Shown here piece by piece: positions 1-64,000 of a stretch of 64,000 nucleotides of DNA. Location: contig NZ_CP127385.1 in the NCBI RefSeq assembly GCF_030378205.1, positions 4,938,001 through 5,002,000 on the forward strand. Reading direction: 5' to 3'. Within the stretch, counting starts at the first letter, position 1. Each line of letters opens with the position of its first letter. The notes below the pieces were generated by a model that was not told where the DNA came from, made no database searches, and saw only the letters and a program-made list of their open reading frames with translations. The position numbers were made by a program, and so were the translations under genes. Source of the stretch: Bradyrhizobium sp. NP1 (GTDB taxonomy: Bacteria > Pseudomonadota > Alphaproteobacteria > Rhizobiales > Xanthobacteraceae).

Positions 1-153
1 GTAAGGATGTCGATTATGAACTCGAATTCGAGGGCTAGTCCCTCCTCGAGGGCATCAACCGCTCCCTGTCTAAGGATTTATCAGCGACATGCGCATCTTC
101 AAAAGCTACGGCGACGGCTACCGCCCTACTTTCGATCGCCTCTCGCTGTTGTC

Positions 154-1023
154 TCACCGCAAGACGGCAGCGACCGCAGAAGTCTGCGAAATACTGGTCT
201 CGTAAGCGCGTCCGCATGATTCACCCAACCAGTCCTTCTCCACCACGGGCAATGGGACGGCGCGCAACAACTTCTTCGTATAGTCGTTGCGCGGGTCATT
301 AAATACGCTCGTGCACTCTCCTGCCTCCACGACCCGCCCGTGCTGCATCACAATGACATGGTCGCAGAGCGTCCGAACGACCGAGAGATCGTGACTTATG
401 AAGACCATCCCGAGAGAACTCTCGGCCCGCAACTCCCGAAGCAGCGCTAGAACCTGCGCCTGTACCGATACGTCCAGTCCGGACACGATTTCGTCAGCCA
501 CGATGTAACTCGGTTCGAGCGCGATCGCTCGTGCAATCCCCACTCGTTGGCGCTGACCGCCGGAGAGCTGATGCGGGTAGCGATCGCCGTGGGTCGATCG
601 CATCCCTACGCGTTCTAGCAAAGCGAGAGCCCGCTTCCGTGCTTCACTTCGGCTCGCTCGACGATTGGCTACAAACGGATCTGAAAGAATGTCGATTATC
701 TTTCGTCGCGGGTTCAGCGAAGACTGGGAGTCCTGGAAAATCATCTGGACCTTTAAGCGAGCTTCTCGAAGTTGCTCCTTTGAGAGCGACGAGAAATCCT
801 TGCGCTCGAGCATCACTTTTCCCGCGACCGGGCGGTGGAGGCCGAGCAGCGAACGACCCAAGGTGCTTTTGCCAGAGCCAGACTCGCCGACAACGCCAAC
901 CACCTTTCCTCGATCAATTGTCAGATCGACGTCCTGGATAATTTGCAGTAGTGGCGCGCGTCCAAGCAGCGGCCTTCGGCTACGATCGGGCAGCGCGATC
1001 GAAACATTGATCGCTTCAAGCAC
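154..1023 (-). CDS. Peptide/opine ABC transporter ATP-binding protein (DppF/OppF type)
   Basis: This is the second ATPase of a dipeptide/oligopeptide-type importer and should sit on the cytoplasmic face of the permease pair. Walker A (GESGSGKST) lies near residues 46-54, followed by the Q-loop segment MIFQDSQSSLNP, the signature LSGGQRQR, the Walker B region IVADEIVSGLD and the H-loop FISHDLSVV. The C-terminus has the DppF-type stretch NDYTKKLLRAVP. I chose the GTG at 1023 because it overlaps the stop of the preceding ATPase gene and gives the usual family N-terminus; an upstream ATG at 1053 is possible. It is the last gene of the leftward operon. The transported substrate cannot be told from the sequence. 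Confidence 0.9.
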   Translation of the reverse strand: MLEAINVSIALPDRSRRPLLGRAPLLQIIQDVDLTIDRGKVVGVVGESGSGKSTLGRSLLGLHRPVAGKVMLERKDFSSLSKEQLREARLKVQMIFQDSQSSLNPRRKIIDILSDPFVANRRASRSEARKRALALLERVGMRSTHGDRYPHQLSGGQRQRVGIARAIALEPSYIVADEIVSGLDVSVQAQVLALLRELRAESSLGMVFISHDLSVVRTLCDHVIVMQHGRVVEAGECTSVFNDPRNDYTKKLLRAVPLPVVEKDWLGESCGRAYETSISQTSAVAAVLR

Positions 1024-1900
1024 GGCTATGCTCCAGATCAGACGCCATCGCATCGTTCCAAAGACTAGTAGTAAGTTCGCCAGGCACCGGATGTAGCCCG
1101 GCGTCCGGCCGATCAAGGCGAGGGGACGCCGCTATTAGCGCTTGAGTGTAGGGATGACACGGACGTCCAATAACGTCTTCCGTTCGACCTTGCTCAAGAA
1201 TGCGTCCGGCAAATATGACGGACACCTCGTCGCAAATCTTGGCGACCACGCCCAGGTCATGCGTGACGAATAGGACCGCAGTTCCTGTCTTGGTTTGCAG
1301 CTCTTTGATGAGCTTTAGAATCTCAAATTGAACCGTGACATCCAGCGCCGTTGTCGGCTCATCTGCCACAATCAGGGACGGCTTCCCGGCGAACGCAATT
1401 GCAATCACCACGCGCTGACACATTCCACCCGACAGCTCGTGCGGATATTGGCGAAGGACCCGTTCGGGAGCGCGGATGTGGACCATGCTCAGGAGTTCGA
1501 GGGCGTAGTCGCGCGCTCCTTTCTTATCGTAACCTAAACGTCGTGTAAGCACGTCGGTAATTTGGTTCTCAATGCGGAGAACCGGATTAAGGGCTGAGCT
1601 GGGCTGCTGCAAGATCATTGCGATTTGCTTTCCGAGCAACGCACGGCGGTTCTTCGCCGAAAGCTCGAGCAACTTCTGCCCTTGGAAAACTATATGCCCT
1701 GACGATACAACCGCGCTGCTTGGAAGTAGCCCGGTGATGGCTTTACCGACCATTGTCTTTCCGCCGCCGGATTCGCCCACCAACCCTCTGATTTCACCGG
1801 GTTTGATCTCGATATTCACACCACGCAAGATCGGCGTGGCGTGTCCTCCCGTTCCAATCTGGACCCGGAGGTCTGAAACTTGAAGAAGCGCTCCACTCAT
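1016..1900 (-). CDS. Peptide/opine ABC transporter ATP-binding protein (DppD/OppD type)
   Basis: First ATPase of the importer, 294 residues. It shows Walker A GESGGGKT (note GGG rather than GSG), MILQQPSSALNP, the signature LSGGMCQR, Walker B IVADEPTTALD, H-loop FVTHDLGVV, and the oligopeptide-family tail HPYTQALIAASPRLD. The start ATG at 1900 overlaps the stop of the permease gene as ATGA, so the two are translationally coupled. A longer open frame runs upstream to 2512, but it is out-of-frame permease sequence and is not credible protein. The signature has Cys in place of the usual Arg or Gln (GGMCQR), a minor oddity. Confidence 0.9.
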   Translation of the reverse strand: MSGALLQVSDLRVQIGTGGHATPILRGVNIEIKPGEIRGLVGESGGGKTMVGKAITGLLPSSAVVSSGHIVFQGQKLLELSAKNRRALLGKQIAMILQQPSSALNPVLRIENQITDVLTRRLGYDKKGARDYALELLSMVHIRAPERVLRQYPHELSGGMCQRVVIAIAFAGKPSLIVADEPTTALDVTVQFEILKLIKELQTKTGTAVLFVTHDLGVVAKICDEVSVIFAGRILEQGRTEDVIGRPCHPYTQALIAASPRLDRPDAGLHPVPGELTTSLWNDAMASDLEHSRA

Positions 1901-2748
1901 CGTCGGATAACCGGATCGAGTGCCAACCGAAGCCCATCGGCGAGCAGACTGAGCGTTAGAACGGACAGCGTGATTGCGACGATGGGTAGCGTCATGATCC
2001 ACCACGCCTGATATACGTAATTTCTTCCGTCTGCTAAAATTCCACCCCACGTGGCCATGTCGCTTGTACTGAACCCAATGAACGCAAGGATCGCCTCTAC
2101 GACAATGGCGCGCCCCATTTCCAGGGCCAGAAGCGCCAACACCATTGGAACGATATTTGGCAGCAGTTCCTGGAACAAGATCCGGAACCAGCGATAACCC
2201 AGCAGGTGCGCTGCCGTTATGAAGTCCTGTTCGCGTAGCACCAAAACCTCGGCTCGAACAACGCGGGCAAATCTGGTCCACCCGATTAAGGCGATCGCGA
2301 AGACGACGGCATAAAGCCCTGGGCCAACGACCGCGACGAGCACAATAGCCAGAAGCATGGGCGGGAAAGCCATGAAAATCTCGATGACGCGACTTAGAAC
2401 TGCATCCGTCCCTCCCCCTAGATAGCCAGCTACTAGCCCGACGATCACGCCAGCGATCCCTGAAAGAGCGGCTCCCAAAACCATTACGATCAACACGGGC
2501 CGCGCGCCCCATACCAGCCGCGAAAGCAGATCACGACCTAAGCTATCCGTTCCAAGCAGGTACGACGAGTCGTGGCCCGGCAGCCAGAACGGCGGGAGGT
2601 TCTGAGCGAAGAGACTTTGATCGAGCGGATCCTGGAGCGGCAGCAACGGCGCCGCTAGCGCGATAGCCGCAATGGCCGCAAATCCTAGACCTCCGACCAA
2701 CAGTTTAGGATTGGCAGAGGCAAGCTCAACTTGTCGTATGAGATTCAT
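1897..2748 (-). CDS. ABC transporter permease, DppC type
   Basis: Inner-membrane permease of 283 residues. An N-terminal membrane segment (GFAAIAAIALAAPLLPL) is followed by the DppC-family extracytoplasmic motif LLGTDSLGRDLLSRLVWGAR. The core then has about five helices and the EAA loop region (EVLVLREQDFITAAHLLGYRW) that contacts the ATPases. The ATG at 2748 overlaps the stop of the upstream permease as TGATG. A frame extends upstream to 2799 but would lie inside that permease. It pairs with the DppB-type permease as the translocation pore. Confidence 0.9.
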   Translation of the reverse strand: MNLIRQVELASANPKLLVGGLGFAAIAAIALAAPLLPLQDPLDQSLFAQNLPPFWLPGHDSSYLLGTDSLGRDLLSRLVWGARPVLIVMVLGAALSGIAGVIVGLVAGYLGGGTDAVLSRVIEIFMAFPPMLLAIVLVAVVGPGLYAVVFAIALIGWTRFARVVRAEVLVLREQDFITAAHLLGYRWFRILFQELLPNIVPMVLALLALEMGRAIVVEAILAFIGFSTSDMATWGGILADGRNYVYQAWWIMTLPIVAITLSVLTLSLLADGLRLALDPVIRR

Positions 2749-3755
2749 CAATCTAGCCGCACTCTGGGATTGATCAGCCCGTAGCTCATGTCGATGCATA
2801 TGTTGACCAAGATGAAGACAACCGCGAAAATGATGGTGATACCCTGCATCAACGGAAGATCACGGTTGATGGCGGCGCCGAAGAGCATGTTCCCAATTCC
2901 GGGGTAGGCGAAGATTAGTTCGATCAGCACCGTGCCACCAATCAGCAATGTGAACTGGGTACCCGTGATCGTAATGGCCGGAATGAGCGCATTTGGAAGC
3001 GCATGTCTCAACAGGACGTAGAGCGGGGAAAATCCCTTGGCCCGCGCCAGAAGCACATAGTCCTGATTGATTGCATCCAGCAGTGAGCTCTTCAGGACGC
3101 GCCCTATGACAGCCGTTAGGGGTAGAGCTAGCGATACTGCCGGAAGAAACATGTGACGCAGCACCTCCGAAAGTTCGGAGAACCTACCGGTGAACAAACT
3201 CTCGAAGAGGTAAAACTGCGTGTGAAACACCGCAGCATTTGAAGGATCTGTCCGTCCCGAAATTGGAAACAGCGGTATAGATACGCTCAACAACAGAATG
3301 AGCAGCAACGCCCAGAGAAACTCAGGGAGAGCCAACGCTAAGGCGTTAGCTGTATCCACAGCGACCTCAGGCCAGCGGCTCCGCCAGTAAACGGCGATTA
3401 GCGCAAAGGAAACACCCAATACAGTCGCGATGAAGAGCGCCAGAATAGCGAGCTCTAGAGTTGCAGGGAGCCGCCCCATTATCAACTCGAGCACATCCTG
3501 ATGCAGACTGATTGATGTCCCCAAGTTCCCCGTCGAAACACTCTTCAGAAAATAGAGAAACTGGACAGGTATCGATCGGTCTAACCCGTAGGCTTCGCGC
3601 AACTTGGCAATGTCCTCAGGCGACGCCTCCCCCGAGATCATCATCGAGATCGGATCCCCGGGAACGACTCGGATCAGGACAAACACAACGACCATGACGC
3701 CGAGCAGCGTCGGCAAAGCCATTGCCAACCTTCTTAGTAAGTAAGCTAATCGCAT
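2748..3755 (-). CDS. ABC transporter permease, DppB type
   Basis: Inner-membrane permease of 335 residues and first gene of the four-gene importer operon. Diagnostic features are the N-terminal segment RLAMALPTLLGVMVVVFVLI, the motif VVPGDPI, the DppB linker region (LREAYGLDRSIPVQFLYFL) and the EAA-type loop DYVLLARAKGFSPLYVLLRHALPNA. The ATG at 3755 gives a normal family start; a GTG at 3770 in the same frame is an alternative. The matching solute-binding protein is not adjacent but is probably the gene ending at 9376, which is controlled by the same type of operator. Confidence 0.9.
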   Translation of the reverse strand: MRLAYLLRRLAMALPTLLGVMVVVFVLIRVVPGDPISMMISGEASPEDIAKLREAYGLDRSIPVQFLYFLKSVSTGNLGTSISLHQDVLELIMGRLPATLELAILALFIATVLGVSFALIAVYWRSRWPEVAVDTANALALALPEFLWALLLILLLSVSIPLFPISGRTDPSNAAVFHTQFYLFESLFTGRFSELSEVLRHMFLPAVSLALPLTAVIGRVLKSSLLDAINQDYVLLARAKGFSPLYVLLRHALPNALIPAITITGTQFTLLIGGTVLIELIFAYPGIGNMLFGAAINRDLPLMQGITIIFAVVFILVNICIDMSYGLINPRVRLD

Positions 3756-4039
3756 TTGATCCCGGAGCACCCCTGCTGCCGCTTCGATAACTCCCTACGG
3801 GTCACCGAGCACCGAGCACCCTGCGCGCGCCGCAACGAGCGTCAGAAGACGCGACACGGTCTCGCCCGCGAACCGCAACCTCACCTGACGAGCAAGAGTA
3901 ACCCGCCACATTACCAGCTGTTGACATAAATCCTCCCCACCTCAGCCGATGATTGCTTTTTTAATTTCGTGCTCGGCACGCGCGGCGAAAACCAAGACCG
4001 CAAGAAACTTGCCAGCCCGCGCCAATCGCCTATGACAGA

Positions 4040-4068
4040 ACTGTATCTCTTTTATTTGCGACTTACAA
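4040..4068 (-). promoter_or_regulatory. Promoter with operator palindrome for the leftward ABC transporter operon
   Basis: Read on the minus strand, TTGTAA (4068-4063) and TACAGT (4045-4040) form -35 and -10 hexamers exactly 17 bp apart. The operator-like palindrome TTGCG-ACT-TACAA at 4056-4068 covers the -35. The same arrangement occurs at 8.4 and 12.2-12.4 kb. The rest of the 3756-4143 spacer holds the opposite promoter and a short direct repeat of GAGCACC near 3810; I see no gene there. Confidence 0.6.
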
Positions 4069-4071
4069 CAA

Positions 4072-4100
4072 CTGTGATTCACAACTAAATTAGGCTAGCG
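4072..4100 (+). promoter_or_regulatory. Second operator copy and likely promoter for the deacetylase gene
   Basis: The palindrome CTGTG-ATT-CACAA (4072-4084) is centred 16 bp from the operator of the divergent promoter, about one and a half helical turns away. By analogy with the other copies its first half would act as the -35. The matching -10 position (CTAGCG, 4095-4100) is poor, so the exact promoter is uncertain, but the operator match is good. Confidence 0.5.
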
Positions 4101-4143
4101 TGTCCGCTTTCGAGGCAGCCATCCGGAAGCAAGGAGATTATTC

Positions 4144-5097
4144 GTGCTGCAATACAGCTACAGGCCGCAATTTCCTGAAACCGACGTCCAGCGACAGGGT
4201 GCCGACCAAACATGGATTGACTATCTTCCGATCACAGAGCGACCGCCGCTCAAATGGCCCGGTGGCGCTCGCATGGCCGTGATGGTTTGCCCAAACGTGT
4301 TGTATTACGAGTTGATGCCGCCCCGCGATCCGTGGATTGACCCGTGGGCTCGCATGACCCCGGACGTGATGATGTATGGACGTCAGGAATTCGGCGCTCG
4401 CGTCGGATTCTGGAGAATGGTCGATGTGCTCGACAAGTACAATTTGCCGTGCACGGCTGTCCTAAATGTCGCCGCCCTCGCGAAGTTTCCCGAGATTCGC
4501 AATGCTCTCGTGGAACGCAAATGGGACATTCTCGGGCACGGCATGTACAATACACGCTTCATCTGTGGATACAGCGAGGAGCAGGAGCGTCAGTACTATC
4601 GGGACATGCGACGGATCGTATTCGACGAAACGGGAGTGGACATGAAGGGCATGGGGGGACCCGGCCCTCAAGCTGCCACTGAGAATACTCCCGATCTACT
4701 GGCTGAAGAGGGGTTCTGGTACTACAGTGATTTCTTTCATGATGACCAACCTTTTCCCATCCGAGTGCGCTCGAACAGGTTGATCTCGATGCCCTACTCA
4801 GTTGAGAGCAACGATGTCCCCGTGCTTGCGACTGCGTACGAGGCTGACGATTTCGCCGATCTGGTGAAGAGGCAATTCGACCGTCTTTACACTGAAGGAG
4901 GCCGCATAATGTGCTTCACGGTCCATCCAGCACTCATCGGCCAGGCTCAACGAGCGAAGTACCTCGATGCGGCCCTGCAGCATATCACGTCTCAATCAGA
5001 CGTGTGGTTCGCTACGGGGAGGGAAATAGCGGACTACTACCTGACTCACTGCTATGAATCGGTAGTGAGACTTCTATCGACTTGGCAGAATGTCTAG
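4144..5097 (+). CDS. Polysaccharide-deacetylase (NodB-fold) family hydrolase, PuuE-like
   Basis: A 317-residue protein of the group that includes the metal-independent allantoinase PuuE and other cyclic-amide or N-acyl hydrolases. Family marks are the opening PPLKWPGGARMAVMVCPNVL, the helix ARVGFWRMVDVLDKY, the strand TAVLNVAALAKFP, the segment ILGHGMYNTRF, and the late FTVHPALIGQAQR. It starts at GTG 4144 behind a strong AAGGAG site (4131-4136). It faces away from the ABC operon across a shared operator region and is followed by marR. Its neighbours favour hydrolysis of a small C-N bond substrate rather than a polysaccharide, but that is inference. Confidence 0.85.
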   Translation: MLQYSYRPQFPETDVQRQGADQTWIDYLPITERPPLKWPGGARMAVMVCPNVLYYELMPPRDPWIDPWARMTPDVMMYGRQEFGARVGFWRMVDVLDKYNLPCTAVLNVAALAKFPEIRNALVERKWDILGHGMYNTRFICGYSEEQERQYYRDMRRIVFDETGVDMKGMGGPGPQAATENTPDLLAEEGFWYYSDFFHDDQPFPIRVRSNRLISMPYSVESNDVPVLATAYEADDFADLVKRQFDRLYTEGGRIMCFTVHPALIGQAQRAKYLDAALQHITSQSDVWFATGREIADYYLTHCYESVVRLLSTWQNV

Positions 5098-5266
5098 GCG
5101 AGATCCCGGCCCTGAAGTGCCCGGGAGCGCGCATTTTCGCGCGGGTTCTGCCCTAATATGCCTTTTCCTAGTTGCGAGGGGGGGCTTCTCGGTCTAGTTC
5201 TGGTCGAGCGCCGATTAGACCCTTCCACCAGCGCTTTACTCTATGAACCTATAACTGGATTATCTG

Positions 5267-5767
5267 ATGGCCCTCAAAACCAAACCTCGAGAGGAGGCTG
5301 ACAATATCCGCTTGGAACTAGCGGAACGCTCCTTCTATCGTTTTTCCCTCCTAGCCGCTCAGATCAATAGAGCTATCGGTCGCGCCTACGTACAGCGTTA
5401 TGGTCGTCCTGCCCATGGATGGAGGGTTCTTACAGTTCTCGGAAATTTTGGTCCTTTATCCGCGACAGAGATTACGCACCGCAACACTCTCGAAACCGAT
5501 AAGGTTACGCGTATCGTCGATAGCTTGGTGGAACAGGGCCTTGTGACCAGGCAACAGGATAGCGAAGATCGTCGAAGGGTCATCGTTGCACTCACCGCCA
5601 AAGGAAAGCGCATCTACGTCCAAATTGAACAGATGATCGGTGAGATGGAGCACGAGTTTTTGATCGTTCTTTCAAACCAAGAGCGCGAGATGCTCTACGA
5701 TATCCTGGACCGGCTCAAGCAGCGCGGCGACCAGGTATTTCGCACAGTGAGCCGCTGGGCCACTTAG
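5267..5767 (+). CDS. MarR family transcriptional regulator
   Basis: A 166-residue winged-helix repressor. The DNA-binding part runs from about residue 45 to 110: LSATEITHRNTLETDKVTR is the recognition-helix region and SEDRRRVIVALT is the beta-wing with the DxRR signature of MarR proteins. The flanking N- and C-terminal helices form the dimer interface. It is the only regulator gene in the first 13 kb. It is therefore the natural candidate to bind the TTGYG-NNN-CRCAA palindromes found at four intergenic places around it. I see no copy of that palindrome directly upstream of its own start. Confidence 0.9.
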   Translation: MALKTKPREEADNIRLELAERSFYRFSLLAAQINRAIGRAYVQRYGRPAHGWRVLTVLGNFGPLSATEITHRNTLETDKVTRIVDSLVEQGLVTRQQDSEDRRRVIVALTAKGKRIYVQIEQMIGEMEHEFLIVLSNQEREMLYDILDRLKQRGDQVFRTVSRWAT

Positions 5768-5826
5768 CTAGAATTGTTCCGTCGGAGTGTGTCGAAACGA
5801 ACTCCGCATTTCGTACTCCTCCCTGC

Positions 5827-7053
5827 TTACGGAGAGGCGACGAAAGTCTTCAGCGGAATTGACTTATCGGTCGCCTGATCGATTGGAATTGAGGCCTCAG
5901 CAGCTATTAGCTTTCGAGCGGCCATATGCTCGGCAGGCTTGTTGACGGACTCGACGACTTTGAGCCGGCCGTCGCGATCGTATCCAAGTACCGAGAATGC
6001 ACGGTCAGAAAGGTCGCCGCGCACCGCGAACCTATCGCAGTTCGACCAGATGCCAGCAATTTGGAGCTTGAGATCGGATTGGTCGCTCCAAAACCATGGC
6101 ACCGCATCATAGGCCGCTTTCTTTCCGGTCAGGCGGCGCGCGACCGCCTTAGCTTGGTCAAGGGCATTTTGCACACACTCCAAGCGAGCAAGGCCCCCTG
6201 GCACGAATTTGTTTGGGTGTCGTGTACAGTCGCCGACGGCCGAAATGGAATCGTCCGCTGTCAACAAATCCGAATCGACAATGATTCCGTTATCGCAAGG
6301 CAGGCCGGCCTCAATCGCCAAACTGTCTTCCGCTGTGGTGCCGATGCCTGCAACCACGAGGTCTGCCTGCATCGCCAAACCATCAGACAATCGGAGTTCA
6401 AACTCAGAGCCACACGATCGAATGCCAACAACAGTCCTCGAGAGTCTGATATTGACGCCCATCCTTCGGTGCTCGGCCTCGAAGAACGAAGATATGAGCG
6501 GGCTCACACTCCGGGCCAGAAGTCGATCGCTTTGCTCTACGACATGAGGTTCGCACTCCATCTGCAAGGCCACAGCAGCGAACTCTAAACCGATAAAACC
6601 AGCTCCGATGATCACGACCTTCTTTGCCTTCGTCAGACGATCGCGCAAAGTTTCCGCATCCGGCAAACTTCCGAGATAGTTAATCTTGGCGCCATCTGTT
6701 GCGAACGGTAGCCGCCGTTGGCGAGATCCAGTCGCCAAAATGAGATGCCCATAAGAAAGCGTAGCCCCGGTTTGGAAGCGAAGGGCTTTTTGGTGCCTAT
6801 CAATGCGAACTGCTTTTCCGTGAAGAAGTTCGATGCCTCGCTGCGCGTAGAATCCCTCTCCACGAAGTACAAGCCCACCCGCATCCACCTCGCCCTTCAT
6901 GAACGCCTTGGACAATGGCGGGCGTTGGTACGGAAGGTTCTGCTCGCCATTTACGAGCCGAACCGGTCCGTCGAAGCCCTCATCTCTGAGGGCTGCGGCG
7001 GCGCCCACGCCGGCATGACCAGCGCCTAGAATTACAACCGGTTCGGCGACCAT
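5827..7053 (-). CDS. FAD-dependent ferredoxin/rubredoxin reductase-type oxidoreductase
   Basis: A 408-residue pyridine-nucleotide-disulfide-type reductase like those that feed electrons to Rieske oxygenases. The N-terminal FAD dinucleotide fold is VVILGAGHAGVGAAAALR, followed by the family stretch NLPYQRPPLSKAFMKG. The NAD(H) fold is VVIIGAGFIGLEFAAVALQ near the middle, and the second FAD contact is ISAVGDCTRHPN. The C-terminal domain has WFWSDQSDLKLQIAG. I use the ATG at 7053; a GTG at 7068 overlapping the oxygenase stop is an alternative. It is the second gene of a two-gene operon and should be the electron donor to the oxygenase upstream. No separate ferredoxin gene lies in this operon. 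Confidence 0.88.
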   Translation of the reverse strand: MVAEPVVILGAGHAGVGAAAALRDEGFDGPVRLVNGEQNLPYQRPPLSKAFMKGEVDAGGLVLRGEGFYAQRGIELLHGKAVRIDRHQKALRFQTGATLSYGHLILATGSRQRRLPFATDGAKINYLGSLPDAETLRDRLTKAKKVVIIGAGFIGLEFAAVALQMECEPHVVEQSDRLLARSVSPLISSFFEAEHRRMGVNIRLSRTVVGIRSCGSEFELRLSDGLAMQADLVVAGIGTTAEDSLAIEAGLPCDNGIIVDSDLLTADDSISAVGDCTRHPNKFVPGGLARLECVQNALDQAKAVARRLTGKKAAYDAVPWFWSDQSDLKLQIAGIWSNCDRFAVRGDLSDRAFSVLGYDRDGRLKVVESVNKPAEHMAARKLIAAEASIPIDQATDKSIPLKTFVASP

Positions 7054-7067
7054 CGATGCCCGCAGCA

Positions 7068-8378
7068 CTACTGAGCCATGATCACATTCGCGGTCGACAA
7101 GTGTCGCTCATCGACACCCAAGGACCGCTCGTAGTCCTCCTGTGCCTTTACGACTTCCTGCCAAGGCTTTCCGGTTGGAAGATCAAATGAACAAGCACGC
7201 TGGTTATAGTCGAGCGAGGGATCCTGGCCCGGCAGCGGCTTTCCTTCATCCATCTCCTTGAGCTTGTTCAACAAGAGCTTACGATAAAACATCACCGCCT
7301 TGTCGCTGGTCCCAAGGTGTTCTTTCGTGCGATCAACGATGGGCAGCATGCTTTCTTGGACAACGCGATCCTGGACGGCAGCACCAGACACACCTGAGAA
7401 GTTTCCGCGCTTCATTCTCTCGCGGTCCTGCAAGTGCATGTTGGCTAAATTATGCGGCGTTTTGTACTCCGGTGGCGAGGTCCGATGGCCCCAGTTCGAG
7501 TACGCAGCCTCCTTATCGATCGGCTTTTCGAAGTCAAAGTGGATGTAGAAGGTATAGCAGTTGTGGTCGTCGATGGGATGCCACGCCTTAAACAGCCTGG
7601 ACTCCCGCGGGCCAGTCGCAATGTAGCAATAGAATGGTGCGATCCACTCAGTTGAGCGGACATAGTGCACGTCCGGCTTATCGGTATTGCGAATCGCGCC
7701 CACCCGCATGAGGTACGGCGTCTCCTCGCAATGGATGACCGGCGTACCGTCCGACATCAAATGAGCGATCGACTGCCAACCCGCACCAGCCCAACTTTTT
7801 TTGTCATCGAGATCGAAGTCGCGATGCAGATAATTCGGGTGGGCCGGATCCAGATCGCCTTCAACGCCCTGCAAGTAGTTGCTCGCCTGATGCATCTTCA
7901 CGACAAGCAGCTGGCTTTCGGGCAGATCCAGCCACGGAAACTTGGGGAACGGCGGCTCGAGCTCGGGCGGCCCCATATACGCCCAAAGAAGCTGCCCAGC
8001 CTCCCTAACCGGATAAGAGACGTGCTTAAGCTTTTTGGCGAACGTGCGAGTTGGCGGCTCGGGGGGAGATTCCAGCACGTAGCCACATCCCATCTTCCAC
8101 CCGTGATAGAGACACCGAAGGCCGTCCTCTTCGTTTCGGCCGTATACCAGCGAAGCTCCGCGATGCGGGCAATACTCACCAACAAGACCGACCTTCCCAT
8201 TGGGATCGCGAAACGCGACGAGGGACTCGCCCAGCAGCTTCACTCGGACTGGCGCACCGCCCGGCTCAGCGATTTGCTCCAGCTTGGCCGCGGGAATCCA
8301 GTACCGCCGCATGAAGCGCCCCATGGGAGTTCCAGGGCCCACCTGCGTGAGCGCCATATTGTCTTCATGTCTCAGCAT
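7068..8378 (-). CDS. Rieske [2Fe-2S] aromatic oxygenase, phthalate-dioxygenase-type alpha subunit
   Basis: Terminal oxygenase of 436 residues. The N-terminus has the phthalate-oxygenase-group opening MLRHEDNMALTQVGPGTPMG. The Rieske cluster ligands are CPH (in EYCPHRGASLVYG) and CLYHGW about 20 residues later. The mononuclear iron site is visible as EGDLDPAHPNYLHRD, carrying the two histidines. The start at 8378 has a GGAGGG site six bases upstream. Enzymes of this group hydroxylate aromatic or N-heterocyclic rings or demethylate ethers. It is transcribed from a promoter whose -35 is covered by the shared palindrome and is co-transcribed with the reductase. Confidence 0.92.
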   Translation of the reverse strand: MLRHEDNMALTQVGPGTPMGRFMRRYWIPAAKLEQIAEPGGAPVRVKLLGESLVAFRDPNGKVGLVGEYCPHRGASLVYGRNEEDGLRCLYHGWKMGCGYVLESPPEPPTRTFAKKLKHVSYPVREAGQLLWAYMGPPELEPPFPKFPWLDLPESQLLVVKMHQASNYLQGVEGDLDPAHPNYLHRDFDLDDKKSWAGAGWQSIAHLMSDGTPVIHCEETPYLMRVGAIRNTDKPDVHYVRSTEWIAPFYCYIATGPRESRLFKAWHPIDDHNCYTFYIHFDFEKPIDKEAAYSNWGHRTSPPEYKTPHNLANMHLQDRERMKRGNFSGVSGAAVQDRVVQESMLPIVDRTKEHLGTSDKAVMFYRKLLLNKLKEMDEGKPLPGQDPSLDYNQRACSFDLPTGKPWQEVVKAQEDYERSLGVDERHLSTANVIMAQ

Positions 8379-8411
8379 AGAGGACCCTCCGTTCGAAACC
8401 TGTTGCTGACG

Positions 8412-8440
8412 ATACTAGCTCCTTTATTTGTGAAACACAA
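8412..8440 (-). promoter_or_regulatory. Promoter/operator of the Rieske oxygenase operon
   Basis: The perfect palindrome TTGTG-AAA-CACAA (8428-8440) supplies the minus-strand -35 TTGTGT (8440-8435). TAGTAT (8417-8412) is the -10 with a 17-bp spacer. This is the clearest copy of the operator that recurs in the first 13 kb. The remainder of the 8379-8798 spacer carries only the membrane-protein fragment listed next. Confidence 0.7.
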
Positions 8441-8512
8441 CTATCGTGGATCTTCTGATGAACGATGGCTGCACAAACGATGCGATATCTTCAGCGCAAA
8501 GCGGCATGTCGT

Positions 8513-8656
8513 TCACAACGACCATAAGAACAAGAAGCCAACCGCATAGGCGACTGCGAGGGCTCCTGCGACAGCAAGAGTCCCGAGGACGTCTTTGCTG
8601 AAGGACCTATAACCCTTCTCTTCTGGCGCCGGAAAAGAGCTCCCACATGCCTCAAC
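8513..8656 (-). pseudogene. Possible 3' remnant of a membrane protein gene
   Basis: An open frame of 47 codons without any ATG, GTG or TTG start before its hydrophobic part ends at a TGA (8513-8515). The visible product has a polar stretch (PEEKGYRSFSKDV) followed by one membrane helix (LGTLAVAGALAVAYAVGFLF). It lies between the flavin reductase stop and the Rieske promoter. It looks like the last helix of a transporter whose body is gone, but the family cannot be named and it may be chance. Confidence 0.25.
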
Positions 8657-8798
8657 TCATTGAATCGTGAGCACTCGCTTCAACACCACAGCATTCACCT
8701 GCGCTGCCCCCGCACCGACGCCTCTTCCAGAGCGCACGTACAGCTCAAGACCTTCCGCCGATGACGTTGGGCAACGCTACTGACTCCATGCGTGGAGA

Positions 8799-9335
8799 TC
8801 AGCTGGCTAATCTTCGATAAGCTCCGTCGAAGTATAGAAGCGGATCCTTCTGCTCCACCCCGGTATCGACAACTCGACCTACAAAGATCGTGTGTGTATG
8901 CACATCGATTCTCGTTTCCAGTTCGCACAACAAGTAAGCTATCGCCTCCGAAAGGACCGGCGTCCTTCCGTCTACCAACTTGTGCGGTACCGCTTCAAAT
9001 GGGTTCATCTTTTTCGACGCAAACAGCTCCGCGAGCCCTTCTTGAGACGCTCCCAACACGCTCACGGAAAATGCACAACTACCCTCTACAAAGGCATGCG
9101 TCCTGGACGTCTTATTGAGAATGATCAATAGAGTTGGCGGGTCTGCGCTAGCGCTGCATATTGCCGTGGCGGTCATCCCATGCAATCCATCAGGACCGCC
9201 AACGCCAACAACGCAAACGGCACCGGTCAGCTTCCTCATCACGCCCTTAAACGTTGAGCTGTCTACGCCTACGTTTTGCGCCTCGTTCTGAAAATGCATT
9301 CCCAGGACGCGGTCCCCTGTTCGCTCAATTTTCAT
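8799..9335 (-). CDS. Flavin reductase-like FMN-binding protein (RutF/HpaC type)
   Basis: A 178-residue flavin reductase of the split-barrel fold that makes reduced flavin for a partner monooxygenase. Characteristic segments are FKGVMRKLTGAVCVVGV, GMTATAICSASADPPTLLI and the cofactor-contacting NKTSRTHAFV, then CAFSVSVLGASQEGLAELF. The C-terminal half has LETRIDVHTHTIFVGRV. It is the third gene after the LLM monooxygenase and a solute-binding protein, 40 bp behind the latter, so it very likely serves that monooxygenase. An internal ATG 36 bp downstream is an alternative start. Confidence 0.88.
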   Translation of the reverse strand: MKIERTGDRVLGMHFQNEAQNVGVDSSTFKGVMRKLTGAVCVVGVGGPDGLHGMTATAICSASADPPTLLIILNKTSRTHAFVEGSCAFSVSVLGASQEGLAELFASKKMNPFEAVPHKLVDGRTPVLSEAIAYLLCELETRIDVHTHTIFVGRVVDTGVEQKDPLLYFDGAYRRLAS

Positions 9336-9375
9336 GTCGACTGACTCGAAGACCTCGCCGTTACGGCTCGCCGCC

Positions 9376-10911
9376 TTACGCCTTGGAAAAGAGCGACGGC
9401 ATTACATATCCCGCCACATGGGGCTTGAACTTCAGTGTCGGCTTGTAGACGACTGGCTGGAAGTACTGAAACAGAGGGATGATGTAAGCATTGTCAGAGA
9501 CTGTCTGATTGATCGCTGCGTACTGCTCGAGGCGCTTGCCTTCGTCCTTCTGTACAAACGTGGCCTTCAACGCGTCGTCCAGCTGGCCGCCCTTCCATGA
9601 AGAGTGTGCGCTGTTCGTGATCAACGCTGTACCAAGTGAGCTTTCCGGATCAGCGGTCGAATTCCCCCAATCATAGAAGGCCGCCGGAGCCAGCTTGTGC
9701 TGCGCTCGCAGCTCGAAGTGCTTCGCAATCTCGTATACTTCGATATTCGCGTGGATCCCAACCTTTCTCCACATCTGGACGATCGCCTGGATGATCTCGT
9801 AATCCTTGGGCTTGTAACCCTTCGTTGTCTGAATCGTCAGCTCCACAGGCTTGCTCGGCGAATAGCCCGATTTGGCAAGCAGCTCGCTCGCCTTTGCCGG
9901 ATTGAAAGGCGTGTAGATCGATTGATCGAAGCCCTTGTACTCGGGAGCCAAAAGCGTCCCAAGCGGCTTTGCGTATCCGCGCAATAGACGTTCAACGATC
10001 GCCTTCTTGTCGATTGCAAAGACCGCGGCGCGCCGCACGTTATCATCGGCAAACGCGCCCTCGTTGTTCACGAAAATTAGAGCGACGTCGGCGATCGGGT
10101 AACAGCTGCCCGCAAGCCCGCGGCTTTTGAGCCGCTCGTACTCCTCATACGGAATATCGGAAGTTGCATCGGCACTTCCACGCTCAAGTTCAGCGACCCT
10201 GCTGGGCGAATCGGTGACGAATTTGAAAACCACCGTTTCAAACTCTGGCCGGCGTCCCCAATACTCACTGAACTTCTTCAAGCGGAGGAACGATCCGCGT
10301 TCGTACGTATCAAACATGTACGGCCCGGTTCCGATCGGCCTCTTCTCGAAGCCCTCAGCACCCACCTTCTCGTAGTACTTCTGCGGGAGCAGGTAGCAAC
10401 CGAGGAACGTGAAACGCTCGAGCATGTTTGCACGCCAAGGTGACACATCAAATGTGATTGTATTGCCATCGACAACAAAGTTCTTGTTACTTGCAAAGAT
10501 GGGGGCAAGCGGCGCCTTTGGATCAGTGAGGCGCTTCAAATTCCAGAGGACGTCATCGATCGTTACGGCTTCGCCATCGTGCCACTTCACGCCCGCACGG
10601 AGCGTCAAGAATATTTTCGATTTGTCTTCGTTCCAGCCAAACTGATCGATGACACCCGGACTGAGTGTAAGATCGGGGTTTTGGGTTATGTAAGGGTCAT
10701 AGATTGTCCGAAAGATGGACTGATTTCCGGGGCTCGTTGTCTGAGGACCGGTGTTGGGATCGAAGGCTGCCGGCGCAGCCGGGTAGGCGATTGTCAGAAC
10801 ATCTGCAGGAGCGCTTTTGGCCTCCCCATCAAACAAAGCAAATTCCCCTCCGACCGCTAGCGTACTCAAGCCCGCAAGCCGCAGCAAAGAACGTCGTGAC
10901 AAATTGCTCAT
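9376..10911 (-). CDS. ABC transporter substrate-binding protein, family 5 (peptide/opine type)
   Basis: A 511-residue periplasmic binding protein of the DppA/OppA class. It starts at ATG 10911 behind GAGGAG. The N-terminus carries a twin-arginine-like signal (SRRSLLRLAGLSTLAVGG). Mature motifs are NPDLTLSPGVIDQFGWNED, LRAGVKWHDGEAVTIDDV and RPIGTGPYMFDTYERG, the standard SBP_bac_5 landmarks. It lies between the LLM monooxygenase and flavin reductase genes, not with the permeases at 0.2-3.8 kb. The shared operator suggests it is their binding protein. This split arrangement is uncommon. Confidence 0.9.
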   Translation of the reverse strand: MSNLSRRSLLRLAGLSTLAVGGEFALFDGEAKSAPADVLTIAYPAAPAAFDPNTGPQTTSPGNQSIFRTIYDPYITQNPDLTLSPGVIDQFGWNEDKSKIFLTLRAGVKWHDGEAVTIDDVLWNLKRLTDPKAPLAPIFASNKNFVVDGNTITFDVSPWRANMLERFTFLGCYLLPQKYYEKVGAEGFEKRPIGTGPYMFDTYERGSFLRLKKFSEYWGRRPEFETVVFKFVTDSPSRVAELERGSADATSDIPYEEYERLKSRGLAGSCYPIADVALIFVNNEGAFADDNVRRAAVFAIDKKAIVERLLRGYAKPLGTLLAPEYKGFDQSIYTPFNPAKASELLAKSGYSPSKPVELTIQTTKGYKPKDYEIIQAIVQMWRKVGIHANIEVYEIAKHFELRAQHKLAPAAFYDWGNSTADPESSLGTALITNSAHSSWKGGQLDDALKATFVQKDEGKRLEQYAAINQTVSDNAYIIPLFQYFQPVVYKPTLKFKPHVAGYVMPSLFSKA

Positions 10912-11018
10912 GTTCGGCTCCTCTTGTGCTCCACGGACCCTCCAACTCGGATCGCGCGCGACTGACCTTCGACAACAACAACACCTCAGGTACGAAGCCC
11001 CCAAGACTTCCCTTCGAC

Positions 11019-12140
11019 CTATTGTGCACGCAGACCTTTTCGGGCAAGACGTGGCAGCACCTCTTGGACGAAGAACGGCATTTCCTCGAGGTAATTCACG
11101 AATGAAATTGCGACCCCGTCGAATCCCGCGTCGGAAAGTCGAGCAAGCTGCTCGGCCACGTCATCGGGAGATCCGCATAGAGAGTAGCTTCCGCCGTAGC
11201 CGAGCACTGCCCTCACCTGCTGTTGATGACGGACATACTCTGTCTCCGCGGATGAACGGGTCTTCGAGCCGAATGCACCAGTGTACAATCTGTACTGCTC
11301 GTCCAACGCTTCCCAGTCGGCGTTGTTCACGCAGTGCATCGCATATTGCTGGGCAAGTTCACGCGTTTCCCTGCATACCACTGATGCCGGGATCCAAACA
11401 TGGATGTTGCGACCAGCAGCTTTCGCCAGGGCTTTTGTTTCAGTGATGCGATCGCGACTCTCCTCGGGCGTCCGGCAATAGTCGTAATGCAAATCGACGT
11501 TGCGGATCGCAAAAGCGCGGCCTGTTTCGGACGCCCCAGCGCTCATCGTAATCGGGGCAACTCCGCCGTGCGGAGCCGGCTCTCCTGTCAGTTTCTTAAG
11601 ATCAAAAAATTCGCTCGTATAGTCTTGCGGCTCCTTAGCGGCCCACACTGACTTTACGACGTTGAACCAATCCTCGCCGTACTTGTAGCGCCGGTCGTGA
11701 GCAAGAGCTTGAACGCCGAACATATCGAATTCGCTCTTATTCCAGCCGCAAACAATGTTGAGGCCAAACCGACCCCGGCCGACATGATCGGCTGTTACCA
11801 TCTGCTTCGCGGCAAATACGGGATGTACCATTGGCGCATGGACGGTGCCGAAGACAGTGATCCTCGTGGTCTTCGCCAACAGGGCGGTCGCCCAGGTGAG
11901 CGTTTCCCACGATTTCGAATTGACGTTCGAGGCGCCACCGAAACCGCTCCAGCGCGCAATCGGCACCATGCACTCAAATCCGGCCTGGTCGGCGAAAATG
12001 GCGAGACGCTCGTTCCCCTCCCAGCTCCCATTCCATCGCTCCGGAAGCCTGATAAAGGCCAACCCTCCGCTGCAGTTCGCTCCGAAGAGACCCAGCTTCA
12101 GCTTGTTGCCGTTGAGCAAACCTGGATTTCGCGTAACCAT
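11019..12140 (-). CDS. LLM-class flavin-dependent monooxygenase, RutA/SfnG-like
   Basis: A 373-residue bacterial-luciferase-fold monooxygenase using reduced flavin and oxygen. RutA-like landmarks are the N-terminal region with GGLAFIRLPERW, ADQAGFECMVPIARWSGFGG, GRGRFGLNIVCGWNKSEFDMFG, HDRRYKYGEDWF and the late GSYSLCGSPDDVAEQLARL. Relatives cleave uracil (RutA) or dimethyl sulfone (SfnG). The ring- or amide-opening reaction of RutA would fit the hydrolase and oxygenase neighbours, but the substrate is not determined. ATG 12140 is preceded by GAGGGA. It is first in an operon with the binding protein and flavin reductase. Confidence 0.9.
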   Translation of the reverse strand: MVTRNPGLLNGNKLKLGLFGANCSGGLAFIRLPERWNGSWEGNERLAIFADQAGFECMVPIARWSGFGGASNVNSKSWETLTWATALLAKTTRITVFGTVHAPMVHPVFAAKQMVTADHVGRGRFGLNIVCGWNKSEFDMFGVQALAHDRRYKYGEDWFNVVKSVWAAKEPQDYTSEFFDLKKLTGEPAPHGGVAPITMSAGASETGRAFAIRNVDLHYDYCRTPEESRDRITETKALAKAAGRNIHVWIPASVVCRETRELAQQYAMHCVNNADWEALDEQYRLYTGAFGSKTRSSAETEYVRHQQQVRAVLGYGGSYSLCGSPDDVAEQLARLSDAGFDGVAISFVNYLEEMPFFVQEVLPRLARKGLRAQ

Positions 12141-12184
12141 GTCGATCCCTCACCGCCGGTCACCGTCGCATTCTCGCCAGGAAG

Positions 12185-12212
12185 CTTATAGAGTTTTATT
12201 TGCGAAACGCAA
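12185..12212 (-). promoter_or_regulatory. Promoter/operator of the LLM monooxygenase operon
   Basis: The perfect palindrome TTGCG-AAA-CGCAA (12200-12212) contributes the minus-strand -35 TTGCGT (12212-12207). TATAAG (12190-12185) is the -10 at 16 bp. It begins about 45 bp upstream of the monooxygenase start. Together with the divergent copy at 12422 it accounts for the 12141-12657 spacer; the rest of that spacer shows no gene. Confidence 0.68.
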
Positions 12213-12421
12213 TCATATAATTGTGCACCCAACTACCTGGTTAAACCGACTCGGATGACAGCCCCACCCGTCTCACACGTAGGACCCCGCGAGTGCCTGC
12301 CCCAGTCAAAGGGCAATTCGTCCAAATGGCAGGTCTGAGGGATTTTGTGGCAAGGCGGCATTGCCCGAGGGGCGCCCAAGAAGCGCCCCTATTAACCCGT
12401 TTGCTGCGCGTCCCCTTTTCA

Positions 12422-12450
12422 TTGCGTAACACAAATATGTCTGATTAAAG
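12422..12450 (+). promoter_or_regulatory. Promoter/operator upstream of the SDR gene
   Basis: The near-palindrome TTGCG-TAA-CACAA (12422-12434) begins with a -35-like TTGCGT, and TTAAAG (12445-12450) follows after 17 bp. It faces right, away from the LLM operon. The gene it would serve starts at 12658, so the leader would be about 200 nt, which is long. I see no convincing riboswitch or reading frame in that leader. Confidence 0.5.
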
Positions 12451-12657
12451 CTGCGGAGCACCAGAGCTGCTTTCTCGTCGCATTCACGTTGGCTGTCTCT
12501 TGGGATCTCGGGTTACGATGCAATCAACTTGCCTTATGCGGTTTGGCGCTTTTGCCGCCAGTTGGGACGACGCGTTTCATGGGGGCATCGACTTACCTCA
12601 GCAGATTCTGCGCTCCCGAAGATGCGGAAGAAGCCCTGTGCTCCAAGGAGGAATATC

Positions 12658-13449
12658 ATGGTGACTCCAAACCAAGAGGTTGGCGGCAAGGTCGTTCTTG
12701 TCACAGGCAGCAACGGTGATATCGGACGAGAACTTGTTCTCGCCTTTCGTGCAGCTGGAGTGGCGGAAGTCATCGAGGTCGGCGGCCGCAATGCGCCGGA
12801 TGGCGTCAATCGTCTTGACGTGACAGACGCTGCCGGTGTCTTTTCGCTGGCATCTTCGCTTGAAGGAAAAGTCGACATATTAGTTAATAGTGCCGGCATT
12901 AACGACAATGTCGGCATACTCAGCGCGGAGTCCGCCGATCATGCTCGTCGAGAGATGGAGGTCAATTATTTTGGCCTGTTGAATGTGGTTCGTGCATTTG
13001 CGCCCCCAATGCGGGATCGCCGACAGGGCGTAATCGTAAACATGCTGAGCATCTTAAGTCACGTGAACTTGCCGATTTGCGGTTCGTATTGCGCCAGTAA
13101 GGCTGCGGCTTACTCGCTGACGCAAGCAATTCGAGGAGAGCTTGCGCCGTACAATGTACGAGTTTGCGGCGTTTTCCCTGCTGCGGTCGACACTCGCATG
13201 AGCATCAAGTCTCCGCCACCAAAGCTCGCCCCAAAAGAGCTCGCTAACCACGTAATCCTGGCCCTACGGGAGGGTATTGAGGATCTGTATCCAGGAGTGG
13301 TGGCTGAGCGCATGCACGCCGCACTGCGGTCCGCCCCAAAATCTTTGGAAAAGGCGCTATCTGCACGTCTGCCCGAAGGCACGCTTCAATCGACGGCGCG
13401 AGGTCTTCTCGCTCGCACCATTATCAAGCGGCCATCGGACTTGACATAG
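12658..13449 (+). CDS. Short-chain dehydrogenase/reductase (SDR)
   Basis: A 263-residue NAD(P)-dependent oxidoreductase. The cofactor motif is TGSNGDIG near residues 18-25, followed by NSAG, the catalytic Ser in NMLSILSH, and YCASK (catalytic Tyr and Lys). The start is fixed by AAGGAGG seven bases before ATG 12658; an open frame extends upstream but has no support. It stands alone on the plus strand, opposite the LLM operon across a shared regulatory region, and probably oxidises or reduces an intermediate of the same pathway. Confidence 0.88.
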   Translation: MVTPNQEVGGKVVLVTGSNGDIGRELVLAFRAAGVAEVIEVGGRNAPDGVNRLDVTDAAGVFSLASSLEGKVDILVNSAGINDNVGILSAESADHARREMEVNYFGLLNVVRAFAPPMRDRRQGVIVNMLSILSHVNLPICGSYCASKAAAYSLTQAIRGELAPYNVRVCGVFPAAVDTRMSIKSPPPKLAPKELANHVILALREGIEDLYPGVVAERMHAALRSAPKSLEKALSARLPEGTLQSTARGLLARTIIKRPSDLT

Positions 13450-13481
13450 AGAAGCCACCTGCGAGTTGTGCCTACCGTAGA

Positions 13482-13697
13482 TCACATCCGGCCATATTGA
13501 TGGTGCAGTCCGCCCAGGATCGGGCGGCAGACGATGTTTCCGGCCCACTCGACGCCGCGAGGGACCGGGGCATCCTGGTTCAATGACAAATGAGTACGCG
13601 TGGCGTTGTAGTAATCCTTGTACGCAATGTCGGGGGAACGCTCGAGCACACCCTCGTAGGCCAAGGTCGCGATTTCGAATCGTGTCGGGTGTACCAA
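13482..13697 (-). pseudogene. 3' remnant of an integrase-core (IS3/IS481-like) transposase
   Basis: The last 45 or so codons read DYYNATRTHLSLNQDAPVPR and end in PILGGLHHQYGRM before a TGA. This is the familiar C-terminal end of DDE integrase-core transposases in alphaproteobacteria. Upstream of that the similarity is lost, and stops appear in the neighbouring frames up to about 13850. No terminal repeats or intact transposase are visible. It marks an old insertion between regions 1 and 2 and fills the 13450-13856 gap. Confidence 0.6.
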
Positions 13698-13856
13698 AAA
13701 GCTAGCTATCTGCTCGGCCTAAGCCGCCAATTGGTAACACATCTTCGTCATGCATTTCTGCATCGTCGAGGGATCGCGTCGCCCGCAAAGTAGCGATTTC
13801 AATATCGCCCTCCCGGAAGCGAGCTGCAAATCGTCGCCGCGTTTTGAGGCGCAGAT

Positions 13857-15026
13857 TCAGCGACCGACTTCGGTCGCCTGAAAGACAACTCCGTTGCCTA
13901 CGAGTTTAGCGATCGCGTCTTGGTCCCATCCCCAGTCTCGCAGGACTTCGCGGGAGTGTTCGCCAATGCGAGGGGCGCTGCTCACCCCGACATTGGAGGC
14001 AAGGCTGAGGCGCGGCGCCGGTGACGGCTGCTGAACGCCGTTCAATTCGCGATAGATACCTCTGGCCTTGATATGCGGATGTTCCGGCGCCTCGTGCATG
14101 CTCAATACCGGCGCAAAGCAGGCGTCGGTTCCCTCGAGAAGACTGGACCATTCGTCCCGCGTTTTCGTTCTGAACACAGCCTCAAACGTTCTCCGCTGTT
14201 CGGACCAGAGGGCCCGATCGGTGTGCGGACGCATGTGCTGGAGCTGCGAAAGCCCTAGTTTTTCGAGCAGCAGCTCGTAGAACTTCTCTTCCATGGCGCC
14301 GATCGCAATGAACCGATCGTCAGCGGTTCGATATGTGCTGTAGTACGGCGAACCTCCGTCAACGACATTGTCACTTTTCCGGTCACTCCACTTGCCTGCC
14401 TTGCGCCAGCCGAGGACAAGGCTCATCATCAACGTTACGCCGTCAATCATTGCGGCATCCACGACCTGCCCCTGCCCGCTGCGATGCGCATGGAAAAGCG
14501 CGCTGACGACGCCGAACGCACAGTGCAGCGCGCCCCCACCAAAATCTCCCAATAGATTGAGCGGCGGCTGCGGACACCGATCTGGCGCTCCCATAGCATC
14601 GAGCGCGCCCGACAGCGCGATATAATTTATATCGTGCCCCGCCATGCCGGCATATGGCCCGGTCTGTCCCCAGCCAGTAAGGCGGGCATAGACCAGGCGC
14701 GGATTGACGCGAAGGCATACGTCGGGTCCAAGACCAATTCGCTCCATGACGCCTGGCCGAAAGCTTTCCAGGAGTGCATCGGCCCGAGCGATCATTTCAA
14801 AGACGACCTCGCGCCCTGTCGGCGACTTCAGATCGATGGCCAGGGAGCGGCGGCCGCGCATCAGGAAGTCGAATTTGGGTTCGACTTCGACGCCGAGCCC
14901 GGCCGGCTGCAACCGGTCGATACGAACGATTTCTGCACCCATATCGGCGAGCATCATTGCGCAATGCGGCCCGGCTCCGATGCCTGCGAATTCGACGACC
15001 TTCAGACCGGACAACGGTCCCATCAT
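13857..15026 (-). CDS. Alpha-methylacyl-CoA racemase-type CoA-transferase family III protein
   Basis: A 389-residue CaiB/BaiF-fold protein. It opens with LSGLKVVEFAGIGAGPHCAM and has the racemase-type active-site stretch AGHDINYIALSGAL (His-Asp pair) and LLGDFGGGAL with the second conserved Asp. That pattern matches alpha-methylacyl-CoA racemases, which interconvert 2R/2S methyl-branched acyl-CoAs before beta-oxidation. The ATG overlaps the acyl-CoA ligase stop as ATGA, so ligase and racemase are coupled. A true CoA-transferase is the alternative, but the active-site pattern favours racemase. Confidence 0.85.
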   Translation of the reverse strand: MMGPLSGLKVVEFAGIGAGPHCAMMLADMGAEIVRIDRLQPAGLGVEVEPKFDFLMRGRRSLAIDLKSPTGREVVFEMIARADALLESFRPGVMERIGLGPDVCLRVNPRLVYARLTGWGQTGPYAGMAGHDINYIALSGALDAMGAPDRCPQPPLNLLGDFGGGALHCAFGVVSALFHAHRSGQGQVVDAAMIDGVTLMMSLVLGWRKAGKWSDRKSDNVVDGGSPYYSTYRTADDRFIAIGAMEEKFYELLLEKLGLSQLQHMRPHTDRALWSEQRRTFEAVFRTKTRDEWSSLLEGTDACFAPVLSMHEAPEHPHIKARGIYRELNGVQQPSPAPRLSLASNVGVSSAPRIGEHSREVLRDWGWDQDAIAKLVGNGVVFQATEVGR

Positions 15027-16555
15027 TGAAGTCCCTGATCCTTCGAGGGAGAGCGTTCAGCGCGGACCGTCGACAAGTCCCGCAACTCGCGCCGCAGGAT
15101 CTTTCCAGTCGGCCCTTTCGGAAGCTCCGCGACAAATTCGATCTCGCTGGGCAGCTTGTATTCCGCGAGCGTGCGGCTGCAGTGGGAAAGAAGTTCCTGT
15201 TCGATCAACCGATCCGTCCGCCTGACGACAAACGCTTTCACGCGTTCGCCGAACACGGCATCCGGCAGACCAATGACGGCGCATTCGGCGACATCGGGAT
15301 GGGTATAGAGAACTTCCTCGATCTCGACCGGATAAACATTCGCGCCACCCCGAATGATGAGGTCCTTCCTTCTGCCGACGAGGAACAAATGGCCGGCATC
15401 ATCCCTGATGCCGAGGTCGCCGCTGCGGATCCAGCCGTCAATCATGGTCTCCGCAGTCGCCTTTGGATTCTTGTAATAGCCCGACATGATCATCGGCCCG
15501 GTCAGCATCACCTCGCCAACAACGCCGTTGGCAACCGGCCGCAAATTATCATCGACGATCCTGAAATCGCACCCCGGTAGCGCGCGACCGCAGGAATCCG
15601 GGACGCCGCGGTCATCTCGGGCGGGATCGTAGGATGTCACCGGCGTGCACTCGGTCATTCCCCAGAGATCGAAGATTTCGAAGCCGAGCGTATCCTTGGC
15701 GCGTCGACACAGCGCATCCGGAAGACTGGCGCCGCCGGAAATGGCAAGACGCATTGAGGAGAAGTCGTATTGCTCGAGTTCGCCGAAGTTCATGAGCATG
15801 ACAAACATGGTTGGCACGCCCATCGTCACAGTGACGCGCCGCATCTCGACCGCCTCGCATACGAATTTTGGATGAAAGCGCTCCTGCAGGACCACAGTTG
15901 CGCCGCCTCTGAAGGAAGCGAGGCAATTGATTGCCAAGGGATAAATGAACGCCAACGACCCCATCACCAGTGAGGTATCGGCTCGTCCGATCCGCATATG
16001 TGTCGAGGTCATGGTGGCGATGTAGTTTACCGCGCCATGACTGATGATGACGCCTTTAGGCGCGCCGGTCGTTCCCGACGTGTAGAAGATCATGCTCGCG
16101 TCGGACGCGTTTACCTGGGTTGCCTCGCGGTCAGCTTCCGCCCCGACAACCACGGCCGTCCAGTCGCAAGGACCGGACCCAGCCCGAACAAGCATTGGAA
16201 ATCGATCGGCCAATGGCTCTAAATATTCGACAAACTCGTCGTCGACGATCGCCATGCTTGGCTCGCAATGCGTCGCGATCGTGCACATCTCCGCCGACTT
16301 CAGGCCGGGATTGACGGGAACAACAATCGCGCCGACCCGCAGAATGGCAAACAAGCTAACGAGCCATTCGGCCGAATTGTTCATGACGAGCAGGACGCGG
16401 TCGCCCCTGGCGATTCCGCGCGATCTGAGCCAGCCTGTCAGCTTGCGCACATCCGCGTCGATGCGGGCATGCGAGATCGGCTCTCCACGCACATACAGCA
16501 AGGGCTTGCCGGCATAGTAGGAGGCGACGTCTCCGAGCAGGTCCGAGACGTTCAT
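15023..16555 (-). CDS. Acyl-CoA synthetase / AMP-forming ligase
   Basis: A 510-residue ANL-superfamily ligase that activates a carboxylic acid to its CoA thioester via an acyl-AMP. Core motifs in order are YTSGTTGAPKG near residue 160, the region DLWGMTECTPV, WIRSGDLGIRDDAGHL, GRRKDLIIRGGANVYPVEIE, and GPTGKILRREL with the catalytic lysine near the C-terminus. It lies between the solute-binding protein gene (57 bp gap) and the racemase. The acid is unknown; the racemase suggests a methyl-branched chain. Confidence 0.9.
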   Translation of the reverse strand: MNVSDLLGDVASYYAGKPLLYVRGEPISHARIDADVRKLTGWLRSRGIARGDRVLLVMNNSAEWLVSLFAILRVGAIVVPVNPGLKSAEMCTIATHCEPSMAIVDDEFVEYLEPLADRFPMLVRAGSGPCDWTAVVVGAEADREATQVNASDASMIFYTSGTTGAPKGVIISHGAVNYIATMTSTHMRIGRADTSLVMGSLAFIYPLAINCLASFRGGATVVLQERFHPKFVCEAVEMRRVTVTMGVPTMFVMLMNFGELEQYDFSSMRLAISGGASLPDALCRRAKDTLGFEIFDLWGMTECTPVTSYDPARDDRGVPDSCGRALPGCDFRIVDDNLRPVANGVVGEVMLTGPMIMSGYYKNPKATAETMIDGWIRSGDLGIRDDAGHLFLVGRRKDLIIRGGANVYPVEIEEVLYTHPDVAECAVIGLPDAVFGERVKAFVVRRTDRLIEQELLSHCSRTLAEYKLPSEIEFVAELPKGPTGKILRRELRDLSTVRAERSPSKDQGLQ

Positions 16556-16612
16556 GTGCGTCTTCCTATCATCGGTGCAGCGTCCTGAATTGGCGTGGTC
16601 GCGAGCGGATGG

Positions 16613-17833
16613 TTATCTTTGCGGCTGCGCCACCGACGGACATCCTCCTTCGCTCATGGGCCGGTAGGCATCCGCGCCCGCCAGTTTGCTAAGCACCTTA
16701 TAGTCATCGAAGCGATACTTCGACTCGGCAGGGCTTTTGACCTGGACGAGGTACATTTCGTGCAGCACCCGACCATCATCGCGCAGCTTGACCTGCTTGT
16801 TGTAGAAATCGTTGACCGGAAGTTCGCGCATCTTCTTCGACACGGCCTTCGCGTCCCTTGTACCGGCCGCCTCGACTGACTTGAGATAATGCAGGACACC
16901 CGAGTAGAGCCCCACCTGCAGCATGTTCGGCGGCCGCTGCCCGCCGGTGCGATCGAGAAACCGCTTGGTCCAGGCTCGCGTCTCGTCCGTCAGGTCCCAA
17001 TAGAATGACGTCGTCAGCATCAGGCCCTGCGCGCCGTTCAAACCAAGTGCCTCGACGTCGTTGATATAGATCAGAAGTCCGCCAAGCCGCTGTCCGCCGC
17101 CCTGAATGCCGAACTCTGCCGATTGCTTGATGGCGGTGATGGTGTCGCCGCCGGCAGTTGCGAGGCCAATGATCTTGGCCTTCGACGCCTGCGCCTGCAG
17201 CAGGAACGATGAGTAGTCGCTCGTGCCAAGCGGGGCTCGGACCGAGCCAAGAACCTTACCGCCACCCTTCTCCACAAAAGCCGACGTGTCCCGCTCCAGC
17301 GCATGACCGAACGCATAATCGGCGGTGATGAAGAACCAGGTGTCGCCCCCCTGTTTGAGGATCTCGGTCGCCGTGCTCTTCGCCAACGAATAGGTATCGT
17401 AGGCGAACTGCACCGTTGTGGGCGAGCAGGCCTTGCCGGTCAGGTCCGAGGTCGCTGCGCTGGCGACAATCATTACTGTGTTGCGGTCGCGCAGCAGCTC
17501 GTTGACGGCCAGGGCCACGCCGGAGCCTGTCACGTCGGCGATGGCGTCAACGTGGTCCACATCGACCCACTTGCGTGCAATCGAAGTTGCGATGTCGGTC
17601 TTGTTCTGATGATTGGCGACCAGGACTTCTATCTTCTTGCCGAGAACCTTTCCGCCGAAATCCTCGACCGCCATCCTCGCCGCCTCGACGGCCTTTGCGC
17701 CCGTGATGTCTTCGTAGACGCCGGACTGATCGTTCATGATGCCGATCCTTATGACGTCATCGGAGGCCCGCGCCTGCGCCGCAGGTGTCGTCAGGACAGC
17801 GATGGCGAGCGCAACGTGCCCAATGAGCTTCAT
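16613..17833 (-). CDS. Branched-chain-amino-acid-type ABC substrate-binding protein (LivK fold)
   Basis: A 406-residue periplasmic protein with a cleavable signal (MKLIGHVALAIAVLTTPAAQA). Peripla_BP_6 features include IRIGIMNDQSGVYEDITG, the strand region VDAIADVTGSGVALAVNEL and FITADYAFGHALERD. The ATG at 17833 has GGGAGG seven bases upstream. These proteins often bind aromatic or organic acids. No LivHMGF permease or ATPase genes occur in the window, so it either works with a transporter elsewhere or is a sensor. It is first in the operon with the ligase and racemase. Confidence 0.88.
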   Translation of the reverse strand: MKLIGHVALAIAVLTTPAAQARASDDVIRIGIMNDQSGVYEDITGAKAVEAARMAVEDFGGKVLGKKIEVLVANHQNKTDIATSIARKWVDVDHVDAIADVTGSGVALAVNELLRDRNTVMIVASAATSDLTGKACSPTTVQFAYDTYSLAKSTATEILKQGGDTWFFITADYAFGHALERDTSAFVEKGGGKVLGSVRAPLGTSDYSSFLLQAQASKAKIIGLATAGGDTITAIKQSAEFGIQGGGQRLGGLLIYINDVEALGLNGAQGLMLTTSFYWDLTDETRAWTKRFLDRTGGQRPPNMLQVGLYSGVLHYLKSVEAAGTRDAKAVSKKMRELPVNDFYNKQVKLRDDGRVLHEMYLVQVKSPAESKYRFDDYKVLSKLAGADAYRPMSEGGCPSVAQPQR

Positions 17834-18040
17834 TCCCAGCCTCCCACATTTCCGCGCAACGATACGCGCCTGGCGGTTCGGCGCCGAGCAAGGCGTGTTC
17901 CCGCTTGCCCAACATCCCGTCATTTCTGGCCCCTCCATCGAAATCTCCGGTCAACCACTTTGTCAAGAACAAAAAAGAATTGTGAATCGCTATTCTACTT
18001 TGTAGTCTCCCAGTCGACCCTGCCGAAGGAGGCGCGAGTA

Positions 18041-19063
18041 ATGCGCGTGATGGAGCTCAAATCCGATTGGGGACTTAAGAATTTGACAGCCGGCGAACGG
18101 CGCGCGCCGCCGCTGCCGGGACGGCGCGAGGTTCTTGTCGAAATGCAGGCCGCCTCGATCAACTTCCGCGATTACGTGATGGTCGCGGGCGGCTACGGGC
18201 GGCGCGGCGGCAAGCTGCCGATGGTCCCGGTCTCCGACGGCGCCGGCCGCGTCGTCGCTGTCGGTCAGGACGTCAGCACCTTGGCTGTGAACGACATCGT
18301 ATGCCCGAACTTCGCGCAGACCTGGATTGACGGCGCCCTGCAGCCGGACACCTGGAAGGGAATGTTAGGCGGCTATTGCGACGGTGTCCTGCAGGAGACC
18401 ATGCTGTTCCCAGAACACTGTGTGGTTCGTGCCGCCTCCCACCTTAGCGCGGTTGAAGCCGCCACCCTGCCCTGCGCAGCGCTGACGGCGTGGAGCGCGC
18501 TCACGACGGCCGGCATCAAGCCTGGCAGCACAATCCTGACCCAAGGCACCGGCGGCGTCTCGCTTTTCGCACTGCAATTTGCCAAGCAGTTCGGCGCCAA
18601 GGTCATCATTACCTCGTCGAGTGACGAGAAGCTCAAGCGCGCGCGCGAGCTTGGAGCGGACGAAACGATCAACTATCGGACGGAGCCAGCGTGGGAAAAA
18701 CGCGCGCGCGAGATTGCCGGCCCGTCCGGCATTGACCTGGTCATGGAGTTGGCAGGCACGCTCACGCATTCGATCAAGGCCGTCAGGGAGGAAGGCACGG
18801 TCGCCATGATTGGCGTACTCGACGGGCCGTCAGCGACGATACCGTTGGGGCAAGTGGTGACGCGAGCGATCCGGCTGCAGGGCGTGACGGCGGGACCAAA
18901 GCGCGCGTTCGAGCAGATGATGCGCGCTGTCGATCTGCACAAGCTCAGGCCGATCTATCAGATATCCGGCCGTTCGCTCACCGACGCGCCATCGGCAATT
19001 GCGCAGATCGCGAAAGCAAAGCACTTCGGCAAGATCTGCCTCGAATTCGGGAGCAGCTTGTGA
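18041..19063 (+). CDS. Zinc-independent MDR oxidoreductase (quinone oxidoreductase-like)
   Basis: A 340-residue medium-chain dehydrogenase/reductase. The GroES-like N-domain has the segment VLVEMQAASINFRDYVMVAG, and the Rossmann domain has TQGTGGVSLFALQFAKQFGA. The cysteines that would bind structural zinc are absent, as in quinone oxidoreductases and enoyl reductases. AAGGAGG lies eight bases before ATG 18041. It diverges from the LivK-type gene across about 200 bp and overlaps the next gene. It may reduce a double bond of the CoA-linked substrate. Confidence 0.85.
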   Translation: MRVMELKSDWGLKNLTAGERRAPPLPGRREVLVEMQAASINFRDYVMVAGGYGRRGGKLPMVPVSDGAGRVVAVGQDVSTLAVNDIVCPNFAQTWIDGALQPDTWKGMLGGYCDGVLQETMLFPEHCVVRAASHLSAVEAATLPCAALTAWSALTTAGIKPGSTILTQGTGGVSLFALQFAKQFGAKVIITSSSDEKLKRARELGADETINYRTEPAWEKRAREIAGPSGIDLVMELAGTLTHSIKAVREEGTVAMIGVLDGPSATIPLGQVVTRAIRLQGVTAGPKRAFEQMMRAVDLHKLRPIYQISGRSLTDAPSAIAQIAKAKHFGKICLEFGSSL

Positions 19064-19851
19064 TCACGCCGGACGTGCTGTTTGAGCGACGTGGACAGGT
19101 CGCGCAGGCCACGCTCAACAGGCCGGATTCGCTTAACGCCATCACGTTACCGATGATCGTACATTTCGAGGGCATCCTGGATGAGGTTGCAAGGGACAAT
19201 GCGCTTTGCGCGTTGGTTATTGCGGGCTCCTCCCGGACATTCTCTGCCGGCGCCGACCTCACGGCATTGGCCGTCGACCAGGACGGAATACCAGTCAGTG
19301 GGCCCGATTCCTTTCCCGACCGGCTGATGCGCTTCCTTTGCAAGCTTGAGAGGTGCCCAGTTCCGGTGATCGCTGCCGTTCAGGGTTGGGCCCTCGCAGG
19401 TGGACTCGAAATTGTCCTTTGTTGCGATCTGGTTATTGCCGGAACGAGCGCAAGGTTCGGCGACGCTCACGCAAAGTATGGACTGCTGCCAAGCGGCGGA
19501 AGCTCAATCCGGCTTCCGCGACGGATCGGCGCGATGCGCGCCAGGGAGCTGATGTTCACCGGCGATTGGGTTACGGCAACCGCCATGCGCGAAGCCGGCC
19601 TTGTCACGCGCGTCGTCGATGACAGCGAAGTTGAGGCAGAGACGACCCGGCTGGCTGACACGCTCGCCGCCCGCAGCCCGTTGTGCCTGCGACGGATGAA
19701 ATCGCTCCTCACGCTCGGCAGCCAGCAAGGACTGCAGGAGGGACTTGCGGCCGAGCAACGCGAATGGGCCGCCCATGCCGCATCCGAGGACATGCGCGAG
19801 GGATTGTCAGCCTTCCGCGAAAAACGCCCGCCGCGCTTCACTGGATTCTGA
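19060..19851 (+). CDS. Enoyl-CoA hydratase/isomerase family protein (crotonase)
   Basis: A 263-residue crotonase-fold enzyme. The CoA-binding loop is SAGADLTAL and the oxyanion-hole region is WALAGGLEIVLCCDLVIAG with the first catalytic Glu. The second Glu of classical hydratases would fall in the FGQPE-like segment, but here it reads FGDAHAKYGLLP, with His at that place. It therefore belongs to a variant crotonase class and may be an isomerase or hydrolase rather than a hydratase. It starts at a GTG overlapping the MDR stop (GTGA). Confidence 0.85.
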   Translation: MITPDVLFERRGQVAQATLNRPDSLNAITLPMIVHFEGILDEVARDNALCALVIAGSSRTFSAGADLTALAVDQDGIPVSGPDSFPDRLMRFLCKLERCPVPVIAAVQGWALAGGLEIVLCCDLVIAGTSARFGDAHAKYGLLPSGGSSIRLPRRIGAMRARELMFTGDWVTATAMREAGLVTRVVDDSEVEAETTRLADTLAARSPLCLRRMKSLLTLGSQQGLQEGLAAEQREWAAHAASEDMREGLSAFREKRPPRFTGF

Positions 19852-19865
19852 CTGGAGGAAAAGCA

Positions 19866-21053
19866 ATGCCACCGTCGAGACGCGAAGACTTCCGTATCGA
19901 TCCCTTCCAAATTCGCGTGCCGCAGGAGGAGCTCGATGATCTCGGACGGCGATTGCGCTCGGCGAGATTGCCGCCTCGTACATCGGTTGCGCCCTGGTCG
20001 CTGGGCACGGATCACGACTTCATGCAGGAATTCCTGACGGAGTGGCGGGACAAGTATGATTGGCGGGAGGTGGAAGCGCGCCTGAATCGGCTCCCGCAGT
20101 TCACGACCGAGATTGACGGCTTCACCATTCACTTCGTTTACGAGAGGGGTAGCGGTCGCAGTCCCCTGCCGTTGATACTCACCCATGGCTGGCCCGGTTC
20201 ATTCGTCGAGTTCGAGAATGTCATCGCGCCGCTGGCGCATCCGGAGCGTTTTGGTGGCAACGCTGATGATTCCTTCGATGTGATCGTTCCGAGCATTCCC
20301 GGTTACGGGTGGTCGTCTCCGCCGAGCGCGCCGATCACAACGCGAGAGGTTGCCGCGCTCTGGCACCAGCTGATGACCGAGACGCTCGGATACAACAGCT
20401 ATTTTGCGCAAGGCGGCGACTGGGGCAGCCTGGTGGCGTCGTGGTTGGGTGTCGACCACCCCGACGCGGTAAAGGCAATCCACATCAACATGATGGGGCT
20501 CCGCCCCTATACCGGAAGCGGAAGCGCTCCGATCGATGCGGATGAAGCACGATGGCTCGAACAGGCGCGTGCAAGACTGCGCAAGGAGGGCGGATATCAG
20601 GCCATCCAGGGTAGCAAGCCGCAGACGTTGGCATACGGGCTCAACGATTCGCCGGTGGGACTGGCCGCCTGGATCGTCGAAAAATTTCATGGCTGGAGCG
20701 ACAGCAGCGGTCGACCGCCATTTACGATGGAGCAGTTGATCACCAACATCATGATCTATTGGCTCACGCAGTCCATTCACACGTCCATCTGGCTCTACAC
20801 CGCCGCAAGGCTCAAGGGCGGCATGGGCCTCGGGCCGAGAGAGTTCGTCGGCGTTCCCACTGGATTTCTGTCATGCCCGAACGACCTGTTCCCGCCGCCT
20901 CCCGACGCGTGGATCAAGCGGACTTACAATCTCGCAAGACGAACTAACTGGACCACAGGTGGTCACTTTGCCGCCTACGAACGGGGGGAAGCCCTGATCC
21001 GCGACGTTCGCGACTTCTTTGCCGGCTTCCGCGGCGACCTTTCGAGGCACTGA
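19866..21053 (+). CDS. Epoxide hydrolase, microsomal/juvenile-hormone type
   Basis: A 395-residue protein with an N-terminal EHN domain (FRIDPFQIRVPQEELDDL) followed by an alpha/beta-hydrolase domain. The oxyanion region is THGWPGSFVEF, the nucleophile Asp is in QGGDWGSLVA, and the catalytic His is in GGHFAAYERGE. The ATG has GGAGG about eight bases upstream. Such enzymes hydrolyse epoxides of terpenoids or aromatics to diols. With ligase, racemase and crotonase nearby it points to an isoprenoid- or alkene-type growth substrate. Confidence 0.88.
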   Translation: MPPSRREDFRIDPFQIRVPQEELDDLGRRLRSARLPPRTSVAPWSLGTDHDFMQEFLTEWRDKYDWREVEARLNRLPQFTTEIDGFTIHFVYERGSGRSPLPLILTHGWPGSFVEFENVIAPLAHPERFGGNADDSFDVIVPSIPGYGWSSPPSAPITTREVAALWHQLMTETLGYNSYFAQGGDWGSLVASWLGVDHPDAVKAIHINMMGLRPYTGSGSAPIDADEARWLEQARARLRKEGGYQAIQGSKPQTLAYGLNDSPVGLAAWIVEKFHGWSDSSGRPPFTMEQLITNIMIYWLTQSIHTSIWLYTAARLKGGMGLGPREFVGVPTGFLSCPNDLFPPPPDAWIKRTYNLARRTNWTTGGHFAAYERGEALIRDVRDFFAGFRGDLSRH

Positions 21054-21106
21054 ACCGAGAAGCAGAACAGTGCTCGCGATTGACTCTTGCAAGCTGGCTG
21101 GAGACT

Positions 21107-21808
21107 ATGCAGATCTTGACTAACGACATTGTCAATCGGAGAGCCTTCGTGCATTCGGCGAACGCACGCCTAGCAATCGAGCAAGCTTCTAAGAAAGCGC
21201 CGAAACGCAAAGCACGGAGAACACGTGAGGAGCGCTCTGAGGAAACGCGCAGGAATCTCATCCAGGCCGGCGCCCGAACCGTGGGACGCTACGGCTACGA
21301 GAAAGCCTCTGTCGCCCGAATCACCGCGAAGGCGAAGGTTGCGCTCGGTACGTTCTACCGGCACTTCAATTCGCGCCAGGAATTTTTCGATCAGTTGTTG
21401 CCTGCGATGGGTGATCACCTGATGGACTTTCTCCGTACCAGAGTAGACCCCGGCGTCGTTGGTGCGGAGCGAGAGGAGCAGCGCCTGCGTGCGTATTTCA
21501 GCTTTCTAGAGGAACATCCCTGGTATCATCGCCTCCTCAACGAGTCGGAGGTGATGGCCCCGCGCGCTCACGCGGCCTATCTCGAATTGATGGCGGCTGG
21601 CCTGGTGCGGAGCTTTCATCGCGGCCAGAAGCGCGGAGAAATGGCGGCGTTCAAGGAAGCGGAGCTACGCACGCTCGCTTACATCGTCATGGCGTCGCGC
21701 GTTTATCTGGCCACCCAGTGGGGCGGATACAAAGGCAAGAACGTCACGCCCCCCAACGACGTCCTGAACACCTACACTAAGTTCATTCAGCGCGCACTGT
21801 TTGACTAG
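21107..21808 (+). CDS. TetR family transcriptional regulator
   Basis: A repressor of about 233 residues. The helix-turn-helix spans TRRNLIQAGARTVGRYGYEK through VALGTFYRHFNSRQEFF, the classic TetR_N pattern. The C-terminal ligand domain contains a long helix with EEHPWYHRLLNESEVM. An arginine/lysine-rich N-terminal arm precedes the HTH. The start is uncertain: ATG 21107 has GGAG nearby, while a TTG at 21080 gives nine more residues. It closes the CoA-module operon and is the likely regulator of the divergent promoters between 17834 and 18040. Confidence 0.87.
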   Translation: MQILTNDIVNRRAFVHSANARLAIEQASKKAPKRKARRTREERSEETRRNLIQAGARTVGRYGYEKASVARITAKAKVALGTFYRHFNSRQEFFDQLLPAMGDHLMDFLRTRVDPGVVGAEREEQRLRAYFSFLEEHPWYHRLLNESEVMAPRAHAAYLELMAAGLVRSFHRGQKRGEMAAFKEAELRTLAYIVMASRVYLATQWGGYKGKNVTPPNDVLNTYTKFIQRALFD

Positions 21809-22044
21809 AAGGACCTTCATCCATTGATGACTGAAGACTCACTAGTTTGCCTTCAAGCTTTGGGCAGCAGTTGTCTGGTTGCGCACGTGGACATCAAGAC
21901 CGTGAACGCGCTTGCGGAGACATCGCCTAGGCCACGCCGGCGCAGGTAACGACCGCCGTTCGCTGATCGACGATTTCCGGGCGCTTGTGCAGAGTCTCAT
22001 CGTCCACCCGAAGGGACCATGGCAGGGCTTCGAGGGAAAGAAAA

Positions 22045-22140
22045 CTAGCTGCGCTGGTAGGAGGACGCAACCAACAGCGCGACGCCGGCGATTGCGAGAA
22101 CAAGGAACAGCTTCGTCTTTATCCGAATCTTATTGATCAT
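22045..22140 (-). CDS. Putative 31-residue single-helix membrane protein
   Basis: A tiny open frame whose product begins MINKIRIKTKLFLV and ends ASSYQRS. A basic N-terminus, one membrane helix and a short tail form a plausible small membrane protein. No good ribosome-binding site precedes it. It lies in the 21809-22232 gap between tetR and the outer-membrane protein gene, where I see nothing else. The basic start plus helix also resembles the beginning of a chemotaxis receptor, so it may be a truncated N-terminus. Confidence 0.3.
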   Translation of the reverse strand: MINKIRIKTKLFLVLAIAGVALLVASSYQRS

Positions 22141-22232
22141 CTGAGGCTCGCCGATCGAAGATGAACGCATCATCGCAAGGGTCAAGCAGCAGCCTGCGCA
22201 GCCGCTTGACGACGCGTCCGCGCGATGCGACC

Positions 22233-23306
22233 TCAGAACTTCACAGTTACGCCGGAATATACAGAGCTCTCTGTGCAACTTCCGTTGCTTACGCCAGGGG
22301 CGACATTACAGATCCGGCTGTTGGTATGATCCATGCCGTACTTATTCTGCCAGTAACGATAGGCGACCCAGACGTCGACGAGGTGGGTGTATTTCGGCCC
22401 CATGAACGCGCGACTGGCGTCAAACGTCAGACGTATTGGCTCGCTATTGAACTCGGTCTTGGTCTGAATGTTGAACGGGGGTGCAAACGGAAGCGGAGAG
22501 TTTTCAGGCCCCTTGGGGCCGTACCAACCGGCTCGACCGCTAATCGAGAAATACCGGATGGTCTCGGGAAGGAAGCCGAGGTCCATATAGTAGTTCGTTT
22601 CGAGCGCCCAGGTCCCTTTGTACTCGGTGTTTCCATCCGACAAACACACTGGCGAAACTGTAAAGCCACACTGAACGAACGCGTTGTGGTTGATCTCCTT
22701 ATAATATAGCGGCGCAACGTTGAAGAAGCCGTGGTACGGCAGATCGAAGGCGAATTGAAGACCGGCGACGACGTCGCGCTTGGAGGGGGCCAGTGCGATG
22801 TTCTCGACCTGGGCATCAGCACCGATCTCAAACGAGATGTTGCGGAGTGGCCCAACGCTGAATGCCTTTGTTCCGAATATTTCATTGAACCCAAAGGTAC
22901 TGCGGATCAGGCCGTAGACATCCGTCGCCCCAGCGCAACTCCCGTTGTTGAACACACATCCGTTCGCCGGATTGTTGTGATCCGACTTAAGCATCGAAAT
23001 GGTGAAAAAGTTCGTGCCGTAGGCCCAGATGTCGAAGTGCGTGAACGAATAGACCTGCTTGGCGGTTTTGCCGTTGATCGTTCCGTTCGGCTGAATTGTG
23101 AAACTACCCGGGTCCGTACCCTTCGGAAGATACGAATAGGTGACACGGTTATCGATCAAGAGAAAGAACGGTTGGTCGGCCACCGGCTTGGCCTTCATCG
23201 CCTTGGTCGGAACGTCAGTATCGGTAGCGCTTGCCGGATCGAGCGAGCCGAGAGTCACAAGCGACAGCGCCCCGATTATCGTCAATGCACGAAAAGTAGT
23301 CGTCAT
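22233..23306 (-). CDS. Outer-membrane beta-barrel protein, Tsx-like (putative channel)
   Basis: A 357-residue exported protein with a signal peptide (MTTTFRALTIIGALSLVTLG, then an Ala-rich cleavage region). Alternating aromatic strands follow, and the C-terminus is VYSGVTVKF, ending in Phe like outer-membrane barrels. The middle has HFDIWAYGTNFFTISMLKSD, reminiscent of the nucleoside-channel Tsx fold. Two Cys pairs may form extracellular disulfides. ATG 23306 has a G-rich site (GGGGGG) eight bases upstream. A 14-bp box upstream is shared with the ring-cleavage dioxygenase promoter, so it probably admits the aromatic substrate. Confidence 0.72.
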   Translation of the reverse strand: MTTTFRALTIIGALSLVTLGSLDPASATDTDVPTKAMKAKPVADQPFFLLIDNRVTYSYLPKGTDPGSFTIQPNGTINGKTAKQVYSFTHFDIWAYGTNFFTISMLKSDHNNPANGCVFNNGSCAGATDVYGLIRSTFGFNEIFGTKAFSVGPLRNISFEIGADAQVENIALAPSKRDVVAGLQFAFDLPYHGFFNVAPLYYKEINHNAFVQCGFTVSPVCLSDGNTEYKGTWALETNYYMDLGFLPETIRYFSISGRAGWYGPKGPENSPLPFAPPFNIQTKTEFNSEPIRLTFDASRAFMGPKYTHLVDVWVAYRYWQNKYGMDHTNSRICNVAPGVSNGSCTESSVYSGVTVKF

Positions 23307-23420
23307 CCGAAATCCCCCCTTTGCGGATCTGCATCGAGCGCGGCTCGAGTACAGAGCTCGCCCCAATTTCCCCCGATGACGATTCGATAACATCGAAGCA
23401 CAACCAAATCAACTAGTATG

Positions 23421-23434
23421 ATAGAAGTCTATCC
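23421..23434. promoter_or_regulatory. 14-bp GntR-type box, copy 1
   Basis: The sequence ATAGAAGTCTATCC contains the palindrome ATAGA-AG-TCTAT. It lies about 115 bp upstream of the outer-membrane protein start and about 285 bp upstream of the divergent GntR gene. An identical 14-mer lies about 98 bp upstream of the extradiol dioxygenase gene (38136-38149). The rest of the 23307-23719 spacer is AT-rich leader and promoter sequence without a gene. Confidence 0.55.
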
Positions 23435-23719
23435 CTTTATACGTTCGATAATTTAGCTGTTTTGAAGCCAGCTAAGTCATTCAAATTTCATTTGTTTTCT
23501 AAAGAATCGATGCGGATTGGATCTGGCCGAAAGTGTGCGATTTCTGGTTAGCGACGCTCGAACGGCGCACGTTCGGCGGCTCAACTTAACGCCTTGCAGC
23601 AAGTTTTTTGTCGCAGACGCTCAAGACGTTAGCGGTGATACCGGTGTAATTCGTCTGTTATTCGACCAGTCGATCTGATAATTCGGGTCGATCGCAACCG
23701 AGCGCTTTTGGAGTCGACG

Positions 23720-24562
23720 ATGCCGTCTAAGAGTCCAAGCAATCCCGTCCGGCGGGAGCTTCAGGACAGGCGAACGTCAAGGGAAACCAACGATCGGAAC
23801 CTGCGAAGCGGACTTAGGGTGCCCACCGTTCCCACGCATACGTCGTTGAACGAGCTAGCGACGCCTATCTACGTTCAGCTCGTCACTCTCTTTCGAAGAA
23901 GGATCGAAACGGGCGAGTGGCAGGTCGGCGATCAGATTCCCTCGCTTGACGAACTCGCCGAGCAAGTTGGAGCCGCGCGGGCCACTGTAAGGCATGCCAT
24001 CGGTTTTCTCGAGATCGAAGGACTGATCGGCCGGTATCGCGGTCGCGGAACGTTCGTCCTCGAGAAACCGAAGGCCGATATTTGGCACGACATTCCGTCA
24101 GACTGGTCTGCATCTGTGGACCAGTCCTCTTCCTCCGAAACAAAGATGGAGTGGATCGAGTGCCGCCCTGCACTGCGGCTCCCGAATCCTTCTCATCCAG
24201 GAGGGAAGCTCGCTCCGGCTTACCAATTCCTGCGCCGCCTGCACCGGCGCAACGGAATTCCCTATCTTGTCGGATCGACGTTCGTCGAAAAGGAGCTGTT
24301 CGATCGCATTGGCAAAAAAAACTTCAACGATGCTCCTTTTCGCGTACTTCAGCGCGAATTGGGTAATCAAATCGCGCGCGCGGAACAAACGATCGTCGTC
24401 GGCACCGCCGACCTGGAGCTCGCCGACTATCTCAACGTGCCGGTCAATTCTCCTATCGTGATACTCAACCGTTCCGTGTTCGATCAATCCGGCGTCCTGA
24501 TCTACGAATCCGTAGGCCATCACCGAGGTGACCTCGTGCGCATTCGCATGAAGCTTCGCTAG
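23720..24562 (+). CDS. GntR family regulator, HutC subfamily (UTRA domain)
   Basis: A 280-residue regulator. The GntR winged helix runs from ATPIYVQLVTLFRRRIETGE through VGAARATVRHAIGFLEIEGLIG to the wing GRYRGRGTFVLEKP. A UTRA ligand-binding domain follows (from about residue 130) with typical segments such as PYLVGSTFVEKELFDRIG and VILNRSVFDQSGVLIYE. It is paralogous to the regulator at 35904-36734. ATG 23720 is taken as start; TTG 23708 is in frame. Its stop overlaps the stop of the convergent RidA gene by four bases. Confidence 0.9.
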   Translation: MPSKSPSNPVRRELQDRRTSRETNDRNLRSGLRVPTVPTHTSLNELATPIYVQLVTLFRRRIETGEWQVGDQIPSLDELAEQVGAARATVRHAIGFLEIEGLIGRYRGRGTFVLEKPKADIWHDIPSDWSASVDQSSSSETKMEWIECRPALRLPNPSHPGGKLAPAYQFLRRLHRRNGIPYLVGSTFVEKELFDRIGKKNFNDAPFRVLQRELGNQIARAEQTIVVGTADLELADYLNVPVNSPIVILNRSVFDQSGVLIYESVGHHRGDLVRIRMKLR

Positions 24563-24963
24563 ATGCTCCTGGTCGGTTCTGATTCTGGATCCACTGCGAT
24601 TACGTCGAGCGCAAAGTAGGCGTTGCCGCCTGGCGCCGCATTCGCGTTCGCGATACAGACGGCGATGCGAGCTGGCGGATCTTCAGGGAAGGCTTCGACC
24701 CACGCCCGGTGAAACGGCGTTCGGTTCTCCAGATCCGACAAGTAGAGCGTCACCTTCACGACATGTTTGAGCGATGCACCCGAGGCCGCGAGTATGGCAG
24801 CGGCGTTTCTGAGCGCCTGGACCGCCTGCAAGTAGGGATCGTCTGACATGTTGTTGTTGTCGGGATCCCGCCCCCGGATGGCAGACAGAAAGAGGAATCC
24901 CCCCGCCCGCACTCCCGGCACCATTCCCGGCATTCTCTCGGGTGTGCCGGGCCCCCGCGGCAT
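24559..24963 (-). CDS. RidA/YjgF-family protein
   Basis: A small trimeric-barrel protein of 134-139 residues. Typical RidA features are GGFLFLSAIRGRDP, the helix QAVQALRNAAAILAASGASL, VVKVTLYLSDLENRTPFHRAW, and PPARIAVCIANANAAPG with the conserved Arg. RidA proteins hydrolyse imine/enamine intermediates; some are 2-aminomuconate deaminases in aromatic pathways. The internal ATG at 24963 follows AGGAGG closely; ATG 24978, overlapping the hydrolase stop, is the alternative. It is the last gene of the leftward catabolic operon. Confidence 0.82.
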   Translation of the reverse strand: MPRGPGTPERMPGMVPGVRAGGFLFLSAIRGRDPDNNNMSDDPYLQAVQALRNAAAILAASGASLKHVVKVTLYLSDLENRTPFHRAWVEAFPEDPPARIAVCIANANAAPGGNAYFALDVIAVDPESEPTRSI

Positions 24964-24970
24964 CGTCCTC

Positions 24971-25837
24971 CTATCCATTAAGGAAGGTCCTGACCAATTC
25001 GGCGCAACGCTCCGGCTCGTCGGTCTGGACCTGATGGCCAGCGCCCTCGACCCACTCGAAGAGCGCGTTCGGTAGCTTGGCGGCTACTGCTTGAGCGGTC
25101 TCCTTTGTAGCGAACGTGTCTGCGGTACCCCACAGGATGAGGGTAGGAATGTTCGCCGTCAGCACCGGCAATAGAGTCTCCCAACGGGTCTGTAACGACA
25201 GGATCGGATCCGTCCGCACGTATTCGATCGCTCTTCCCATCTCCCGAAAGGCTTCCAAGGCGCCCGGACGGGTCGCAGCAGCCTGTCGCTCGTCGACGAG
25301 TTGATCCGTTATCCGCTTCTTGTCGACGATGATCGCCTCAAGCAACCGCTTCATGCCTTGCCTCGTGCCGTCGTACCCGATCAACGCCTCCATCGCGGCG
25401 TTCGGGGCCTGCTTGATTCCGAGCGAGCCGGCGATCGTAAGAGAAGATACTATGACGATCTTCTCCACTCTGTCAGGATGCAGCATAGCGTAATAGCAAG
25501 CCGACCAAGCACCCTGCGAATTGCCGATGAGACTGAATCGCTGGAGGCCAAGGGCGTCGACCACGTCTGACGTATGATAGGTACGGCTAATCAGACCGTA
25601 TGGAGTCGACGCCTTTGGATCTGTGAGGCCGAAGCCTCCGATCGAGTCCGGTGCTACCACGCGGAAATGCTCTCCGAGCAAGGGCATGACCAGGCCCATG
25701 CCCGAGGCACCCGAGGAGCCCGCTCCGCCGCCGTGAAGCGCGACGAGGGTTTTCTCTGCGTCGCCGGCCTCCGAGTAGTGCGTCCGAATGCCGTTGGCGA
25801 CAATCCACCGGGAGCGAATCTGAGAAGACTGCATCAT
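24971..25837 (-). CDS. Alpha/beta hydrolase, meta-cleavage C-C bond hydrolase type
   Basis: A 288-residue hydrolase resembling BphD/CmtE enzymes, which cleave the C-C bond of ring-fission products. The oxyanion region is VALHGGGAGSSG, the nucleophile Ser is in LIGNSQGAWSA, the acid is in LILWGTADTFA and the His is in VEGAGHQVQTDEP. The length and the HGGGAG form are usual for this group. It lies 18 bp behind the MFS importer in a run of meta-pathway genes. It would release a short or branched acid plus 2-hydroxypenta-2,4-dienoate. Confidence 0.87.
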   Translation of the reverse strand: MMQSSQIRSRWIVANGIRTHYSEAGDAEKTLVALHGGGAGSSGASGMGLVMPLLGEHFRVVAPDSIGGFGLTDPKASTPYGLISRTYHTSDVVDALGLQRFSLIGNSQGAWSACYYAMLHPDRVEKIVIVSSLTIAGSLGIKQAPNAAMEALIGYDGTRQGMKRLLEAIIVDKKRITDQLVDERQAAATRPGALEAFREMGRAIEYVRTDPILSLQTRWETLLPVLTANIPTLILWGTADTFATKETAQAVAAKLPNALFEWVEGAGHQVQTDEPERCAELVRTFLNG

Positions 25838-25855
25838 CTAAAACTCCGATCGTTA

Positions 25856-27073
25856 TCAGGCTTCGGAAGCCAAGGCACTTCGTGCCGAGAAAGACAGAAG
25901 GAAGATTGCCAACCCCGCACACAGGACGAGCGGAACCATGAGAGTGAGGATCGTGCTTGCTGTCGCGCCGGCTCCGATCATCTGCCCTGCAACGATAGGA
26001 GCGACGATCGCGCCGATCCTGCCTGCAGCAGCAGCAGCGCCAACCCCGAAACCTCGTGATTCGGCCGGATAGATTTTCGGTGCTAGTCCGTAGAGAACGA
26101 ATTGGGCGCCGAGAACCACAACTCCCGCCAGGAAAGACCAGGCCAGAATCTCGGAATAGTGGGTGGCGTTTCCGAGTCCGACCATAGTCGCCATCATAGA
26201 CGTGTACACCAGAGCCATCGGCCATCTGGCTCCGTACCGATCGCACATCCAGCCAACAAAACTCGACCCCACCAAGCTTCCGACGTTCACGAATAGAAGT
26301 GCCGTAAATGCCTCGGCAGCCGAGAGTCCTTTCGCGATCACCAAGGTCGGAAGCCAATTCAAGAGAAGCGACAGCTGGAAGAGAGTGAGGGCAAAACCGA
26401 TCCAGAGCGAAACGGTCGAGACGGCTCGTTGCTCGCTGAACAATGCCGCTGCAACACCGACATGCACGGCGTTGGCTTCGTTCCTGCTCCGCGTTTCCTT
26501 CAAAGCGAACGCCAGCACAGGGACGATCAGGACTGGAAGAACCCCTCCCACCACGAAGAGGCCGCGCCAACCGAGTTCCGGCAGCGCAAATCTTCCCAGC
26601 AACGAGATGATGACACCGCCAAGCGCCAAGCCGCAGGAAATTATTGCGACGAAGAATGTGCGGCGCTTTTGATGGACGGCCTCCGACACGAGCGCGATCA
26701 TGTTGGGCAACGCTCCGCCCAAGCCTACTCCTGTTAGGAACCGCATCACCAACAACGACATGAAGTTGTCCGTCGCCGCAGCCCCTAACGTAAATGCACC
26801 CATCACCAGTATTGCGCCGACGAGCGTCGGTTTGCGTCCTATCTGATCCGCCAGTTTTCCGCCGATGAGAGACCCAATCGCGAGACCGACGAGGCTCGAG
26901 CTGAAGAGTTCGCCGATCTGCTGAGGCGAGAATCCCAGCGTCTTAATTAGTACCGGAGCGACAACGCCGATAATCTGAAAGTCGACTCCTTCGAGCAAAG
27001 CAACCAACATACCCAAAACAATAGTCATTTTCGCATGACCATTCGCGTCGATCGTTCGTTCGTCATTAAGCAT
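25856..27073 (-). CDS. MFS transporter, aromatic acid:H+ symporter type
   Basis: A 405-residue, 12-helix inner-membrane importer of the AAHS family (PcaK/BenK relatives). The first helix has [20 protein letters not shown], corresponding to the conserved acidic segment of PcaK. The loop between helices 2 and 3 is [14 protein letters not shown], the MFS signature, and its repeat after helix 8 is [13 protein letters not shown]. The start overlaps the aldolase stop. It probably brings in the aromatic acid degraded by the surrounding genes. Confidence 0.9.
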
Positions 27074-28115
27074 CGCTATTTCCTCCTCCTCGTTCTTTTT
27101 TTAGCAAGTCCAGAGCTACGTCCGTGATCATGTCCTCTTGTCCGCCGACCATGCGTCTTGCCCCGAGTTCGACAAGAATCTTCCGCGTATCGAGATCAAA
27201 TTCATGCGCCGCCCGCTCCGCATGCCGCAAAAAACTCGAATACACGCCGGCGTAGCCCAACGTCAGCGTCTCGCGATCTACGCGGACCGGTCGATCCTGC
27301 AGAGGTCGGACGAGATCGTCGGCAGCGTCCATGAGCCGAAAGAGGTCAGTGCCGTGCGACCAGCCGTAGATGTCCGCGCAGGCGATGAAGACTTCCAGGG
27401 GAGTGTTTCCGGCGCCTGCTCCCATTCCGGCGAGACTGGCGTCCACACGAATCGCGCCCGATTCCACAGCCGCAATCGCGTTGGCTACACCGAGCGAGAG
27501 GTTATGGTGGGCATGAATTCCGCGTTGCGTTTCCGGTCTCAAAACTCGATCGTAGGCCTGGAGCCGAGCGGCCACGCCAGACATCGTCAGGGCGCCTCCA
27601 CTGTCGGTCACGTAGACGCAGTGTGCCCCGTAGCTCTCCATCAGCTTGGCCTGTTCGGCTAGCGCCCCTGGCTCCGCCATATGGCTCATCATGAGAAAAC
27701 CTGAGACGTCCAGTCCAAGCTTTCTGGCGGTCTCGATATGCTGCTTGGCGACGTCGGCTTCCGTGCAATGGGTGGCGATCCTGACCGATCTGACGCCGGC
27801 CTCATGCGCTTGTTTGAGGTCGTGAACAGTTCCGATGCCCGGAATAAGGAGTGTCGTCAGCTTGCTGTATTGGAGCGTTTCCGCAACGGCGCCGATCCAA
27901 TCCCAATCGGTATGAGCACCGAAACCGTAGTTGAAGCTGGAGCCGCCAAGTCCGTCACCGTGAGCGACTTCAACGGCATCCACCCGCGCTTCGTCCAGCG
28001 CCCGCGCGATGAACTTGACCTGGTCGAGACTATATTGGTGCCGGATAGCATGCATTCCATCACGAAGCGTGACATCTTGGATGTACAGCTTCTTGCCCGG
28101 GCTCGGAGCCTTCAT
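27066..28115 (-). CDS. dmpG: 4-hydroxy-2-oxovalerate aldolase
   Basis: A 349-residue class II pyruvate aldolase that splits 4-hydroxy-2-oxovalerate into pyruvate and acetaldehyde. Landmarks are [18 protein letters not shown] (Arg and metal Asp), the family stretch [30 protein letters not shown] and the metal-binding [15 protein letters not shown], then [14 protein letters not shown]. It overlaps the acylating dehydrogenase gene by four bases, as expected for the pair that channels acetaldehyde between subunits. Confidence 0.95.
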
Positions 28116-29047
28116 TGTACTGTCCCCATCATCGTCCGGCCCGCGAGCTGCTCGCCGATGCGAAGCGCTGCCGAAGTCATGATGTCGAGATTTCCTGCGT
28201 ATGCAGGCAGATAGTGCGCAGCGCCTTGGACTTCGAGAAACACGCTGATCTTCATTCCGGAAGACGTTGGATCAGTCTCAGGAATTCGCGTTTTCGACCC
28301 CAGCGATTCGATCTGAACCTTCTGTTTGAGCCGATAGCCCGGAACATACGACTGGACCGCGGTGACCATCCTCTCGACTGATTCCACGATCCGGTCACGA
28401 TCGGCGCGGTCGGTGAGACAATAGACCGTGTTTCGCATGATCAGAGGGGGCTCGGCCGGATTGAGAATGATGATAGCCTTGCCGCGGCGCGCGCCGCCGA
28501 GGATCTCTATCGCACGCGACGTCGTCTCGGTGAATTCGTCGATATTCGCGCGCGTTCCTGGGCCGGCCGACCGCGATGCGATCGACGACACGATCTCGGC
28601 ATAGTGAACCTTCGCGACGCGGCTAATTGCGGCCACGATCGGAATGGTGGCCTGTCCGCCGCACGTGACCATGTTGACATTCTTGCTGTCCAGCTGAGTC
28701 TCTCCGTTCACCGGAGGTACGACGAAGGGCCCGATCGCAGCCGGCGTCAGGTCGATCACCGTCTTTCCGTGTTCTCGCAGGATCCCATCATGTCGCTTGT
28801 GGGCCGAAGCCGAGGTCGCATCAAAGACGAGTCCGATCTCCGTAAATTCTGGCATCTCAAGCAGGCCATCGATGCCTTTCGTTGTGATCGGCACTCCCAT
28901 CCGGGCCGCTCTCGCTAGCCCGTCCGACTTTAGGTCGATTCCAGCGAGTGCGCTGACTTCGAGGTTGCTCGAAAGCCGCATAATCTTGATCAACAGATCC
29001 GTTCCGATGTTGCCGGAGCCGAGGATCGCTACCTTGGTCTTAGCCAT
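28112..29047 (-). CDS. dmpF: Acetaldehyde dehydrogenase (acylating)
   Basis: A 311-residue CoA- and NAD-dependent enzyme converting acetaldehyde to acetyl-CoA. The Rossmann motif [17 protein letters not shown] is near the start and the catalytic Cys is in [14 protein letters not shown]. Further family segments are [19 protein letters not shown] and the C-terminal [17 protein letters not shown]. The start ATG 29047 overlaps the hydratase stop by eight bases; upstream in-frame sequence belongs to the hydratase. It forms the terminal complex of the meta pathway with the aldolase. Confidence 0.95.
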
Positions 29048-29840
29048 CGCTTTCTCCGAAGCTGGTCTCAACGGTCCCGAGGCCCTCGATCTCGGCCTCG
29101 AAGCGATCTCCCGGTTGCACCGCCACCATTGGCCCAAGTGCGCCGGAAAGGACTACGTCTCCAGCGCAAAGCGGATGACCTCGCCGCACCATGGTTCGGG
29201 CAAGCCACCGAAGCGAAGACAAGGGACTCCCCAGACAAGCCTTGCCGGAGCCGGATGATGCGGGGTCGTTCGCTCGTGACAGCTTCATGCGCAGACCCAC
29301 GACGTCGATTTCCGACAGCCGACGCGGAACATGACCAAGAACAAAGAGACCAGACGACGCGTTATCGGCGACCGTATCAACGATCCGTATGTCCCAATTG
29401 GCGATACGCGACCCGACGATCTCGATTGCGGCGACGGCGTATTCGACCGCTGCCAGGACTTCCGCCGCCGTCACTTCGTCGCCCCTAAGGTCTTTTCCCA
29501 GAACGAACGCGACCTCCGCCTCTACCTTTGGTTGCAACACGTGGTGCCATGGCACTGTCTCACCTTCAGGGACATCCATGTCGGCGAACAACACGCCGTA
29601 ATCGGGTTGGCCGACCCCCAATTGGCGCTGCACGGCAACGGATGTAAGCCCGATCTTTCGGCCGACTATCCGACCCCCTCGTTCTACGCGTGCCTTGGTC
29701 CCCAACTCCTGAACCGCGTACGCCGCATCGACGTCACCTGCCGGCAGAAGATCGCGTATCGGGCTACAGGGTACGCCGCTCCTCACTGCATTGCTCAACG
29801 CCATCGCGGCTTCGTTGATCTTCTTGGTCTCCAGCGTCAT
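29040..29840 (-). CDS. 2-hydroxypenta-2,4-dienoate hydratase (2-keto-4-pentenoate hydratase)
   Basis: A 266-residue FAH-superfamily hydratase that adds water to 2-hydroxypentadienoate to give 4-hydroxy-2-oxovalerate. Family segments are [51 protein letters not shown] with metal-binding acids, and [26 protein letters not shown]. Its ATG (29840) overlaps the preceding stop as TGATG. It sits directly before the dehydrogenase and aldolase, in pathway order. Confidence 0.93.
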
Positions 29841-30586
29841 CAACTTCTTATCCTTCTCAACCGCAGGGCGCTCCGAGCATTCTTGCTGCGATCCACGAAA
29901 TAGGCCCACGCTCGCTCCGATGGCACCTGCGCAAGAAGCGTTTCGTCGCTAGCCGCGATCTCGCCTTCCGAGAGGTAGCGCACTTCACCCAAGTGGCGGG
30001 CTTTCCAGTCCAGCTTTGCATTGAGCTGGAGATAGATAGCCGTTAGCACTGCGCTCTTGATGCTGTGACCCGTGACGACAGCGCCGTGCCCCCGCATCAG
30101 GATTGCGGTGGCATCCCCTAAAGCGCCGGAAAGATCCCGCGCCTGCGTCATGTTCGTGACAAGTAGCGAGGTGTCGCCGAAGCTGTCACGGATGTCCCAG
30201 ATAGGCACCTCCTTCCCGATCGCACCGGCGACGTGCAGCAGCGGTTTGACCGGCGTGTTAGTGACACCAAAGGGAATGAGATCGGCGGAATGATTGTGCA
30301 CGACGCTGTGGATGTCGTCTCTCGCTTCATAGATAGCGCCGTGGATGAAGCGCTCCAGGTATGGCTTTCTGTCGTCCGGTCCGCAGACAGTGCCATCCAG
30401 GTTGAACTCCATGATGTCCGACATGGAGACCAGAGCGGGGCTCCGCGAGCAGGACAGGAAGAAGCGATCGGGCTTTTGCGGATGGCGCACGCTCACGTGG
30501 CCGAACGCGTCCACCACGTTCTCGCTGGCCAAGACATGGTTGGCGGTCACGAGATCCATCTTGGTCGTCCGAAGGAGAACCTTCAT
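29840..30586 (-). CDS. Class II aldolase/adducin family protein, candidate ring-fission-product decarboxylase
   Basis: A 248-residue zinc-type class II aldolase fold. The metal ligands appear as VVHNHSADLIPFG and, later, RGHGAVVTGHSI, with a DAFGHVSVRHP start typical of the family. Members act on sugar phosphates, but CmtD of the p-cumate pathway is a decarboxylase of a carboxylated ring-fission product with this fold. Its place between a LigAB-type dioxygenase and the hydrolase/hydratase steps fits that role. The substrate assignment is inference. Confidence 0.85.
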   Translation of the reverse strand: MKVLLRTTKMDLVTANHVLASENVVDAFGHVSVRHPQKPDRFFLSCSRSPALVSMSDIMEFNLDGTVCGPDDRKPYLERFIHGAIYEARDDIHSVVHNHSADLIPFGVTNTPVKPLLHVAGAIGKEVPIWDIRDSFGDTSLLVTNMTQARDLSGALGDATAILMRGHGAVVTGHSIKSAVLTAIYLQLNAKLDWKARHLGEVRYLSEGEIAASDETLLAQVPSERAWAYFVDRSKNARSALRLRRIRS

Positions 30587-30657
30587 AACCTTTGCTCTGC
30601 GATGATTTCGGTATGCGGGCCGAGAACAGCCGCGCGGGACAAGACACGCAACATCGG

Positions 30658-31410
30658 TCAGCCCAGGTGCAGATGGAAGAACCGGCAGAAGCGCGAAAAC
30701 GTCAGCTCTGCGGCGGCTTTGTTGTAGCGTTCGAGCGTACTATCCATGTACGCGTGTCGAGCTCCGGCATAGATGAAGAACTCGATGGGGCCTGGCGCTT
30801 CGGCTTCGAGGGTCGAGCGGAGCGCGCGCGTCTGCTCCGCGGGGATCGCTTCGTCGGCGTCACCGAAGTGGAGCTGCATTGGACAGCCGATCTTCGGTGC
30901 GAGTGACAATCGCGACCGTTCGCGACCGTCAGGCGTGTAGGCTGCCGGGATGATCGGCAGCGCATAGAGTACCACGGCGCACGCCAGGTTGCTGGTGGCG
31001 GCCGCCCACGCGAGTATCGTGCCGCCACCCAGGCAGTATCCGAGCGCCCCGATCTTGTCAGCATCGACTCGCGGATACGCTTGAAGCCATTCGAGCGCGG
31101 CCTGGCAGTCGGGAACGGCCTGCTCATCGCGCGCAGCAATGAACGCCTTGCTTCTCCGCTCCTCGGCAGTCTTAAAGTCCTGCGGAGGGCGCCCGCCAAT
31201 CCGACTGTATAAGTCTACGGAGAGGACGACGAACCCCTCTGCCGCGAGGCGCCGGGTTTCATCCTGCCGATGATCTGTCACGCCGAGATTTTCCGGAGCG
31301 CACACGATGGCACCCAATCGGTCTTCACCAACCGGTTCAGCAAGGTAGCCCCGTATGCGATCACCACCGCGGGTGAACTCGATCCATCGTCCTTCAACTA
31401 TCCGGCTCAT
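30658..31410 (-). CDS. Dienelactone hydrolase family protein
   Basis: A 250-residue alpha/beta hydrolase with a Cys nucleophile. The triad is visible as GYCLGGGTILAW (Cys), FGDADEAIP (Asp) and AGARHAYMDSTL (His). The early APENLGVTDHRQDE holds the Glu that gates the Cys in dienelactone hydrolases. It starts at ATG 31410, overlapping the HyuB stop (ATGA). Its role here is uncertain: lactone or ester hydrolysis of a side-chain intermediate is possible. Confidence 0.87.
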   Translation of the reverse strand: MSRIVEGRWIEFTRGGDRIRGYLAEPVGEDRLGAIVCAPENLGVTDHRQDETRRLAAEGFVVLSVDLYSRIGGRPPQDFKTAEERRSKAFIAARDEQAVPDCQAALEWLQAYPRVDADKIGALGYCLGGGTILAWAAATSNLACAVVLYALPIIPAAYTPDGRERSRLSLAPKIGCPMQLHFGDADEAIPAEQTRALRSTLEAEAPGPIEFFIYAGARHAYMDSTLERYNKAAAELTFSRFCRFFHLHLG

Positions 31411-33611
31411 GACGCAACCTCGATGTCGAACAAGGAAACCTCGCTTTTCCGCTTCACTTCGACATCGAGAAGTCGCGCACACGAAGGACACGCATGCTGG
31501 ACCACCTCGAGGTCCGAATGGATCCGGACCCGCGGACCAAGTTCGGACGGCTTCGCCGCCGCATGCCGCGCGTACTTTTTCCAGTTCTCGCTGGCTGGGC
31601 CTAGGGTCGTCCCGCAATTACAAGCGAAATAGTTGTTGCCGCCGTATTGGACGATCTTCGCAACGTCCCCGACGATTGCGACGACCTTTCCTTCGTCCTT
31701 CTTCGAAGGCAGGTCCATCGCGATCTTAGCAACGGGCCACTTCAGCCGCGCGCCTCTAATTTCCGCGCGAAGCGCTTTCGTCGCATCCGTGTCCGGCTCG
31801 CTATCTTTGAGAGCTACGCCAAATATCGTGCGTGCGACATCCGCAGAGAAAGCTCCCTTCCTGACGTCCGCTGCGACATCGGCAGGCGACCGATCGATCG
31901 GATCGCCCCAGCCACCGCCCGCAGTTGGATTGCACTCATAGACGTCGTTGTGTTTGATCTCGAACTCGGGAGGTTTCGCGGTAAAGGACGTCTCCTCGCC
32001 CTTTAGCTCATCAATTCGATCGGGGAAGACCCCGCGTCGCATCAACTCCCTGATGTTGCTGTTGCGGACGAGACGCCGATGGTTGCATCCGCTCGGAAAT
32101 CCACCAAAGAGGCCGCGCGACGTAGGCGATTCGTACCCGTGGCAAGCTACAAGGGATTCAACCTCTTCGACGTCGTGCAAGACGAGGGCTGCGCCGGCGG
32201 ATTGCCCGCCGATCTGCCGGCCAGGTCCAGAACTGTTCTCCACGATCCTTCGGTACAGGTAAAGCACTGGCAGCTTCAGCTCGGTCGCTTCGACATTGGG
32301 CGCCTTTCCGGCCGTGATGTTGCGTTGGCCCGACACATTGATCCCGTCGCGATGGGAATACGCTCCGCCTCCCGAAAGCATCACCTCGAGGATAGGCGCG
32401 GTGGCAGGCTCTCCGTATTGGTTCTTGCCATGGATATGGAACAAGTCGGGTCCCGACGCGGGCGCAGCCTGTGCCTCAGCGACAAAATCAGGATGCGTCG
32501 CCATCATCTTCGAGATCGCTTCGGTGGCCGTGACCTCCACCAGCCACATCGCGCCGAGCGGTCCCTGGCTGCAGGGAGCCGGAAACCTGCAGGACACGAT
32601 CGAACCCTCACGCGCGATCACTTCGACAGGTCTGAAGATTCCCTCGTTCCATGGAAGGTCGTACGCGATGATGGGAAGGAGACCGGCGTAGATGCCGGCG
32701 AGCAACCCCGTCCGCGTCGCATTTACGAACCCGGGCGCCTGATCATCCGATTCGGAATAGTCGAACACGATGTGATCGTCTTCCTTCCGGAGGGTCACGT
32801 GAATCTTGTAGATCTTGTTGTCGAACCCGTCGTGGTCGAGAAATGCCTGGGCTCGGAACACCCCGTTGGGGAGCATCTTCAGCCGACTTCTCATCTTCGT
32901 TTCGGACAAATCCATCATTCCATCCATGACGGTGAGCACGATGTCCGCGCCGTATTTCGCGATGGTGTCGAGAATTCCCTTGATGCCGACGCGACTGGCG
33001 GCCATCAGACCCTTGAGGTCCAGATTGATGTTAATTGGCAGCCGCGACATGCCCGTGATGAATTCGAGGACGTCTGTCCGGACGATGCCTCGGTCGACGA
33101 TCTTCACAGGAGGAATGAGTATTCCCTCTTGGCGGATGTCGCGTGCCATCGAGGCAAAGCTACCCGGGACCATTCCGCCGACGTCAAGCTGATGCGCGCA
33201 TGCTCCGGTCCAGCCGATGCGCTTTCCGTCAACGAAGATTGGAGCGACGATGCCGACGTCAGGGCAATGCAACGCGCCCTTGTGCGGATGGTTCACGATG
33301 AACATGTCTCCGTCGTTGATGCCCGGCGATTCCGAGCAGTCCTGAACGACATGTTTGACCATCTGTGACAGCGAGGCAGCGTGGAAGGTCACGGTCTTTC
33401 CCATCGTGACCACCTCGCCGAAGGCCCTGTAGAGGCCGGTGTTGAAGTCTGTTGCCTCGTTTACCAACATGGAGCCGGAGACCGAGGCAAGGGTCGTCGC
33501 CTGTTCGTCCGTGATCGAAAGCAGGCGATGGCGAATAACCTCGAAGGTGATCGGGTCGACTTCCTTCGTGGCATACTTGTACACGTCGTTCATGTTCGAG
33601 GTCACTTTCAT
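31407..33611 (-). CDS. HyuB/acetone-carboxylase-alpha-like protein with fused gamma-type zinc ribbon
   Basis: A 734-residue protein. Residues 1 to roughly 620 form a hydantoinase-B/acetone carboxylase alpha domain (VDPITFEVIRHRLLSITDEQ, MFIVNHPHKGALHCPDVGIV, ECNPTAGGGWGDPIDRSP). The last hundred or so residues add ACNCGTTLGPASENWKKYA and HACPSCARLLDVEV. This CxC/CxxC ribbon resembles the small gamma subunit of acetone carboxylase and the small subunit of acetophenone carboxylase. Ordinary HyuB hydantoinase or 5-oxoprolinase subunits lack it. The ATG at 33611 overlaps the HyuA stop. I favour an ATP-dependent ketone carboxylase or related enzyme, but this is inference. Confidence 0.85.
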   Translation of the reverse strand: MKVTSNMNDVYKYATKEVDPITFEVIRHRLLSITDEQATTLASVSGSMLVNEATDFNTGLYRAFGEVVTMGKTVTFHAASLSQMVKHVVQDCSESPGINDGDMFIVNHPHKGALHCPDVGIVAPIFVDGKRIGWTGACAHQLDVGGMVPGSFASMARDIRQEGILIPPVKIVDRGIVRTDVLEFITGMSRLPININLDLKGLMAASRVGIKGILDTIAKYGADIVLTVMDGMMDLSETKMRSRLKMLPNGVFRAQAFLDHDGFDNKIYKIHVTLRKEDDHIVFDYSESDDQAPGFVNATRTGLLAGIYAGLLPIIAYDLPWNEGIFRPVEVIAREGSIVSCRFPAPCSQGPLGAMWLVEVTATEAISKMMATHPDFVAEAQAAPASGPDLFHIHGKNQYGEPATAPILEVMLSGGGAYSHRDGINVSGQRNITAGKAPNVEATELKLPVLYLYRRIVENSSGPGRQIGGQSAGAALVLHDVEEVESLVACHGYESPTSRGLFGGFPSGCNHRRLVRNSNIRELMRRGVFPDRIDELKGEETSFTAKPPEFEIKHNDVYECNPTAGGGWGDPIDRSPADVAADVRKGAFSADVARTIFGVALKDSEPDTDATKALRAEIRGARLKWPVAKIAMDLPSKKDEGKVVAIVGDVAKIVQYGGNNYFACNCGTTLGPASENWKKYARHAAAKPSELGPRVRIHSDLEVVQHACPSCARLLDVEVKRKSEVSLFDIEVAS

Positions 33612-35692
33612 GCGATCTGAATGACGATGTTGCCGTAGGCTTCCATCTCGGCAGATTGGTTGGGGCCAGTCACGATCGTCGTATCCGGCCGCTCGATGAT
33701 GCATGGGCCTTGCAGCTTCACGCCTGGTCCCACGTCTTCGATTCGGTAGATGTCGGTTGTTACGAAGCCGTGTCCGTAGAAAAAGACCTCGCGGCGATCG
33801 ATCGGTCGGTTCGAACGATCTTTGGTGCCCATCTTGCGCGGCTCTGGTCGCGTTACGGGCGACGTCGCCTCCACACGAAGAACATTGAATTCAACGCCGG
33901 AGATTCGCAGCGCGGTATTTTCGCCGTATATCTTTTCGTACTGGGCTTCGAACTGATCGACGAGCTTGTCGATCTGCGCCAAAGTTACGGCGCCCGCTGC
34001 CAACTCGACGGCGATCTCGTGGACCTGTTGCCGGAACCTCATTCCGATAAAACGACGGATATGAGCACTGCTGCCGAGAGCCAATCGAGCGCGATCTTCG
34101 AGAGACTGCAAACCTGAATTCAGTGCGCTCAGGTCGATATGTTCAGACGCCTTCTTGAAGCGCGCCGGAGCGTGCTGACCAAATGCAAGGGAGAACGACC
34201 TGTGCCGGTCACCGGTTACGGTACCGTAGGCCGAGTGAGCCGGACCAGTCACCGGCACGACCACACGACTGATCCCTGCAACCTCGGCATACTGGTGGGC
34301 ATGCGTTGCGCCCGCCCCACCATAGGCCATCAGAACGAAGTCGCGCGGGTCGTAGCCCGCTCGTAGCGTCACACGGCGAAGAAGGTCCGCCATCTGGTTG
34401 TTGGCTACTTCTCGAATTCCGGCTGCCGCCTGGGCAACATCGACGCCTAGCGGTTCGGCGACGTATTTTTTCACTGCATTCTTCGCCGCCTCGACATCCA
34501 GTGCCATGGCACCGCCGAGGAAGTATTTTGGGTCGATGATGCCGAGAACCACATCCGCGTCGGTAATAGTAGGCTCTTTACCTCCTCGGCCGTAGCAAGC
34601 GGGCCCCGGCGTCGATCCTGCGCTCTCCGGTCCGACCGTCAGATGCCCGTCCTGCACGCGCGCGATCGAACCACCACCCGCACCGATTGCGGTCACCTTG
34701 ATCGATGGCAACGCGACATGGAAGCGCCCCTCCTCTCTTACGGTTTCGAGGAGCGGCTGACCGTTTACGATGAGGCCGACGTCGAAACTCGTGCCCCCCA
34801 TGTCTGCGGTCAGAATATTTTGGTAGCCGAGGAGCTCGCCGAGCTTTTGCGAGGCGAGGACACCACCGGCCGGCCCAGAAGTGAGCAAATTGGCAGCCTG
34901 GAATGCGGCTTCAGATGCTGGAAGAACCCCGCCGCCAGATTCCATGATCGAGATTGGGCCTTCGAAACCGAGGCCTCGGATAGCGTTTTCGAGCCCGTTT
35001 ACATATCTGTGAATCACGGGGCCCAGGTAGGCGTTGATCGCGGTCGTCGACGTTCTCTCGTACTCGCCGATGATTGGCACGAGTAGCGATGACGCCGTCA
35101 CAAACAGTCCAGGCGCTTCCTCCTTGATAAGCTCGATCAGCCTTTGTTCGTGAGCCGGATTGCGGAACGACCAGAGTAGGCTGATCGCGATCGCCTCCAC
35201 TCCTTCTTTCAAGAGCGCGCGAATCGCGGCGCGGGCATCCTCCTCGTCAAGGCGGACGATAACCTTCCCCTTGTAGTCGACGCGCTCGATGACACCCCTG
35301 ATCAGCTCCGGAGGAACGATTTGGGTCGGGACGCGTCGCTTGGAGAAATGAGAGATTTCGTGGATAGGCAGCCCGATCCACCCCGCCATCGCGCGCTGGA
35401 TGCGCAATGTGTCCTCGAAGCCGCGCGTCGTCAGCAATCCAGTTCGAGCGCCTTTGCGCTCGATGAAGGCGTTGGTGGCCGCCGTGGTGCCATGAGAGAA
35501 GTAACGCAGCTGTTCGATCAATGCCTGAGACGAAATCCCTTTGGCTTTGGCTGCCAGCTCAAGAGCATCGATCACACCGCGCGTACGATCGTCGGGCGTC
35601 GTGAGTGCTTTGAAGATTTCGGCCTGACCATCGTCTGAGAGCAGGACGAGGTCAGTAAATGTACCTCCGATATCTGTTCCGATATATGCCAC
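33608..35692 (-). CDS. HyuA / acetone- or acetophenone-carboxylase beta-type ATPase subunit
   Basis: A 694-residue ASKHA-type subunit. The phosphate-binding loop is YIGTDIGGTFTDLVLL, followed by FSHGTTAATNAFIERKGART, a second motif TADMGGTSFDVGLI, and IGAGGGSIARVQDG. The late segment YGGAGATHAHQYAEVAGI is also a family mark. It uses ATP to activate a carbonyl or amide oxygen (N-methylhydantoinase, 5-oxoprolinase) or to phosphorylate an enolised ketone (carboxylases). It is the first gene of a long leftward operon and overlaps the partner subunit by four bases. Confidence 0.9.
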   Translation of the reverse strand: MAYIGTDIGGTFTDLVLLSDDGQAEIFKALTTPDDRTRGVIDALELAAKAKGISSQALIEQLRYFSHGTTAATNAFIERKGARTGLLTTRGFEDTLRIQRAMAGWIGLPIHEISHFSKRRVPTQIVPPELIRGVIERVDYKGKVIVRLDEEDARAAIRALLKEGVEAIAISLLWSFRNPAHEQRLIELIKEEAPGLFVTASSLLVPIIGEYERTSTTAINAYLGPVIHRYVNGLENAIRGLGFEGPISIMESGGGVLPASEAAFQAANLLTSGPAGGVLASQKLGELLGYQNILTADMGGTSFDVGLIVNGQPLLETVREEGRFHVALPSIKVTAIGAGGGSIARVQDGHLTVGPESAGSTPGPACYGRGGKEPTITDADVVLGIIDPKYFLGGAMALDVEAAKNAVKKYVAEPLGVDVAQAAAGIREVANNQMADLLRRVTLRAGYDPRDFVLMAYGGAGATHAHQYAEVAGISRVVVPVTGPAHSAYGTVTGDRHRSFSLAFGQHAPARFKKASEHIDLSALNSGLQSLEDRARLALGSSAHIRRFIGMRFRQQVHEIAVELAAGAVTLAQIDKLVDQFEAQYEKIYGENTALRISGVEFNVLRVEATSPVTRPEPRKMGTKDRSNRPIDRREVFFYGHGFVTTDIYRIEDVGPGVKLQGPCIIERPDTTIVTGPNQSAEMEAYGNIVIQIA

Positions 35693-35869
35693 TCGACTCG
35701 TCTCCGCGCTTGCGTTCGATCAAGCCTGCGGACGAACAACATCGGGCAATACCAAACGGCGCGCCGGTCACGTGACCGTCGACATCCATCCCTGGTGTTT
35801 CCCTGTCCCCCGCCAGCACGGCGTGATCCGGCCCTATCCGAGCCGCACGCGATCCCTATATGGCAAAAT

Positions 35870-35889
35870 CGGTCCTATGTATAGGACCG
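35870..35889. promoter_or_regulatory. 20-bp perfect-arm palindrome between hyuA-like gene and GntR gene
   Basis: CGGTCCTAT and ATAGGACCG flank a two-base centre. It lies 15 bp past the GntR stop and about 178 bp upstream of the HyuA-like start, both on the minus strand. Read on that strand it is followed by ATTTTGCC, so it could be the GntR gene's terminator. Its length and short centre also suit an operator for the downstream operon. The inner TAT/ATA halves recall the 14-bp box but point the opposite way. Confidence 0.5.
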
Positions 35890-35903
35890 TTTTGGCGGAG
35901 TGG

Positions 35904-36734
35904 TCACTTTTTTTCGGACCGCCGATTCTTGGTGGGTGTGGGACACTTCTCATCCGGATTGAACTCGGTGTGGATTTCCACAAAGTCGCCGCGGAATGTC
36001 CCCATCGACTCGTAGAGGAGGACACCAGACTTCGAAAGAATCGAACGCGTGACGATCATCACTGGAGCATGGGACGACAGCCCGAGCAGAGATGCGACTT
36101 CTGCCTCGGCGATTCCCGCGCGCACCGTTTGTTCGGTGTCGCCTATCTCGCCCTTTAAATGAGTGTCGATCAACCTGAGCGGAACAGGCAAGTTGAACGC
36201 ATCGCGTCCAATTTTTTGAAAGAGGTTTTCTTCGACGTAGGTAGCGCCGATTCCGTAGGGAATATGGTGTCTCAGCAGTAGCCGACGCATGAAGTGGTAA
36301 TCTTGAGCAACTTTGCCTTTCCCATGGAATGGCGACGGGGGATGTTCGGCGCGACGATCGATCAGCGAGACAATTTCAATGTCAGGCGTTGTTCCGACCA
36401 GCTTTTCCCACGTGAGCGGTATCCGATACCAAATCGGAGAGTCCGGGCGCTTTAGGACGTAGGTTCCGCTGCCTGGATAGGAGCCTATGAGCCCCTCCTC
36501 TTGCAGAAGGCCAATCGCATGGCGGACCGTAACTCGGGCGACGTCCAACTCGTCGACCAACTGACGCAACGTCGGAATGCGCTTCCCGACTGCCCACTCA
36601 CCATTCTCAATCCGCCGGCGAAACACAGTTAGGAGCTGCGCGTAGAGCGGCAAACCCCCGTGAGTACGCAGCAATGTGGTTGACCAATCGAAAGTTTTTT
36701 CGTTCCGTCCGGACGCAGCCTTCCGCTTCGGCAT
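35904..36734 (-). CDS. GntR family regulator, HutC subfamily (second paralogue)
   Basis: A 276-residue regulator closely similar in layout to the one at 23720. The winged helix spans GLPLYAQLLTVFRRRIENGE, LDVARVTVRHAIGLLQEEGL and GSYPGSGTYVLKRP. The UTRA domain has PYGIGATYVEENLFQKIG and VMIVTRSILSKSGVLLYE. It lies between the dioxygenase subunit gene and the HyuA-type operon on the same strand. ATG 36734 matches the paralogue's start; an in-frame ATG at 36791 is possible. The two regulators may sense different intermediates of one pathway. Confidence 0.9.
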   Translation of the reverse strand: MPKRKAASGRNEKTFDWSTTLLRTHGGLPLYAQLLTVFRRRIENGEWAVGKRIPTLRQLVDELDVARVTVRHAIGLLQEEGLIGSYPGSGTYVLKRPDSPIWYRIPLTWEKLVGTTPDIEIVSLIDRRAEHPPSPFHGKGKVAQDYHFMRRLLLRHHIPYGIGATYVEENLFQKIGRDAFNLPVPLRLIDTHLKGEIGDTEQTVRAGIAEAEVASLLGLSSHAPVMIVTRSILSKSGVLLYESMGTFRGDFVEIHTEFNPDEKCPTPTKNRRSEKK

Positions 36735-36974
36735 TTCGACCAATTCTTTTACTTGAGCAATTTCGGGCAAATTCCCTGAAACAAAATGCACTTTCAGATG
36801 AAAAGCGCAACTCCGCGCTCGGCGGATGCTGCTCCACCGGTCGAAGTCGAACGGGAATTACTGACGCCGGTTTCGACGCAATTTTGGGAGCAGATTGATG
36901 CAATGCCGAAGAATAATTCAGCGGTCGGTTGACCGGAGCTGCGACCACCTTGGAAGCCGCGAATTCAGGCGACG

Positions 36975-37232
36975 CTAATCGGCAATTCCGGCTTCCCTGA
37001 ATAAGGAGACGTAATCAATCTTCAGGAAGCCCGCGAAATTGCGAACCAGCAGGGCGTGAAGACCCCACATGTGAAGCTGAACGACATCGCGCCGCTCCAG
37101 TGCGTCGCGCTCTTCATCTGATAATCCGAAATCCACCTGCACAGCGCGCGGATCGGCGGCAAACTTCTGTCTGAGATCCGCGTCCTTGTCGTAGTGATAG
37201 AGAAACTTTTCGACCCCACGACGCCGACTCAT
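36975..37232 (-). CDS. Extradiol dioxygenase small subunit, LigA-like
   Basis: An 85-residue all-helical protein matching the aromatic-ring-opening dioxygenase LigA domain. It has RGVEKFLYHYDKDADLRQKF, then the segment DFGLSDEERDALERRDVVQL and MWGLHALLVRNFAGFLKID. Protocatechuate 4,5-dioxygenase LigA is longer, so this is a compact form. Its ATG overlaps the stop of the LigB-type gene as ATGA, so order is large subunit then small subunit, the reverse of the classic ligAB order. It should cap the active site of the partner. Confidence 0.85.
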   Translation of the reverse strand: MSRRRGVEKFLYHYDKDADLRQKFAADPRAVQVDFGLSDEERDALERRDVVQLHMWGLHALLVRNFAGFLKIDYVSLFREAGIAD

Positions 37233-38038
37233 TGCCCCAACTCCACCAGCCCGATGCCCGTCTTCCAGGCCGCCACAGGCTCGTAAGCAATTCGTCTCGC
37301 CATACGGTTGCCGGCCGCCGCAGATGCGGCCAACCAATTCCGAATCTCAGCTGCGCCGTTGCCGGCGTCGGAAATCACACGGTCCGATTCCATGCTCGCA
37401 ATGGCTTCGAGATTGCCAGCCTCGAAGAGCTCAAGGAATGACCTATCGAAGTCCTCATTGATCAATCCGGACTTTGGCAGCCCTATCCAATGGCTCAGAC
37501 CACCCGTTCCAACCAAGGCGACTCTTTGCGCGCTTTCTTGATCCCGCAGGACCTTACCGAGCTGCACGCCGAACGAGTGGCATCTCGCGTGTGTCGGGAG
37601 GGGCGGGACTGTACAGTTAATGTAGATCGGCAGAATTGGAATTTCCGTGTCATCCATAAGAAAGCTCAGCGGACACGCGAAAGCATGGTCTATCCGCATT
37701 TCGGCCATGAGACATACGTCGAAACCGCCTTCTATCATTCCTTCTCCGACGCGGTCGCCGAATTCGCCGATCCCTTTATAGGTTGTTTTCCTCGAGCCTG
37801 CCTCACCCCACGTCGGAAATGCCTCGCCGGTCCCTAGCGCGAACGTTGGAACGCCTTCATATGAGAAGGTCATCATGTGATCGGTGCCGATGATCACGAG
37901 AATATCCGGCTTCGCTTGTTTAAGAGTGGCCTTCAGGTAATCGAAGCCTGCAAAAATGCGCTTCGCTTGTTCACCCTCAGGGTCTCTGAGCATTGCAGCG
38001 GTGTGCGCGGTGCAGGCGCTCCATACGAGCTTTCCCAT
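37229..38038 (-). CDS. Extradiol ring-cleavage dioxygenase class III catalytic subunit (LigB-like)
   Basis: A 269-residue iron(II) dioxygenase. The first metal His is at residue 12 (SACTAHTAAML), the second in the segment IIGTDHMMTFSYEG, and the catalytic-base His is in VALVGTGGLSHWIG. A late glutamate completing the iron site is expected near the C-terminus. LigB enzymes open carboxylated catechols next to the hydroxyls. It is preceded by GAGGGAG and by a promoter carrying the 14-bp box. It supplies the ring-fission step for the hydrolase-hydratase-aldolase set downstream. Confidence 0.9.
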   Translation of the reverse strand: MGKLVWSACTAHTAAMLRDPEGEQAKRIFAGFDYLKATLKQAKPDILVIIGTDHMMTFSYEGVPTFALGTGEAFPTWGEAGSRKTTYKGIGEFGDRVGEGMIEGGFDVCLMAEMRIDHAFACPLSFLMDDTEIPILPIYINCTVPPLPTHARCHSFGVQLGKVLRDQESAQRVALVGTGGLSHWIGLPKSGLINEDFDRSFLELFEAGNLEAIASMESDRVISDAGNGAAEIRNWLAASAAAGNRMARRIAYEPVAAWKTGIGLVELGQ

Positions 38039-38130
38039 TGTTGCGTTTCTCCCTCGTCAACCATTGCCCTAGCCGCCCCCGTCGGCCGCCCTTCGGGGTA
38101 TCTACCAAACGAAAACTCGAGGGTAAAGTA

Positions 38131-38158
38131 AAGATATAGAAGTCTATCCTTTTGTCAC
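38131..38158 (-). promoter_or_regulatory. Promoter with GntR-type box, copy 2, for the dioxygenase genes
   Basis: On the minus strand GTGACA (38158-38153) and TATCTT (38136-38131) form a -35/-10 pair with a 16-bp spacer. The box ATAGAAGTCTATCC (38136-38149) fills the spacer, a position where a bound repressor would block polymerase. The 14 bases are identical to copy 1 at 23421, and both lie about 100 bp from the gene start. Confidence 0.6.
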
Positions 38159-38259
38159 TTATCATGGACCATCGTGGAAATTGGTGGGACCGACAACCGG
38201 AACGGTGCCTGCGGAGATAGTGGAATTCCACCGCACTACGAGCGCTCCAGCTCAACTCC

Positions 38260-38737
38260 ATGCGCATTATTGATGCATCTGATATTCCAGCGATTAACGA
38301 TATTCTTTCGAGCGCCGAAACGGAGTCAGCTGTCTCCGAGGCGACAGACGTCACATCCTCGGCTTTAGACCTTTCCTGCTTTGCGTATCTGTCGCTTCCG
38401 CACAAGCCGAACGGCAAACCACATCTGATCTCAACATACCCAGTGAGGTGGACCACGCACTACATGCAAAATCACTATCATCGAATCAATCCGGTTGACC
38501 GTTGGGAAACAGGGAAAATGGGATCGCGTGGTCCTCGCGGCGCAGCGCGCCATTGCCGCTCGCGGTCCTTCCGTGCTCGGTCCCAGTTCGTACAGACGCC
38601 CCCCAACACTCTGTCCTGAGCAGCAGAAAGCGGGCAGTGAGATTCCCCGCCGACAGCTGGGCTGCTCTCGTAGGCTGTCGAATGGATCGGCGAAAAGACC
38701 GAAGAACGATAATATGATAGATGCCTTAGACGAGAGC
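38260..38737 (+). pseudogene. LuxR-type regulator remnant (autoinducer-binding domain, frameshifted)
   Basis: The first frame (38260-38510) reads like the N-terminal autoinducer-binding domain of a LuxR protein: the segment CFAYLSLPHKPNGKPHLIST, then YPVRWTTHYMQNHYHRINPV. Similarity then jumps to another frame (DRVVLAAQRAIAARGPS, then PTLCPEQQKAG), implying at least one frameshift. No DNA-binding domain follows before the TPR gene end at 38738. I read it as a decayed LuxR solo. The family call rests on pattern recall only. Confidence 0.5.
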
Positions 38738-40150
38738 TCACGCAAGCTTTGCGAGTGTCATCAGTTCGGCGGAAGCGGAGTCGAAGACGTAGTCCCAGTC
38801 CCCTGCGGCTCGGGGTCGGAAAAGGCGAAGCGATGGATACCAAGGGCTTTCGACGCGATCGAGCAACCACAGCCAGTGGGCTACGTGTCCGAGTAGGACC
38901 CAGACTCGTTTACCCATTGCACCGGCGAGATGTGCCACAGCACTATCGGTCATGATGACCAGGTCGAGCGCAGCGATGGCTGCAGCGGTGTCGGCGAAAT
39001 CATCGATGTGGGGTGCGAGATCAATGATTGGGCCACCGTGCGGAAGGGCACGAAGCTCTTGCTCGGGCGGCCCCTTCTGCAAACTGTAGAGCTGGATTCC
39101 TGGTAGCGCGAACGCCTGTAGGAAACGCCGTAGTGGTTGAGCGCGCTCTGAGTTACGCTGGAACGTAACGCTCCCTGACCATACGATTCCGACCTTGACC
39201 TTCCCAACTGTCGGCTGAAAGATTGTTTCGAATTTCGCTCTCCGATCACTAGGCGCCTGGAAATAGGGAGTGGCAGGTATCGAGGCGAATTCATGCGTGA
39301 ACAGCCCCGGCAGACTGCAAAGATAACAATAAAAATCTGCCTCCGGGAGCGGATGATCGCGCGGGATCAGCCGATCCACCGCTCCTAGGCCCTCGATTAG
39401 CGGAATGAGTTCGCTTTGGCATTCCATCACGAGCTCTCCGCCCAGCGCCTTGACTTTGGGCAGATAGCGAGCCGCCCAAATAGCATCGCCGAAGCCCTGC
39501 TTGACCACCAGGACGAGCCGTTTTCCTGCATAGGGCTCGCCGGCCCAAGGCTTCCCCGGCAGCTTCTTTGCTGGCAGTTGTCCAGTGAAACGGCGCATCT
39601 CATAATCTGGCCAAGCCTGCCGGTAATTGCCGAGATGGAGATAGCTGCAGCCGCGATCCCACTTTGCCGTCGATCGGTCAGGATCAAGCTGGATTGCCCT
39701 AGTGAAGGCTCCGATGGCCTCACCATGCTGGCCAGCTTCCGCTAGCGAAGCACCGAGATTATGCCAGAGCAGCGGATCATCCGTCTTCGCGAGCGCGATG
39801 GCGCGCCGATGAGCCATGATAGCACTCTTGAGGTGCCTTAAACGAGTGAGGCTATTGCCTAGGTTAGTCCAAATGCCAGCAGAAGTCGGGTCACACGCAA
39901 TTGCATCACGATAGCAGCACACCGCATCGAACTGCCGATTCATCGCGGCGTACATCACGCCCCGTGCATTACGCAGTTCGGGATTCGTAGGATCGCGCGC
40001 AATCGCAGTACGCAATACGGATTCGGCCTCGTCGAACCTACCGGCATCATGCAGCGCGCTCGCCTGACGAAACGCTTCTGGCGTACTCGGAACAGCTTTC
40101 GTTGCAGCGCCGGTCAGCACGTCGGCGAGGCTAAAATCCTCAACCAGCAC
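38738..40150 (-). CDS. TPR-repeat protein with C-terminal glycosyltransferase-like domain
   Basis: A 470-residue protein. The N-terminal half (roughly residues 25-190) holds four to five TPR units such as RFDEAESVLRTAIARDPTNP and ATKAVPSTPEAFRQASALH. The C-terminal half resembles GT9/heptosyltransferase-like domains, with VGIVWSGSVTFQRN and ALDLVIMTDSAVAHLAGAMG. Such proteins are common in bradyrhizobia, and their acceptor is generally unknown. The start is a GTG with a weak site, so the N-terminus is uncertain. The 40151-40291 spacer upstream shows no gene. Confidence 0.75.
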   Translation of the reverse strand: MLVEDFSLADVLTGAATKAVPSTPEAFRQASALHDAGRFDEAESVLRTAIARDPTNPELRNARGVMYAAMNRQFDAVCCYRDAIACDPTSAGIWTNLGNSLTRLRHLKSAIMAHRRAIALAKTDDPLLWHNLGASLAEAGQHGEAIGAFTRAIQLDPDRSTAKWDRGCSYLHLGNYRQAWPDYEMRRFTGQLPAKKLPGKPWAGEPYAGKRLVLVVKQGFGDAIWAARYLPKVKALGGELVMECQSELIPLIEGLGAVDRLIPRDHPLPEADFYCYLCSLPGLFTHEFASIPATPYFQAPSDRRAKFETIFQPTVGKVKVGIVWSGSVTFQRNSERAQPLRRFLQAFALPGIQLYSLQKGPPEQELRALPHGGPIIDLAPHIDDFADTAAAIAALDLVIMTDSAVAHLAGAMGKRVWVLLGHVAHWLWLLDRVESPWYPSLRLFRPRAAGDWDYVFDSASAELMTLAKLA

Positions 40151-40291
40151 AGATCTTCACCAAGTCGTTTCCAATTCCTGCAAAGTCATAAACATAGGCG
40201 TGTGAAAAACTTCCTCGATGAACAGTGCTTGGCATCGCTTACGTCGTCTGACGCCATTTCGTTCATTCTAGTTCCTCACTCTCCTTCACAA

Positions 40292-40735
40292 TTAGGAATG
40301 CCAAGCCGACGCAATTGCGCCTTGCAACGTCGTCTCGTTTGGCATCTGAGACGCGGCAGCCGGATCGAACCCAGGGTTGTTCGACTTGTACGTCGCCATC
40401 GCTTGTACAAGCTGAGCGACCTGAGAATCTAACTTCATGCCGCCGGCCGTGATTTCGTTCAGTTGGCTGCTCGGATTGCTGAACCAGCTACTTACGGTGA
40501 CCGAGCTGTTAGTGCCCACCAAGTCTATCTGTAGATCATTTCCTGATCTCATAAACCAAAGATCATCGTCGGTAACTCCGGAGCCGAAATCAAGCTCGCT
40601 CGAAGATCCGGAGCCTCCCGCTATCTGAATCGTCGCGTTTCCATCACCTCTTGAGTAATCAAAGTATTCGGTGCCTCCTCCTTGCGAAGCTTGATCGATC
40701 ATCACTGTGGAGCCGGTCCCTGCTACAAGGGTAAA
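40292..40735 (-). pseudogene. 3' fragment of an RTX/calcium-binding exported protein gene
   Basis: The frame encodes the end of a haemolysin-type calcium-binding protein: GGGTEYFDYSRGDGNATIQI, then VTDDDLWFMRSGNDLQIDLV, then a C-terminal helix region with NNPGFDPAAASQMP and a final AIASAWHS. These are the last 140 or so residues of much larger proteins. Upstream the frame meets a stop at about 40740, where the integrase fragment begins on the other strand. The body with glycine-rich repeats is missing. Confidence 0.72.
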
Positions 40736-41331
40736 TCAAACGAGCGCGATCGCCGTCCCACTCAGAACGAACTGAATCGGTTAATCGAATACGCAGAAAC
40801 TAATCCCCAACAATTCATCCCGCTCGAAAGAATTATTCGCTTTGCAGTAGCGACCGCAATGCGCCAGGCTGAGATCTGCCGGATAGAATGGTCTGATGTC
40901 GATATGTCGAAGCGAACGGTCACTATCCGCGATCGCAAGGACCCGCGACGAAAAGAAGGAAACCATCAGATAGTCCCCTCCTCAATTCCACGGGCTACGA
41001 CGCATGGCAGATCCTTCTCGAGCAACGTATTGTTACGCGCGGCATCGGGCGCGTGTTCCCTTACCACTCGAAATCCGTTGGAGCTGCTTTCCGTCGATCG
41101 CGCAATGCTATTGATCTCGACGATTTGTGTTTTCACGATTTGCGCCATGAAGGCACAAGTCGCCTCTTTGAAGCGGGTTTCTCGATACAGCAGGTTGCCA
41201 TGGTGACGGGCCACAAGGATTGGCGGATGTTACGGTGCTATACGAACCTAAAGCCCGAAGATCTGCACAAAATGCAGACCACTGCACAGCCTTCGCTGGA
41301 GCAATTCCTCGCAACACTGGTTGCGAACTAG
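40736..41331 (+). pseudogene. Tyrosine recombinase (phage-type integrase), 5'-truncated and frameshifted
   Basis: The first segment (to about 40975) reads RPTQNELNRLIEYAETNPQ and ATAMRQAEICRIEWSDVD with the first catalytic Arg. After the segment KEGNHQIVP the frame shifts by one base. The other frame continues LLNSTGYDAWQILLEQ to the box II HDLRHEGTSRLFE, VTGHKDWRM and the nucleophile in RCYTNL. All catalytic residues survive, but the N-terminal core-binding domain is gone and a one-base loss in a C-run near 40978 splits the gene. It is not expected to be functional. Confidence 0.75.
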
Positions 41332-41421
41332 AACAACAGGGAAACGATCTTCGGGAGCGGGGAACCCAATCAAGAAGAACAGGGAATATATTTCGAGCAG
41401 CGTCATGGGTTCGAGGCGAGA

Positions 41422-42201
41422 TCACAATCCGAGTTCGGCCACGATTTCCGCCGCAGACTTTTTCAGGAGCGGCACGTAGCTCAAGGCTGTCTCAACGGAC
41501 ATGCGGAAGCTCGGTGCATGAATGGAAAGGGTGGCGATGACGCTGTTATCCGCGCGACGTACGGGAACAGCAACGCCAATCAATCCACGATGATATTCCT
41601 CCTTGTTGATCGAGAGGTCATTCTCGCGAATGATGCGGCACTCCTCCTCCATCTGATCAAGATCGACGATCGTATTGTCGGTGAATTTTTCCCGACGCAC
41701 ACTCCTTAAAAGCGCCTTCCTGTTCTTTTCGGACATCTGCGCAATAAGGAGCTTGCCGGATGCCGTGGCATGGATCGGAACGCGAGAGCCGGCGTGCAGC
41801 TGCACGCGTAACGGCCAGTCGCATTCGACACGCTCCAGATAGAGCACTTCCTGGTTTTGAAGGACGGCGAGATTGCAGGATTCCCTCACTGTATCCACGA
41901 GTCTCTGCATGATTCCGTGCACGATCGGCTGTCTTGCCCGCACGGCCAATGCATCGACCGACAGGCGCAACCAGGTAGCGCCGACGGTATAAGCCCGTCC
42001 GCTCAAATCGCGCTGGACAAATCCGACCTCCTCCAGCTGCAGCAGAAGCCGGTGAACGGTCGGCTTGGGCAGGGCAACCTGCTCGGACAGGTCGGCCAGC
42101 GCCGGCGGCTGGTCCGCCGAAACAATCGCCTGCAAAAGACGGACCGCCTTTTGAATGGCGGTTATCTTGGTGTCCTGGTCGTCATCCGGCTTGGTCAGCA
42201 T
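41422..42201 (-). CDS. IclR family transcriptional regulator
   Basis: A 259-residue regulator. The winged helix covers AVRLLQAIVSADQPPALADL and LPKPTVHRLLLQLEEVGFVQ. The effector domain has YLERVECDWPLRVQLHAGSR, PIHATASGKLLIAQM and the late IGVAVPVRRADNSVIATLSI. ATG 42201 is preferred over TTG 42210. It ends a two-gene leftward unit with the enolase-superfamily gene (33 bp gap), divergent from the TctCBA operon. It is the obvious regulator of the 43339-43463 promoter region. Confidence 0.9.
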   Translation of the reverse strand: MLTKPDDDQDTKITAIQKAVRLLQAIVSADQPPALADLSEQVALPKPTVHRLLLQLEEVGFVQRDLSGRAYTVGATWLRLSVDALAVRARQPIVHGIMQRLVDTVRESCNLAVLQNQEVLYLERVECDWPLRVQLHAGSRVPIHATASGKLLIAQMSEKNRKALLRSVRREKFTDNTIVDLDQMEEECRIIRENDLSINKEEYHRGLIGVAVPVRRADNSVIATLSIHAPSFRMSVETALSYVPLLKKSAAEIVAELGL

Positions 42202-42234
42202 GATCACCAAATCATTCAGCAGGCCGCCACGTGC

Positions 42235-43338
42235 TCAATTCAACTCGCTCCACGCCCCTACTCGCTCCAATGCGTGGGATCCGACAGCAGCCAAATCAAT
42301 CTTGCGTTCAGTTTCGTCGAGAATAACAGACGCCCCATCGCATTTCAGCCTGGGGACGAGAAGCTGGACCGGGGTTTTCAAAAATCCATTCATTTCGCCT
42401 GCGGTTGAAACCATACCAATTGCGACACAAAGCTCCATCCAGCATCCGAGGTCTGTGGCGACGCCGTTGCCGAGTACTGCCTTCATGCCACGGTCGGCAA
42501 TTCGACGGAGACCTTTGTCCAGGGTATCCAGCCTGCCAAACTTCATAAGCTTGAGCTTGATATAGTCGGCGCATTTCAGATCGGCAGCCCGGTCTATCTC
42601 GTCGAGAGAATAGATGGATTCGTCGAGCATCAAGGGCACCTTGCTGACGCTGACAAGCGCCTTCGCCGATTCCCAGTCGTCCGCCGCGCAGGGCTGCTCC
42701 ACCAACTCTATGTCGTCCGGATCGAGGTGGCGCAGAAAATGAATCGCCTGATCGCAACTGTAACCCTGGTTGCCATCGATACGAAGCTTTGCCCGACCTC
42801 GTACAATCCGGCGAATTGTATCGACCTGCTTGAGGTCCGCGTCGGGCTCCCAGCCGATCTTGACCTTGAGAGTTTTATAGCCGCGGTCGAGCAGGTTCTG
42901 GATTTCCTGCTCGAGCTCGGCGCAGTGATCTGCCTTGCCGTTCACGGTTCCTAATAGATCGAAGCGGCCGGTCCGCTTCAGGATCGGGTGCCCATCCAAC
43001 CAATCGAGCGCGGTGAGAAATGCTGTCGCGGTGAATGGGGCCTGACGAAGCAAGGCGTCGCATGCCGTCGTCAGTTCGCCAGTCGTCAAGCAGCGCTCTG
43101 TCAGCTCCTTCGCCAGCGACCAGCTCTGATCCATCGTTTCGTCGGTGTAGCCCGGAAGGATCGTAGCCTCCCCCCATCCAAAACCGCCGTCACCGCGTGC
43201 TGCCACCAGCAGAACGTCGAAATGCGTCTGCTCTCCGAATGCGAGCCGATACGGGACGGTGAGTGGAAGGCGCAATTTGGCGGCCGCGAGAGCGATCTTG
43301 GAATTCGGTCGGCTCAATGTCATCGTCCATCGTTCCAT
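42235..43338 (-). CDS. Enolase-superfamily enzyme (muconate cycloisomerase/dipeptide epimerase subgroup)
   Basis: A 367-residue metal-dependent enzyme. The second-strand base motif is TLKVKIGWEPD (KxK), metal ligands are in RIDGNQGYS, ELVEQPC and LMLDESI, and the opposite-face lysine is in YIKLKLMKFG. That KxK/D/E/D/K set defines the muconate-lactonising subgroup, which includes cycloisomerases, o-succinylbenzoate synthase and Ala-Glu epimerases. The reaction is not decidable from sequence. It is transcribed away from a tricarboxylate-type importer, so it likely acts on an organic acid taken up by it. Confidence 0.87.
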   Translation of the reverse strand: MERWTMTLSRPNSKIALAAAKLRLPLTVPYRLAFGEQTHFDVLLVAARGDGGFGWGEATILPGYTDETMDQSWSLAKELTERCLTTGELTTACDALLRQAPFTATAFLTALDWLDGHPILKRTGRFDLLGTVNGKADHCAELEQEIQNLLDRGYKTLKVKIGWEPDADLKQVDTIRRIVRGRAKLRIDGNQGYSCDQAIHFLRHLDPDDIELVEQPCAADDWESAKALVSVSKVPLMLDESIYSLDEIDRAADLKCADYIKLKLMKFGRLDTLDKGLRRIADRGMKAVLGNGVATDLGCWMELCVAIGMVSTAGEMNGFLKTPVQLLVPRLKCDGASVILDETERKIDLAAVGSHALERVGAWSELN

Positions 43339-43463
43339 TTTCTTATATATTTCGTACCATTTTTTTGTAGACTCGTGTGATCTTTACTGTCAAGGTTGCG
43401 TCGAAATTCAAACCAAGCATCAAGGCTTGGACAAAAACCAAATAAAAACAGGAAGGTACGTCA

Positions 43464-44435
43464 ATGAAGGGTTGGATCTGTGCGCTCGGTTTAGCGACCG
43501 CCGCGATTTTTTCGTCGTCACCGTCCTGCGCCGACAATTACCCGTCTCGACCCATCACCTTCATCGTGCCGTGGGGACCGGGCGGCGGCGCTGATCAGGT
43601 TGCCCGCATGGCCAGCAAGCTGATCGAACCGGAGCTCAAGGTCTCCGTCCCTGTGATCAACATGCCGGGCGCGACCGGTCAGACTGGCCTGACCAAATTG
43701 GTGACCTCGCCAGCGGACGGCTACAGCATCGAAGTCATGACGGGCGATACGTTCGCCTTGTTCGCCGCGGCCAATCCCCGGTTCAAGCTCGATCAGATCA
43801 CGCCGATCGCAATCCTGATCCAGCAGCCATCGGGATTCTTCGCGAGCGCGAAGGGCCCGTATCAAAATTGGGATGAAGTCCAGACAACTGCGGCGACCAA
43901 CGAACTGCGGATGGCTGTCACGGGCTACGGCAGCCCCGACGATCTGAGCGCGAGTTACTTTCGAACCCGAGGTTTCAAATTCCAGGAAGTCGCATTCGCC
44001 GAGCCCGGGATGAGATACGCCTCGGTCGTCGGCGGTCAAAGTGAGCTTCTTTACGAGCAGGCCGGCGACATCCGAAGTTTCATCGATGGCGAGCAGATCA
44101 AGCCGGTTCTATTCTTCAGCAAAAAGCCGGTCGAAGGCTTTGAGCACGTGCCGTATTCGGGCAAGCTCGGTTATGACGTGACACTTCCCCAATTTCGCGT
44201 GGTGATTGTCCGCGCGGGCACAGACCCGGCGATCGTCAAAAAGCTCGCGAATGCCTTCGCGGAAGTCGCGAAGACCAAGGACTACTCCAACTACCTCAAG
44301 CTGCAATATGCCAATGCCGACAGCTATCTCGGCCCGGAAGATAGCTTGCAGTTCATGAGGGAATGGCTCTCTGAAGCGGACCGGCTCTCGAAGCTGAACG
44401 CGTCCGCGGCGAGCCCCGGCGTCAATTCGAAGTAA
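43464..44435 (+). CDS. TctC-family tripartite tricarboxylate transporter binding protein
   Basis: A 323-residue periplasmic receptor with a signal peptide (KGWICALGLATAAIFSSSPSCA). Family signatures are YPSRPITFIVPWGPGGGADQ, NMPGATGQTGLTKL, and GYDVTLPQFRVVIVRAGTDP near the end. The gene has AGGAAGG before ATG 43464. It is first in an operon with tctB- and tctA-type genes and faces the IclR unit. The ligand is probably a dicarboxylate or aromatic acid, but is unknown. Confidence 0.93.
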   Translation: MKGWICALGLATAAIFSSSPSCADNYPSRPITFIVPWGPGGGADQVARMASKLIEPELKVSVPVINMPGATGQTGLTKLVTSPADGYSIEVMTGDTFALFAAANPRFKLDQITPIAILIQQPSGFFASAKGPYQNWDEVQTTAATNELRMAVTGYGSPDDLSASYFRTRGFKFQEVAFAEPGMRYASVVGGQSELLYEQAGDIRSFIDGEQIKPVLFFSKKPVEGFEHVPYSGKLGYDVTLPQFRVVIVRAGTDPAIVKKLANAFAEVAKTKDYSNYLKLQYANADSYLGPEDSLQFMREWLSEADRLSKLNASAASPGVNSK

Positions 44436-44455
44436 CGACACGCCGGAGCGACGTC

Positions 44456-44998
44456 ATGGATCTTAGCAGCAAGTATCGCGGTGTATTGCCCTATCTGGTC
44501 GTACTCGGGATCGCAATCTGGCTCTTCTACGCAGCTTGCAATATCGCCTACACGCCGCTTCCCGACCAAATGGGACCCGATCGCTGGCCAAAGATGATCA
44601 CGGCGATTCTCGCATTCGTGAGCGCCTTCGAGATCGTACGCCGGCTCGTCGCTTCGGCACCGGTCCAAATTGCGGCTGGGGAAGACAAGCTCAACGAAGA
44701 TCTGCTTCATGCGAAGCAGACCCACATTCCCATGGTGCTCGGCACCATCATCGTTACCGTCGTTTACCTGTTGGCGCTGGAACGTTGCGGGTTTGCGCTT
44801 TCGACAGCGCTCTATTCCTCCTGCCTGATGTGGCTCGGCGGATTCCGGAAACCGCTTGTGATTATGATATGCGCCTGCGCGCTGACCGTCTTCTTCACGT
44901 TCGTCTTCATGAAGCTGATCTTTGTGGCTCTGCCGCTCGGTCAGGGCCCCTTCGAGAATATCTCGCTCGCCATCATGCGGCTCGTCGGAGTTCACTGA
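44456..44998 (+). CDS. TctB-family small membrane subunit
   Basis: A 180-residue protein with four predicted helices: one at the N-terminus (GVLPYLVVLGIAIWLFYAA), a TctB-type segment with PDQMGPDRWPKMITAILAF, then GTIIVTVVYLLALERCGFAL and the C-terminal pair. It lies 20 bp after the binding-protein gene and ends 10 bp before tctA. It is the small integral subunit of the tripartite carrier. Confidence 0.9.
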   Translation: MDLSSKYRGVLPYLVVLGIAIWLFYAACNIAYTPLPDQMGPDRWPKMITAILAFVSAFEIVRRLVASAPVQIAAGEDKLNEDLLHAKQTHIPMVLGTIIVTVVYLLALERCGFALSTALYSSCLMWLGGFRKPLVIMICACALTVFFTFVFMKLIFVALPLGQGPFENISLAIMRLVGVH

Positions 44999-45008
44999 GG
45001 AGAGCGAC

Positions 45009-46559
45009 ATGGAACACCTTCATCTCCTAATTGCCGGCTTTGCCGAAGTCTTCAAATGGCAGGATTTGATCGCCCTCTGCATCGGCCTGCTCATCGGCAT
45101 GGCAGTTTCGATCATGCCCGGTCTCGGACTGGTCATGGGCGTGGTGCTTGCGCTGCCCTTCACGTTTTCGATGGATCTGGAGACCTCAATCATTCTGCTC
45201 ACCGCTATTTACATGGCGGGAACGTATGCCGGCTGCTTCACCACTATTCTCTACCGCATACCGGGTGAGCCGATGGACGTGCCGCTCCTTTGGGACGGCT
45301 GGGGAATGACCCAACGCGGTGAAGCGGCCAAAGCACTTGGCTGGGCGCTTGTTGCCGCGCTTACAGGAGGACTCCTCTCGTCGGCCGTGATGGTCAGCAT
45401 GGCCGGCCCCCTTAGCAGCCTGGCATTGAGCTTCGGCGCGCCCGAGTATTTTGCTGCTGTCTTCTTTGGCCTGACGACGGTCGTTGCCCTCGCAGGCAAG
45501 TCGCTTCCAAATGCCTTGATCAGCCTTTGCATTGGACTGCTGGTCTCGACCATCGGCATAGATAGCACGTACGGCGCCGAGCGTTTCACCTTCGGATCCA
45601 ACGTCCTCATCAATGGCGTGCCATTCGTGATGGTGCTCGTCGGAATGTTCGGCTTTGGCGAGATTCTCACAAAAATCGGCCAAGGGCCAAACCTCAAGCT
45701 CAGTTCATCGTCCGTTAGCACGAAAACAAGTTTCCCGACCTGGAGCGAGCTGTGGGCATTGCGCGCCACGTTTGCGCGCAGCTCCGTGATCGGGACCTTG
45801 CTGGGCCTTGTTCCCGGCGCGGGCGCAACAATCTCGTCGTTCGTATCCTATGGTGTCGAGAAACAGTACGGACGCCGCGGCAGCGAAATCGGCACCGGCA
45901 TCCCTGAGGGGATCGTCGCTCCGCAGATTGCTTCGACGGCTTCCGTTGCGGGCCACATCGTTCCATTGCTGACGCTCGGACTTCCGGGAAGCGGCGCAAC
46001 AGCCGTCATCCTTGCAGCTTTCCTGCTCCACGGTGTTCAGCCTGGTCCCTTCATGCTTAAAGACCCGGCATCGGCTCTGACCGTCTATACGATCCTCTCG
46101 TCGATGTTCGTGTCGGTGATCGGCATGTGTCTTCTGGGCTTTCTCTGGATCCGCCTGGTCGTCCGGGTTCTGACGATCCCTCAAGGCATTCTTGTTTCGA
46201 TCATCGTCATGTTCGCCCTCGTCGGTGCATTTGCAGACCGGAACAGCATTTCCGACGTCTGGACAGTCGTCGTCTTCGGATCGATTGCGTGGACGATGGA
46301 GCGGGTGAAGCTGCCGACCGCTCCCATGGTTCTCGGCGCGATCCTGGGACCGATCGCTGAGGATTCGTTCACACGGAGCATGATCACTTTTCACGATGAC
46401 TGGACGATATTCGTCAAGTCTCCGATCAGCGCGACACTGATGTCGCTGGCCATCGTTTCCCTGGTCTTCCCCAAACTTCGGCCTCTCCTGTTCCGCAAAA
46501 CAGAAGCCAGGGACCACCGCGTTCGGGATATCGCGGTTTCGACCTCGCCGAATAGCTGA
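45009..46559 (+). CDS. TctA-family large membrane subunit
   Basis: A 516-residue carrier with 11 or more helices. The conserved N-terminal motif is IGMAVSIMPGLGLVMGVVLA, and the second copy of the family repeat is GLVPGAGATISSFVSYGVEK, followed by GLPGSGATAVILAAFLLHG. GAGGAG precedes ATG 45009; an upstream in-frame start lies inside tctB. It completes the TctCBA importer driven by an ion gradient. Confidence 0.93.
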   Translation: MEHLHLLIAGFAEVFKWQDLIALCIGLLIGMAVSIMPGLGLVMGVVLALPFTFSMDLETSIILLTAIYMAGTYAGCFTTILYRIPGEPMDVPLLWDGWGMTQRGEAAKALGWALVAALTGGLLSSAVMVSMAGPLSSLALSFGAPEYFAAVFFGLTTVVALAGKSLPNALISLCIGLLVSTIGIDSTYGAERFTFGSNVLINGVPFVMVLVGMFGFGEILTKIGQGPNLKLSSSSVSTKTSFPTWSELWALRATFARSSVIGTLLGLVPGAGATISSFVSYGVEKQYGRRGSEIGTGIPEGIVAPQIASTASVAGHIVPLLTLGLPGSGATAVILAAFLLHGVQPGPFMLKDPASALTVYTILSSMFVSVIGMCLLGFLWIRLVVRVLTIPQGILVSIIVMFALVGAFADRNSISDVWTVVVFGSIAWTMERVKLPTAPMVLGAILGPIAEDSFTRSMITFHDDWTIFVKSPISATLMSLAIVSLVFPKLRPLLFRKTEARDHRVRDIAVSTSPNS

Positions 46560-46590
46560 CCTTTAAAGCATCCTATCGAAAGGCACGATT

Positions 46591-47661
46591 ATGCCCTTGA
46601 TCGACACTGACGTTCACGAAAGCTTTTCGAGCCTGAAAGACCTGGTTCCTTATTTGCAGGAACCGTACAGGGGCTGGATTGCAACTGGTGCGTGGCGTGG
46701 ATTCAGTCAGCCATTTGCCTATACGTCACCGGGCCTCGGCAATCGCGCGGACGTCCGCAGCGCCGACGGTTCAGCGTCGGTATCTGACTATTCGCTTATG
46801 CGAGGGCAACTGATCGACGAATACGATCTCACCTACGCGGTGCTGACAGGTTACTTCTATCCGACCGGCTTGAAACTCCAATACGGATTCGCGACAGCTC
46901 TCGCCGCCGCCTACAACGACTACGTTGCAGAGCACTGGCTCTCCAAGGACGACCGTTTCCTCGGCAGCATTCAGATTAACGCGCGTGATCCGGAAGCGGC
47001 CGCGCGTGAGATCGATCGAATGGCCGCGCACCCGAAGATGCGGCAAGTCATGCTGCCTGTTGTCGATGACATTGCCTACGGTCATCCGATGTTCAAGCCG
47101 ATCTTTGCTGCGGCCGAACGCAATCGTCTGAACGTTGCCTTCCACCACACCACTTTTGCCCAGGGGCCTTATGGCATGGGCCTGCACTACATGGAGCGGC
47201 ACTGCCTGATTCCGATTTCGCTGATGCCGCAGATCATCAGCCTGGTATGCAACGGGGTCTTTGATGCCTATCCGAATCTGCGTTTCATGATTCTGGAAGG
47301 CGGCTTCAGCTGGCTGCCACACGTGATGTGGCGGATGGATCGCGAATATCGACAGGGCCGCATCGAAGTACCTTGGCTCAAAAAGCTTCCGAGCCAGCAC
47401 TGCCGCGAACGGCTGCGGCTATCGACGCAGCCCACCGAAGACATCTCGACCGACGAGTGGATGAAGCTGATCGACCTTATGGGAACGGACGACATTCTCG
47501 TTTTTTCGACCGACTATCCGCATTTCGACTTCGACGACCCCAATGCGGCCATACCGAAATCGCTGCCGTCAACCACGCGGGAAAAAATCCTCTGGCGCAA
47601 CGCTGCTGCATTCTACGAACTGAGCGACTGCAAGACGAGAGCCAGCGAGGCGGCAATATAA
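46591..47661 (+). CDS. Amidohydrolase family protein (Amidohydro_2, ACMSD-like)
   Basis: A 356-residue TIM-barrel metal enzyme. Metal-site elements are [12 protein letters not shown] at the start, [11 protein letters not shown] mid-protein, [18 protein letters not shown], and [11 protein letters not shown] with the conserved Asp. The family includes decarboxylases and hydrolases of aromatic acids. It lies 31 bp after tctA and 3 bp before a Rieske ferredoxin gene. The tight coupling to redox proteins is unusual for a simple hydrolase and suggests a shared pathway or complex. Confidence 0.88.
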
Positions 47662-47664
47662 GTC

Positions 47665-48030
47665 ATGGCGAAACACGTTGTTTGCAAACTCGAAGAGCTT
47701 GATGTCGGCAAGATTACCTCGGCCAGGATCGGGAGATCGCCGATCATTCTGTCGAAGTTGCCTTCGGGGGAAATCCGGGCTGTCGGAGGGCGATGCCCGC
47801 ATCAGGGAGCGGACCTCAGCTATGGCTGCATCTCGGGAACGACCGCGAGCGATAGGCTGAACGAGATGACGTTCTGCAATTTCGGAGAAACCCTGCGTTG
47901 TCCCTGGCATGGCTTCTCGTTCTCGCTGATTGACGGACTTCCGGTGGTGAAGGACGCCACGCAGATGCCGATGAAACTTCGCTTCTACGACGTCAAGGTC
48001 GAGGGTGGCGATGTCGTGATCACGACATGA
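47665..48030 (+). CDS. Rieske [2Fe-2S] ferredoxin-like protein with long inter-ligand loop
   Basis: A 121-residue single-domain Rieske protein. The cluster ligands are GRCPHQGADLSYG (CxH) and LRCPWHGFSFS (CxxH). They are separated by about 32 residues, nearly twice the usual spacing, owing to an insert containing CISGTTASDRLN. This loop form is familiar from Rieske proteins encoded beside amidohydrolases. It overlaps the next gene by four bases and presumably passes electrons from that reductase. Confidence 0.88.
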   Translation: MAKHVVCKLEELDVGKITSARIGRSPIILSKLPSGEIRAVGGRCPHQGADLSYGCISGTTASDRLNEMTFCNFGETLRCPWHGFSFSLIDGLPVVKDATQMPMKLRFYDVKVEGGDVVITT

Positions 48031-49085
48031 TTCCGATTGAGGTGGTGGATCGAGGCGGTCGGCGCGCAACCTTCGTCGTGGAAGAAGGCCAACGTCTTCT
48101 TCATGCCGGTCTCATGGCGGGCATCGGCCTGCCGCACGAATGCGCGACCGGCACCTGCGGCAACTGCAAGGCGTCGGTCGTTGCGGGCGATGCGTTGCAC
48201 CTGTGGCCCGCCGCTCCAGGCGCCAAGGTCTGCAGGCGACCTGGTGACGTCCTGCTATGCCAGACTGCCGCTCGCAGCCCGCTCGAATTGGCCTTGCCGT
48301 CCGCATTCATCCCGCCATGTCAACCGTCCTGCAGCAGAAAGCGCGGTCGTCTGGTCTCGACGCATATGCTGACGCCGGAAGTTGGGCTGTTCGAGGTCGA
48401 ACTGAGCGAGCCTGTCGCCTACAAACCCGGCCAATTCGTCCTTCTGTCCGGCCTCGGGGTTCGGGAACCCCGAGCCTATTCGATGACGCATCATGAGCCT
48501 GAAGAGACTCGGCTGCGTTTTCTCATCCGCCGCAGTCCAGGCGGCGGCTTCACGACCAGGCTTTTCGAGGCCTCGTCCGGTGATGAGGTTGACGTTTTCG
48601 GTCCACTTGGACGGGCAACCTTCGACTGTGACGAAAGGCGTCCTTTCGTGGGTGTCGCAGGGGGATCAGGCATCGCCGGAATTATGTCGATCATCCGGCA
48701 CTCGCTCGAGAGAGACCACTTTCGCGAGCATCCGTCGCGCCTTTTCTTTGGACTGCGTGACGCCGATGGAAGTTATCTGCTCGACGATCTCGCGGATATC
48801 GTTGAACGGTCCGGCACCCGGCTTCGCGTCACGATCGTATTCTCCGATGCTCAATGCTCTCCAGGTCTTGCTGCAAAGACTCCCCTGCTCGATTTCAGAC
48901 AGGGCTTCGTTCACGACGTGGCGCGGGAATGCCTCCTGAAGGGCGAAATGCCGGAACTGCGAGATAAGCATCCGCCCGTGTTCTTCGTGGGCGGTCCTCC
49001 GCTCATGGTCAATGCCACCATGCGCGCCCTGATTTCCGACTGCAAGATAAGCCCGACTGAGATTCGCTATGACCGTTTCGGCTGA
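48027..49085 (+). CDS. NAD(P)H:ferredoxin reductase with N-terminal [2Fe-2S] domain
   Basis: A 352-residue three-domain reductase like the electron-transfer components of aromatic oxygenases and methane monooxygenase. The plant-type cluster is CATGTCGNCKASV plus a later Cys in DVLLCQTAA. The FAD domain has EPRAYSMTHHE and the nucleotide domain has GVAGGSGIAGIMSI and PVFFVGGPPLMVNATM. It starts inside the preceding Rieske gene and its end overlaps the next Rieske gene by 17 bases. It would take electrons from NAD(P)H to one or both ferredoxins. Confidence 0.92.
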   Translation: MIPIEVVDRGGRRATFVVEEGQRLLHAGLMAGIGLPHECATGTCGNCKASVVAGDALHLWPAAPGAKVCRRPGDVLLCQTAARSPLELALPSAFIPPCQPSCSRKRGRLVSTHMLTPEVGLFEVELSEPVAYKPGQFVLLSGLGVREPRAYSMTHHEPEETRLRFLIRRSPGGGFTTRLFEASSGDEVDVFGPLGRATFDCDERRPFVGVAGGSGIAGIMSIIRHSLERDHFREHPSRLFFGLRDADGSYLLDDLADIVERSGTRLRVTIVFSDAQCSPGLAAKTPLLDFRQGFVHDVARECLLKGEMPELRDKHPPVFFVGGPPLMVNATMRALISDCKISPTEIRYDRFG

Positions 49086-49389
49086 TATTTGGCAACCGCT
49101 TGGACGACTGGATCACCTTGAAGACGGTGAGAAGCGAGAAGTGACGTTGCCCGGCGGAAAGATCGTTCTGCTGATCAAGACTGAGGGAACCGTCCATGCG
49201 GTTTGCGCCGATTGCCCGCATCAGGACACGCCGCTGGCCGAAGGATCGATCGACGGAACGGTTCTGACGTGCCCCCTTCATTTTTGGCAGTGGGACATCC
49301 AGACCGGAGATCCAGTTGGGATCGCTGAGCTCCCGCTCCGGATTTTTGAGCTACGTCAGGAGGACGGCGCGTGGTTCGTCCGCATTTGA
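49069..49389 (+). CDS. Rieske-type ferredoxin (toluene-monooxygenase ferredoxin-like)
   Basis: A 106-residue ferredoxin. The cluster ligands are CADCPHQDTPLAEGS (CxH) and LTCPLHFWQWDIQTG (CxxH) with normal spacing. The CPLHFWQWD form recalls the Rieske ferredoxins of soluble multicomponent monooxygenases such as toluene-4-monooxygenase. It overlaps the reductase gene. No di-iron hydroxylase or Rieske oxygenase gene lies in this operon, so its electron acceptor is not in the window. Confidence 0.9.
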   Translation: MTVSADIWQPLGRLDHLEDGEKREVTLPGGKIVLLIKTEGTVHAVCADCPHQDTPLAEGSIDGTVLTCPLHFWQWDIQTGDPVGIAELPLRIFELRQEDGAWFVRI

Positions 49390-49445
49390 TTACAGTCGAC
49401 GAAATGGCTCGCGCCAAGCGAGCCTCGAGAACGAGGAAAAAGCCG

Positions 49446-49610
49446 ATGAGCTATTGGGGCGAGCGGATTCGCTCAACGTCCGCAAGGCACTGGGCCATGC
49501 ATGAACTGGGAGTCGGCACCTCCTCGCTTGCCGATCGAATCACGGGCTATCTCGCGACGCTCTCGGCACAGCCGGAGTTCCAGAAATATGTCGCGATAGG
49601 AAAACCCTAG
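49446..49610 (+). CDS. Hypothetical 54-residue protein
   Basis: A short frame starting MSYWGERIRSTSARHW and ending FQKYVAIGKP, preceded by GAGG nine bases upstream. It lies between the second Rieske ferredoxin and a TSUP exporter on the operon strand, without room for another gene. Composition is normal with a central helix-like stretch (TSSLADRITGYLATLSAQPE). I do not recognise it. A start at 49371 in the same frame would give 79 residues. An oxygenase accessory protein is possible by position only. Confidence 0.5.
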   Translation: MSYWGERIRSTSARHWAMHELGVGTSSLADRITGYLATLSAQPEFQKYVAIGKP

Positions 49611-49640
49611 GTCGGTCATGCAAGTCATCGGGGGCACCAG

Positions 49641-50381
49641 ATGAATTGGCTCGCCGTTTCCGAAGCGGCCCTTGCGGTTGCGATGGCATCATTTGTTCGC
49701 GGCTTGACGGGCTTCGGATTCGCGATTGTTGCGACGCCGCTTCTGGCGCTCGTCTATCCACCAGCCATTGCCGTCCCGGTCGCAACGCTGCTTCAAATTC
49801 CGTCAGGCCTGCCGACCGTCCTCCGGGATTGGAGAGACACGGATTTTCGCGCTGCGGCCACCGCCTGGATTGGCGGGCTTCCCGCATTGATTCCAGGCGT
49901 ATTTCTCCTCGGCATCTTATCGGCCGACGTCATGCGGCTGGCTGTCGGAGGCGCTGTCATTTTCTCCACGGTCGCGCTGGCCTTCGGAAAGAAAATCGGT
50001 CGCGATCCCAAGCCGTATGAGCTGATGGGCGCGGGCGCACTCAGCGGCTTGATGCAGGGCGCCGTCGCCATGGCGGGACCGCCGGTGATTCTACTTATCC
50101 TGTCATCGTCGTGGAACGCTGCACGTTGTCGCGCGACCCTCTCGTTCGTCTTCTTGCTTCTTGGAACAGCGAGTTTGGTGTTTGGCACCATCCACGGGAT
50201 CGTAACCAAGGAGAGCATTCTCATAGCGGCGGTGACGGTTCCTGGGCTTCTTTTGGGGCAAATGGTCGGTTCGCATCTGTTCCAACGCATCGACGCAAAG
50301 CGATACCGAAGCATTTCGACGATCTGCGTAGCAGTCACCGGTGCCCTCGTGGTCATCCGGGGCCTGATGTCCTTCCTTTAG
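49641..50381 (+). CDS. TSUP family (TauE/SafE-type) membrane permease
   Basis: A 246-residue integral membrane protein with about eight helices. The typical TSUP opening is SFVRGLTGFGFAIVATPLLALVYP, and the internal repeat shows PYELMGAGALSGLMQGAVAM with AGPPVILLIL. The family exports or imports sulfite, sulfoacetate and other organic anions. It sits in the operon between the orphan small gene and the quinone oxidoreductase (12 bp gap). Confidence 0.88.
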   Translation: MNWLAVSEAALAVAMASFVRGLTGFGFAIVATPLLALVYPPAIAVPVATLLQIPSGLPTVLRDWRDTDFRAAATAWIGGLPALIPGVFLLGILSADVMRLAVGGAVIFSTVALAFGKKIGRDPKPYELMGAGALSGLMQGAVAMAGPPVILLILSSSWNAARCRATLSFVFLLLGTASLVFGTIHGIVTKESILIAAVTVPGLLLGQMVGSHLFQRIDAKRYRSISTICVAVTGALVVIRGLMSFL

Positions 50382-50393
50382 GAAAGCGTAACC

Positions 50394-51383
50394 ATGAAAG
50401 CAATCAGCATCAACCAATTCGGCGGACCCGAGGTCTGTAGAATAGGCGACGTCACTTCTCCGAAAGCCATGGCTGGGGAAGCTGTCGTCAAGGTAGCCTT
50501 CGCAGGGGTTAATTTCATCGATGTATATATGCGCAACGGTACCTACGCACGGTCACATACCTACAAGACGCCGCTACCGATGGTCATCGGCATGGAGGCC
50601 GCCGGGACGATCGAATCGGTGGACGAGAGCATATCGGATCTGAAGATTGGACAGCGTGTCGCATTCTGTCTCTCACGCGGTTCCTATGCCGAACGAATCG
50701 CAGTGCCGGCCTGGAAGCTGGTGCCGATACCCGACGATATTTCCTTTGAAATTGGCGCATCCATCATGCTGCAAGGATGCACCGCTCACTATCTGTCTCG
50801 TTCGGCGTTCCCGTTGCAGCGCGGCCAAACCTGTCTCATTCATGCGGGCGCAGGCGGCGTCGGCCAGTTGCTGATCCAGCTCGCGAAGAGCGTCGGAGCC
50901 ACAGTTCTTACGACGGTTAGCACCCCGGAGAAGGCAGACATCGCCCGCGCTAGAGGCGCGGATTACTGCATTCTCTATCGCGACAGCGATTTTCGCGAAG
51001 AAGTCATGCGATTGACGTCCGGCACGGGCGTCAGTGTGGTCTATGACTCGGTCGGAAGAGATACGATTGCCAATAGTATTCGCTCCGTTTACCGCAGGGG
51101 CCTCTGCGTGCTGTTCGGCGCAAGTTCGGGGGTTGTCGACTCCATCGAGCCGCTCGCGCTCGCAGAAGCAGGTTCGGTATTCTTCACGCGGCCCCATTTG
51201 GCCGACTACATGTCAAGCGCCGAAGAGATACGCGGTCGCGCGGCAGAGCTCTTCAAGCTCGTGAGACAGGGAATGCTGACGCTTTCGATCGATAGAATTT
51301 TCCCGTTGGCGGATGCGTCATCTGCCCACCGCTATATCGAAGCGGGCAAGACGCAAGGCAAGCTTCTGTTGCGGGTCCAATAG
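50394..51383 (+). CDS. Quinone oxidoreductase-like MDR protein
   Basis: A 329-residue zinc-independent medium-chain reductase. The N-domain has VAFAGVNFIDVYMRNGTY and the Rossmann motif is IHAGAGGVGQLLIQLAKSVGA. Further quinone-oxidoreductase marks are VVYDSVGRDTIANSI and LFGASSGVV. It lies in the long rightward operon and may reduce quinones or alpha,beta-unsaturated carbonyls formed in the pathway. Confidence 0.9.
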   Translation: MKAISINQFGGPEVCRIGDVTSPKAMAGEAVVKVAFAGVNFIDVYMRNGTYARSHTYKTPLPMVIGMEAAGTIESVDESISDLKIGQRVAFCLSRGSYAERIAVPAWKLVPIPDDISFEIGASIMLQGCTAHYLSRSAFPLQRGQTCLIHAGAGGVGQLLIQLAKSVGATVLTTVSTPEKADIARARGADYCILYRDSDFREEVMRLTSGTGVSVVYDSVGRDTIANSIRSVYRRGLCVLFGASSGVVDSIEPLALAEAGSVFFTRPHLADYMSSAEEIRGRAAELFKLVRQGMLTLSIDRIFPLADASSAHRYIEAGKTQGKLLLRVQ

Positions 51384-51414
51384 GGACTGAAAAGAAAACA
51401 GGAAAGGAAGGGCT

Positions 51415-52188
51415 ATGCGCCTGAAAGACAAAGTCGCCATTGTCACCGGCGGCGCGAGCGGCATCGGCAAAGCAATAAGCGCGGCGTACGTTCGGGAGGG
51501 GGCTCAGGTTTTTGTTGTCGACATTGACGAGCAAAAAGGCCAAGCGGCCGCAAGCGAAATTGCAACAAATGGAAAAGCAATATCCATTCGAGCGGACGTC
51601 ACAAGCTCGGCGTCGATGGAAGCAATGGCCCGTGAGGTCGATCGTAAGTCCGGCCGCATAGATATTCTCGTCAACAATGTCGGCGTGCGGATCGTCAAAC
51701 CATTTTTGGAACATTCGGACGCCGATTGGAACGCAATGATTCAGGCCAATCTAACCGGACCGTTTCTCTGTTCTCGGGCCGTCGCACCGTTCATGATCCG
51801 TGCAGGAAAAGGCCGCATCATCAATACTGCATCGATTGCGAGCTTTGTCGGTCGACCAAACCGGGTTGCCTATGTTGCGGCAAAGACGGGATTGCTGGGC
51901 ATGACTCGCGCGATGGCAATCGATCTTGGACCCATGGGTATCACCTGCAACGCACTGGCGCCTGGATCGATCAATTCGCCAATGAATGCCGCCCAGGCCG
52001 GCGATGCCGAGCATGATTGGGGCAAAGAAACACCAATGGGACGTTGGGGAACCCCGGAAGATATCGCCAATGCCGCGGTCTTTCTCGCGCTTGATGAATC
52101 GAGCTACATAACGGGAGCCGAGTTGAAGGTCGATGGAGGCTGGGTGTCGACGAAGGCGCGAGCCGGAGAGTTGGCTGAGGTACGATGA
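51415..52188 (+). CDS. SDR family oxidoreductase (FabG-like)
   Basis: A 257-residue classical SDR. The cofactor motif is VTGGASGIGKAIS, then NNVG, catalytic Ser in IINTASIASFVG, YVAAK with the Tyr-Lys pair, and the C-terminal ITGAELKVDGGW. AGGAAAGGAAGG-type purines precede ATG 51415. It is the last gene of the operon and is followed by a clear terminator at 52319. Confidence 0.92.
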   Translation: MRLKDKVAIVTGGASGIGKAISAAYVREGAQVFVVDIDEQKGQAAASEIATNGKAISIRADVTSSASMEAMAREVDRKSGRIDILVNNVGVRIVKPFLEHSDADWNAMIQANLTGPFLCSRAVAPFMIRAGKGRIINTASIASFVGRPNRVAYVAAKTGLLGMTRAMAIDLGPMGITCNALAPGSINSPMNAAQAGDAEHDWGKETPMGRWGTPEDIANAAVFLALDESSYITGAELKVDGGWVSTKARAGELAEVR

Positions 52189-52318
52189 CCTGATCCAGTG
52201 TCGTCTCGACAGCGGACGTCAATTGGGTAGCAGACGGAGAGCGCTCCTAGACGCTGCGATGAAAGTGCGCCTCACGTCGCATTCGTTAATCAAACGATGC
52301 AGGTCAGCTCTACGGAAT

Positions 52319-52337
52319 GGCGCTCCTAGCGCCTTTT
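52319..52337 (+). terminator. Rho-independent terminator of the rightward operon
   Basis: GGCGCT and AGCGCC form a six-base-pair stem with a CCT loop, followed directly by TTTT. It lies 130 bp after the SDR stop and just before the stop of the convergent TSUP gene. On the opposite strand there is no T-run after the stem, so it acts for the plus strand. Confidence 0.75.
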
Positions 52338-52351
52338 ATCTGAACGTGACA

Positions 52352-53074
52352 TCAACTAAGCAGGCTAATGATGCCTGCTGTCATCATTAGCCCTAATGCA
52401 ATGTGCCGCGCGATTGCATCGTTTAGTCGCGTAAATAGTTTGCCTCCGAGCCAGGTCGAAAGCAGGAACGGCACAACAAGTAGCGCTGCCGTTAAGGCGA
52501 GCTTGACCGTTATCGCGCCCGCTATCGCAAGCATCACGAGACCAATCACGGATATTGCTGTAACGAAAATCGACAGATTGGCCCGCGTAACGGCAGCCGG
52601 GTCAGGGCCGGATAAAAGGTAGAGAATGACAGGTGGGGCGCCTACACTGGTCGCACCTAACATCGCACCCACAATGCTACCCAATAGAAGCGAAGTTGTC
52701 GCTCGTGGTCGCCCGCTGTAGCGAATGCCGAACAGCAGAGCTGTACTGCAAACGATAACGACGACGGCAATGACTTTACGCGCGAGTACAGGGTCAAGGG
52801 TCAACAAGAGGTAGCCACCGAGTGGTACCGTAAAGATTGTAGGGATTGCAAGATAAGCCAGAACTTTCCAATGAGCTTTGGGAATGGCATCGGCAAACAT
52901 CACGAGGGCTGCCGAAGTCTCAAGAATAAGAGCAATCACAACGGCCGGTACTGGACCCGCGAGGATGGATAAAAGCGGTGTAATCATCATGGCACCACCA
53001 AAACCAGTAATGCCGCGCAAAACTCCCGCGAACGTGACGACAGCGAGGGCCCCAGCGAGTTCGGTTGGAGTCAT
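52352..53074 (-). CDS. TSUP family membrane permease (second copy)
   Basis: A 240-residue membrane protein with the TSUP opening GVLRGITGFGGAMMITPLLSIL and the repeat LLGSIVGAMLGATSVGAPPVIL. It is the last gene of the six-gene leftward operon that starts with the biotin carboxylase, 8 bp after an SDR gene. Its product and the TSUP at 49641 are only moderately alike, so this is not a recent duplication. Confidence 0.88.
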   Translation of the reverse strand: MTPTELAGALAVVTFAGVLRGITGFGGAMMITPLLSILAGPVPAVVIALILETSAALVMFADAIPKAHWKVLAYLAIPTIFTVPLGGYLLLTLDPVLARKVIAVVVIVCSTALLFGIRYSGRPRATTSLLLGSIVGAMLGATSVGAPPVILYLLSGPDPAAVTRANLSIFVTAISVIGLVMLAIAGAITVKLALTAALLVVPFLLSTWLGGKLFTRLNDAIARHIALGLMMTAGIISLLS

Positions 53075-53082
53075 TTCCAGCG

Positions 53083-53832
53083 CTATGTCGTAAGTATTCC
53101 CCCATCGACGGGAATTGTTGCCCCCGTGATGAAATTCGCCCGATCTGAGGCGAGAAAAACGGCAAGATCTGCTATATCTGACAAAGCTGCCAGCCGACCG
53201 ATCGGGATGCGCGCCAGGATCTTCTTGAGCGCATCGTCGGTCAACAGCTTGTGGGTCATGGCCGTATCGGCGATCGCAGGTGCAATGGCATTCACTGTGA
53301 TCTTGTCGGGGCCGAGTTCTCGAGCGAGCCCTTTGGTTAAAGCGACGACGCCCGCTTTTGTTGCGCCATACAGCGTATTGCCTACAGAACCTCCGCCTCG
53401 CTCAGCCGAAACGGAAGCTATGTTGATGATGCGACCACCATTTTGTTTTTTCATTGCTGGAATAGCTGCCTTAACACAGTAAACGATGCCAGCAAGATTT
53501 ACCTGCGAAACTCGCTGCCATTCCGTTACTGGAAGATCGGCAACGAATCCCGTCGAAAGCACTCCTGCCGCATTAACGAGAACGTCGATGCGACCATGGT
53601 TTTCAGCGACTTTTTCTAAAGCATTTGACACCAAATCTGCATTGCTTACGTCGACAGCGCTCGACAGCGCTCCATTGCCAAGCGATTCCGCCGTCCTCCG
53701 TGCGGCATTCTCATCACGATCTAAGATGCATAGCTTGCAACCTTCATGCGCGAGCGCACGTGCAATGGCTTCGCCTATCCCCGCTGCGCCGCCGGTTACG
53801 ACCGCGACGCGATCCTTCAGGTTCAATTCCAT
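53083..53832 (-). CDS. SDR family oxidoreductase
   Basis: A 249-residue classical SDR: VTGGAAGIGEAIARAL, NAAG, catalytic Ser in IINIASVSAERGG, YGATK with Tyr and Lys, and C-terminal ITGATIPVDGGILTT. It lies between the MHS-type carrier (39 bp gap) and the TSUP gene. It probably oxidises or reduces a hydroxy/keto acid in the carboxylase-BKACE pathway. Confidence 0.92.
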   Translation of the reverse strand: MELNLKDRVAVVTGGAAGIGEAIARALAHEGCKLCILDRDENAARRTAESLGNGALSSAVDVSNADLVSNALEKVAENHGRIDVLVNAAGVLSTGFVADLPVTEWQRVSQVNLAGIVYCVKAAIPAMKKQNGGRIINIASVSAERGGGSVGNTLYGATKAGVVALTKGLARELGPDKITVNAIAPAIADTAMTHKLLTDDALKKILARIPIGRLAALSDIADLAVFLASDRANFITGATIPVDGGILTT

Positions 53833-53871
53833 GGTGATCGCACCGCGGTTTTCGTCACCGATTCTCTTGAG

Positions 53872-55182
53872 TTACGCTCGATTATTGTCGACGGTCATAT
53901 CTCGCTTGAACGACTCCGCCATCGCGTAAACCGAAAGCGCGCTGATGATGCTGACCACCAGGACATACAAGCAGATCAGCCAAGGTTTCCCGCCGCCGCT
54001 CGGCAGCAAAGCCGTAGCGATGATCGGCGTCAGGCCGCTCGCAAAGATGCCGGAGAACTGATAAACGAACGAAATTCCGGTGTATCGCACGCGCGTGTCG
54101 AACAATTCCGAGAACAACGCCGCCTGGGGCCCATATACCGCAGGGTAGATAATGGCGAATGGAATAGCGATGGCGATCCAGATCAAGATTGGCGAAAGCG
54201 TTTGCATCAGCCAGAAGGCCGGAAACGTCACCAATCCGATAAAAAGACCGCCAATGGCGAACAGTTTCCGGCGGCCAATCTTGTCCGACAGACTGCCGTA
54301 GATTGGTAGCATGATGATCATCACTACGGATGAAATCATGACCCCGGCGAGGGCTGTTTGACGCGGAAGCCCTAGCGTATTGGCGATATAGCCGACGGCG
54401 AAAACACCGTAGATATTGAACGTAACACCTTCGATATATCGTGCACCCAAGCCGAGCAATGTGTTCTTGCCATGCGTCTTGAAGAGATCAAGCACCGGCA
54501 CGCCGGCGACCTTTTTCTCTTCCTTAACTCGATTGAAGGCAGGCGTTTCCATCACCTTCAACCGGATGTAAAGGCCGACCACGACAAGAACGGCGCTGAT
54601 CAGAAATGCAACACGCCACCCCCAGGAGAAGAAGTCGGCTTCGGGCAGATAGGATAGAAGATAGACCATGCCGGAACTTAACAAGAGGCCTGCGGGTACG
54701 CCGATCTGCGGCCAGCTTCCATAAAAGCCGCGGCGGCCAGTCGGCGAATGTTCGACCGCCATCAAAACGGCGCCGCCCCATTCGCCGCCCAGGCCGATGC
54801 CCTGAAAGACACGAAGCACCAACAGCATGATTGGTGCCCAGATCCCGACTTGTTCGTAGGTGGGCAACAGCCCGATCAGGAAGGTCGCGATGCCCATGAT
54901 CAGAAGTGTGAGAATGAGCACGGCCTTGCGGCCGATACGGTCGCCGTAGTGACCAAAAATGACGCCGCCGATAGGCCGGGCGATGAAGCCGACAAAGAAA
55001 GTAATATATGCGAGCAGAGTACCAACCAGCGGATCGAAATTTGGAAAGAAAAGCTTGTTGAGTGCAAGCGGCGTCACCACCCCGTAAAGGAAAAAGTCGT
55101 ACCATTCGATCGTCGTGCCCACCGCACTTGCGAAGGCGACTGTGCCAGGCGACACAACCCCTTCCTCGGATTTTATTGGCAT
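53872..55182 (-). CDS. MFS transporter, metabolite:H+ symporter (MHS/ProP-like) family
   Basis: A 436-residue, 12-helix carrier. The MHS N-terminus reads SAVGTTIEWYDFFLYGVVTP, then FVGFIARPIGGVIFGHYGDRIGRK, and the mid-loop family motif is GIGLGGEWGGAVLMAVEHSP. These carriers import organic acids such as ketoglutarate, shikimate or betaine. It lies 49 bp after the BKACE gene in the leftward operon and may supply that pathway's substrate. Confidence 0.92.
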   Translation of the reverse strand: MPIKSEEGVVSPGTVAFASAVGTTIEWYDFFLYGVVTPLALNKLFFPNFDPLVGTLLAYITFFVGFIARPIGGVIFGHYGDRIGRKAVLILTLLIMGIATFLIGLLPTYEQVGIWAPIMLLVLRVFQGIGLGGEWGGAVLMAVEHSPTGRRGFYGSWPQIGVPAGLLLSSGMVYLLSYLPEADFFSWGWRVAFLISAVLVVVGLYIRLKVMETPAFNRVKEEKKVAGVPVLDLFKTHGKNTLLGLGARYIEGVTFNIYGVFAVGYIANTLGLPRQTALAGVMISSVVMIIMLPIYGSLSDKIGRRKLFAIGGLFIGLVTFPAFWLMQTLSPILIWIAIAIPFAIIYPAVYGPQAALFSELFDTRVRYTGISFVYQFSGIFASGLTPIIATALLPSGGGKPWLICLYVLVVSIISALSVYAMAESFKRDMTVDNNRA

Positions 55183-55231
55183 GTTTCCCTCCCCCTTTTG
55201 TTGTCCGCTAGCATCAGACCCATCAGACCAA

Positions 55232-56053
55232 CTACAATTGCAGTATTTTTCTTGCTTCAGTTGGACTTGCTGCGTGCCGCCCGTATTTCTCGCATAGGTC
55301 GGCTACACGCTGCACGAATTCGGCGTTGCTCCTCGCTAAACGGTCTTTGTCGAACTTGATGTTGTCTTCGATACCGGTGCGGACATGGCCGCCGAGTTCC
55401 AGGCACCAGTGGTTGATCTCGAGCTGTGAGCGGCCGATGCCGGCCGCCGACCAGGTCGCGTCAGGCATTAGTTCTTTCAACTCAGAAACCAGGAACTCCA
55501 AGAGCTTGCGGCGCGGCGGCAGCGCATTCGGGATCCCCATCACGAACTGCACCTGGCACGGTCGCTTTAGAAGACCGCGGTCGGCCATAGCCCTTGCGTT
55601 GTAGAGCATCGCGGCGTCGAAGACTTCGATCTCGGGCTTCACGTTGTTCTCGAGCATCGATTTCGCAAGATCTTCGACGAGCTGGGGCGTATTCTCGTAG
55701 ATCAGTTTGGCGAAATTGACAGAGCCAGTCGCAAGCGACGCCATGTCAGGTTTTAGATGTAGCATGCTGCCGCGCTCGCTCTGATCACGTCCGCGTCCGC
55801 CAGTCGAGAATTGCACAATCATGCCGGGGCAATGCTTGACGATCCCTTCTTGTACTTGTGCGAACAGTTTCGGGTCGGAACTAGGGCTCTCGTCCGGATT
55901 CCGTACATGGATGTGCGCGACCGTGGCGCCGGCTTCGAACGCTTCATGCGTGGATTCGATCTGTTCGGAAGGCGTAATGGGAACCGCAGGAGTATCAGCT
56001 TTGCTCGGAATGGCTCCGGTGATCGCTACGGTAATGATGGCGGGAGTTGTCAT
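55232..56053 (-). CDS. Beta-keto acid cleavage enzyme (BKACE, DUF849)
   Basis: A 273-residue zinc TIM-barrel enzyme of the 3-keto-5-aminohexanoate cleavage family. It transfers a two-carbon unit between a beta-keto acid and acetyl-CoA (or similar). Diagnostic segments are VAHIHVRNPDESPSSD (metal HxH), VQFSTGGRGRD, the glycine-rich GGHVRTGIEDNIKFDK and an N-terminal opening IITVAITGAIPSKADTPAVP. It overlaps the carboxyltransferase gene by four bases (ATGA), which suggests the two act in sequence. The substrate cannot be read from the motif set. Confidence 0.9.
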   Translation of the reverse strand: MTTPAIITVAITGAIPSKADTPAVPITPSEQIESTHEAFEAGATVAHIHVRNPDESPSSDPKLFAQVQEGIVKHCPGMIVQFSTGGRGRDQSERGSMLHLKPDMASLATGSVNFAKLIYENTPQLVEDLAKSMLENNVKPEIEVFDAAMLYNARAMADRGLLKRPCQVQFVMGIPNALPPRRKLLEFLVSELKELMPDATWSAAGIGRSQLEINHWCLELGGHVRTGIEDNIKFDKDRLARSNAEFVQRVADLCEKYGRHAASPTEARKILQL

Positions 56054-57501
56054 GTTAAGCCCTTACCACGCTCAATAAAATGGAAGGAACGGATATCAGG
56101 CCGCAGCGCCACTTCCTTGAGAAGGGTCGCGAGCGGCGTGGAAGCGAGAGGATAATTCGTATTGATCGGCCCGGCGGCTTTGAGCGCCTTGCACTCCGCG
56201 TCAGAATAGAAGGCCGCGAGCAGGAGGTCGTCGTCTGATTCGAATGGCCCGCGCTCGCGCCGGATGCGCGGGATGCCCGGCTCGAGCAAGTCGGCGGGAC
56301 GGGCTTTCGTTGGTTCGGCACCCCCGGTGATGCGGTCAAACAGGTCGGGATCGATGGGACCCGCGATCTCACCATAATGGCCAAGCACATATTTGCGGAC
56401 TTCGTCCGGCACCGTCGCGTAGCGCTCCTTGCCCACCACGTTCAATACCGCCTGGGTCATGACGAACTGCGCGAAGGGACTTACGATGATTGGATAGCCG
56501 AGTTCGCACCGGACACGGGCAGCCTCCTCGAGAACTTCAGGCAAACGGTGCGCGAGCCCTAACGGGGTGAGCTGCGATTTCAAATTTGAAATCATGCCCC
56601 CCGGCATTTGATGTTCGTAGTGGAATTCGTCGTATTCAACGATGTCACCAAGCGGCCTGCCTTCGCGCTTTGCGATGTAACGCACGCGTTCCGCGACTTC
56701 GTCGACATGCTTGAGATCGACGGGCGTGTCGTATCCTAGCCGCCTAATATTGTTCACGAACCACTCTGTCGCGGGATGGGAGGCGCCGTTGGCCAGGGGA
56801 GAGGTGGCCGTGTGCACGACGTCTACGCCGAGCTCCACCGCGCGGCAGGCCGCATAGGGGGCAAGCCCGGTGAGGCAATGCGAATGCAGGTGCAGCGGCA
56901 ACTTGCCGCAGACCTTTTTGAGCGCGGGAACGAGCGTTTTAACACGTTCCGGCGTCAGCAAGCCGCTCGCGTCCTTGAGATAAATCGCATCGACGCCGAG
57001 CTTGATTAGCTCCTTCGCTTTTTGCGCGTAATATGCATCGGTGTGTACTGGGCTCAGCGTGTAAACAACACCGCCGGCAGTATAGAGCCCGACCCTCTTG
57101 GCGGCACGAACAGGCACTTCCATGTTGCGCATATCATTCAGCGCGTCATAGGGCGTGTGATAGCGTATGCCGTTCGCGAAAATGCGCTCCGCGGTTAGCT
57201 CGACGAAATCGTCTGGGAAGAATTCAAAAGTGAAGAGACTTTGGCTGCGCGTCATCACGATAAGCGGGGTCTTCTTTACCCAGCTGCTCAGAATACGCAT
57301 CCGCTCCCACGGATCTTCCCGTAGGTACCGTACGCAGACGTCGAATACGGCTCCGCCCGCGAGATCAATCGCCTCAAATCCCGCATTGTCTAGCCGTGGC
57401 GCGATATCGGCCATCATGGCGGTCGTCATACGCGTCGCCCACAAACACTGCGGCCCATCGCGCAACGTCACGTCGACCAGTTGAATCGTCTTCTTTCCCA
57501 C
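56050..57501 (-). CDS. Biotin-dependent carboxyltransferase subunit (PycB/OadA-like)
   Basis: A 483-residue protein with the DRE-TIM barrel carboxyltransferase domain and PYC_OADA conserved domain. It has LVDVTLRDGPQCLWATRM, the carbamylated-lysine region AIYLKDASGLLTPE, metal-binding LHLHSHCLTGLAPY, and YEHQMPGGMISNLKSQL. No biotinyl domain is fused at the C-terminus; a separate AccB is encoded at 59813. It starts at a GTG overlapping the accC stop (TAGTG). The acceptor is probably a pyruvate-like or other enolisable ketone. Confidence 0.9.
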   Translation of the reverse strand: MGKKTIQLVDVTLRDGPQCLWATRMTTAMMADIAPRLDNAGFEAIDLAGGAVFDVCVRYLREDPWERMRILSSWVKKTPLIVMTRSQSLFTFEFFPDDFVELTAERIFANGIRYHTPYDALNDMRNMEVPVRAAKRVGLYTAGGVVYTLSPVHTDAYYAQKAKELIKLGVDAIYLKDASGLLTPERVKTLVPALKKVCGKLPLHLHSHCLTGLAPYAACRAVELGVDVVHTATSPLANGASHPATEWFVNNIRRLGYDTPVDLKHVDEVAERVRYIAKREGRPLGDIVEYDEFHYEHQMPGGMISNLKSQLTPLGLAHRLPEVLEEAARVRCELGYPIIVSPFAQFVMTQAVLNVVGKERYATVPDEVRKYVLGHYGEIAGPIDPDLFDRITGGAEPTKARPADLLEPGIPRIRRERGPFESDDDLLLAAFYSDAECKALKAAGPINTNYPLASTPLATLLKEVALRPDIRSFHFIERGKGLT

Positions 57502-58850
57502 TAGTCTGCCTTCGTCTGAAAGGTTTCCTCGATCCAGCGCGTATGAATTTCAGCGCGGCGAAATTCAGGGCGATCCACAAGCTCGGCATGAAACGGCACG
57601 GTCGTTTTAAGGCCGGCAATCTCGAACTGGTCGAGGGCGAACTTCGCGGTCTCGATCGCGTGAGCGCGGTCCTTACCGCTCACGATCAATTTCGCGAGCA
57701 TGGAATCGTAGTAGGGCGGCACCGCATAATTCTCGTAAGCATGGCTGTCGACACGCACATTTTGCCCGGTGGGCGGCCGCCAACGCTTTAGTGTACCGGG
57801 CGAGGGCCGGAAATTCTGTGAGGCATCCTCGGCGTTCACCCGGAATTCGATTGCTGCTCGGCCCTGTGAAAAAGTTGATCCAAAGGAAAGTCGCTCGCCA
57901 GCGGCGACACGGAATTGTTCACGAATGAGATCAGTCCCAGTCACAATCTCTGTCACCGGATGCTCGACCTGAATACGGGTGTTCATTTCGATGAAGAAAA
58001 ATTTGCCGCCCGCGGCGTCGTAGATGAATTCGATGGTGCCGGCATTCACGTACTTGAGCGCTCTAATGATGGCGACGGCCGCTTCCGCCATCTCCCTACG
58101 CGTCGTTTCGTTGATGATCGGCGAAGGAGATTCTTCGATGAGTTTTTGGTGGCGCCGCTGCACGCTGCAATCACGCTCGCCGAGATGAACGTAGTTGCCG
58201 TGTTTGTCACCGAAGACTTGAATCTCGATATGGCGTACCTGCGGGAAGAAACGCTCGAGATAGATCTCCCCGTTATTGAATGCGGCCTGCGCTTCCGCCG
58301 AGGCCTGCTCGAACCGAGTTTTGAAGTCTTCCGGCCGATTGACAACGCGCATGCCGCGGCCGCCGCCGCCACCACTGGCTTTCAGTAATTGAGGGTAACC
58401 AATCTTGCCGGCTACGGCTTCTGCCTCCTCAACCTTTGTGAAGCCTCCTTCGGAGCCCGGCACCACCGGAACACCGATCGACGCGGCCGCTTGCCGCGCC
58501 GCAACTTTATCACCCATGCGGCCGATGCACTCGCTGCCCGGCCCCACGAAATTCAGATCGTTTTCGACGCATAGCTGCGCGAACTTTGCGTTCTCAGCCA
58601 GAAAACCATAGCCAGGATAAACTGCATCGCACTTGGTGGCGGTGGCGGTCTCGATCAGGGCGGCTGCGTTCAAATAGCTTGCTTGAGGGGGTGGTGGGCC
58701 GATGCAGACTGCATGATCGGCAGCCCATCGATGCGACGAATTGGCGTCGGCCGAAGAATAGACGGCCACAGATTCCAAAGAAAGTTGACGACAGGCACGT
58801 ATCGCCCGCAGGGCGATCTCACCGCGATTGGCGATCAATACCCGACGCAA
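57501..58850 (-). CDS. accC: Biotin carboxylase subunit
   Basis: A 449-residue ATP-grasp enzyme that carboxylates biotin on the carrier protein. It opens RVLIANRGEIALRAIRAC, has the glycine-rich loop LKASGGGGGRGMRVV, and the active-site block FFIEMNTRIQVEHPVTEIVT. The length equals E. coli AccC. It is first in the six-gene leftward operon with the carboxyltransferase and BKACE. Because the window has no AccA/AccD, its partner is the PycB-like subunit rather than a fatty-acid acetyl-CoA carboxylase. Confidence 0.94.
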   Translation of the reverse strand: MRRVLIANRGEIALRAIRACRQLSLESVAVYSSADANSSHRWAADHAVCIGPPPPQASYLNAAALIETATATKCDAVYPGYGFLAENAKFAQLCVENDLNFVGPGSECIGRMGDKVAARQAAASIGVPVVPGSEGGFTKVEEAEAVAGKIGYPQLLKASGGGGGRGMRVVNRPEDFKTRFEQASAEAQAAFNNGEIYLERFFPQVRHIEIQVFGDKHGNYVHLGERDCSVQRRHQKLIEESPSPIINETTRREMAEAAVAIIRALKYVNAGTIEFIYDAAGGKFFFIEMNTRIQVEHPVTEIVTGTDLIREQFRVAAGERLSFGSTFSQGRAAIEFRVNAEDASQNFRPSPGTLKRWRPPTGQNVRVDSHAYENYAVPPYYDSMLAKLIVSGKDRAHAIETAKFALDQFEIAGLKTTVPFHAELVDRPEFRRAEIHTRWIEETFQTKAD

Positions 58851-58872
58851 GGGACACCCCCCGACCCCACGC

Positions 58873-58891
58873 CTCCCCTCTCACGGGGGAG
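58873..58891. repeat. Small GC-rich hairpin in the leader of the biotin carboxylase operon
   Basis: CTCCCC and GGGGAG form a six-base-pair stem around a seven-base loop, 23 bp before the accC start on the minus strand. It could be a short intergenic repeat unit or a leader hairpin that tunes translation. A chance inverted repeat is also possible at this GC content. Confidence 0.3.
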
Positions 58892-58958
58892 CGAATAACT
58901 GACCGTAGCACCCAAAAATCATATTGCAAGACTTTTAGTTTCGGTTTTTGATACTCCG

Positions 58959-59810
58959 ATGCGAATGCGCAATGATAATCACCCCGAGGCTCGCCGCCCT
59001 TCCAAAGGCGACTTTGGGCGGCTGCCGAGCGCGGACCCTCCAGGAAAGGCATTTCCGACCGTCAAGGCCGTCAGCGTCCTTGAGACGATTGCGAATGCTC
59101 GCCGGCCATTAAGCGTTTCGGAACTCGGCGTGCTTCTCGGTCTGCCAAAACCAACCGCCCATCGCATCGTGCGGATGCTGGAAAGCGAAGGACTGATGCA
59201 GCGCGAGCCTGGCAGCCGGCGGCTCGTCCCCGGTCCGCGTCTCGTGCGCCTTGGGCTCAGCATCGTCGGCGCAGCCATGATGAGCGCGCCACGTCATTCC
59301 ATTCTGGAAGCGCTTTCACAAAAAATTGGCGAAACCTGCAATTTCGGTGTGATTAACGGAAGTCACGTTCTTTACCTGGATCGTGTCGAAGCCGAATGGC
59401 CGCTGGGGTTGCGTTTCGAGTCGGGCTCGCGCGTGCCCTTGCACTGCACGTCGATGGGCAAGCTATTTTTGAGCTGGCTGCCGAAGCAAAGGCGCGATGT
59501 GCTGCTGCGCTCGATACCGATCCTTCGCTACACGGAAAACACGATTACAGATATCGCCCGACTGGAGGCAGACCTCGAAAAAATTCGAGCGTCGGAAGTG
59601 TCGATCGACAATCAGGAGTTCCTCGCCGGCGTCGTCTGTGTTGCCGTGCCTGTTCGCGATCAAAACGGTCATCGGGTAGCAGCTCTTGCGATCTCTGCAC
59701 CGCTTGCCCGGATGTCGATCGAAAGAGGCTTGCAACACGTCCCTCTCATGCAGAAGGCCGCGGAAGAGTTGACCGCCACTATCGATGATGACGAAAGAGA
59801 TGAGGAGTAG
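58959..59810 (+). CDS. IclR family transcriptional regulator
   Basis: A 283-residue regulator with winged helix AVSVLETIANARRPLSVSEL and LPKPTAHRIVRMLESEGLMQ. The effector domain has YLDRVEAEWPLGLRFESGSR, PLHCTSMGKLFLSWL, and VVCVAVPVRDQNGHRVAALA. It diverges from accC across about 108 bp and is followed after two bases by the AccB gene. It is therefore placed to control both arms of the carboxylase system. Confidence 0.92.
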   Translation: MRMRNDNHPEARRPSKGDFGRLPSADPPGKAFPTVKAVSVLETIANARRPLSVSELGVLLGLPKPTAHRIVRMLESEGLMQREPGSRRLVPGPRLVRLGLSIVGAAMMSAPRHSILEALSQKIGETCNFGVINGSHVLYLDRVEAEWPLGLRFESGSRVPLHCTSMGKLFLSWLPKQRRDVLLRSIPILRYTENTITDIARLEADLEKIRASEVSIDNQEFLAGVVCVAVPVRDQNGHRVAALAISAPLARMSIERGLQHVPLMQKAAEELTATIDDDERDEE

Positions 59811-59812
59811 CC

Positions 59813-60295
59813 GTGAATCTCCGGTTTGACGAAATCGCCGAGATAATGAAGATCATCGACAGCAGTTCGTGCGACGAACTTATTGTCGAAACAGGTGACA
59901 TAAAGCTGGTCGTGCGGAGGAATGGAGCAGCCGGAACGGCCCCCGCAAGCGATCGGTCCATGGTCTCTTCCATCACGCCATCCGTTGCGCAAAGCGCGCC
60001 ACAGGCCGTCGGGCAAAACGGCTTCGCACCGACGACAAAAATAGAATCGTCAGGAAAGCTGGAAGTTGCGGCGCCCATGATCGGCACGTTCTACCGTGCA
60101 CCTAGTCCCGGCGCGCCTGTATTTGTGGAGGTCGGCAGCATTATCCGCAAAGGCCAGCCATTATGTCTCATCGAGGTGATGAAGTTGTTCACCACCATAA
60201 ATTCTGAATTTGACGGCCGTATCATTCAGATCGGCGCCGAGAATGGCGAACTGGTCGAATACGGTCGCATGCTGTTTGTGATCGAACCGGTTTGA
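59813..60295 (+). CDS. accB: Biotin carboxyl carrier protein
   Basis: A 160-residue carrier. The N-terminal helix region (FDEIAEIMKIIDSSSCDELI) resembles AccB proteins, a Ser/Ala-rich linker follows, and the biotinyl domain has GTFYRAPSPGAPVFVEVGS and IEVMKLFTTINSEF, where the lysine of EVMKL is biotinylated. It starts at GTG 59813 behind GAGGAG. It is encoded apart from accC, on the opposite strand, but in the same divergon. Confidence 0.92.
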   Translation: MNLRFDEIAEIMKIIDSSSCDELIVETGDIKLVVRRNGAAGTAPASDRSMVSSITPSVAQSAPQAVGQNGFAPTTKIESSGKLEVAAPMIGTFYRAPSPGAPVFVEVGSIIRKGQPLCLIEVMKLFTTINSEFDGRIIQIGAENGELVEYGRMLFVIEPV

Positions 60296-60394
60296 AGAAG
60301 GGAAGCGGTTCGAAACGCGCAATCCAAGAAAAACGGGGAAAACCGCCGTTCGTTTGCCAGAGCCATTCAACGATAATCATAACGGGAGGGATGG

Positions 60395-61666
60395 GTGCAA
60401 AGGGGTCTAACAATTTTCAAATTGCTCGCGGCGGGTATCTTCGCCGGCCTGCTCTGCGGAACGACGCCGGTTGCCGCGCAGAATTTCACCCAGTGGGGGT
60501 GGCCGCAGCCCTATGAAAAGATCTCCGACAAATCCATCGCATGGCTCAAAGAAAAGGGCTGGTGGCCCCTCACAGTTGGCTGGCAGGGGCCGTTCTCCGG
60601 TCAGAACACGATCAATGTCGTAATGGACAAGGAGGGATTGCTCGCAAAGCGCGGCGTTGACGCAAAATTCCAGGCGTTCGCTTCCGGTCCTGAAGTCAAC
60701 GAAGCTGTTGCAGCCGCCCGGATTCAAGTCGGCAATGGCGGCAACTTTCCGTTCACGTCATTGCTGGATCGCGGCGTGCCGGTGCGTGCTATCGCGGTGG
60801 TTGCGCCGAACCTGAAACATTCGACAGTGGTTCCGCTCGATTCGCCTATTAAAACGCTCGCTGACTTCAAGGGAAGCAATCCACCTGCGACGATCGGCAT
60901 CGTCACCGGCTCATCGGCTGAATTCTATTTCACGCAAGCCGCCGAAGTGGTTGGCCTTCAGATCGGCAAAGACGTGATTTTGAAAAATATGCCGCCCGCC
61001 GAACAGTCGCTGATGGTGAAAGGCATCGGTGGCGTCGTACCATGGGAGCCGACGGTCACGATCATCACTGAAGAGCGAAAGACAGGTCACGAGGTCGATA
61101 CCATTTTCCCCTATAACTTCTATGAAGGGCGCTTCTACGTCCGGCAAGAATTAATCGACAATGTACCTGACGTCGTGCAAGCAATCAGCGATGCCTTCAC
61201 GGAAGCGACACTCTGGATCAGGCTTAACCCCGACACAGCAGCTGACTATCTCGCTGCTGAGCCCATTCTGAAGACATTCGGCAAGCCGCTCCTTCTGCAG
61301 CAAACGCAGCTCTATAATAATCTCTATAAGCCGACCTACAGCTATCCTTTCGCGAAGATGTGGGGCGAAGAAGATTCGCGCATTGCTAAATGGCTGAAGG
61401 AGCGAAACCGCATCACCAAACCGCTCAGCGCAAAAGACTATGAAGATTCTTTCGATCAGCGTTTCATGCAAAAGACCTATGAAAGACTTGGCTGGAAAGT
61501 GCCAGAGCGCGCTCCATTCTTGCCGGCGAATTGGCCGGGCAAAGTTGGCCAGTTACCGTATCCGGCTTATGACAATGCTTTGACATTGAAACAGCCTCAG
61601 CAATGGCCGGAGGCTGGCGATCTGACGAGGCCCTGGACCTTCAACGGTAAGACCTACAACCCCTGA
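60395..61666 (+). CDS. NitT/TauT-type ABC transporter substrate-binding protein
   Basis: A 423-residue periplasmic protein with a signal peptide (LLAAGIFAGLLCGTTPVAA) and the SsuA/TauA-like fold: NTINVVMDKEGLLAKRGVDA, AAARIQVGNGGNFPFTSLLD, and IGIVTGSSAEFYFTQAAEVV. It starts at GTG 60395 with GGGAGG six bases upstream; an ATG four bases earlier is in another frame. It follows the AccB gene by about 100 bp. The ligand may be the substrate of the carboxylase system. Confidence 0.88.
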   Translation: MQRGLTIFKLLAAGIFAGLLCGTTPVAAQNFTQWGWPQPYEKISDKSIAWLKEKGWWPLTVGWQGPFSGQNTINVVMDKEGLLAKRGVDAKFQAFASGPEVNEAVAAARIQVGNGGNFPFTSLLDRGVPVRAIAVVAPNLKHSTVVPLDSPIKTLADFKGSNPPATIGIVTGSSAEFYFTQAAEVVGLQIGKDVILKNMPPAEQSLMVKGIGGVVPWEPTVTIITEERKTGHEVDTIFPYNFYEGRFYVRQELIDNVPDVVQAISDAFTEATLWIRLNPDTAADYLAAEPILKTFGKPLLLQQTQLYNNLYKPTYSYPFAKMWGEEDSRIAKWLKERNRITKPLSAKDYEDSFDQRFMQKTYERLGWKVPERAPFLPANWPGKVGQLPYPAYDNALTLKQPQQWPEAGDLTRPWTFNGKTYNP

Positions 61667-61686
61667 GGTTTCGACACGAACGAAAA

Positions 61687-61718
61687 GCCGCAAGGGTTTT
61701 GAAGTAAAACCTCGCGGC
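61687..61718 (+). promoter_or_regulatory. Intercistronic stem-loop after the binding-protein gene
   Basis: GCCGC pairs with GCGGC, and TTTT with AAAA inside, giving a long imperfect hairpin between the binding-protein stop and the permease start. There is no T-run after it, so it is not a simple terminator. Such hairpins can protect the upstream message and allow more binding protein than permease. Confidence 0.4.
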
Positions 61719-61731
61719 ACTGGAACCGCGA

Positions 61732-62622
61732 ATGAGAGTCATGGATCAGCTTGATAGAGATCATATCGCACCAGTGGACGAAACTGCACTATCTTCGTCG
61801 CAAGAAGTCGCGCCCGCGAGAACAATTTCGCCGCTGGGCGTGCGTTTGTTCTGGATTCTTTCCGCGCTGCCGAACTTCGCCTTGTTGATTTTTCTAGTTC
61901 TCGCGTGGCAATTCGCATCTAAGGTTTGGCTGCCGAGCATCGATCCACACATGGCGGTGCTGATGCCAGCGCCGTCCTCGATCGCCACCACAGCAGCGGG
62001 CATGATTGCGTCGGGTGAGCTCTGGTATCACCTGCTCGCCAGCCTAAAGCGCGAGGCGGTTGCATTTCTGCTATCCGCAAGCGCCATCCCCCTTGGGATC
62101 GCGATGGGCTGGTGGCGGATGGTGTACAATCAAGTAAGCCCGATCATGGAAATCCTGCGTCCGATTCCGCCACTGGCCTGGATTCCACTCAGTATTTTGT
62201 GGTTCGGGTTGGGGGACGAACAAAATGAATTCATCATTTTCCTGGGCATGTTTTTTCCGATCCTTGTAAATACGATCATTGGCGTAAAAAATATCGAGCC
62301 TAATTTGGTACGCGCGGCGCGCAGCTTGGGTGCTCCTGAATATAAGGTGCTCACACGCGTCGTATTCAAAGGCGCACTCCCACAGATCATAACTGGCGTG
62401 CGCATCGGTCTCGGTGTCGGCTGGATGGCGTTAGTTGCTGCTGAACTTGTTGGCGCGAATTCCGGTCTTGGTTTTCTCATCAACGATGCTCGCAGCATGT
62501 TGCGAACGGACATTATAGTGGTCGGTATGCTGGCGATCGGACTGATTGGATTGTTGATCGACAGTGCAATTCGCATTTTGAGCCGCCGTTTGCTGCCGTG
62601 GTCGTTGGCGCTTAGCAGGTAG
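61732..62622 (+). CDS. NitT/TauT-type ABC transporter permease
   Basis: A 296-residue membrane protein with six helices. The EAA-type loop that meets the ATPase is [20 protein letters not shown], and the family segment [20 protein letters not shown] precedes it. [20 protein letters not shown] closes the core. ATG 61741 is an alternative start. It ends eight bases before the ATPase gene. Confidence 0.92.
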
Positions 62623-62630
62623 GAAGTCGC

Positions 62631-63413
62631 ATGGGTCGGTTGACGGTAAAAGGACTTTCGAAAATCTACGGCGATGCGAATTCAGCGGAGAGCGTCACTG
62701 CGCTTCGAAATGTTTCCTTCGAGGTTCCCGATAATCAATTTTGTTCGATCCTCGGCCATAGTGGATGCGGAAAGACGACCCTTCTCAATATTGCTGCCGG
62801 CTTCGAGAAGCCAACGACGGGTACTGTGATGGTGGACGATCAACCGATCAGTGCGCCAGGCTGGAAAAACACAATGATCTTTCAGGACTATGCCCTATTT
62901 CCTTGGGCGAGTGTCTCGGAAAATATCGCGTTTGGACTCGAGATGAAAAACATGCCGAGCCACAAGCGTCTCGACACTACACAATATTTTATTGGCCTCG
63001 TAGGGCTGGAGGGATTCGAGGATAAATACCCTCATCAGTTGTCCGGCGGCATGCGGCAGCGGGTTGCTATTGCACGTGCACTTGCTGTCCGCCCACAACT
63101 CTTATTGATGGATGAGCCGTTCGCAGCGCTGGACGCGCAGAACCGTACTTTCATGCAAGACGAGCTTGTTCGTATCTGGCAACGCGAGCCGAAAACTGTA
63201 ATGTTGGTTACGCACAGTATTGATGAAGCGATCAAGCTCTCTGACTGCATAGCGGTGATGGCTCGTCGTCCTGGGCACGTGAAGGAGTTCATTCAGGTTA
63301 GCTTGCCGCGGCCTCGTAACGAAGACGACGCCGCCTACCTCGCCTTGAAACGTAAATTGCGGGATTTGATCCATGACGAAATCGACGATCGGCGTGTGCA
63401 AAACTTCAATTAA
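62631..63413 (+). CDS. NitT/TauT-type ABC transporter ATP-binding protein
   Basis: A 260-residue ATPase of the SsuB/TauB class. Walker A is [13 protein letters not shown], the Q-loop is [14 protein letters not shown], the signature is [16 protein letters not shown], Walker B is [16 protein letters not shown], and the H-loop is [10 protein letters not shown]. It completes the importer. It converges on the SDR at the right edge with only five bases between stops. Confidence 0.94.
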
Positions 63414-63418
63414 AGAAA

Positions 63419-64000
63419 TTACTGGGCAGTCCATCCGCCATCCATTGCTATGGTCGCCCCGCGAATTTGCGAAGCCGCATCCGAACAGAGAAAGACGGCA
63501 AGAGCGCCAAGTTGCTCTGGCGTCACAAATTCCAGCGATGGTGTCTTTTCACTAAGAAATGAGAGTCTTGCCTGATCGACGCTTATTTTCTCTTTTTCGA
63601 TGCGTGCCTCAATCTGCTTTTGCATGAGCGGCGTCAACACAAAGCCCGGACAAATGGCATTGCATGTTACGCAGGTCTTCGCCGTTTCAAGCGCAACCGA
63701 TTTCGTAAAACCTACAACGCCATGCTTTGCCGCAACATATGCTGACTTTTCGGGGCTTGCTACAAGCCCGTGAGTACTGGCGATATTGATGATGCGGCCC
63801 CAATTCCGCTTCAACATGCCCGGCAATACCGCGCGAGTTGCATAAAAGACAGACGATAGATTGACCGCAATGAGCGCCTCCCACCGTTCAGGCGGAAATT
63901 CCGTTACTGGCGCAACGTGCTGTATTCCCGCGTTATTGACGAGAACATCGAGCTGGCCGAACTCGTCTTCGACACGTCTAATCATTCCTACAAGCTGTTG
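63419..64000 (-). CDS. SDR, 3-hydroxybutyrate dehydrogenase-like (partial, runs off right edge)
   Basis: The visible 193 residues lack the N-terminal cofactor loop, which lies beyond the window. They show the segment GQLDVLVNNAGIQHVAPVTE, catalytic Ser in IINIASTHGLVA, YVAAK, and the C-terminus IRGATIAMDGGWTAQ. The segments NNAGIQHVAPV and CPGFVLTPLMQKQIE are typical of D-3-hydroxybutyrate dehydrogenases. A hydroxybutyrate/acetoacetate enzyme would fit beside a BKACE, which makes or uses acetoacetyl units. Confidence 0.88.
   Translation of the reverse strand, partial: QQLVGMIRRVEDEFGQLDVLVNNAGIQHVAPVTEFPPERWEALIAVNLSSVFYATRAVLPGMLKRNWGRIINIASTHGLVASPEKSAYVAAKHGVVGFTKSVALETAKTCVTCNAICPGFVLTPLMQKQIEARIEKEKISVDQARLSFLSEKTPSLEFVTPEQLGALAVFLCSDAASQIRGATIAMDGGWTAQ

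Follow-up and report, generated by a model that had tools for sequence, protein, structure and literature searches.

A recurrent inverted repeat as candidate operator of a MarR-family regulator in a putative degradation gene cluster of Bradyrhizobium sp. NP1

The window, i.e., the whole 64-kb stretch of DNA from Bradyrhizobium sp. NP1 analyzed here, contains transport and oxidation genes together with a gene for a MarR-family regulator. A dipeptide/oligopeptide-type ABC transporter is encoded by four ORFs on the minus strand (154..3752), three of them assigned by Pfam and the remaining one (1016-1960) identified by reading the translation. On the plus strand follow deac (4144..5097), a PuuE-like hydrolase of the polysaccharide-deacetylase type, and, starting 169 bp behind it on the same strand, marR (5267..5767). 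Deac matches PDB 3cl6 (1.6e-22); it scored 122 bits with the NCBIfam PuuE model, below the cut-off of 424.6, and matched no Pfam family at 1e-3. The minus strand then encodes a LigXa-type Rieske oxygenase (7068..8378; Pfam Rieske and LigXa_C, PDB 9ina at 3.8e-80) with a ferredoxin-NAD reductase-like protein downstream (5827..7068; family match). Also on the minus strand, an SfnG/RutA-like LLM flavin monooxygenase (11019..12140; Pfam Bac_luciferase, SfnG 194 bits and thus below the 382.95 cut-off) has downstream of it a family-5 solute-binding protein (9376..10911) and a flavin reductase (8799..9335), which would end the proposed LLM operon. An SDR dehydrogenase (12661..13449; Pfam adh_short) and a group of qor (zinc-type dehydrogenase), enoyl-CoA hydratase and epoxide hydrolase genes (18041..21053) lie on the plus strand. 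This cluster is rare and probably serves the degradation of some compound, for which we give no substrate name because the PuuE, SfnG and RutA models all score under their cut-offs.

An inverted repeat of the form TTGYG-NNN-CRCAA (TTGYGNNNCRCAA) recurs between these genes. A preliminary description had placed five such palindromes before the ABC transporter, deac, Rieske, LLM and SDR genes. All five are found at their coordinates and precede these genes; the fit is exact for sites C, D and E, while sites A and B deviate by one mismatch each. Site A (TTGCGACTTACAA; 4056..4068, minus strand) lies in the leftward dppB promoter, with TTGTAA (4068-4063) as -35 and TACAGT (4045-4040) as -10-like hexamer at 17 bp. 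Site B (CTGTGATTCACAA; 4072..4084, plus strand), its center 16 bp from that of site A, is located 72 bp upstream of the deac GTG. Site C (TTGTGAAACACAA; 8428..8440, minus strand) falls on the Rieske promoter (-35 TTGTGT, 8440-8435; TAGTAT at 17 bp, 8417-8412) and site D (TTGCGAAACGCAA; 12200..12212, minus strand) on the LLM promoter (-35 TTGCGT, 12212-12207; TATAAG at 16 bp, 12190-12185). The arms of C and D are perfect inverted repeats, two copies having been described as perfect earlier, and inverted repeats with a TTG-N7-CAA frame are present. Site E (TTGCGTAACACAA; 12422..12434, plus strand) is found 239 bp upstream of the SDR ATG. A further candidate, site F (TTGTGAATCGCTA, one mismatch; 17980..17992, plus strand), precedes the qor-ech-eph genes (-35 TTGTGA, 17980-17985; -10 TAGTCT, 18003-18008). 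The solute-binding protein and flavin reductase genes are without a site of their own. An exact match at 11500..11512 lies within the LLM coding sequence, has the spacer GAT and is probably not an operator.

The MarR-family protein contains the winged-helix MarR domain (Pfam PF01047, 4.6e-13; 49.3 bits against a cut-off of 24.6). Its best NCBIfam match is HpaR, the homoprotocatechuate operon regulator (TIGR02337); the score of 55.8 bits is far under the 121.2-bit cut-off, and we hence did not file it as HpaR. The closest solved MarR by sequence is PDB 2fa5, a marR/emrR family transcriptional regulator (2.5e-23), and at E <= 1e-25 the window MarR has 115 related proteins. Among the ORFs scanned or read up to 21 kb it is the sole regulator, in line with the earlier description, and the next ones in the window are a TetR (ORF 21080-21808) and a GntR (23708-24562). 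From family knowledge, we take the segment TLETDKVTRIVDSL with K79, T81 and R82 to be the recognition-helix region. Its KVTR stretch is common to all seven aligned MarRs from site-bearing genomes, and the two closest paralogues in the same genome (36% and 33%) have QVTR and TISR in its place. In the 15-kb stretches around these two paralogues no good site was found, only one two-mismatch match in one and none in the other.

Of 391 family genomes, five, the source genome G000 among them, encode relatives of the window MarR (57-92% identical), and relatives of the Rieske oxygenase (E <= 1e-140) are confined to the same five. A sixth genome with a MarR match (G052, 44%) is without a Rieske relative at this threshold; an exact site lies there in front of a gene judged by eye to be Rieske-type. 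Most of the palindromes recur in the related clusters, an outcome in favor of the earlier description. Rieske promoters carry an exact site in four of the five genomes (G000, G135, G017 and G004) and one with two mismatches in G014. LLM promoters have a site in three of the four genomes with an LLM homologue in the fetched DNA, with one mismatch in G135 and G014; that of G017 has none, its best match showing five mismatches. Deac or the likely operon head is preceded by a site in four of four genomes, two of them weak. A site in the marR promoter itself, a frequent though not a defining trait of MarR genes, is present in one of five genomes and absent in the window. In G004, Rieske and marR lie on separate contigs, yet the Rieske site is present; three contigs besides that of marR have exact sites in front of likely pathway genes, and the marR surroundings contain no intergenic site within one mismatch. 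Judged by eye, LysR- and IclR-like genes are present on the G004 marR contig as well. Many of the names given to genes of these genomes (amidase, TauD, TctC, solute-binding proteins, G017 cyclase) were likewise assigned by eye, with a family scan for the G004 cyclase only.

In pairwise promoter alignments with G135, sites A-D stand out as conserved stretches amid diverged DNA: site B is identical, and in site A a single base is changed although much of the promoter has diverged. The G135 SDR (46% identical) has a one-mismatch site 63 bp upstream of its start. Sites as good as B and F arose in 14 and 3 of 2000 shuffles, respectively. Two-mismatch sites are weak when taken alone, as 89 (deac, G017), 193 (operon head, G014) and 125 (Rieske, G014) of 2000 shuffles were equally good. 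Gene starts for the promoter-shuffle, permutation and -10 analyses were set by hand from ORF lists and translations. Since the genomes are related, their sites are not independent events. At 1e-28, draws from the order (1 of 397) and the class (1 of 385), with at most nine candidates scored per genome, contained only G000 among the matches listed. A related-locus search of genome contigs gave one locus, apparently that of G135, and a plasmid search gave three matches of 30-35% identity.

Genome-wide, the loose pattern TTGYGNNNCRCAA is only mildly enriched (33 places versus 22 for the reversed control), and we therefore used a form with an A/T spacer, TTGYGWWWCRCAA, which was chosen post hoc from the window sites and afterwards tested on other genomes. 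The 7.71-Mb genome contains it in exact form five times. Three copies lie in promoters of the cluster and, unlike the rest, outside likely coding ORFs, in agreement with the earlier expectation of few equally good sites elsewhere; the other two, both within coding-looking ORFs, were rejected as regulon members. The six MarR-bearing genomes (~34 Mb) have 17 exact places (5, 2, 4, 0, 4, 2), against 4 in ten genomes without a MarR match (~69 Mb), the latter hand-picked from the same genus; all but one of the six MarR-bearing genomes belong to other genera. Against the reversed control, the five MarR-bearing relatives have 12 sites versus 6, and the ten MarR-less genomes 4 versus 16; neither G014 (0 versus 2) nor G135 (2 versus 2) exceeds its control. 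Eleven of the 17 places read as intergenic, among them one (G004 C671) located where an ORF with a TTG start begins, one is unclear (G052 C164) and five lie inside ORFs; two of the four in MarR-less genomes read as intergenic. As MarR-bearing relatives tend to have the site, it is very probably the docking site of the neighboring MarR.

In the earlier description, the first half of the palindrome served as -35 hexamer with a -10 at 16-17 bp. This applies to the transporter, Rieske and LLM promoters (7/9 each on our own score) and weakly to the SDR promoter, where TAAAGC at 18 bp reaches 5/9; the qor promoter is fair. A -10 scoring 6/9 or better follows at a distance of 16-18 bp for five of the six window sites and for four of seven in G135, but for none of 13 site-gene pairs from G017, G014, G004 and G052. 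Over 26 site-gene pairs, two sites being counted in both directions, p was ~0.03 with overlapping control positions and a self-devised score. Overlap with the -35 is clear only in the Bradyrhizobium sp. NP1 genome and its closest relative.

On these sequence data, which support the MarR-regulon interpretation proposed before, the TTGYG-N3-CRCAA sites with A/T-rich spacer are probably local operators at which the 5267 MarR dimer would repress by covering the -35. Without inducer, the dimer would occupy the transporter, deac, Rieske-reductase, LLM-solute-binding protein-flavin reductase and SDR promoters, and probably also the qor-ech-eph promoter. With the -35 element covered, RNA polymerase would be blocked. 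A pathway compound may free MarR from the DNA, so that uptake and oxidation genes would be switched on together. The site-less marR of the window may be transcribed from the deac promoter.

That the repetition is a mere chance outcome in A/T-rich intergenic DNA we regard as very improbable. Exact TTGYGNNNCRCAA matches in the window (8428, 12200, 12422, 11500) number 4 versus 0.37 expected, a count reached in none of 100 shuffles. Counts with one mismatch show no excess over the whole window (12 versus 9.95), and the loose pattern, as stated, is only mildly more frequent than its reversal genome-wide, both as chance would have it. Against this, sites recur in other genomes, and when the Rieske and LLM promoters were shuffled in G000 and G135, 0, 0, 0 and 3 of 2000 shuffles were equally good. 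The loci of G135, G017 and G014 contain 11 intergenic and no coding sites at one mismatch, and 29 permuted palindromes a mean of 0.59 intergenic sites (maximum 9). With two mismatches in the joint set, the motif has 21 intergenic sites and 27 permutations at most 4; the permutations YTGTG and TYGTG, which share the TTGTG half, also score high and tie with the motif in subsets.

Alternatively, the sites could be operators of another regulator encoded elsewhere, such as an unlinked TetR or another MarR, with the adjacent MarR being incidental. The mostly site-less marR promoters and the separation of Rieske and marR in G004 would fit this, as would a second MarR in G135 (37%), which lies at a distance of 12 kb and is surrounded by similar sites, and the Bradyrhizobium sp. 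NP1 genome holds 21 further MarR-like matches (E <= 0.001), two of which were examined. We nevertheless consider it unlikely, given the co-occurrence of MarR and Rieske relatives in the same five genomes, the exact site before the Rieske-type gene in G052 and the recognition-helix segment that goes with the site; reading of the ORFs listed for 20 kb of G017 and 13.5 kb of G014 brought no other regulator gene to notice. The window MarR might also bind these sites as an activator, as some MarR proteins do according to the introduction of PMC4737184, and a properly spaced -10 is seen only in the source genome and G135. Activation appears still less likely than a foreign regulator: the window sites sit on the -35-like hexamer and not upstream of it, and characterized MarRs are mostly repressors according to the same source.

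Repression by the local MarR would have a counterpart in CouR, the MarR-family regulator of p-hydroxycinnamate catabolism in Rhodococcus jostii RHA1, whose inverted repeat overlaps the predicted -35 of four promoters (PMC4737184). The proposed likeness, drawn from sequence here, would be a MarR inverted repeat on several -35 elements. The CouR half-site is TTGA instead of TTGYG, one CouR box lies between the divergent couN and couR whereas marR has no site here, and CouR responds to p-coumaroyl-CoA whereas the window MarR has a putative pathway inducer only. PMC13273656 was dropped as a parallel because PheR is an IclR repressor. The six exact operator strings had no match in open-licence PMC text. 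The window MarR and its candidate operators very probably add one more case to a well-known type of switch. A MarR without equivalog name thereby gains a concrete candidate operator, which links a peptide-type transporter, a PuuE-like hydrolase, a LigXa-type Rieske oxygenase, an LLM monooxygenase and an SDR into one probably co-regulated pathway. The search for its substrate is narrowed, as the inducer should release the window MarR.

We may further speculate, with some reserve, that a modular MarR subfamily exists whose operator travels with oxygenase/hydrolase cassettes while the surrounding transporters and enzymes are exchanged. If so, the operator would be a tag assigning unlinked genes, e.g., those in G004, to one uncharacterized pathway, and two MarRs within one genome would share operators. 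The diverged MarRs of G052 (44%) and of the G135 neighborhood (37%) both keep KVTR and sit near the same operator.

Comparative sequence evidence supports well the candidate MarR regulon of the preliminary description, in which the regulator encoded at 5267..5767 (+) would act at recurring palindromes. Rechecking the window showed the coordinates of the five palindromes to be correct, and their pattern, TTGYGNNNCRCAA, is exact at 8428, 12200 and 12422 but one base off at 4056 and 4072. A fourth exact match at 11500 lies within the LLM gene. These four compare with 0.37 expected, and at least four occurred in 0 of 100 shuffles; one-mismatch matches showed no excess over the whole window (12 versus 9.95 expected). 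A further candidate with one mismatch lies at 17980, 61 bp upstream of qor, with TAGTCT at 17 bp. The stretch 4056-4084 holds two operator-like sites, centres 16 bp apart, between the divergent transporter gene dppB and the PuuE-like hydrolase gene deac; dppB starts 316 bp from its own site, a long leader.

Throughout the 7.71-Mb genome (one contig, window included), TTGYGNNNCRCAA gave a weak signal, with 33 places versus 22 for the reversed control. The exact form with an A/T-only spacer, TTGYGWWWCRCAA, occurs at five places, three of them being 8428, 12200 and 12422 and the other two falling within coding-looking ORFs; with one mismatch there were 38 places versus 26.

MarR relatives (E <= 1e-30) were found in 6 of 391 family genomes, namely Bradyrhizobium sp. 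NP1 itself and G135, G017, G014, G004 and G052 (92, 61, 63, 63 and 44% identical in the search; 92, 60, 60, 57 and 42% over the alignment). Relatives of the LigXa-type Rieske oxygenase (7068..8378 (-); E <= 1e-140) occur in the same set minus G052, and MarR searches of the order (397) and class (385) samples matched NP1 alone. The cluster is therefore rare in these samples. The first 22 kb of the window have 57.6% G+C versus 63.2% in 24 scattered loci of the same genome picked by motif hits, and the cluster may have been acquired from elsewhere.

Upstream regions were scanned for the best match within 200 bp (300 for the window SDR), with 2000 shuffles per promoter. The proposed check of palindromes in related clusters came out favourably at the Rieske promoter, where sites lie 54-92 bp upstream of the start and are exact in four of five genomes (NP1, G135, G017 and G004; 0, 0, 1 and 0 shuffles as good), with two mismatches in G014 (125). 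The LLM site is exact in NP1 (0) and has one mismatch in G135 (3) and G014 (12); none was found upstream of the G017 LLM, which is just 45% identical. For deac, one mismatch was seen in NP1 (14) and G135 (18) and two in G017 (89) and at the likely operon head in G014 (193). The SDR site is exact in NP1 (0), with one mismatch at a 46% identical relative in G135 (10), and a cyclase-like gene carries exact sites in G017 and G004 (1 each). In the window, qor (3) and the divergent bcaa-SBP (8) share one one-mismatch site; the flavin reductase, SBP5, caiB and acs have no upstream site (best 3 or 4 mismatches). Upstream of marR, the scan gave a one-mismatch site in G014 only (22), in a stretch common to marR and LLM, and none in NP1, G135, G017 or G004.

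In the joint G135, G017 and G014 stretches, the motif at one mismatch hit 11 intergenic and 0 coding places, and none of 29 rearrangements of the half-site letters reached 11 (intergenic mean 0.59, maximum 9). At two mismatches the motif had 21 intergenic and 9 coding places (permutations: intergenic mean 1.83, maximum 18). The high-scoring permutations YTGTG and TYGTG have the TTGTG half in common with the motif; each equalled it with 5 at one mismatch in G017 plus G014, and with 10 at two mismatches in G135. Of the other 27, the best had 4 intergenic places when two mismatches were allowed in the joint set. For the window, the motif at one mismatch had 5 intergenic and 1 coding places, and permutations at most 3.

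Exact A/T-spacer sites number 17 in the six MarR-bearing genomes (5, 2, 4, 0, 4 and 2) and 4 in ten same-genus genomes without a MarR match at 1e-30. Reversed controls gave 6 versus 12 sites in the five MarR-bearing relatives and 16 versus 4 in the ten MarR-less genomes; G135 (2 versus 2) and G014 (0 versus 2) were not above their own controls. G004 has three exact sites on three contigs, none of them that of marR: one ahead of Rieske, one with the cyclase on one side and a likely solute-binding protein on the other, and one ahead of a second likely solute-binding protein. Its marR surroundings hold no intergenic site at <=1 mismatch.

Pfam recognises a MarR domain in the window MarR, for which no NCBIfam equivalog scored above cut-off. 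All seven MarRs aligned from site-bearing genomes share its segment K79-V-T-R82, presumably part of the recognition helix; the 44% and 37% relatives are among them. Its nearest two paralogues in NP1 read QVTR and TISR there, and the 15 kb surrounding each hold no good site; 19 further MarR-like matches in NP1 are weaker.

Promoter geometry was scored over 26 pairs by weighting agreement with TATAAT at a spacing of 16-18 bp. The mean was 4.31, and shifted positions gave 3.68 (p about 0.03); a score of at least 6 of 9 was reached by 5 of the 6 pairs in the window, 4 of the 7 from G135 and none of the 13 from the other genomes. Since high scores are confined to the window and G135, the earlier reading of the first half-site as the -35 box is good for NP1 and this near relative but not elsewhere. 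According to the literature, MarR dimers contact palindromes through recognition helices placed in consecutive major grooves, and those that repress typically do so by interfering with RNA polymerase (both PMC5487221); the palindromes usually measure 16-20 bp (PMC10458429). The CouR box (PMC4737184) has the same TTG-N7-CAA frame as the window sites, and at four promoters it lies across the predicted -35. By analogy, MarR bound at the sites would occlude the -35, and ligand-released repression is most likely the mode here.

Beside the related cluster in G135, a second one (stretch L039:900-12100) has its own MarR, 37% identical, and similar sites ahead of three genes: an SDR (907), an amidase-like gene (9642) and, with two mismatches, a PuuE-like hydrolase (7037). 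In G052 (stretch L044:655-1665), an exact site lies upstream of a Rieske-type-looking oxygenase gene split across two reading frames, on one contig with the 44% MarR. Two adjoining PuuE-like hydrolase genes with a nearby amidase-like gene recur alongside Rieske in two further stretches from relatives (L041:13335-15208 and L042:3848-5718), a pairing that hints at cyclic amide or imide hydrolysis.
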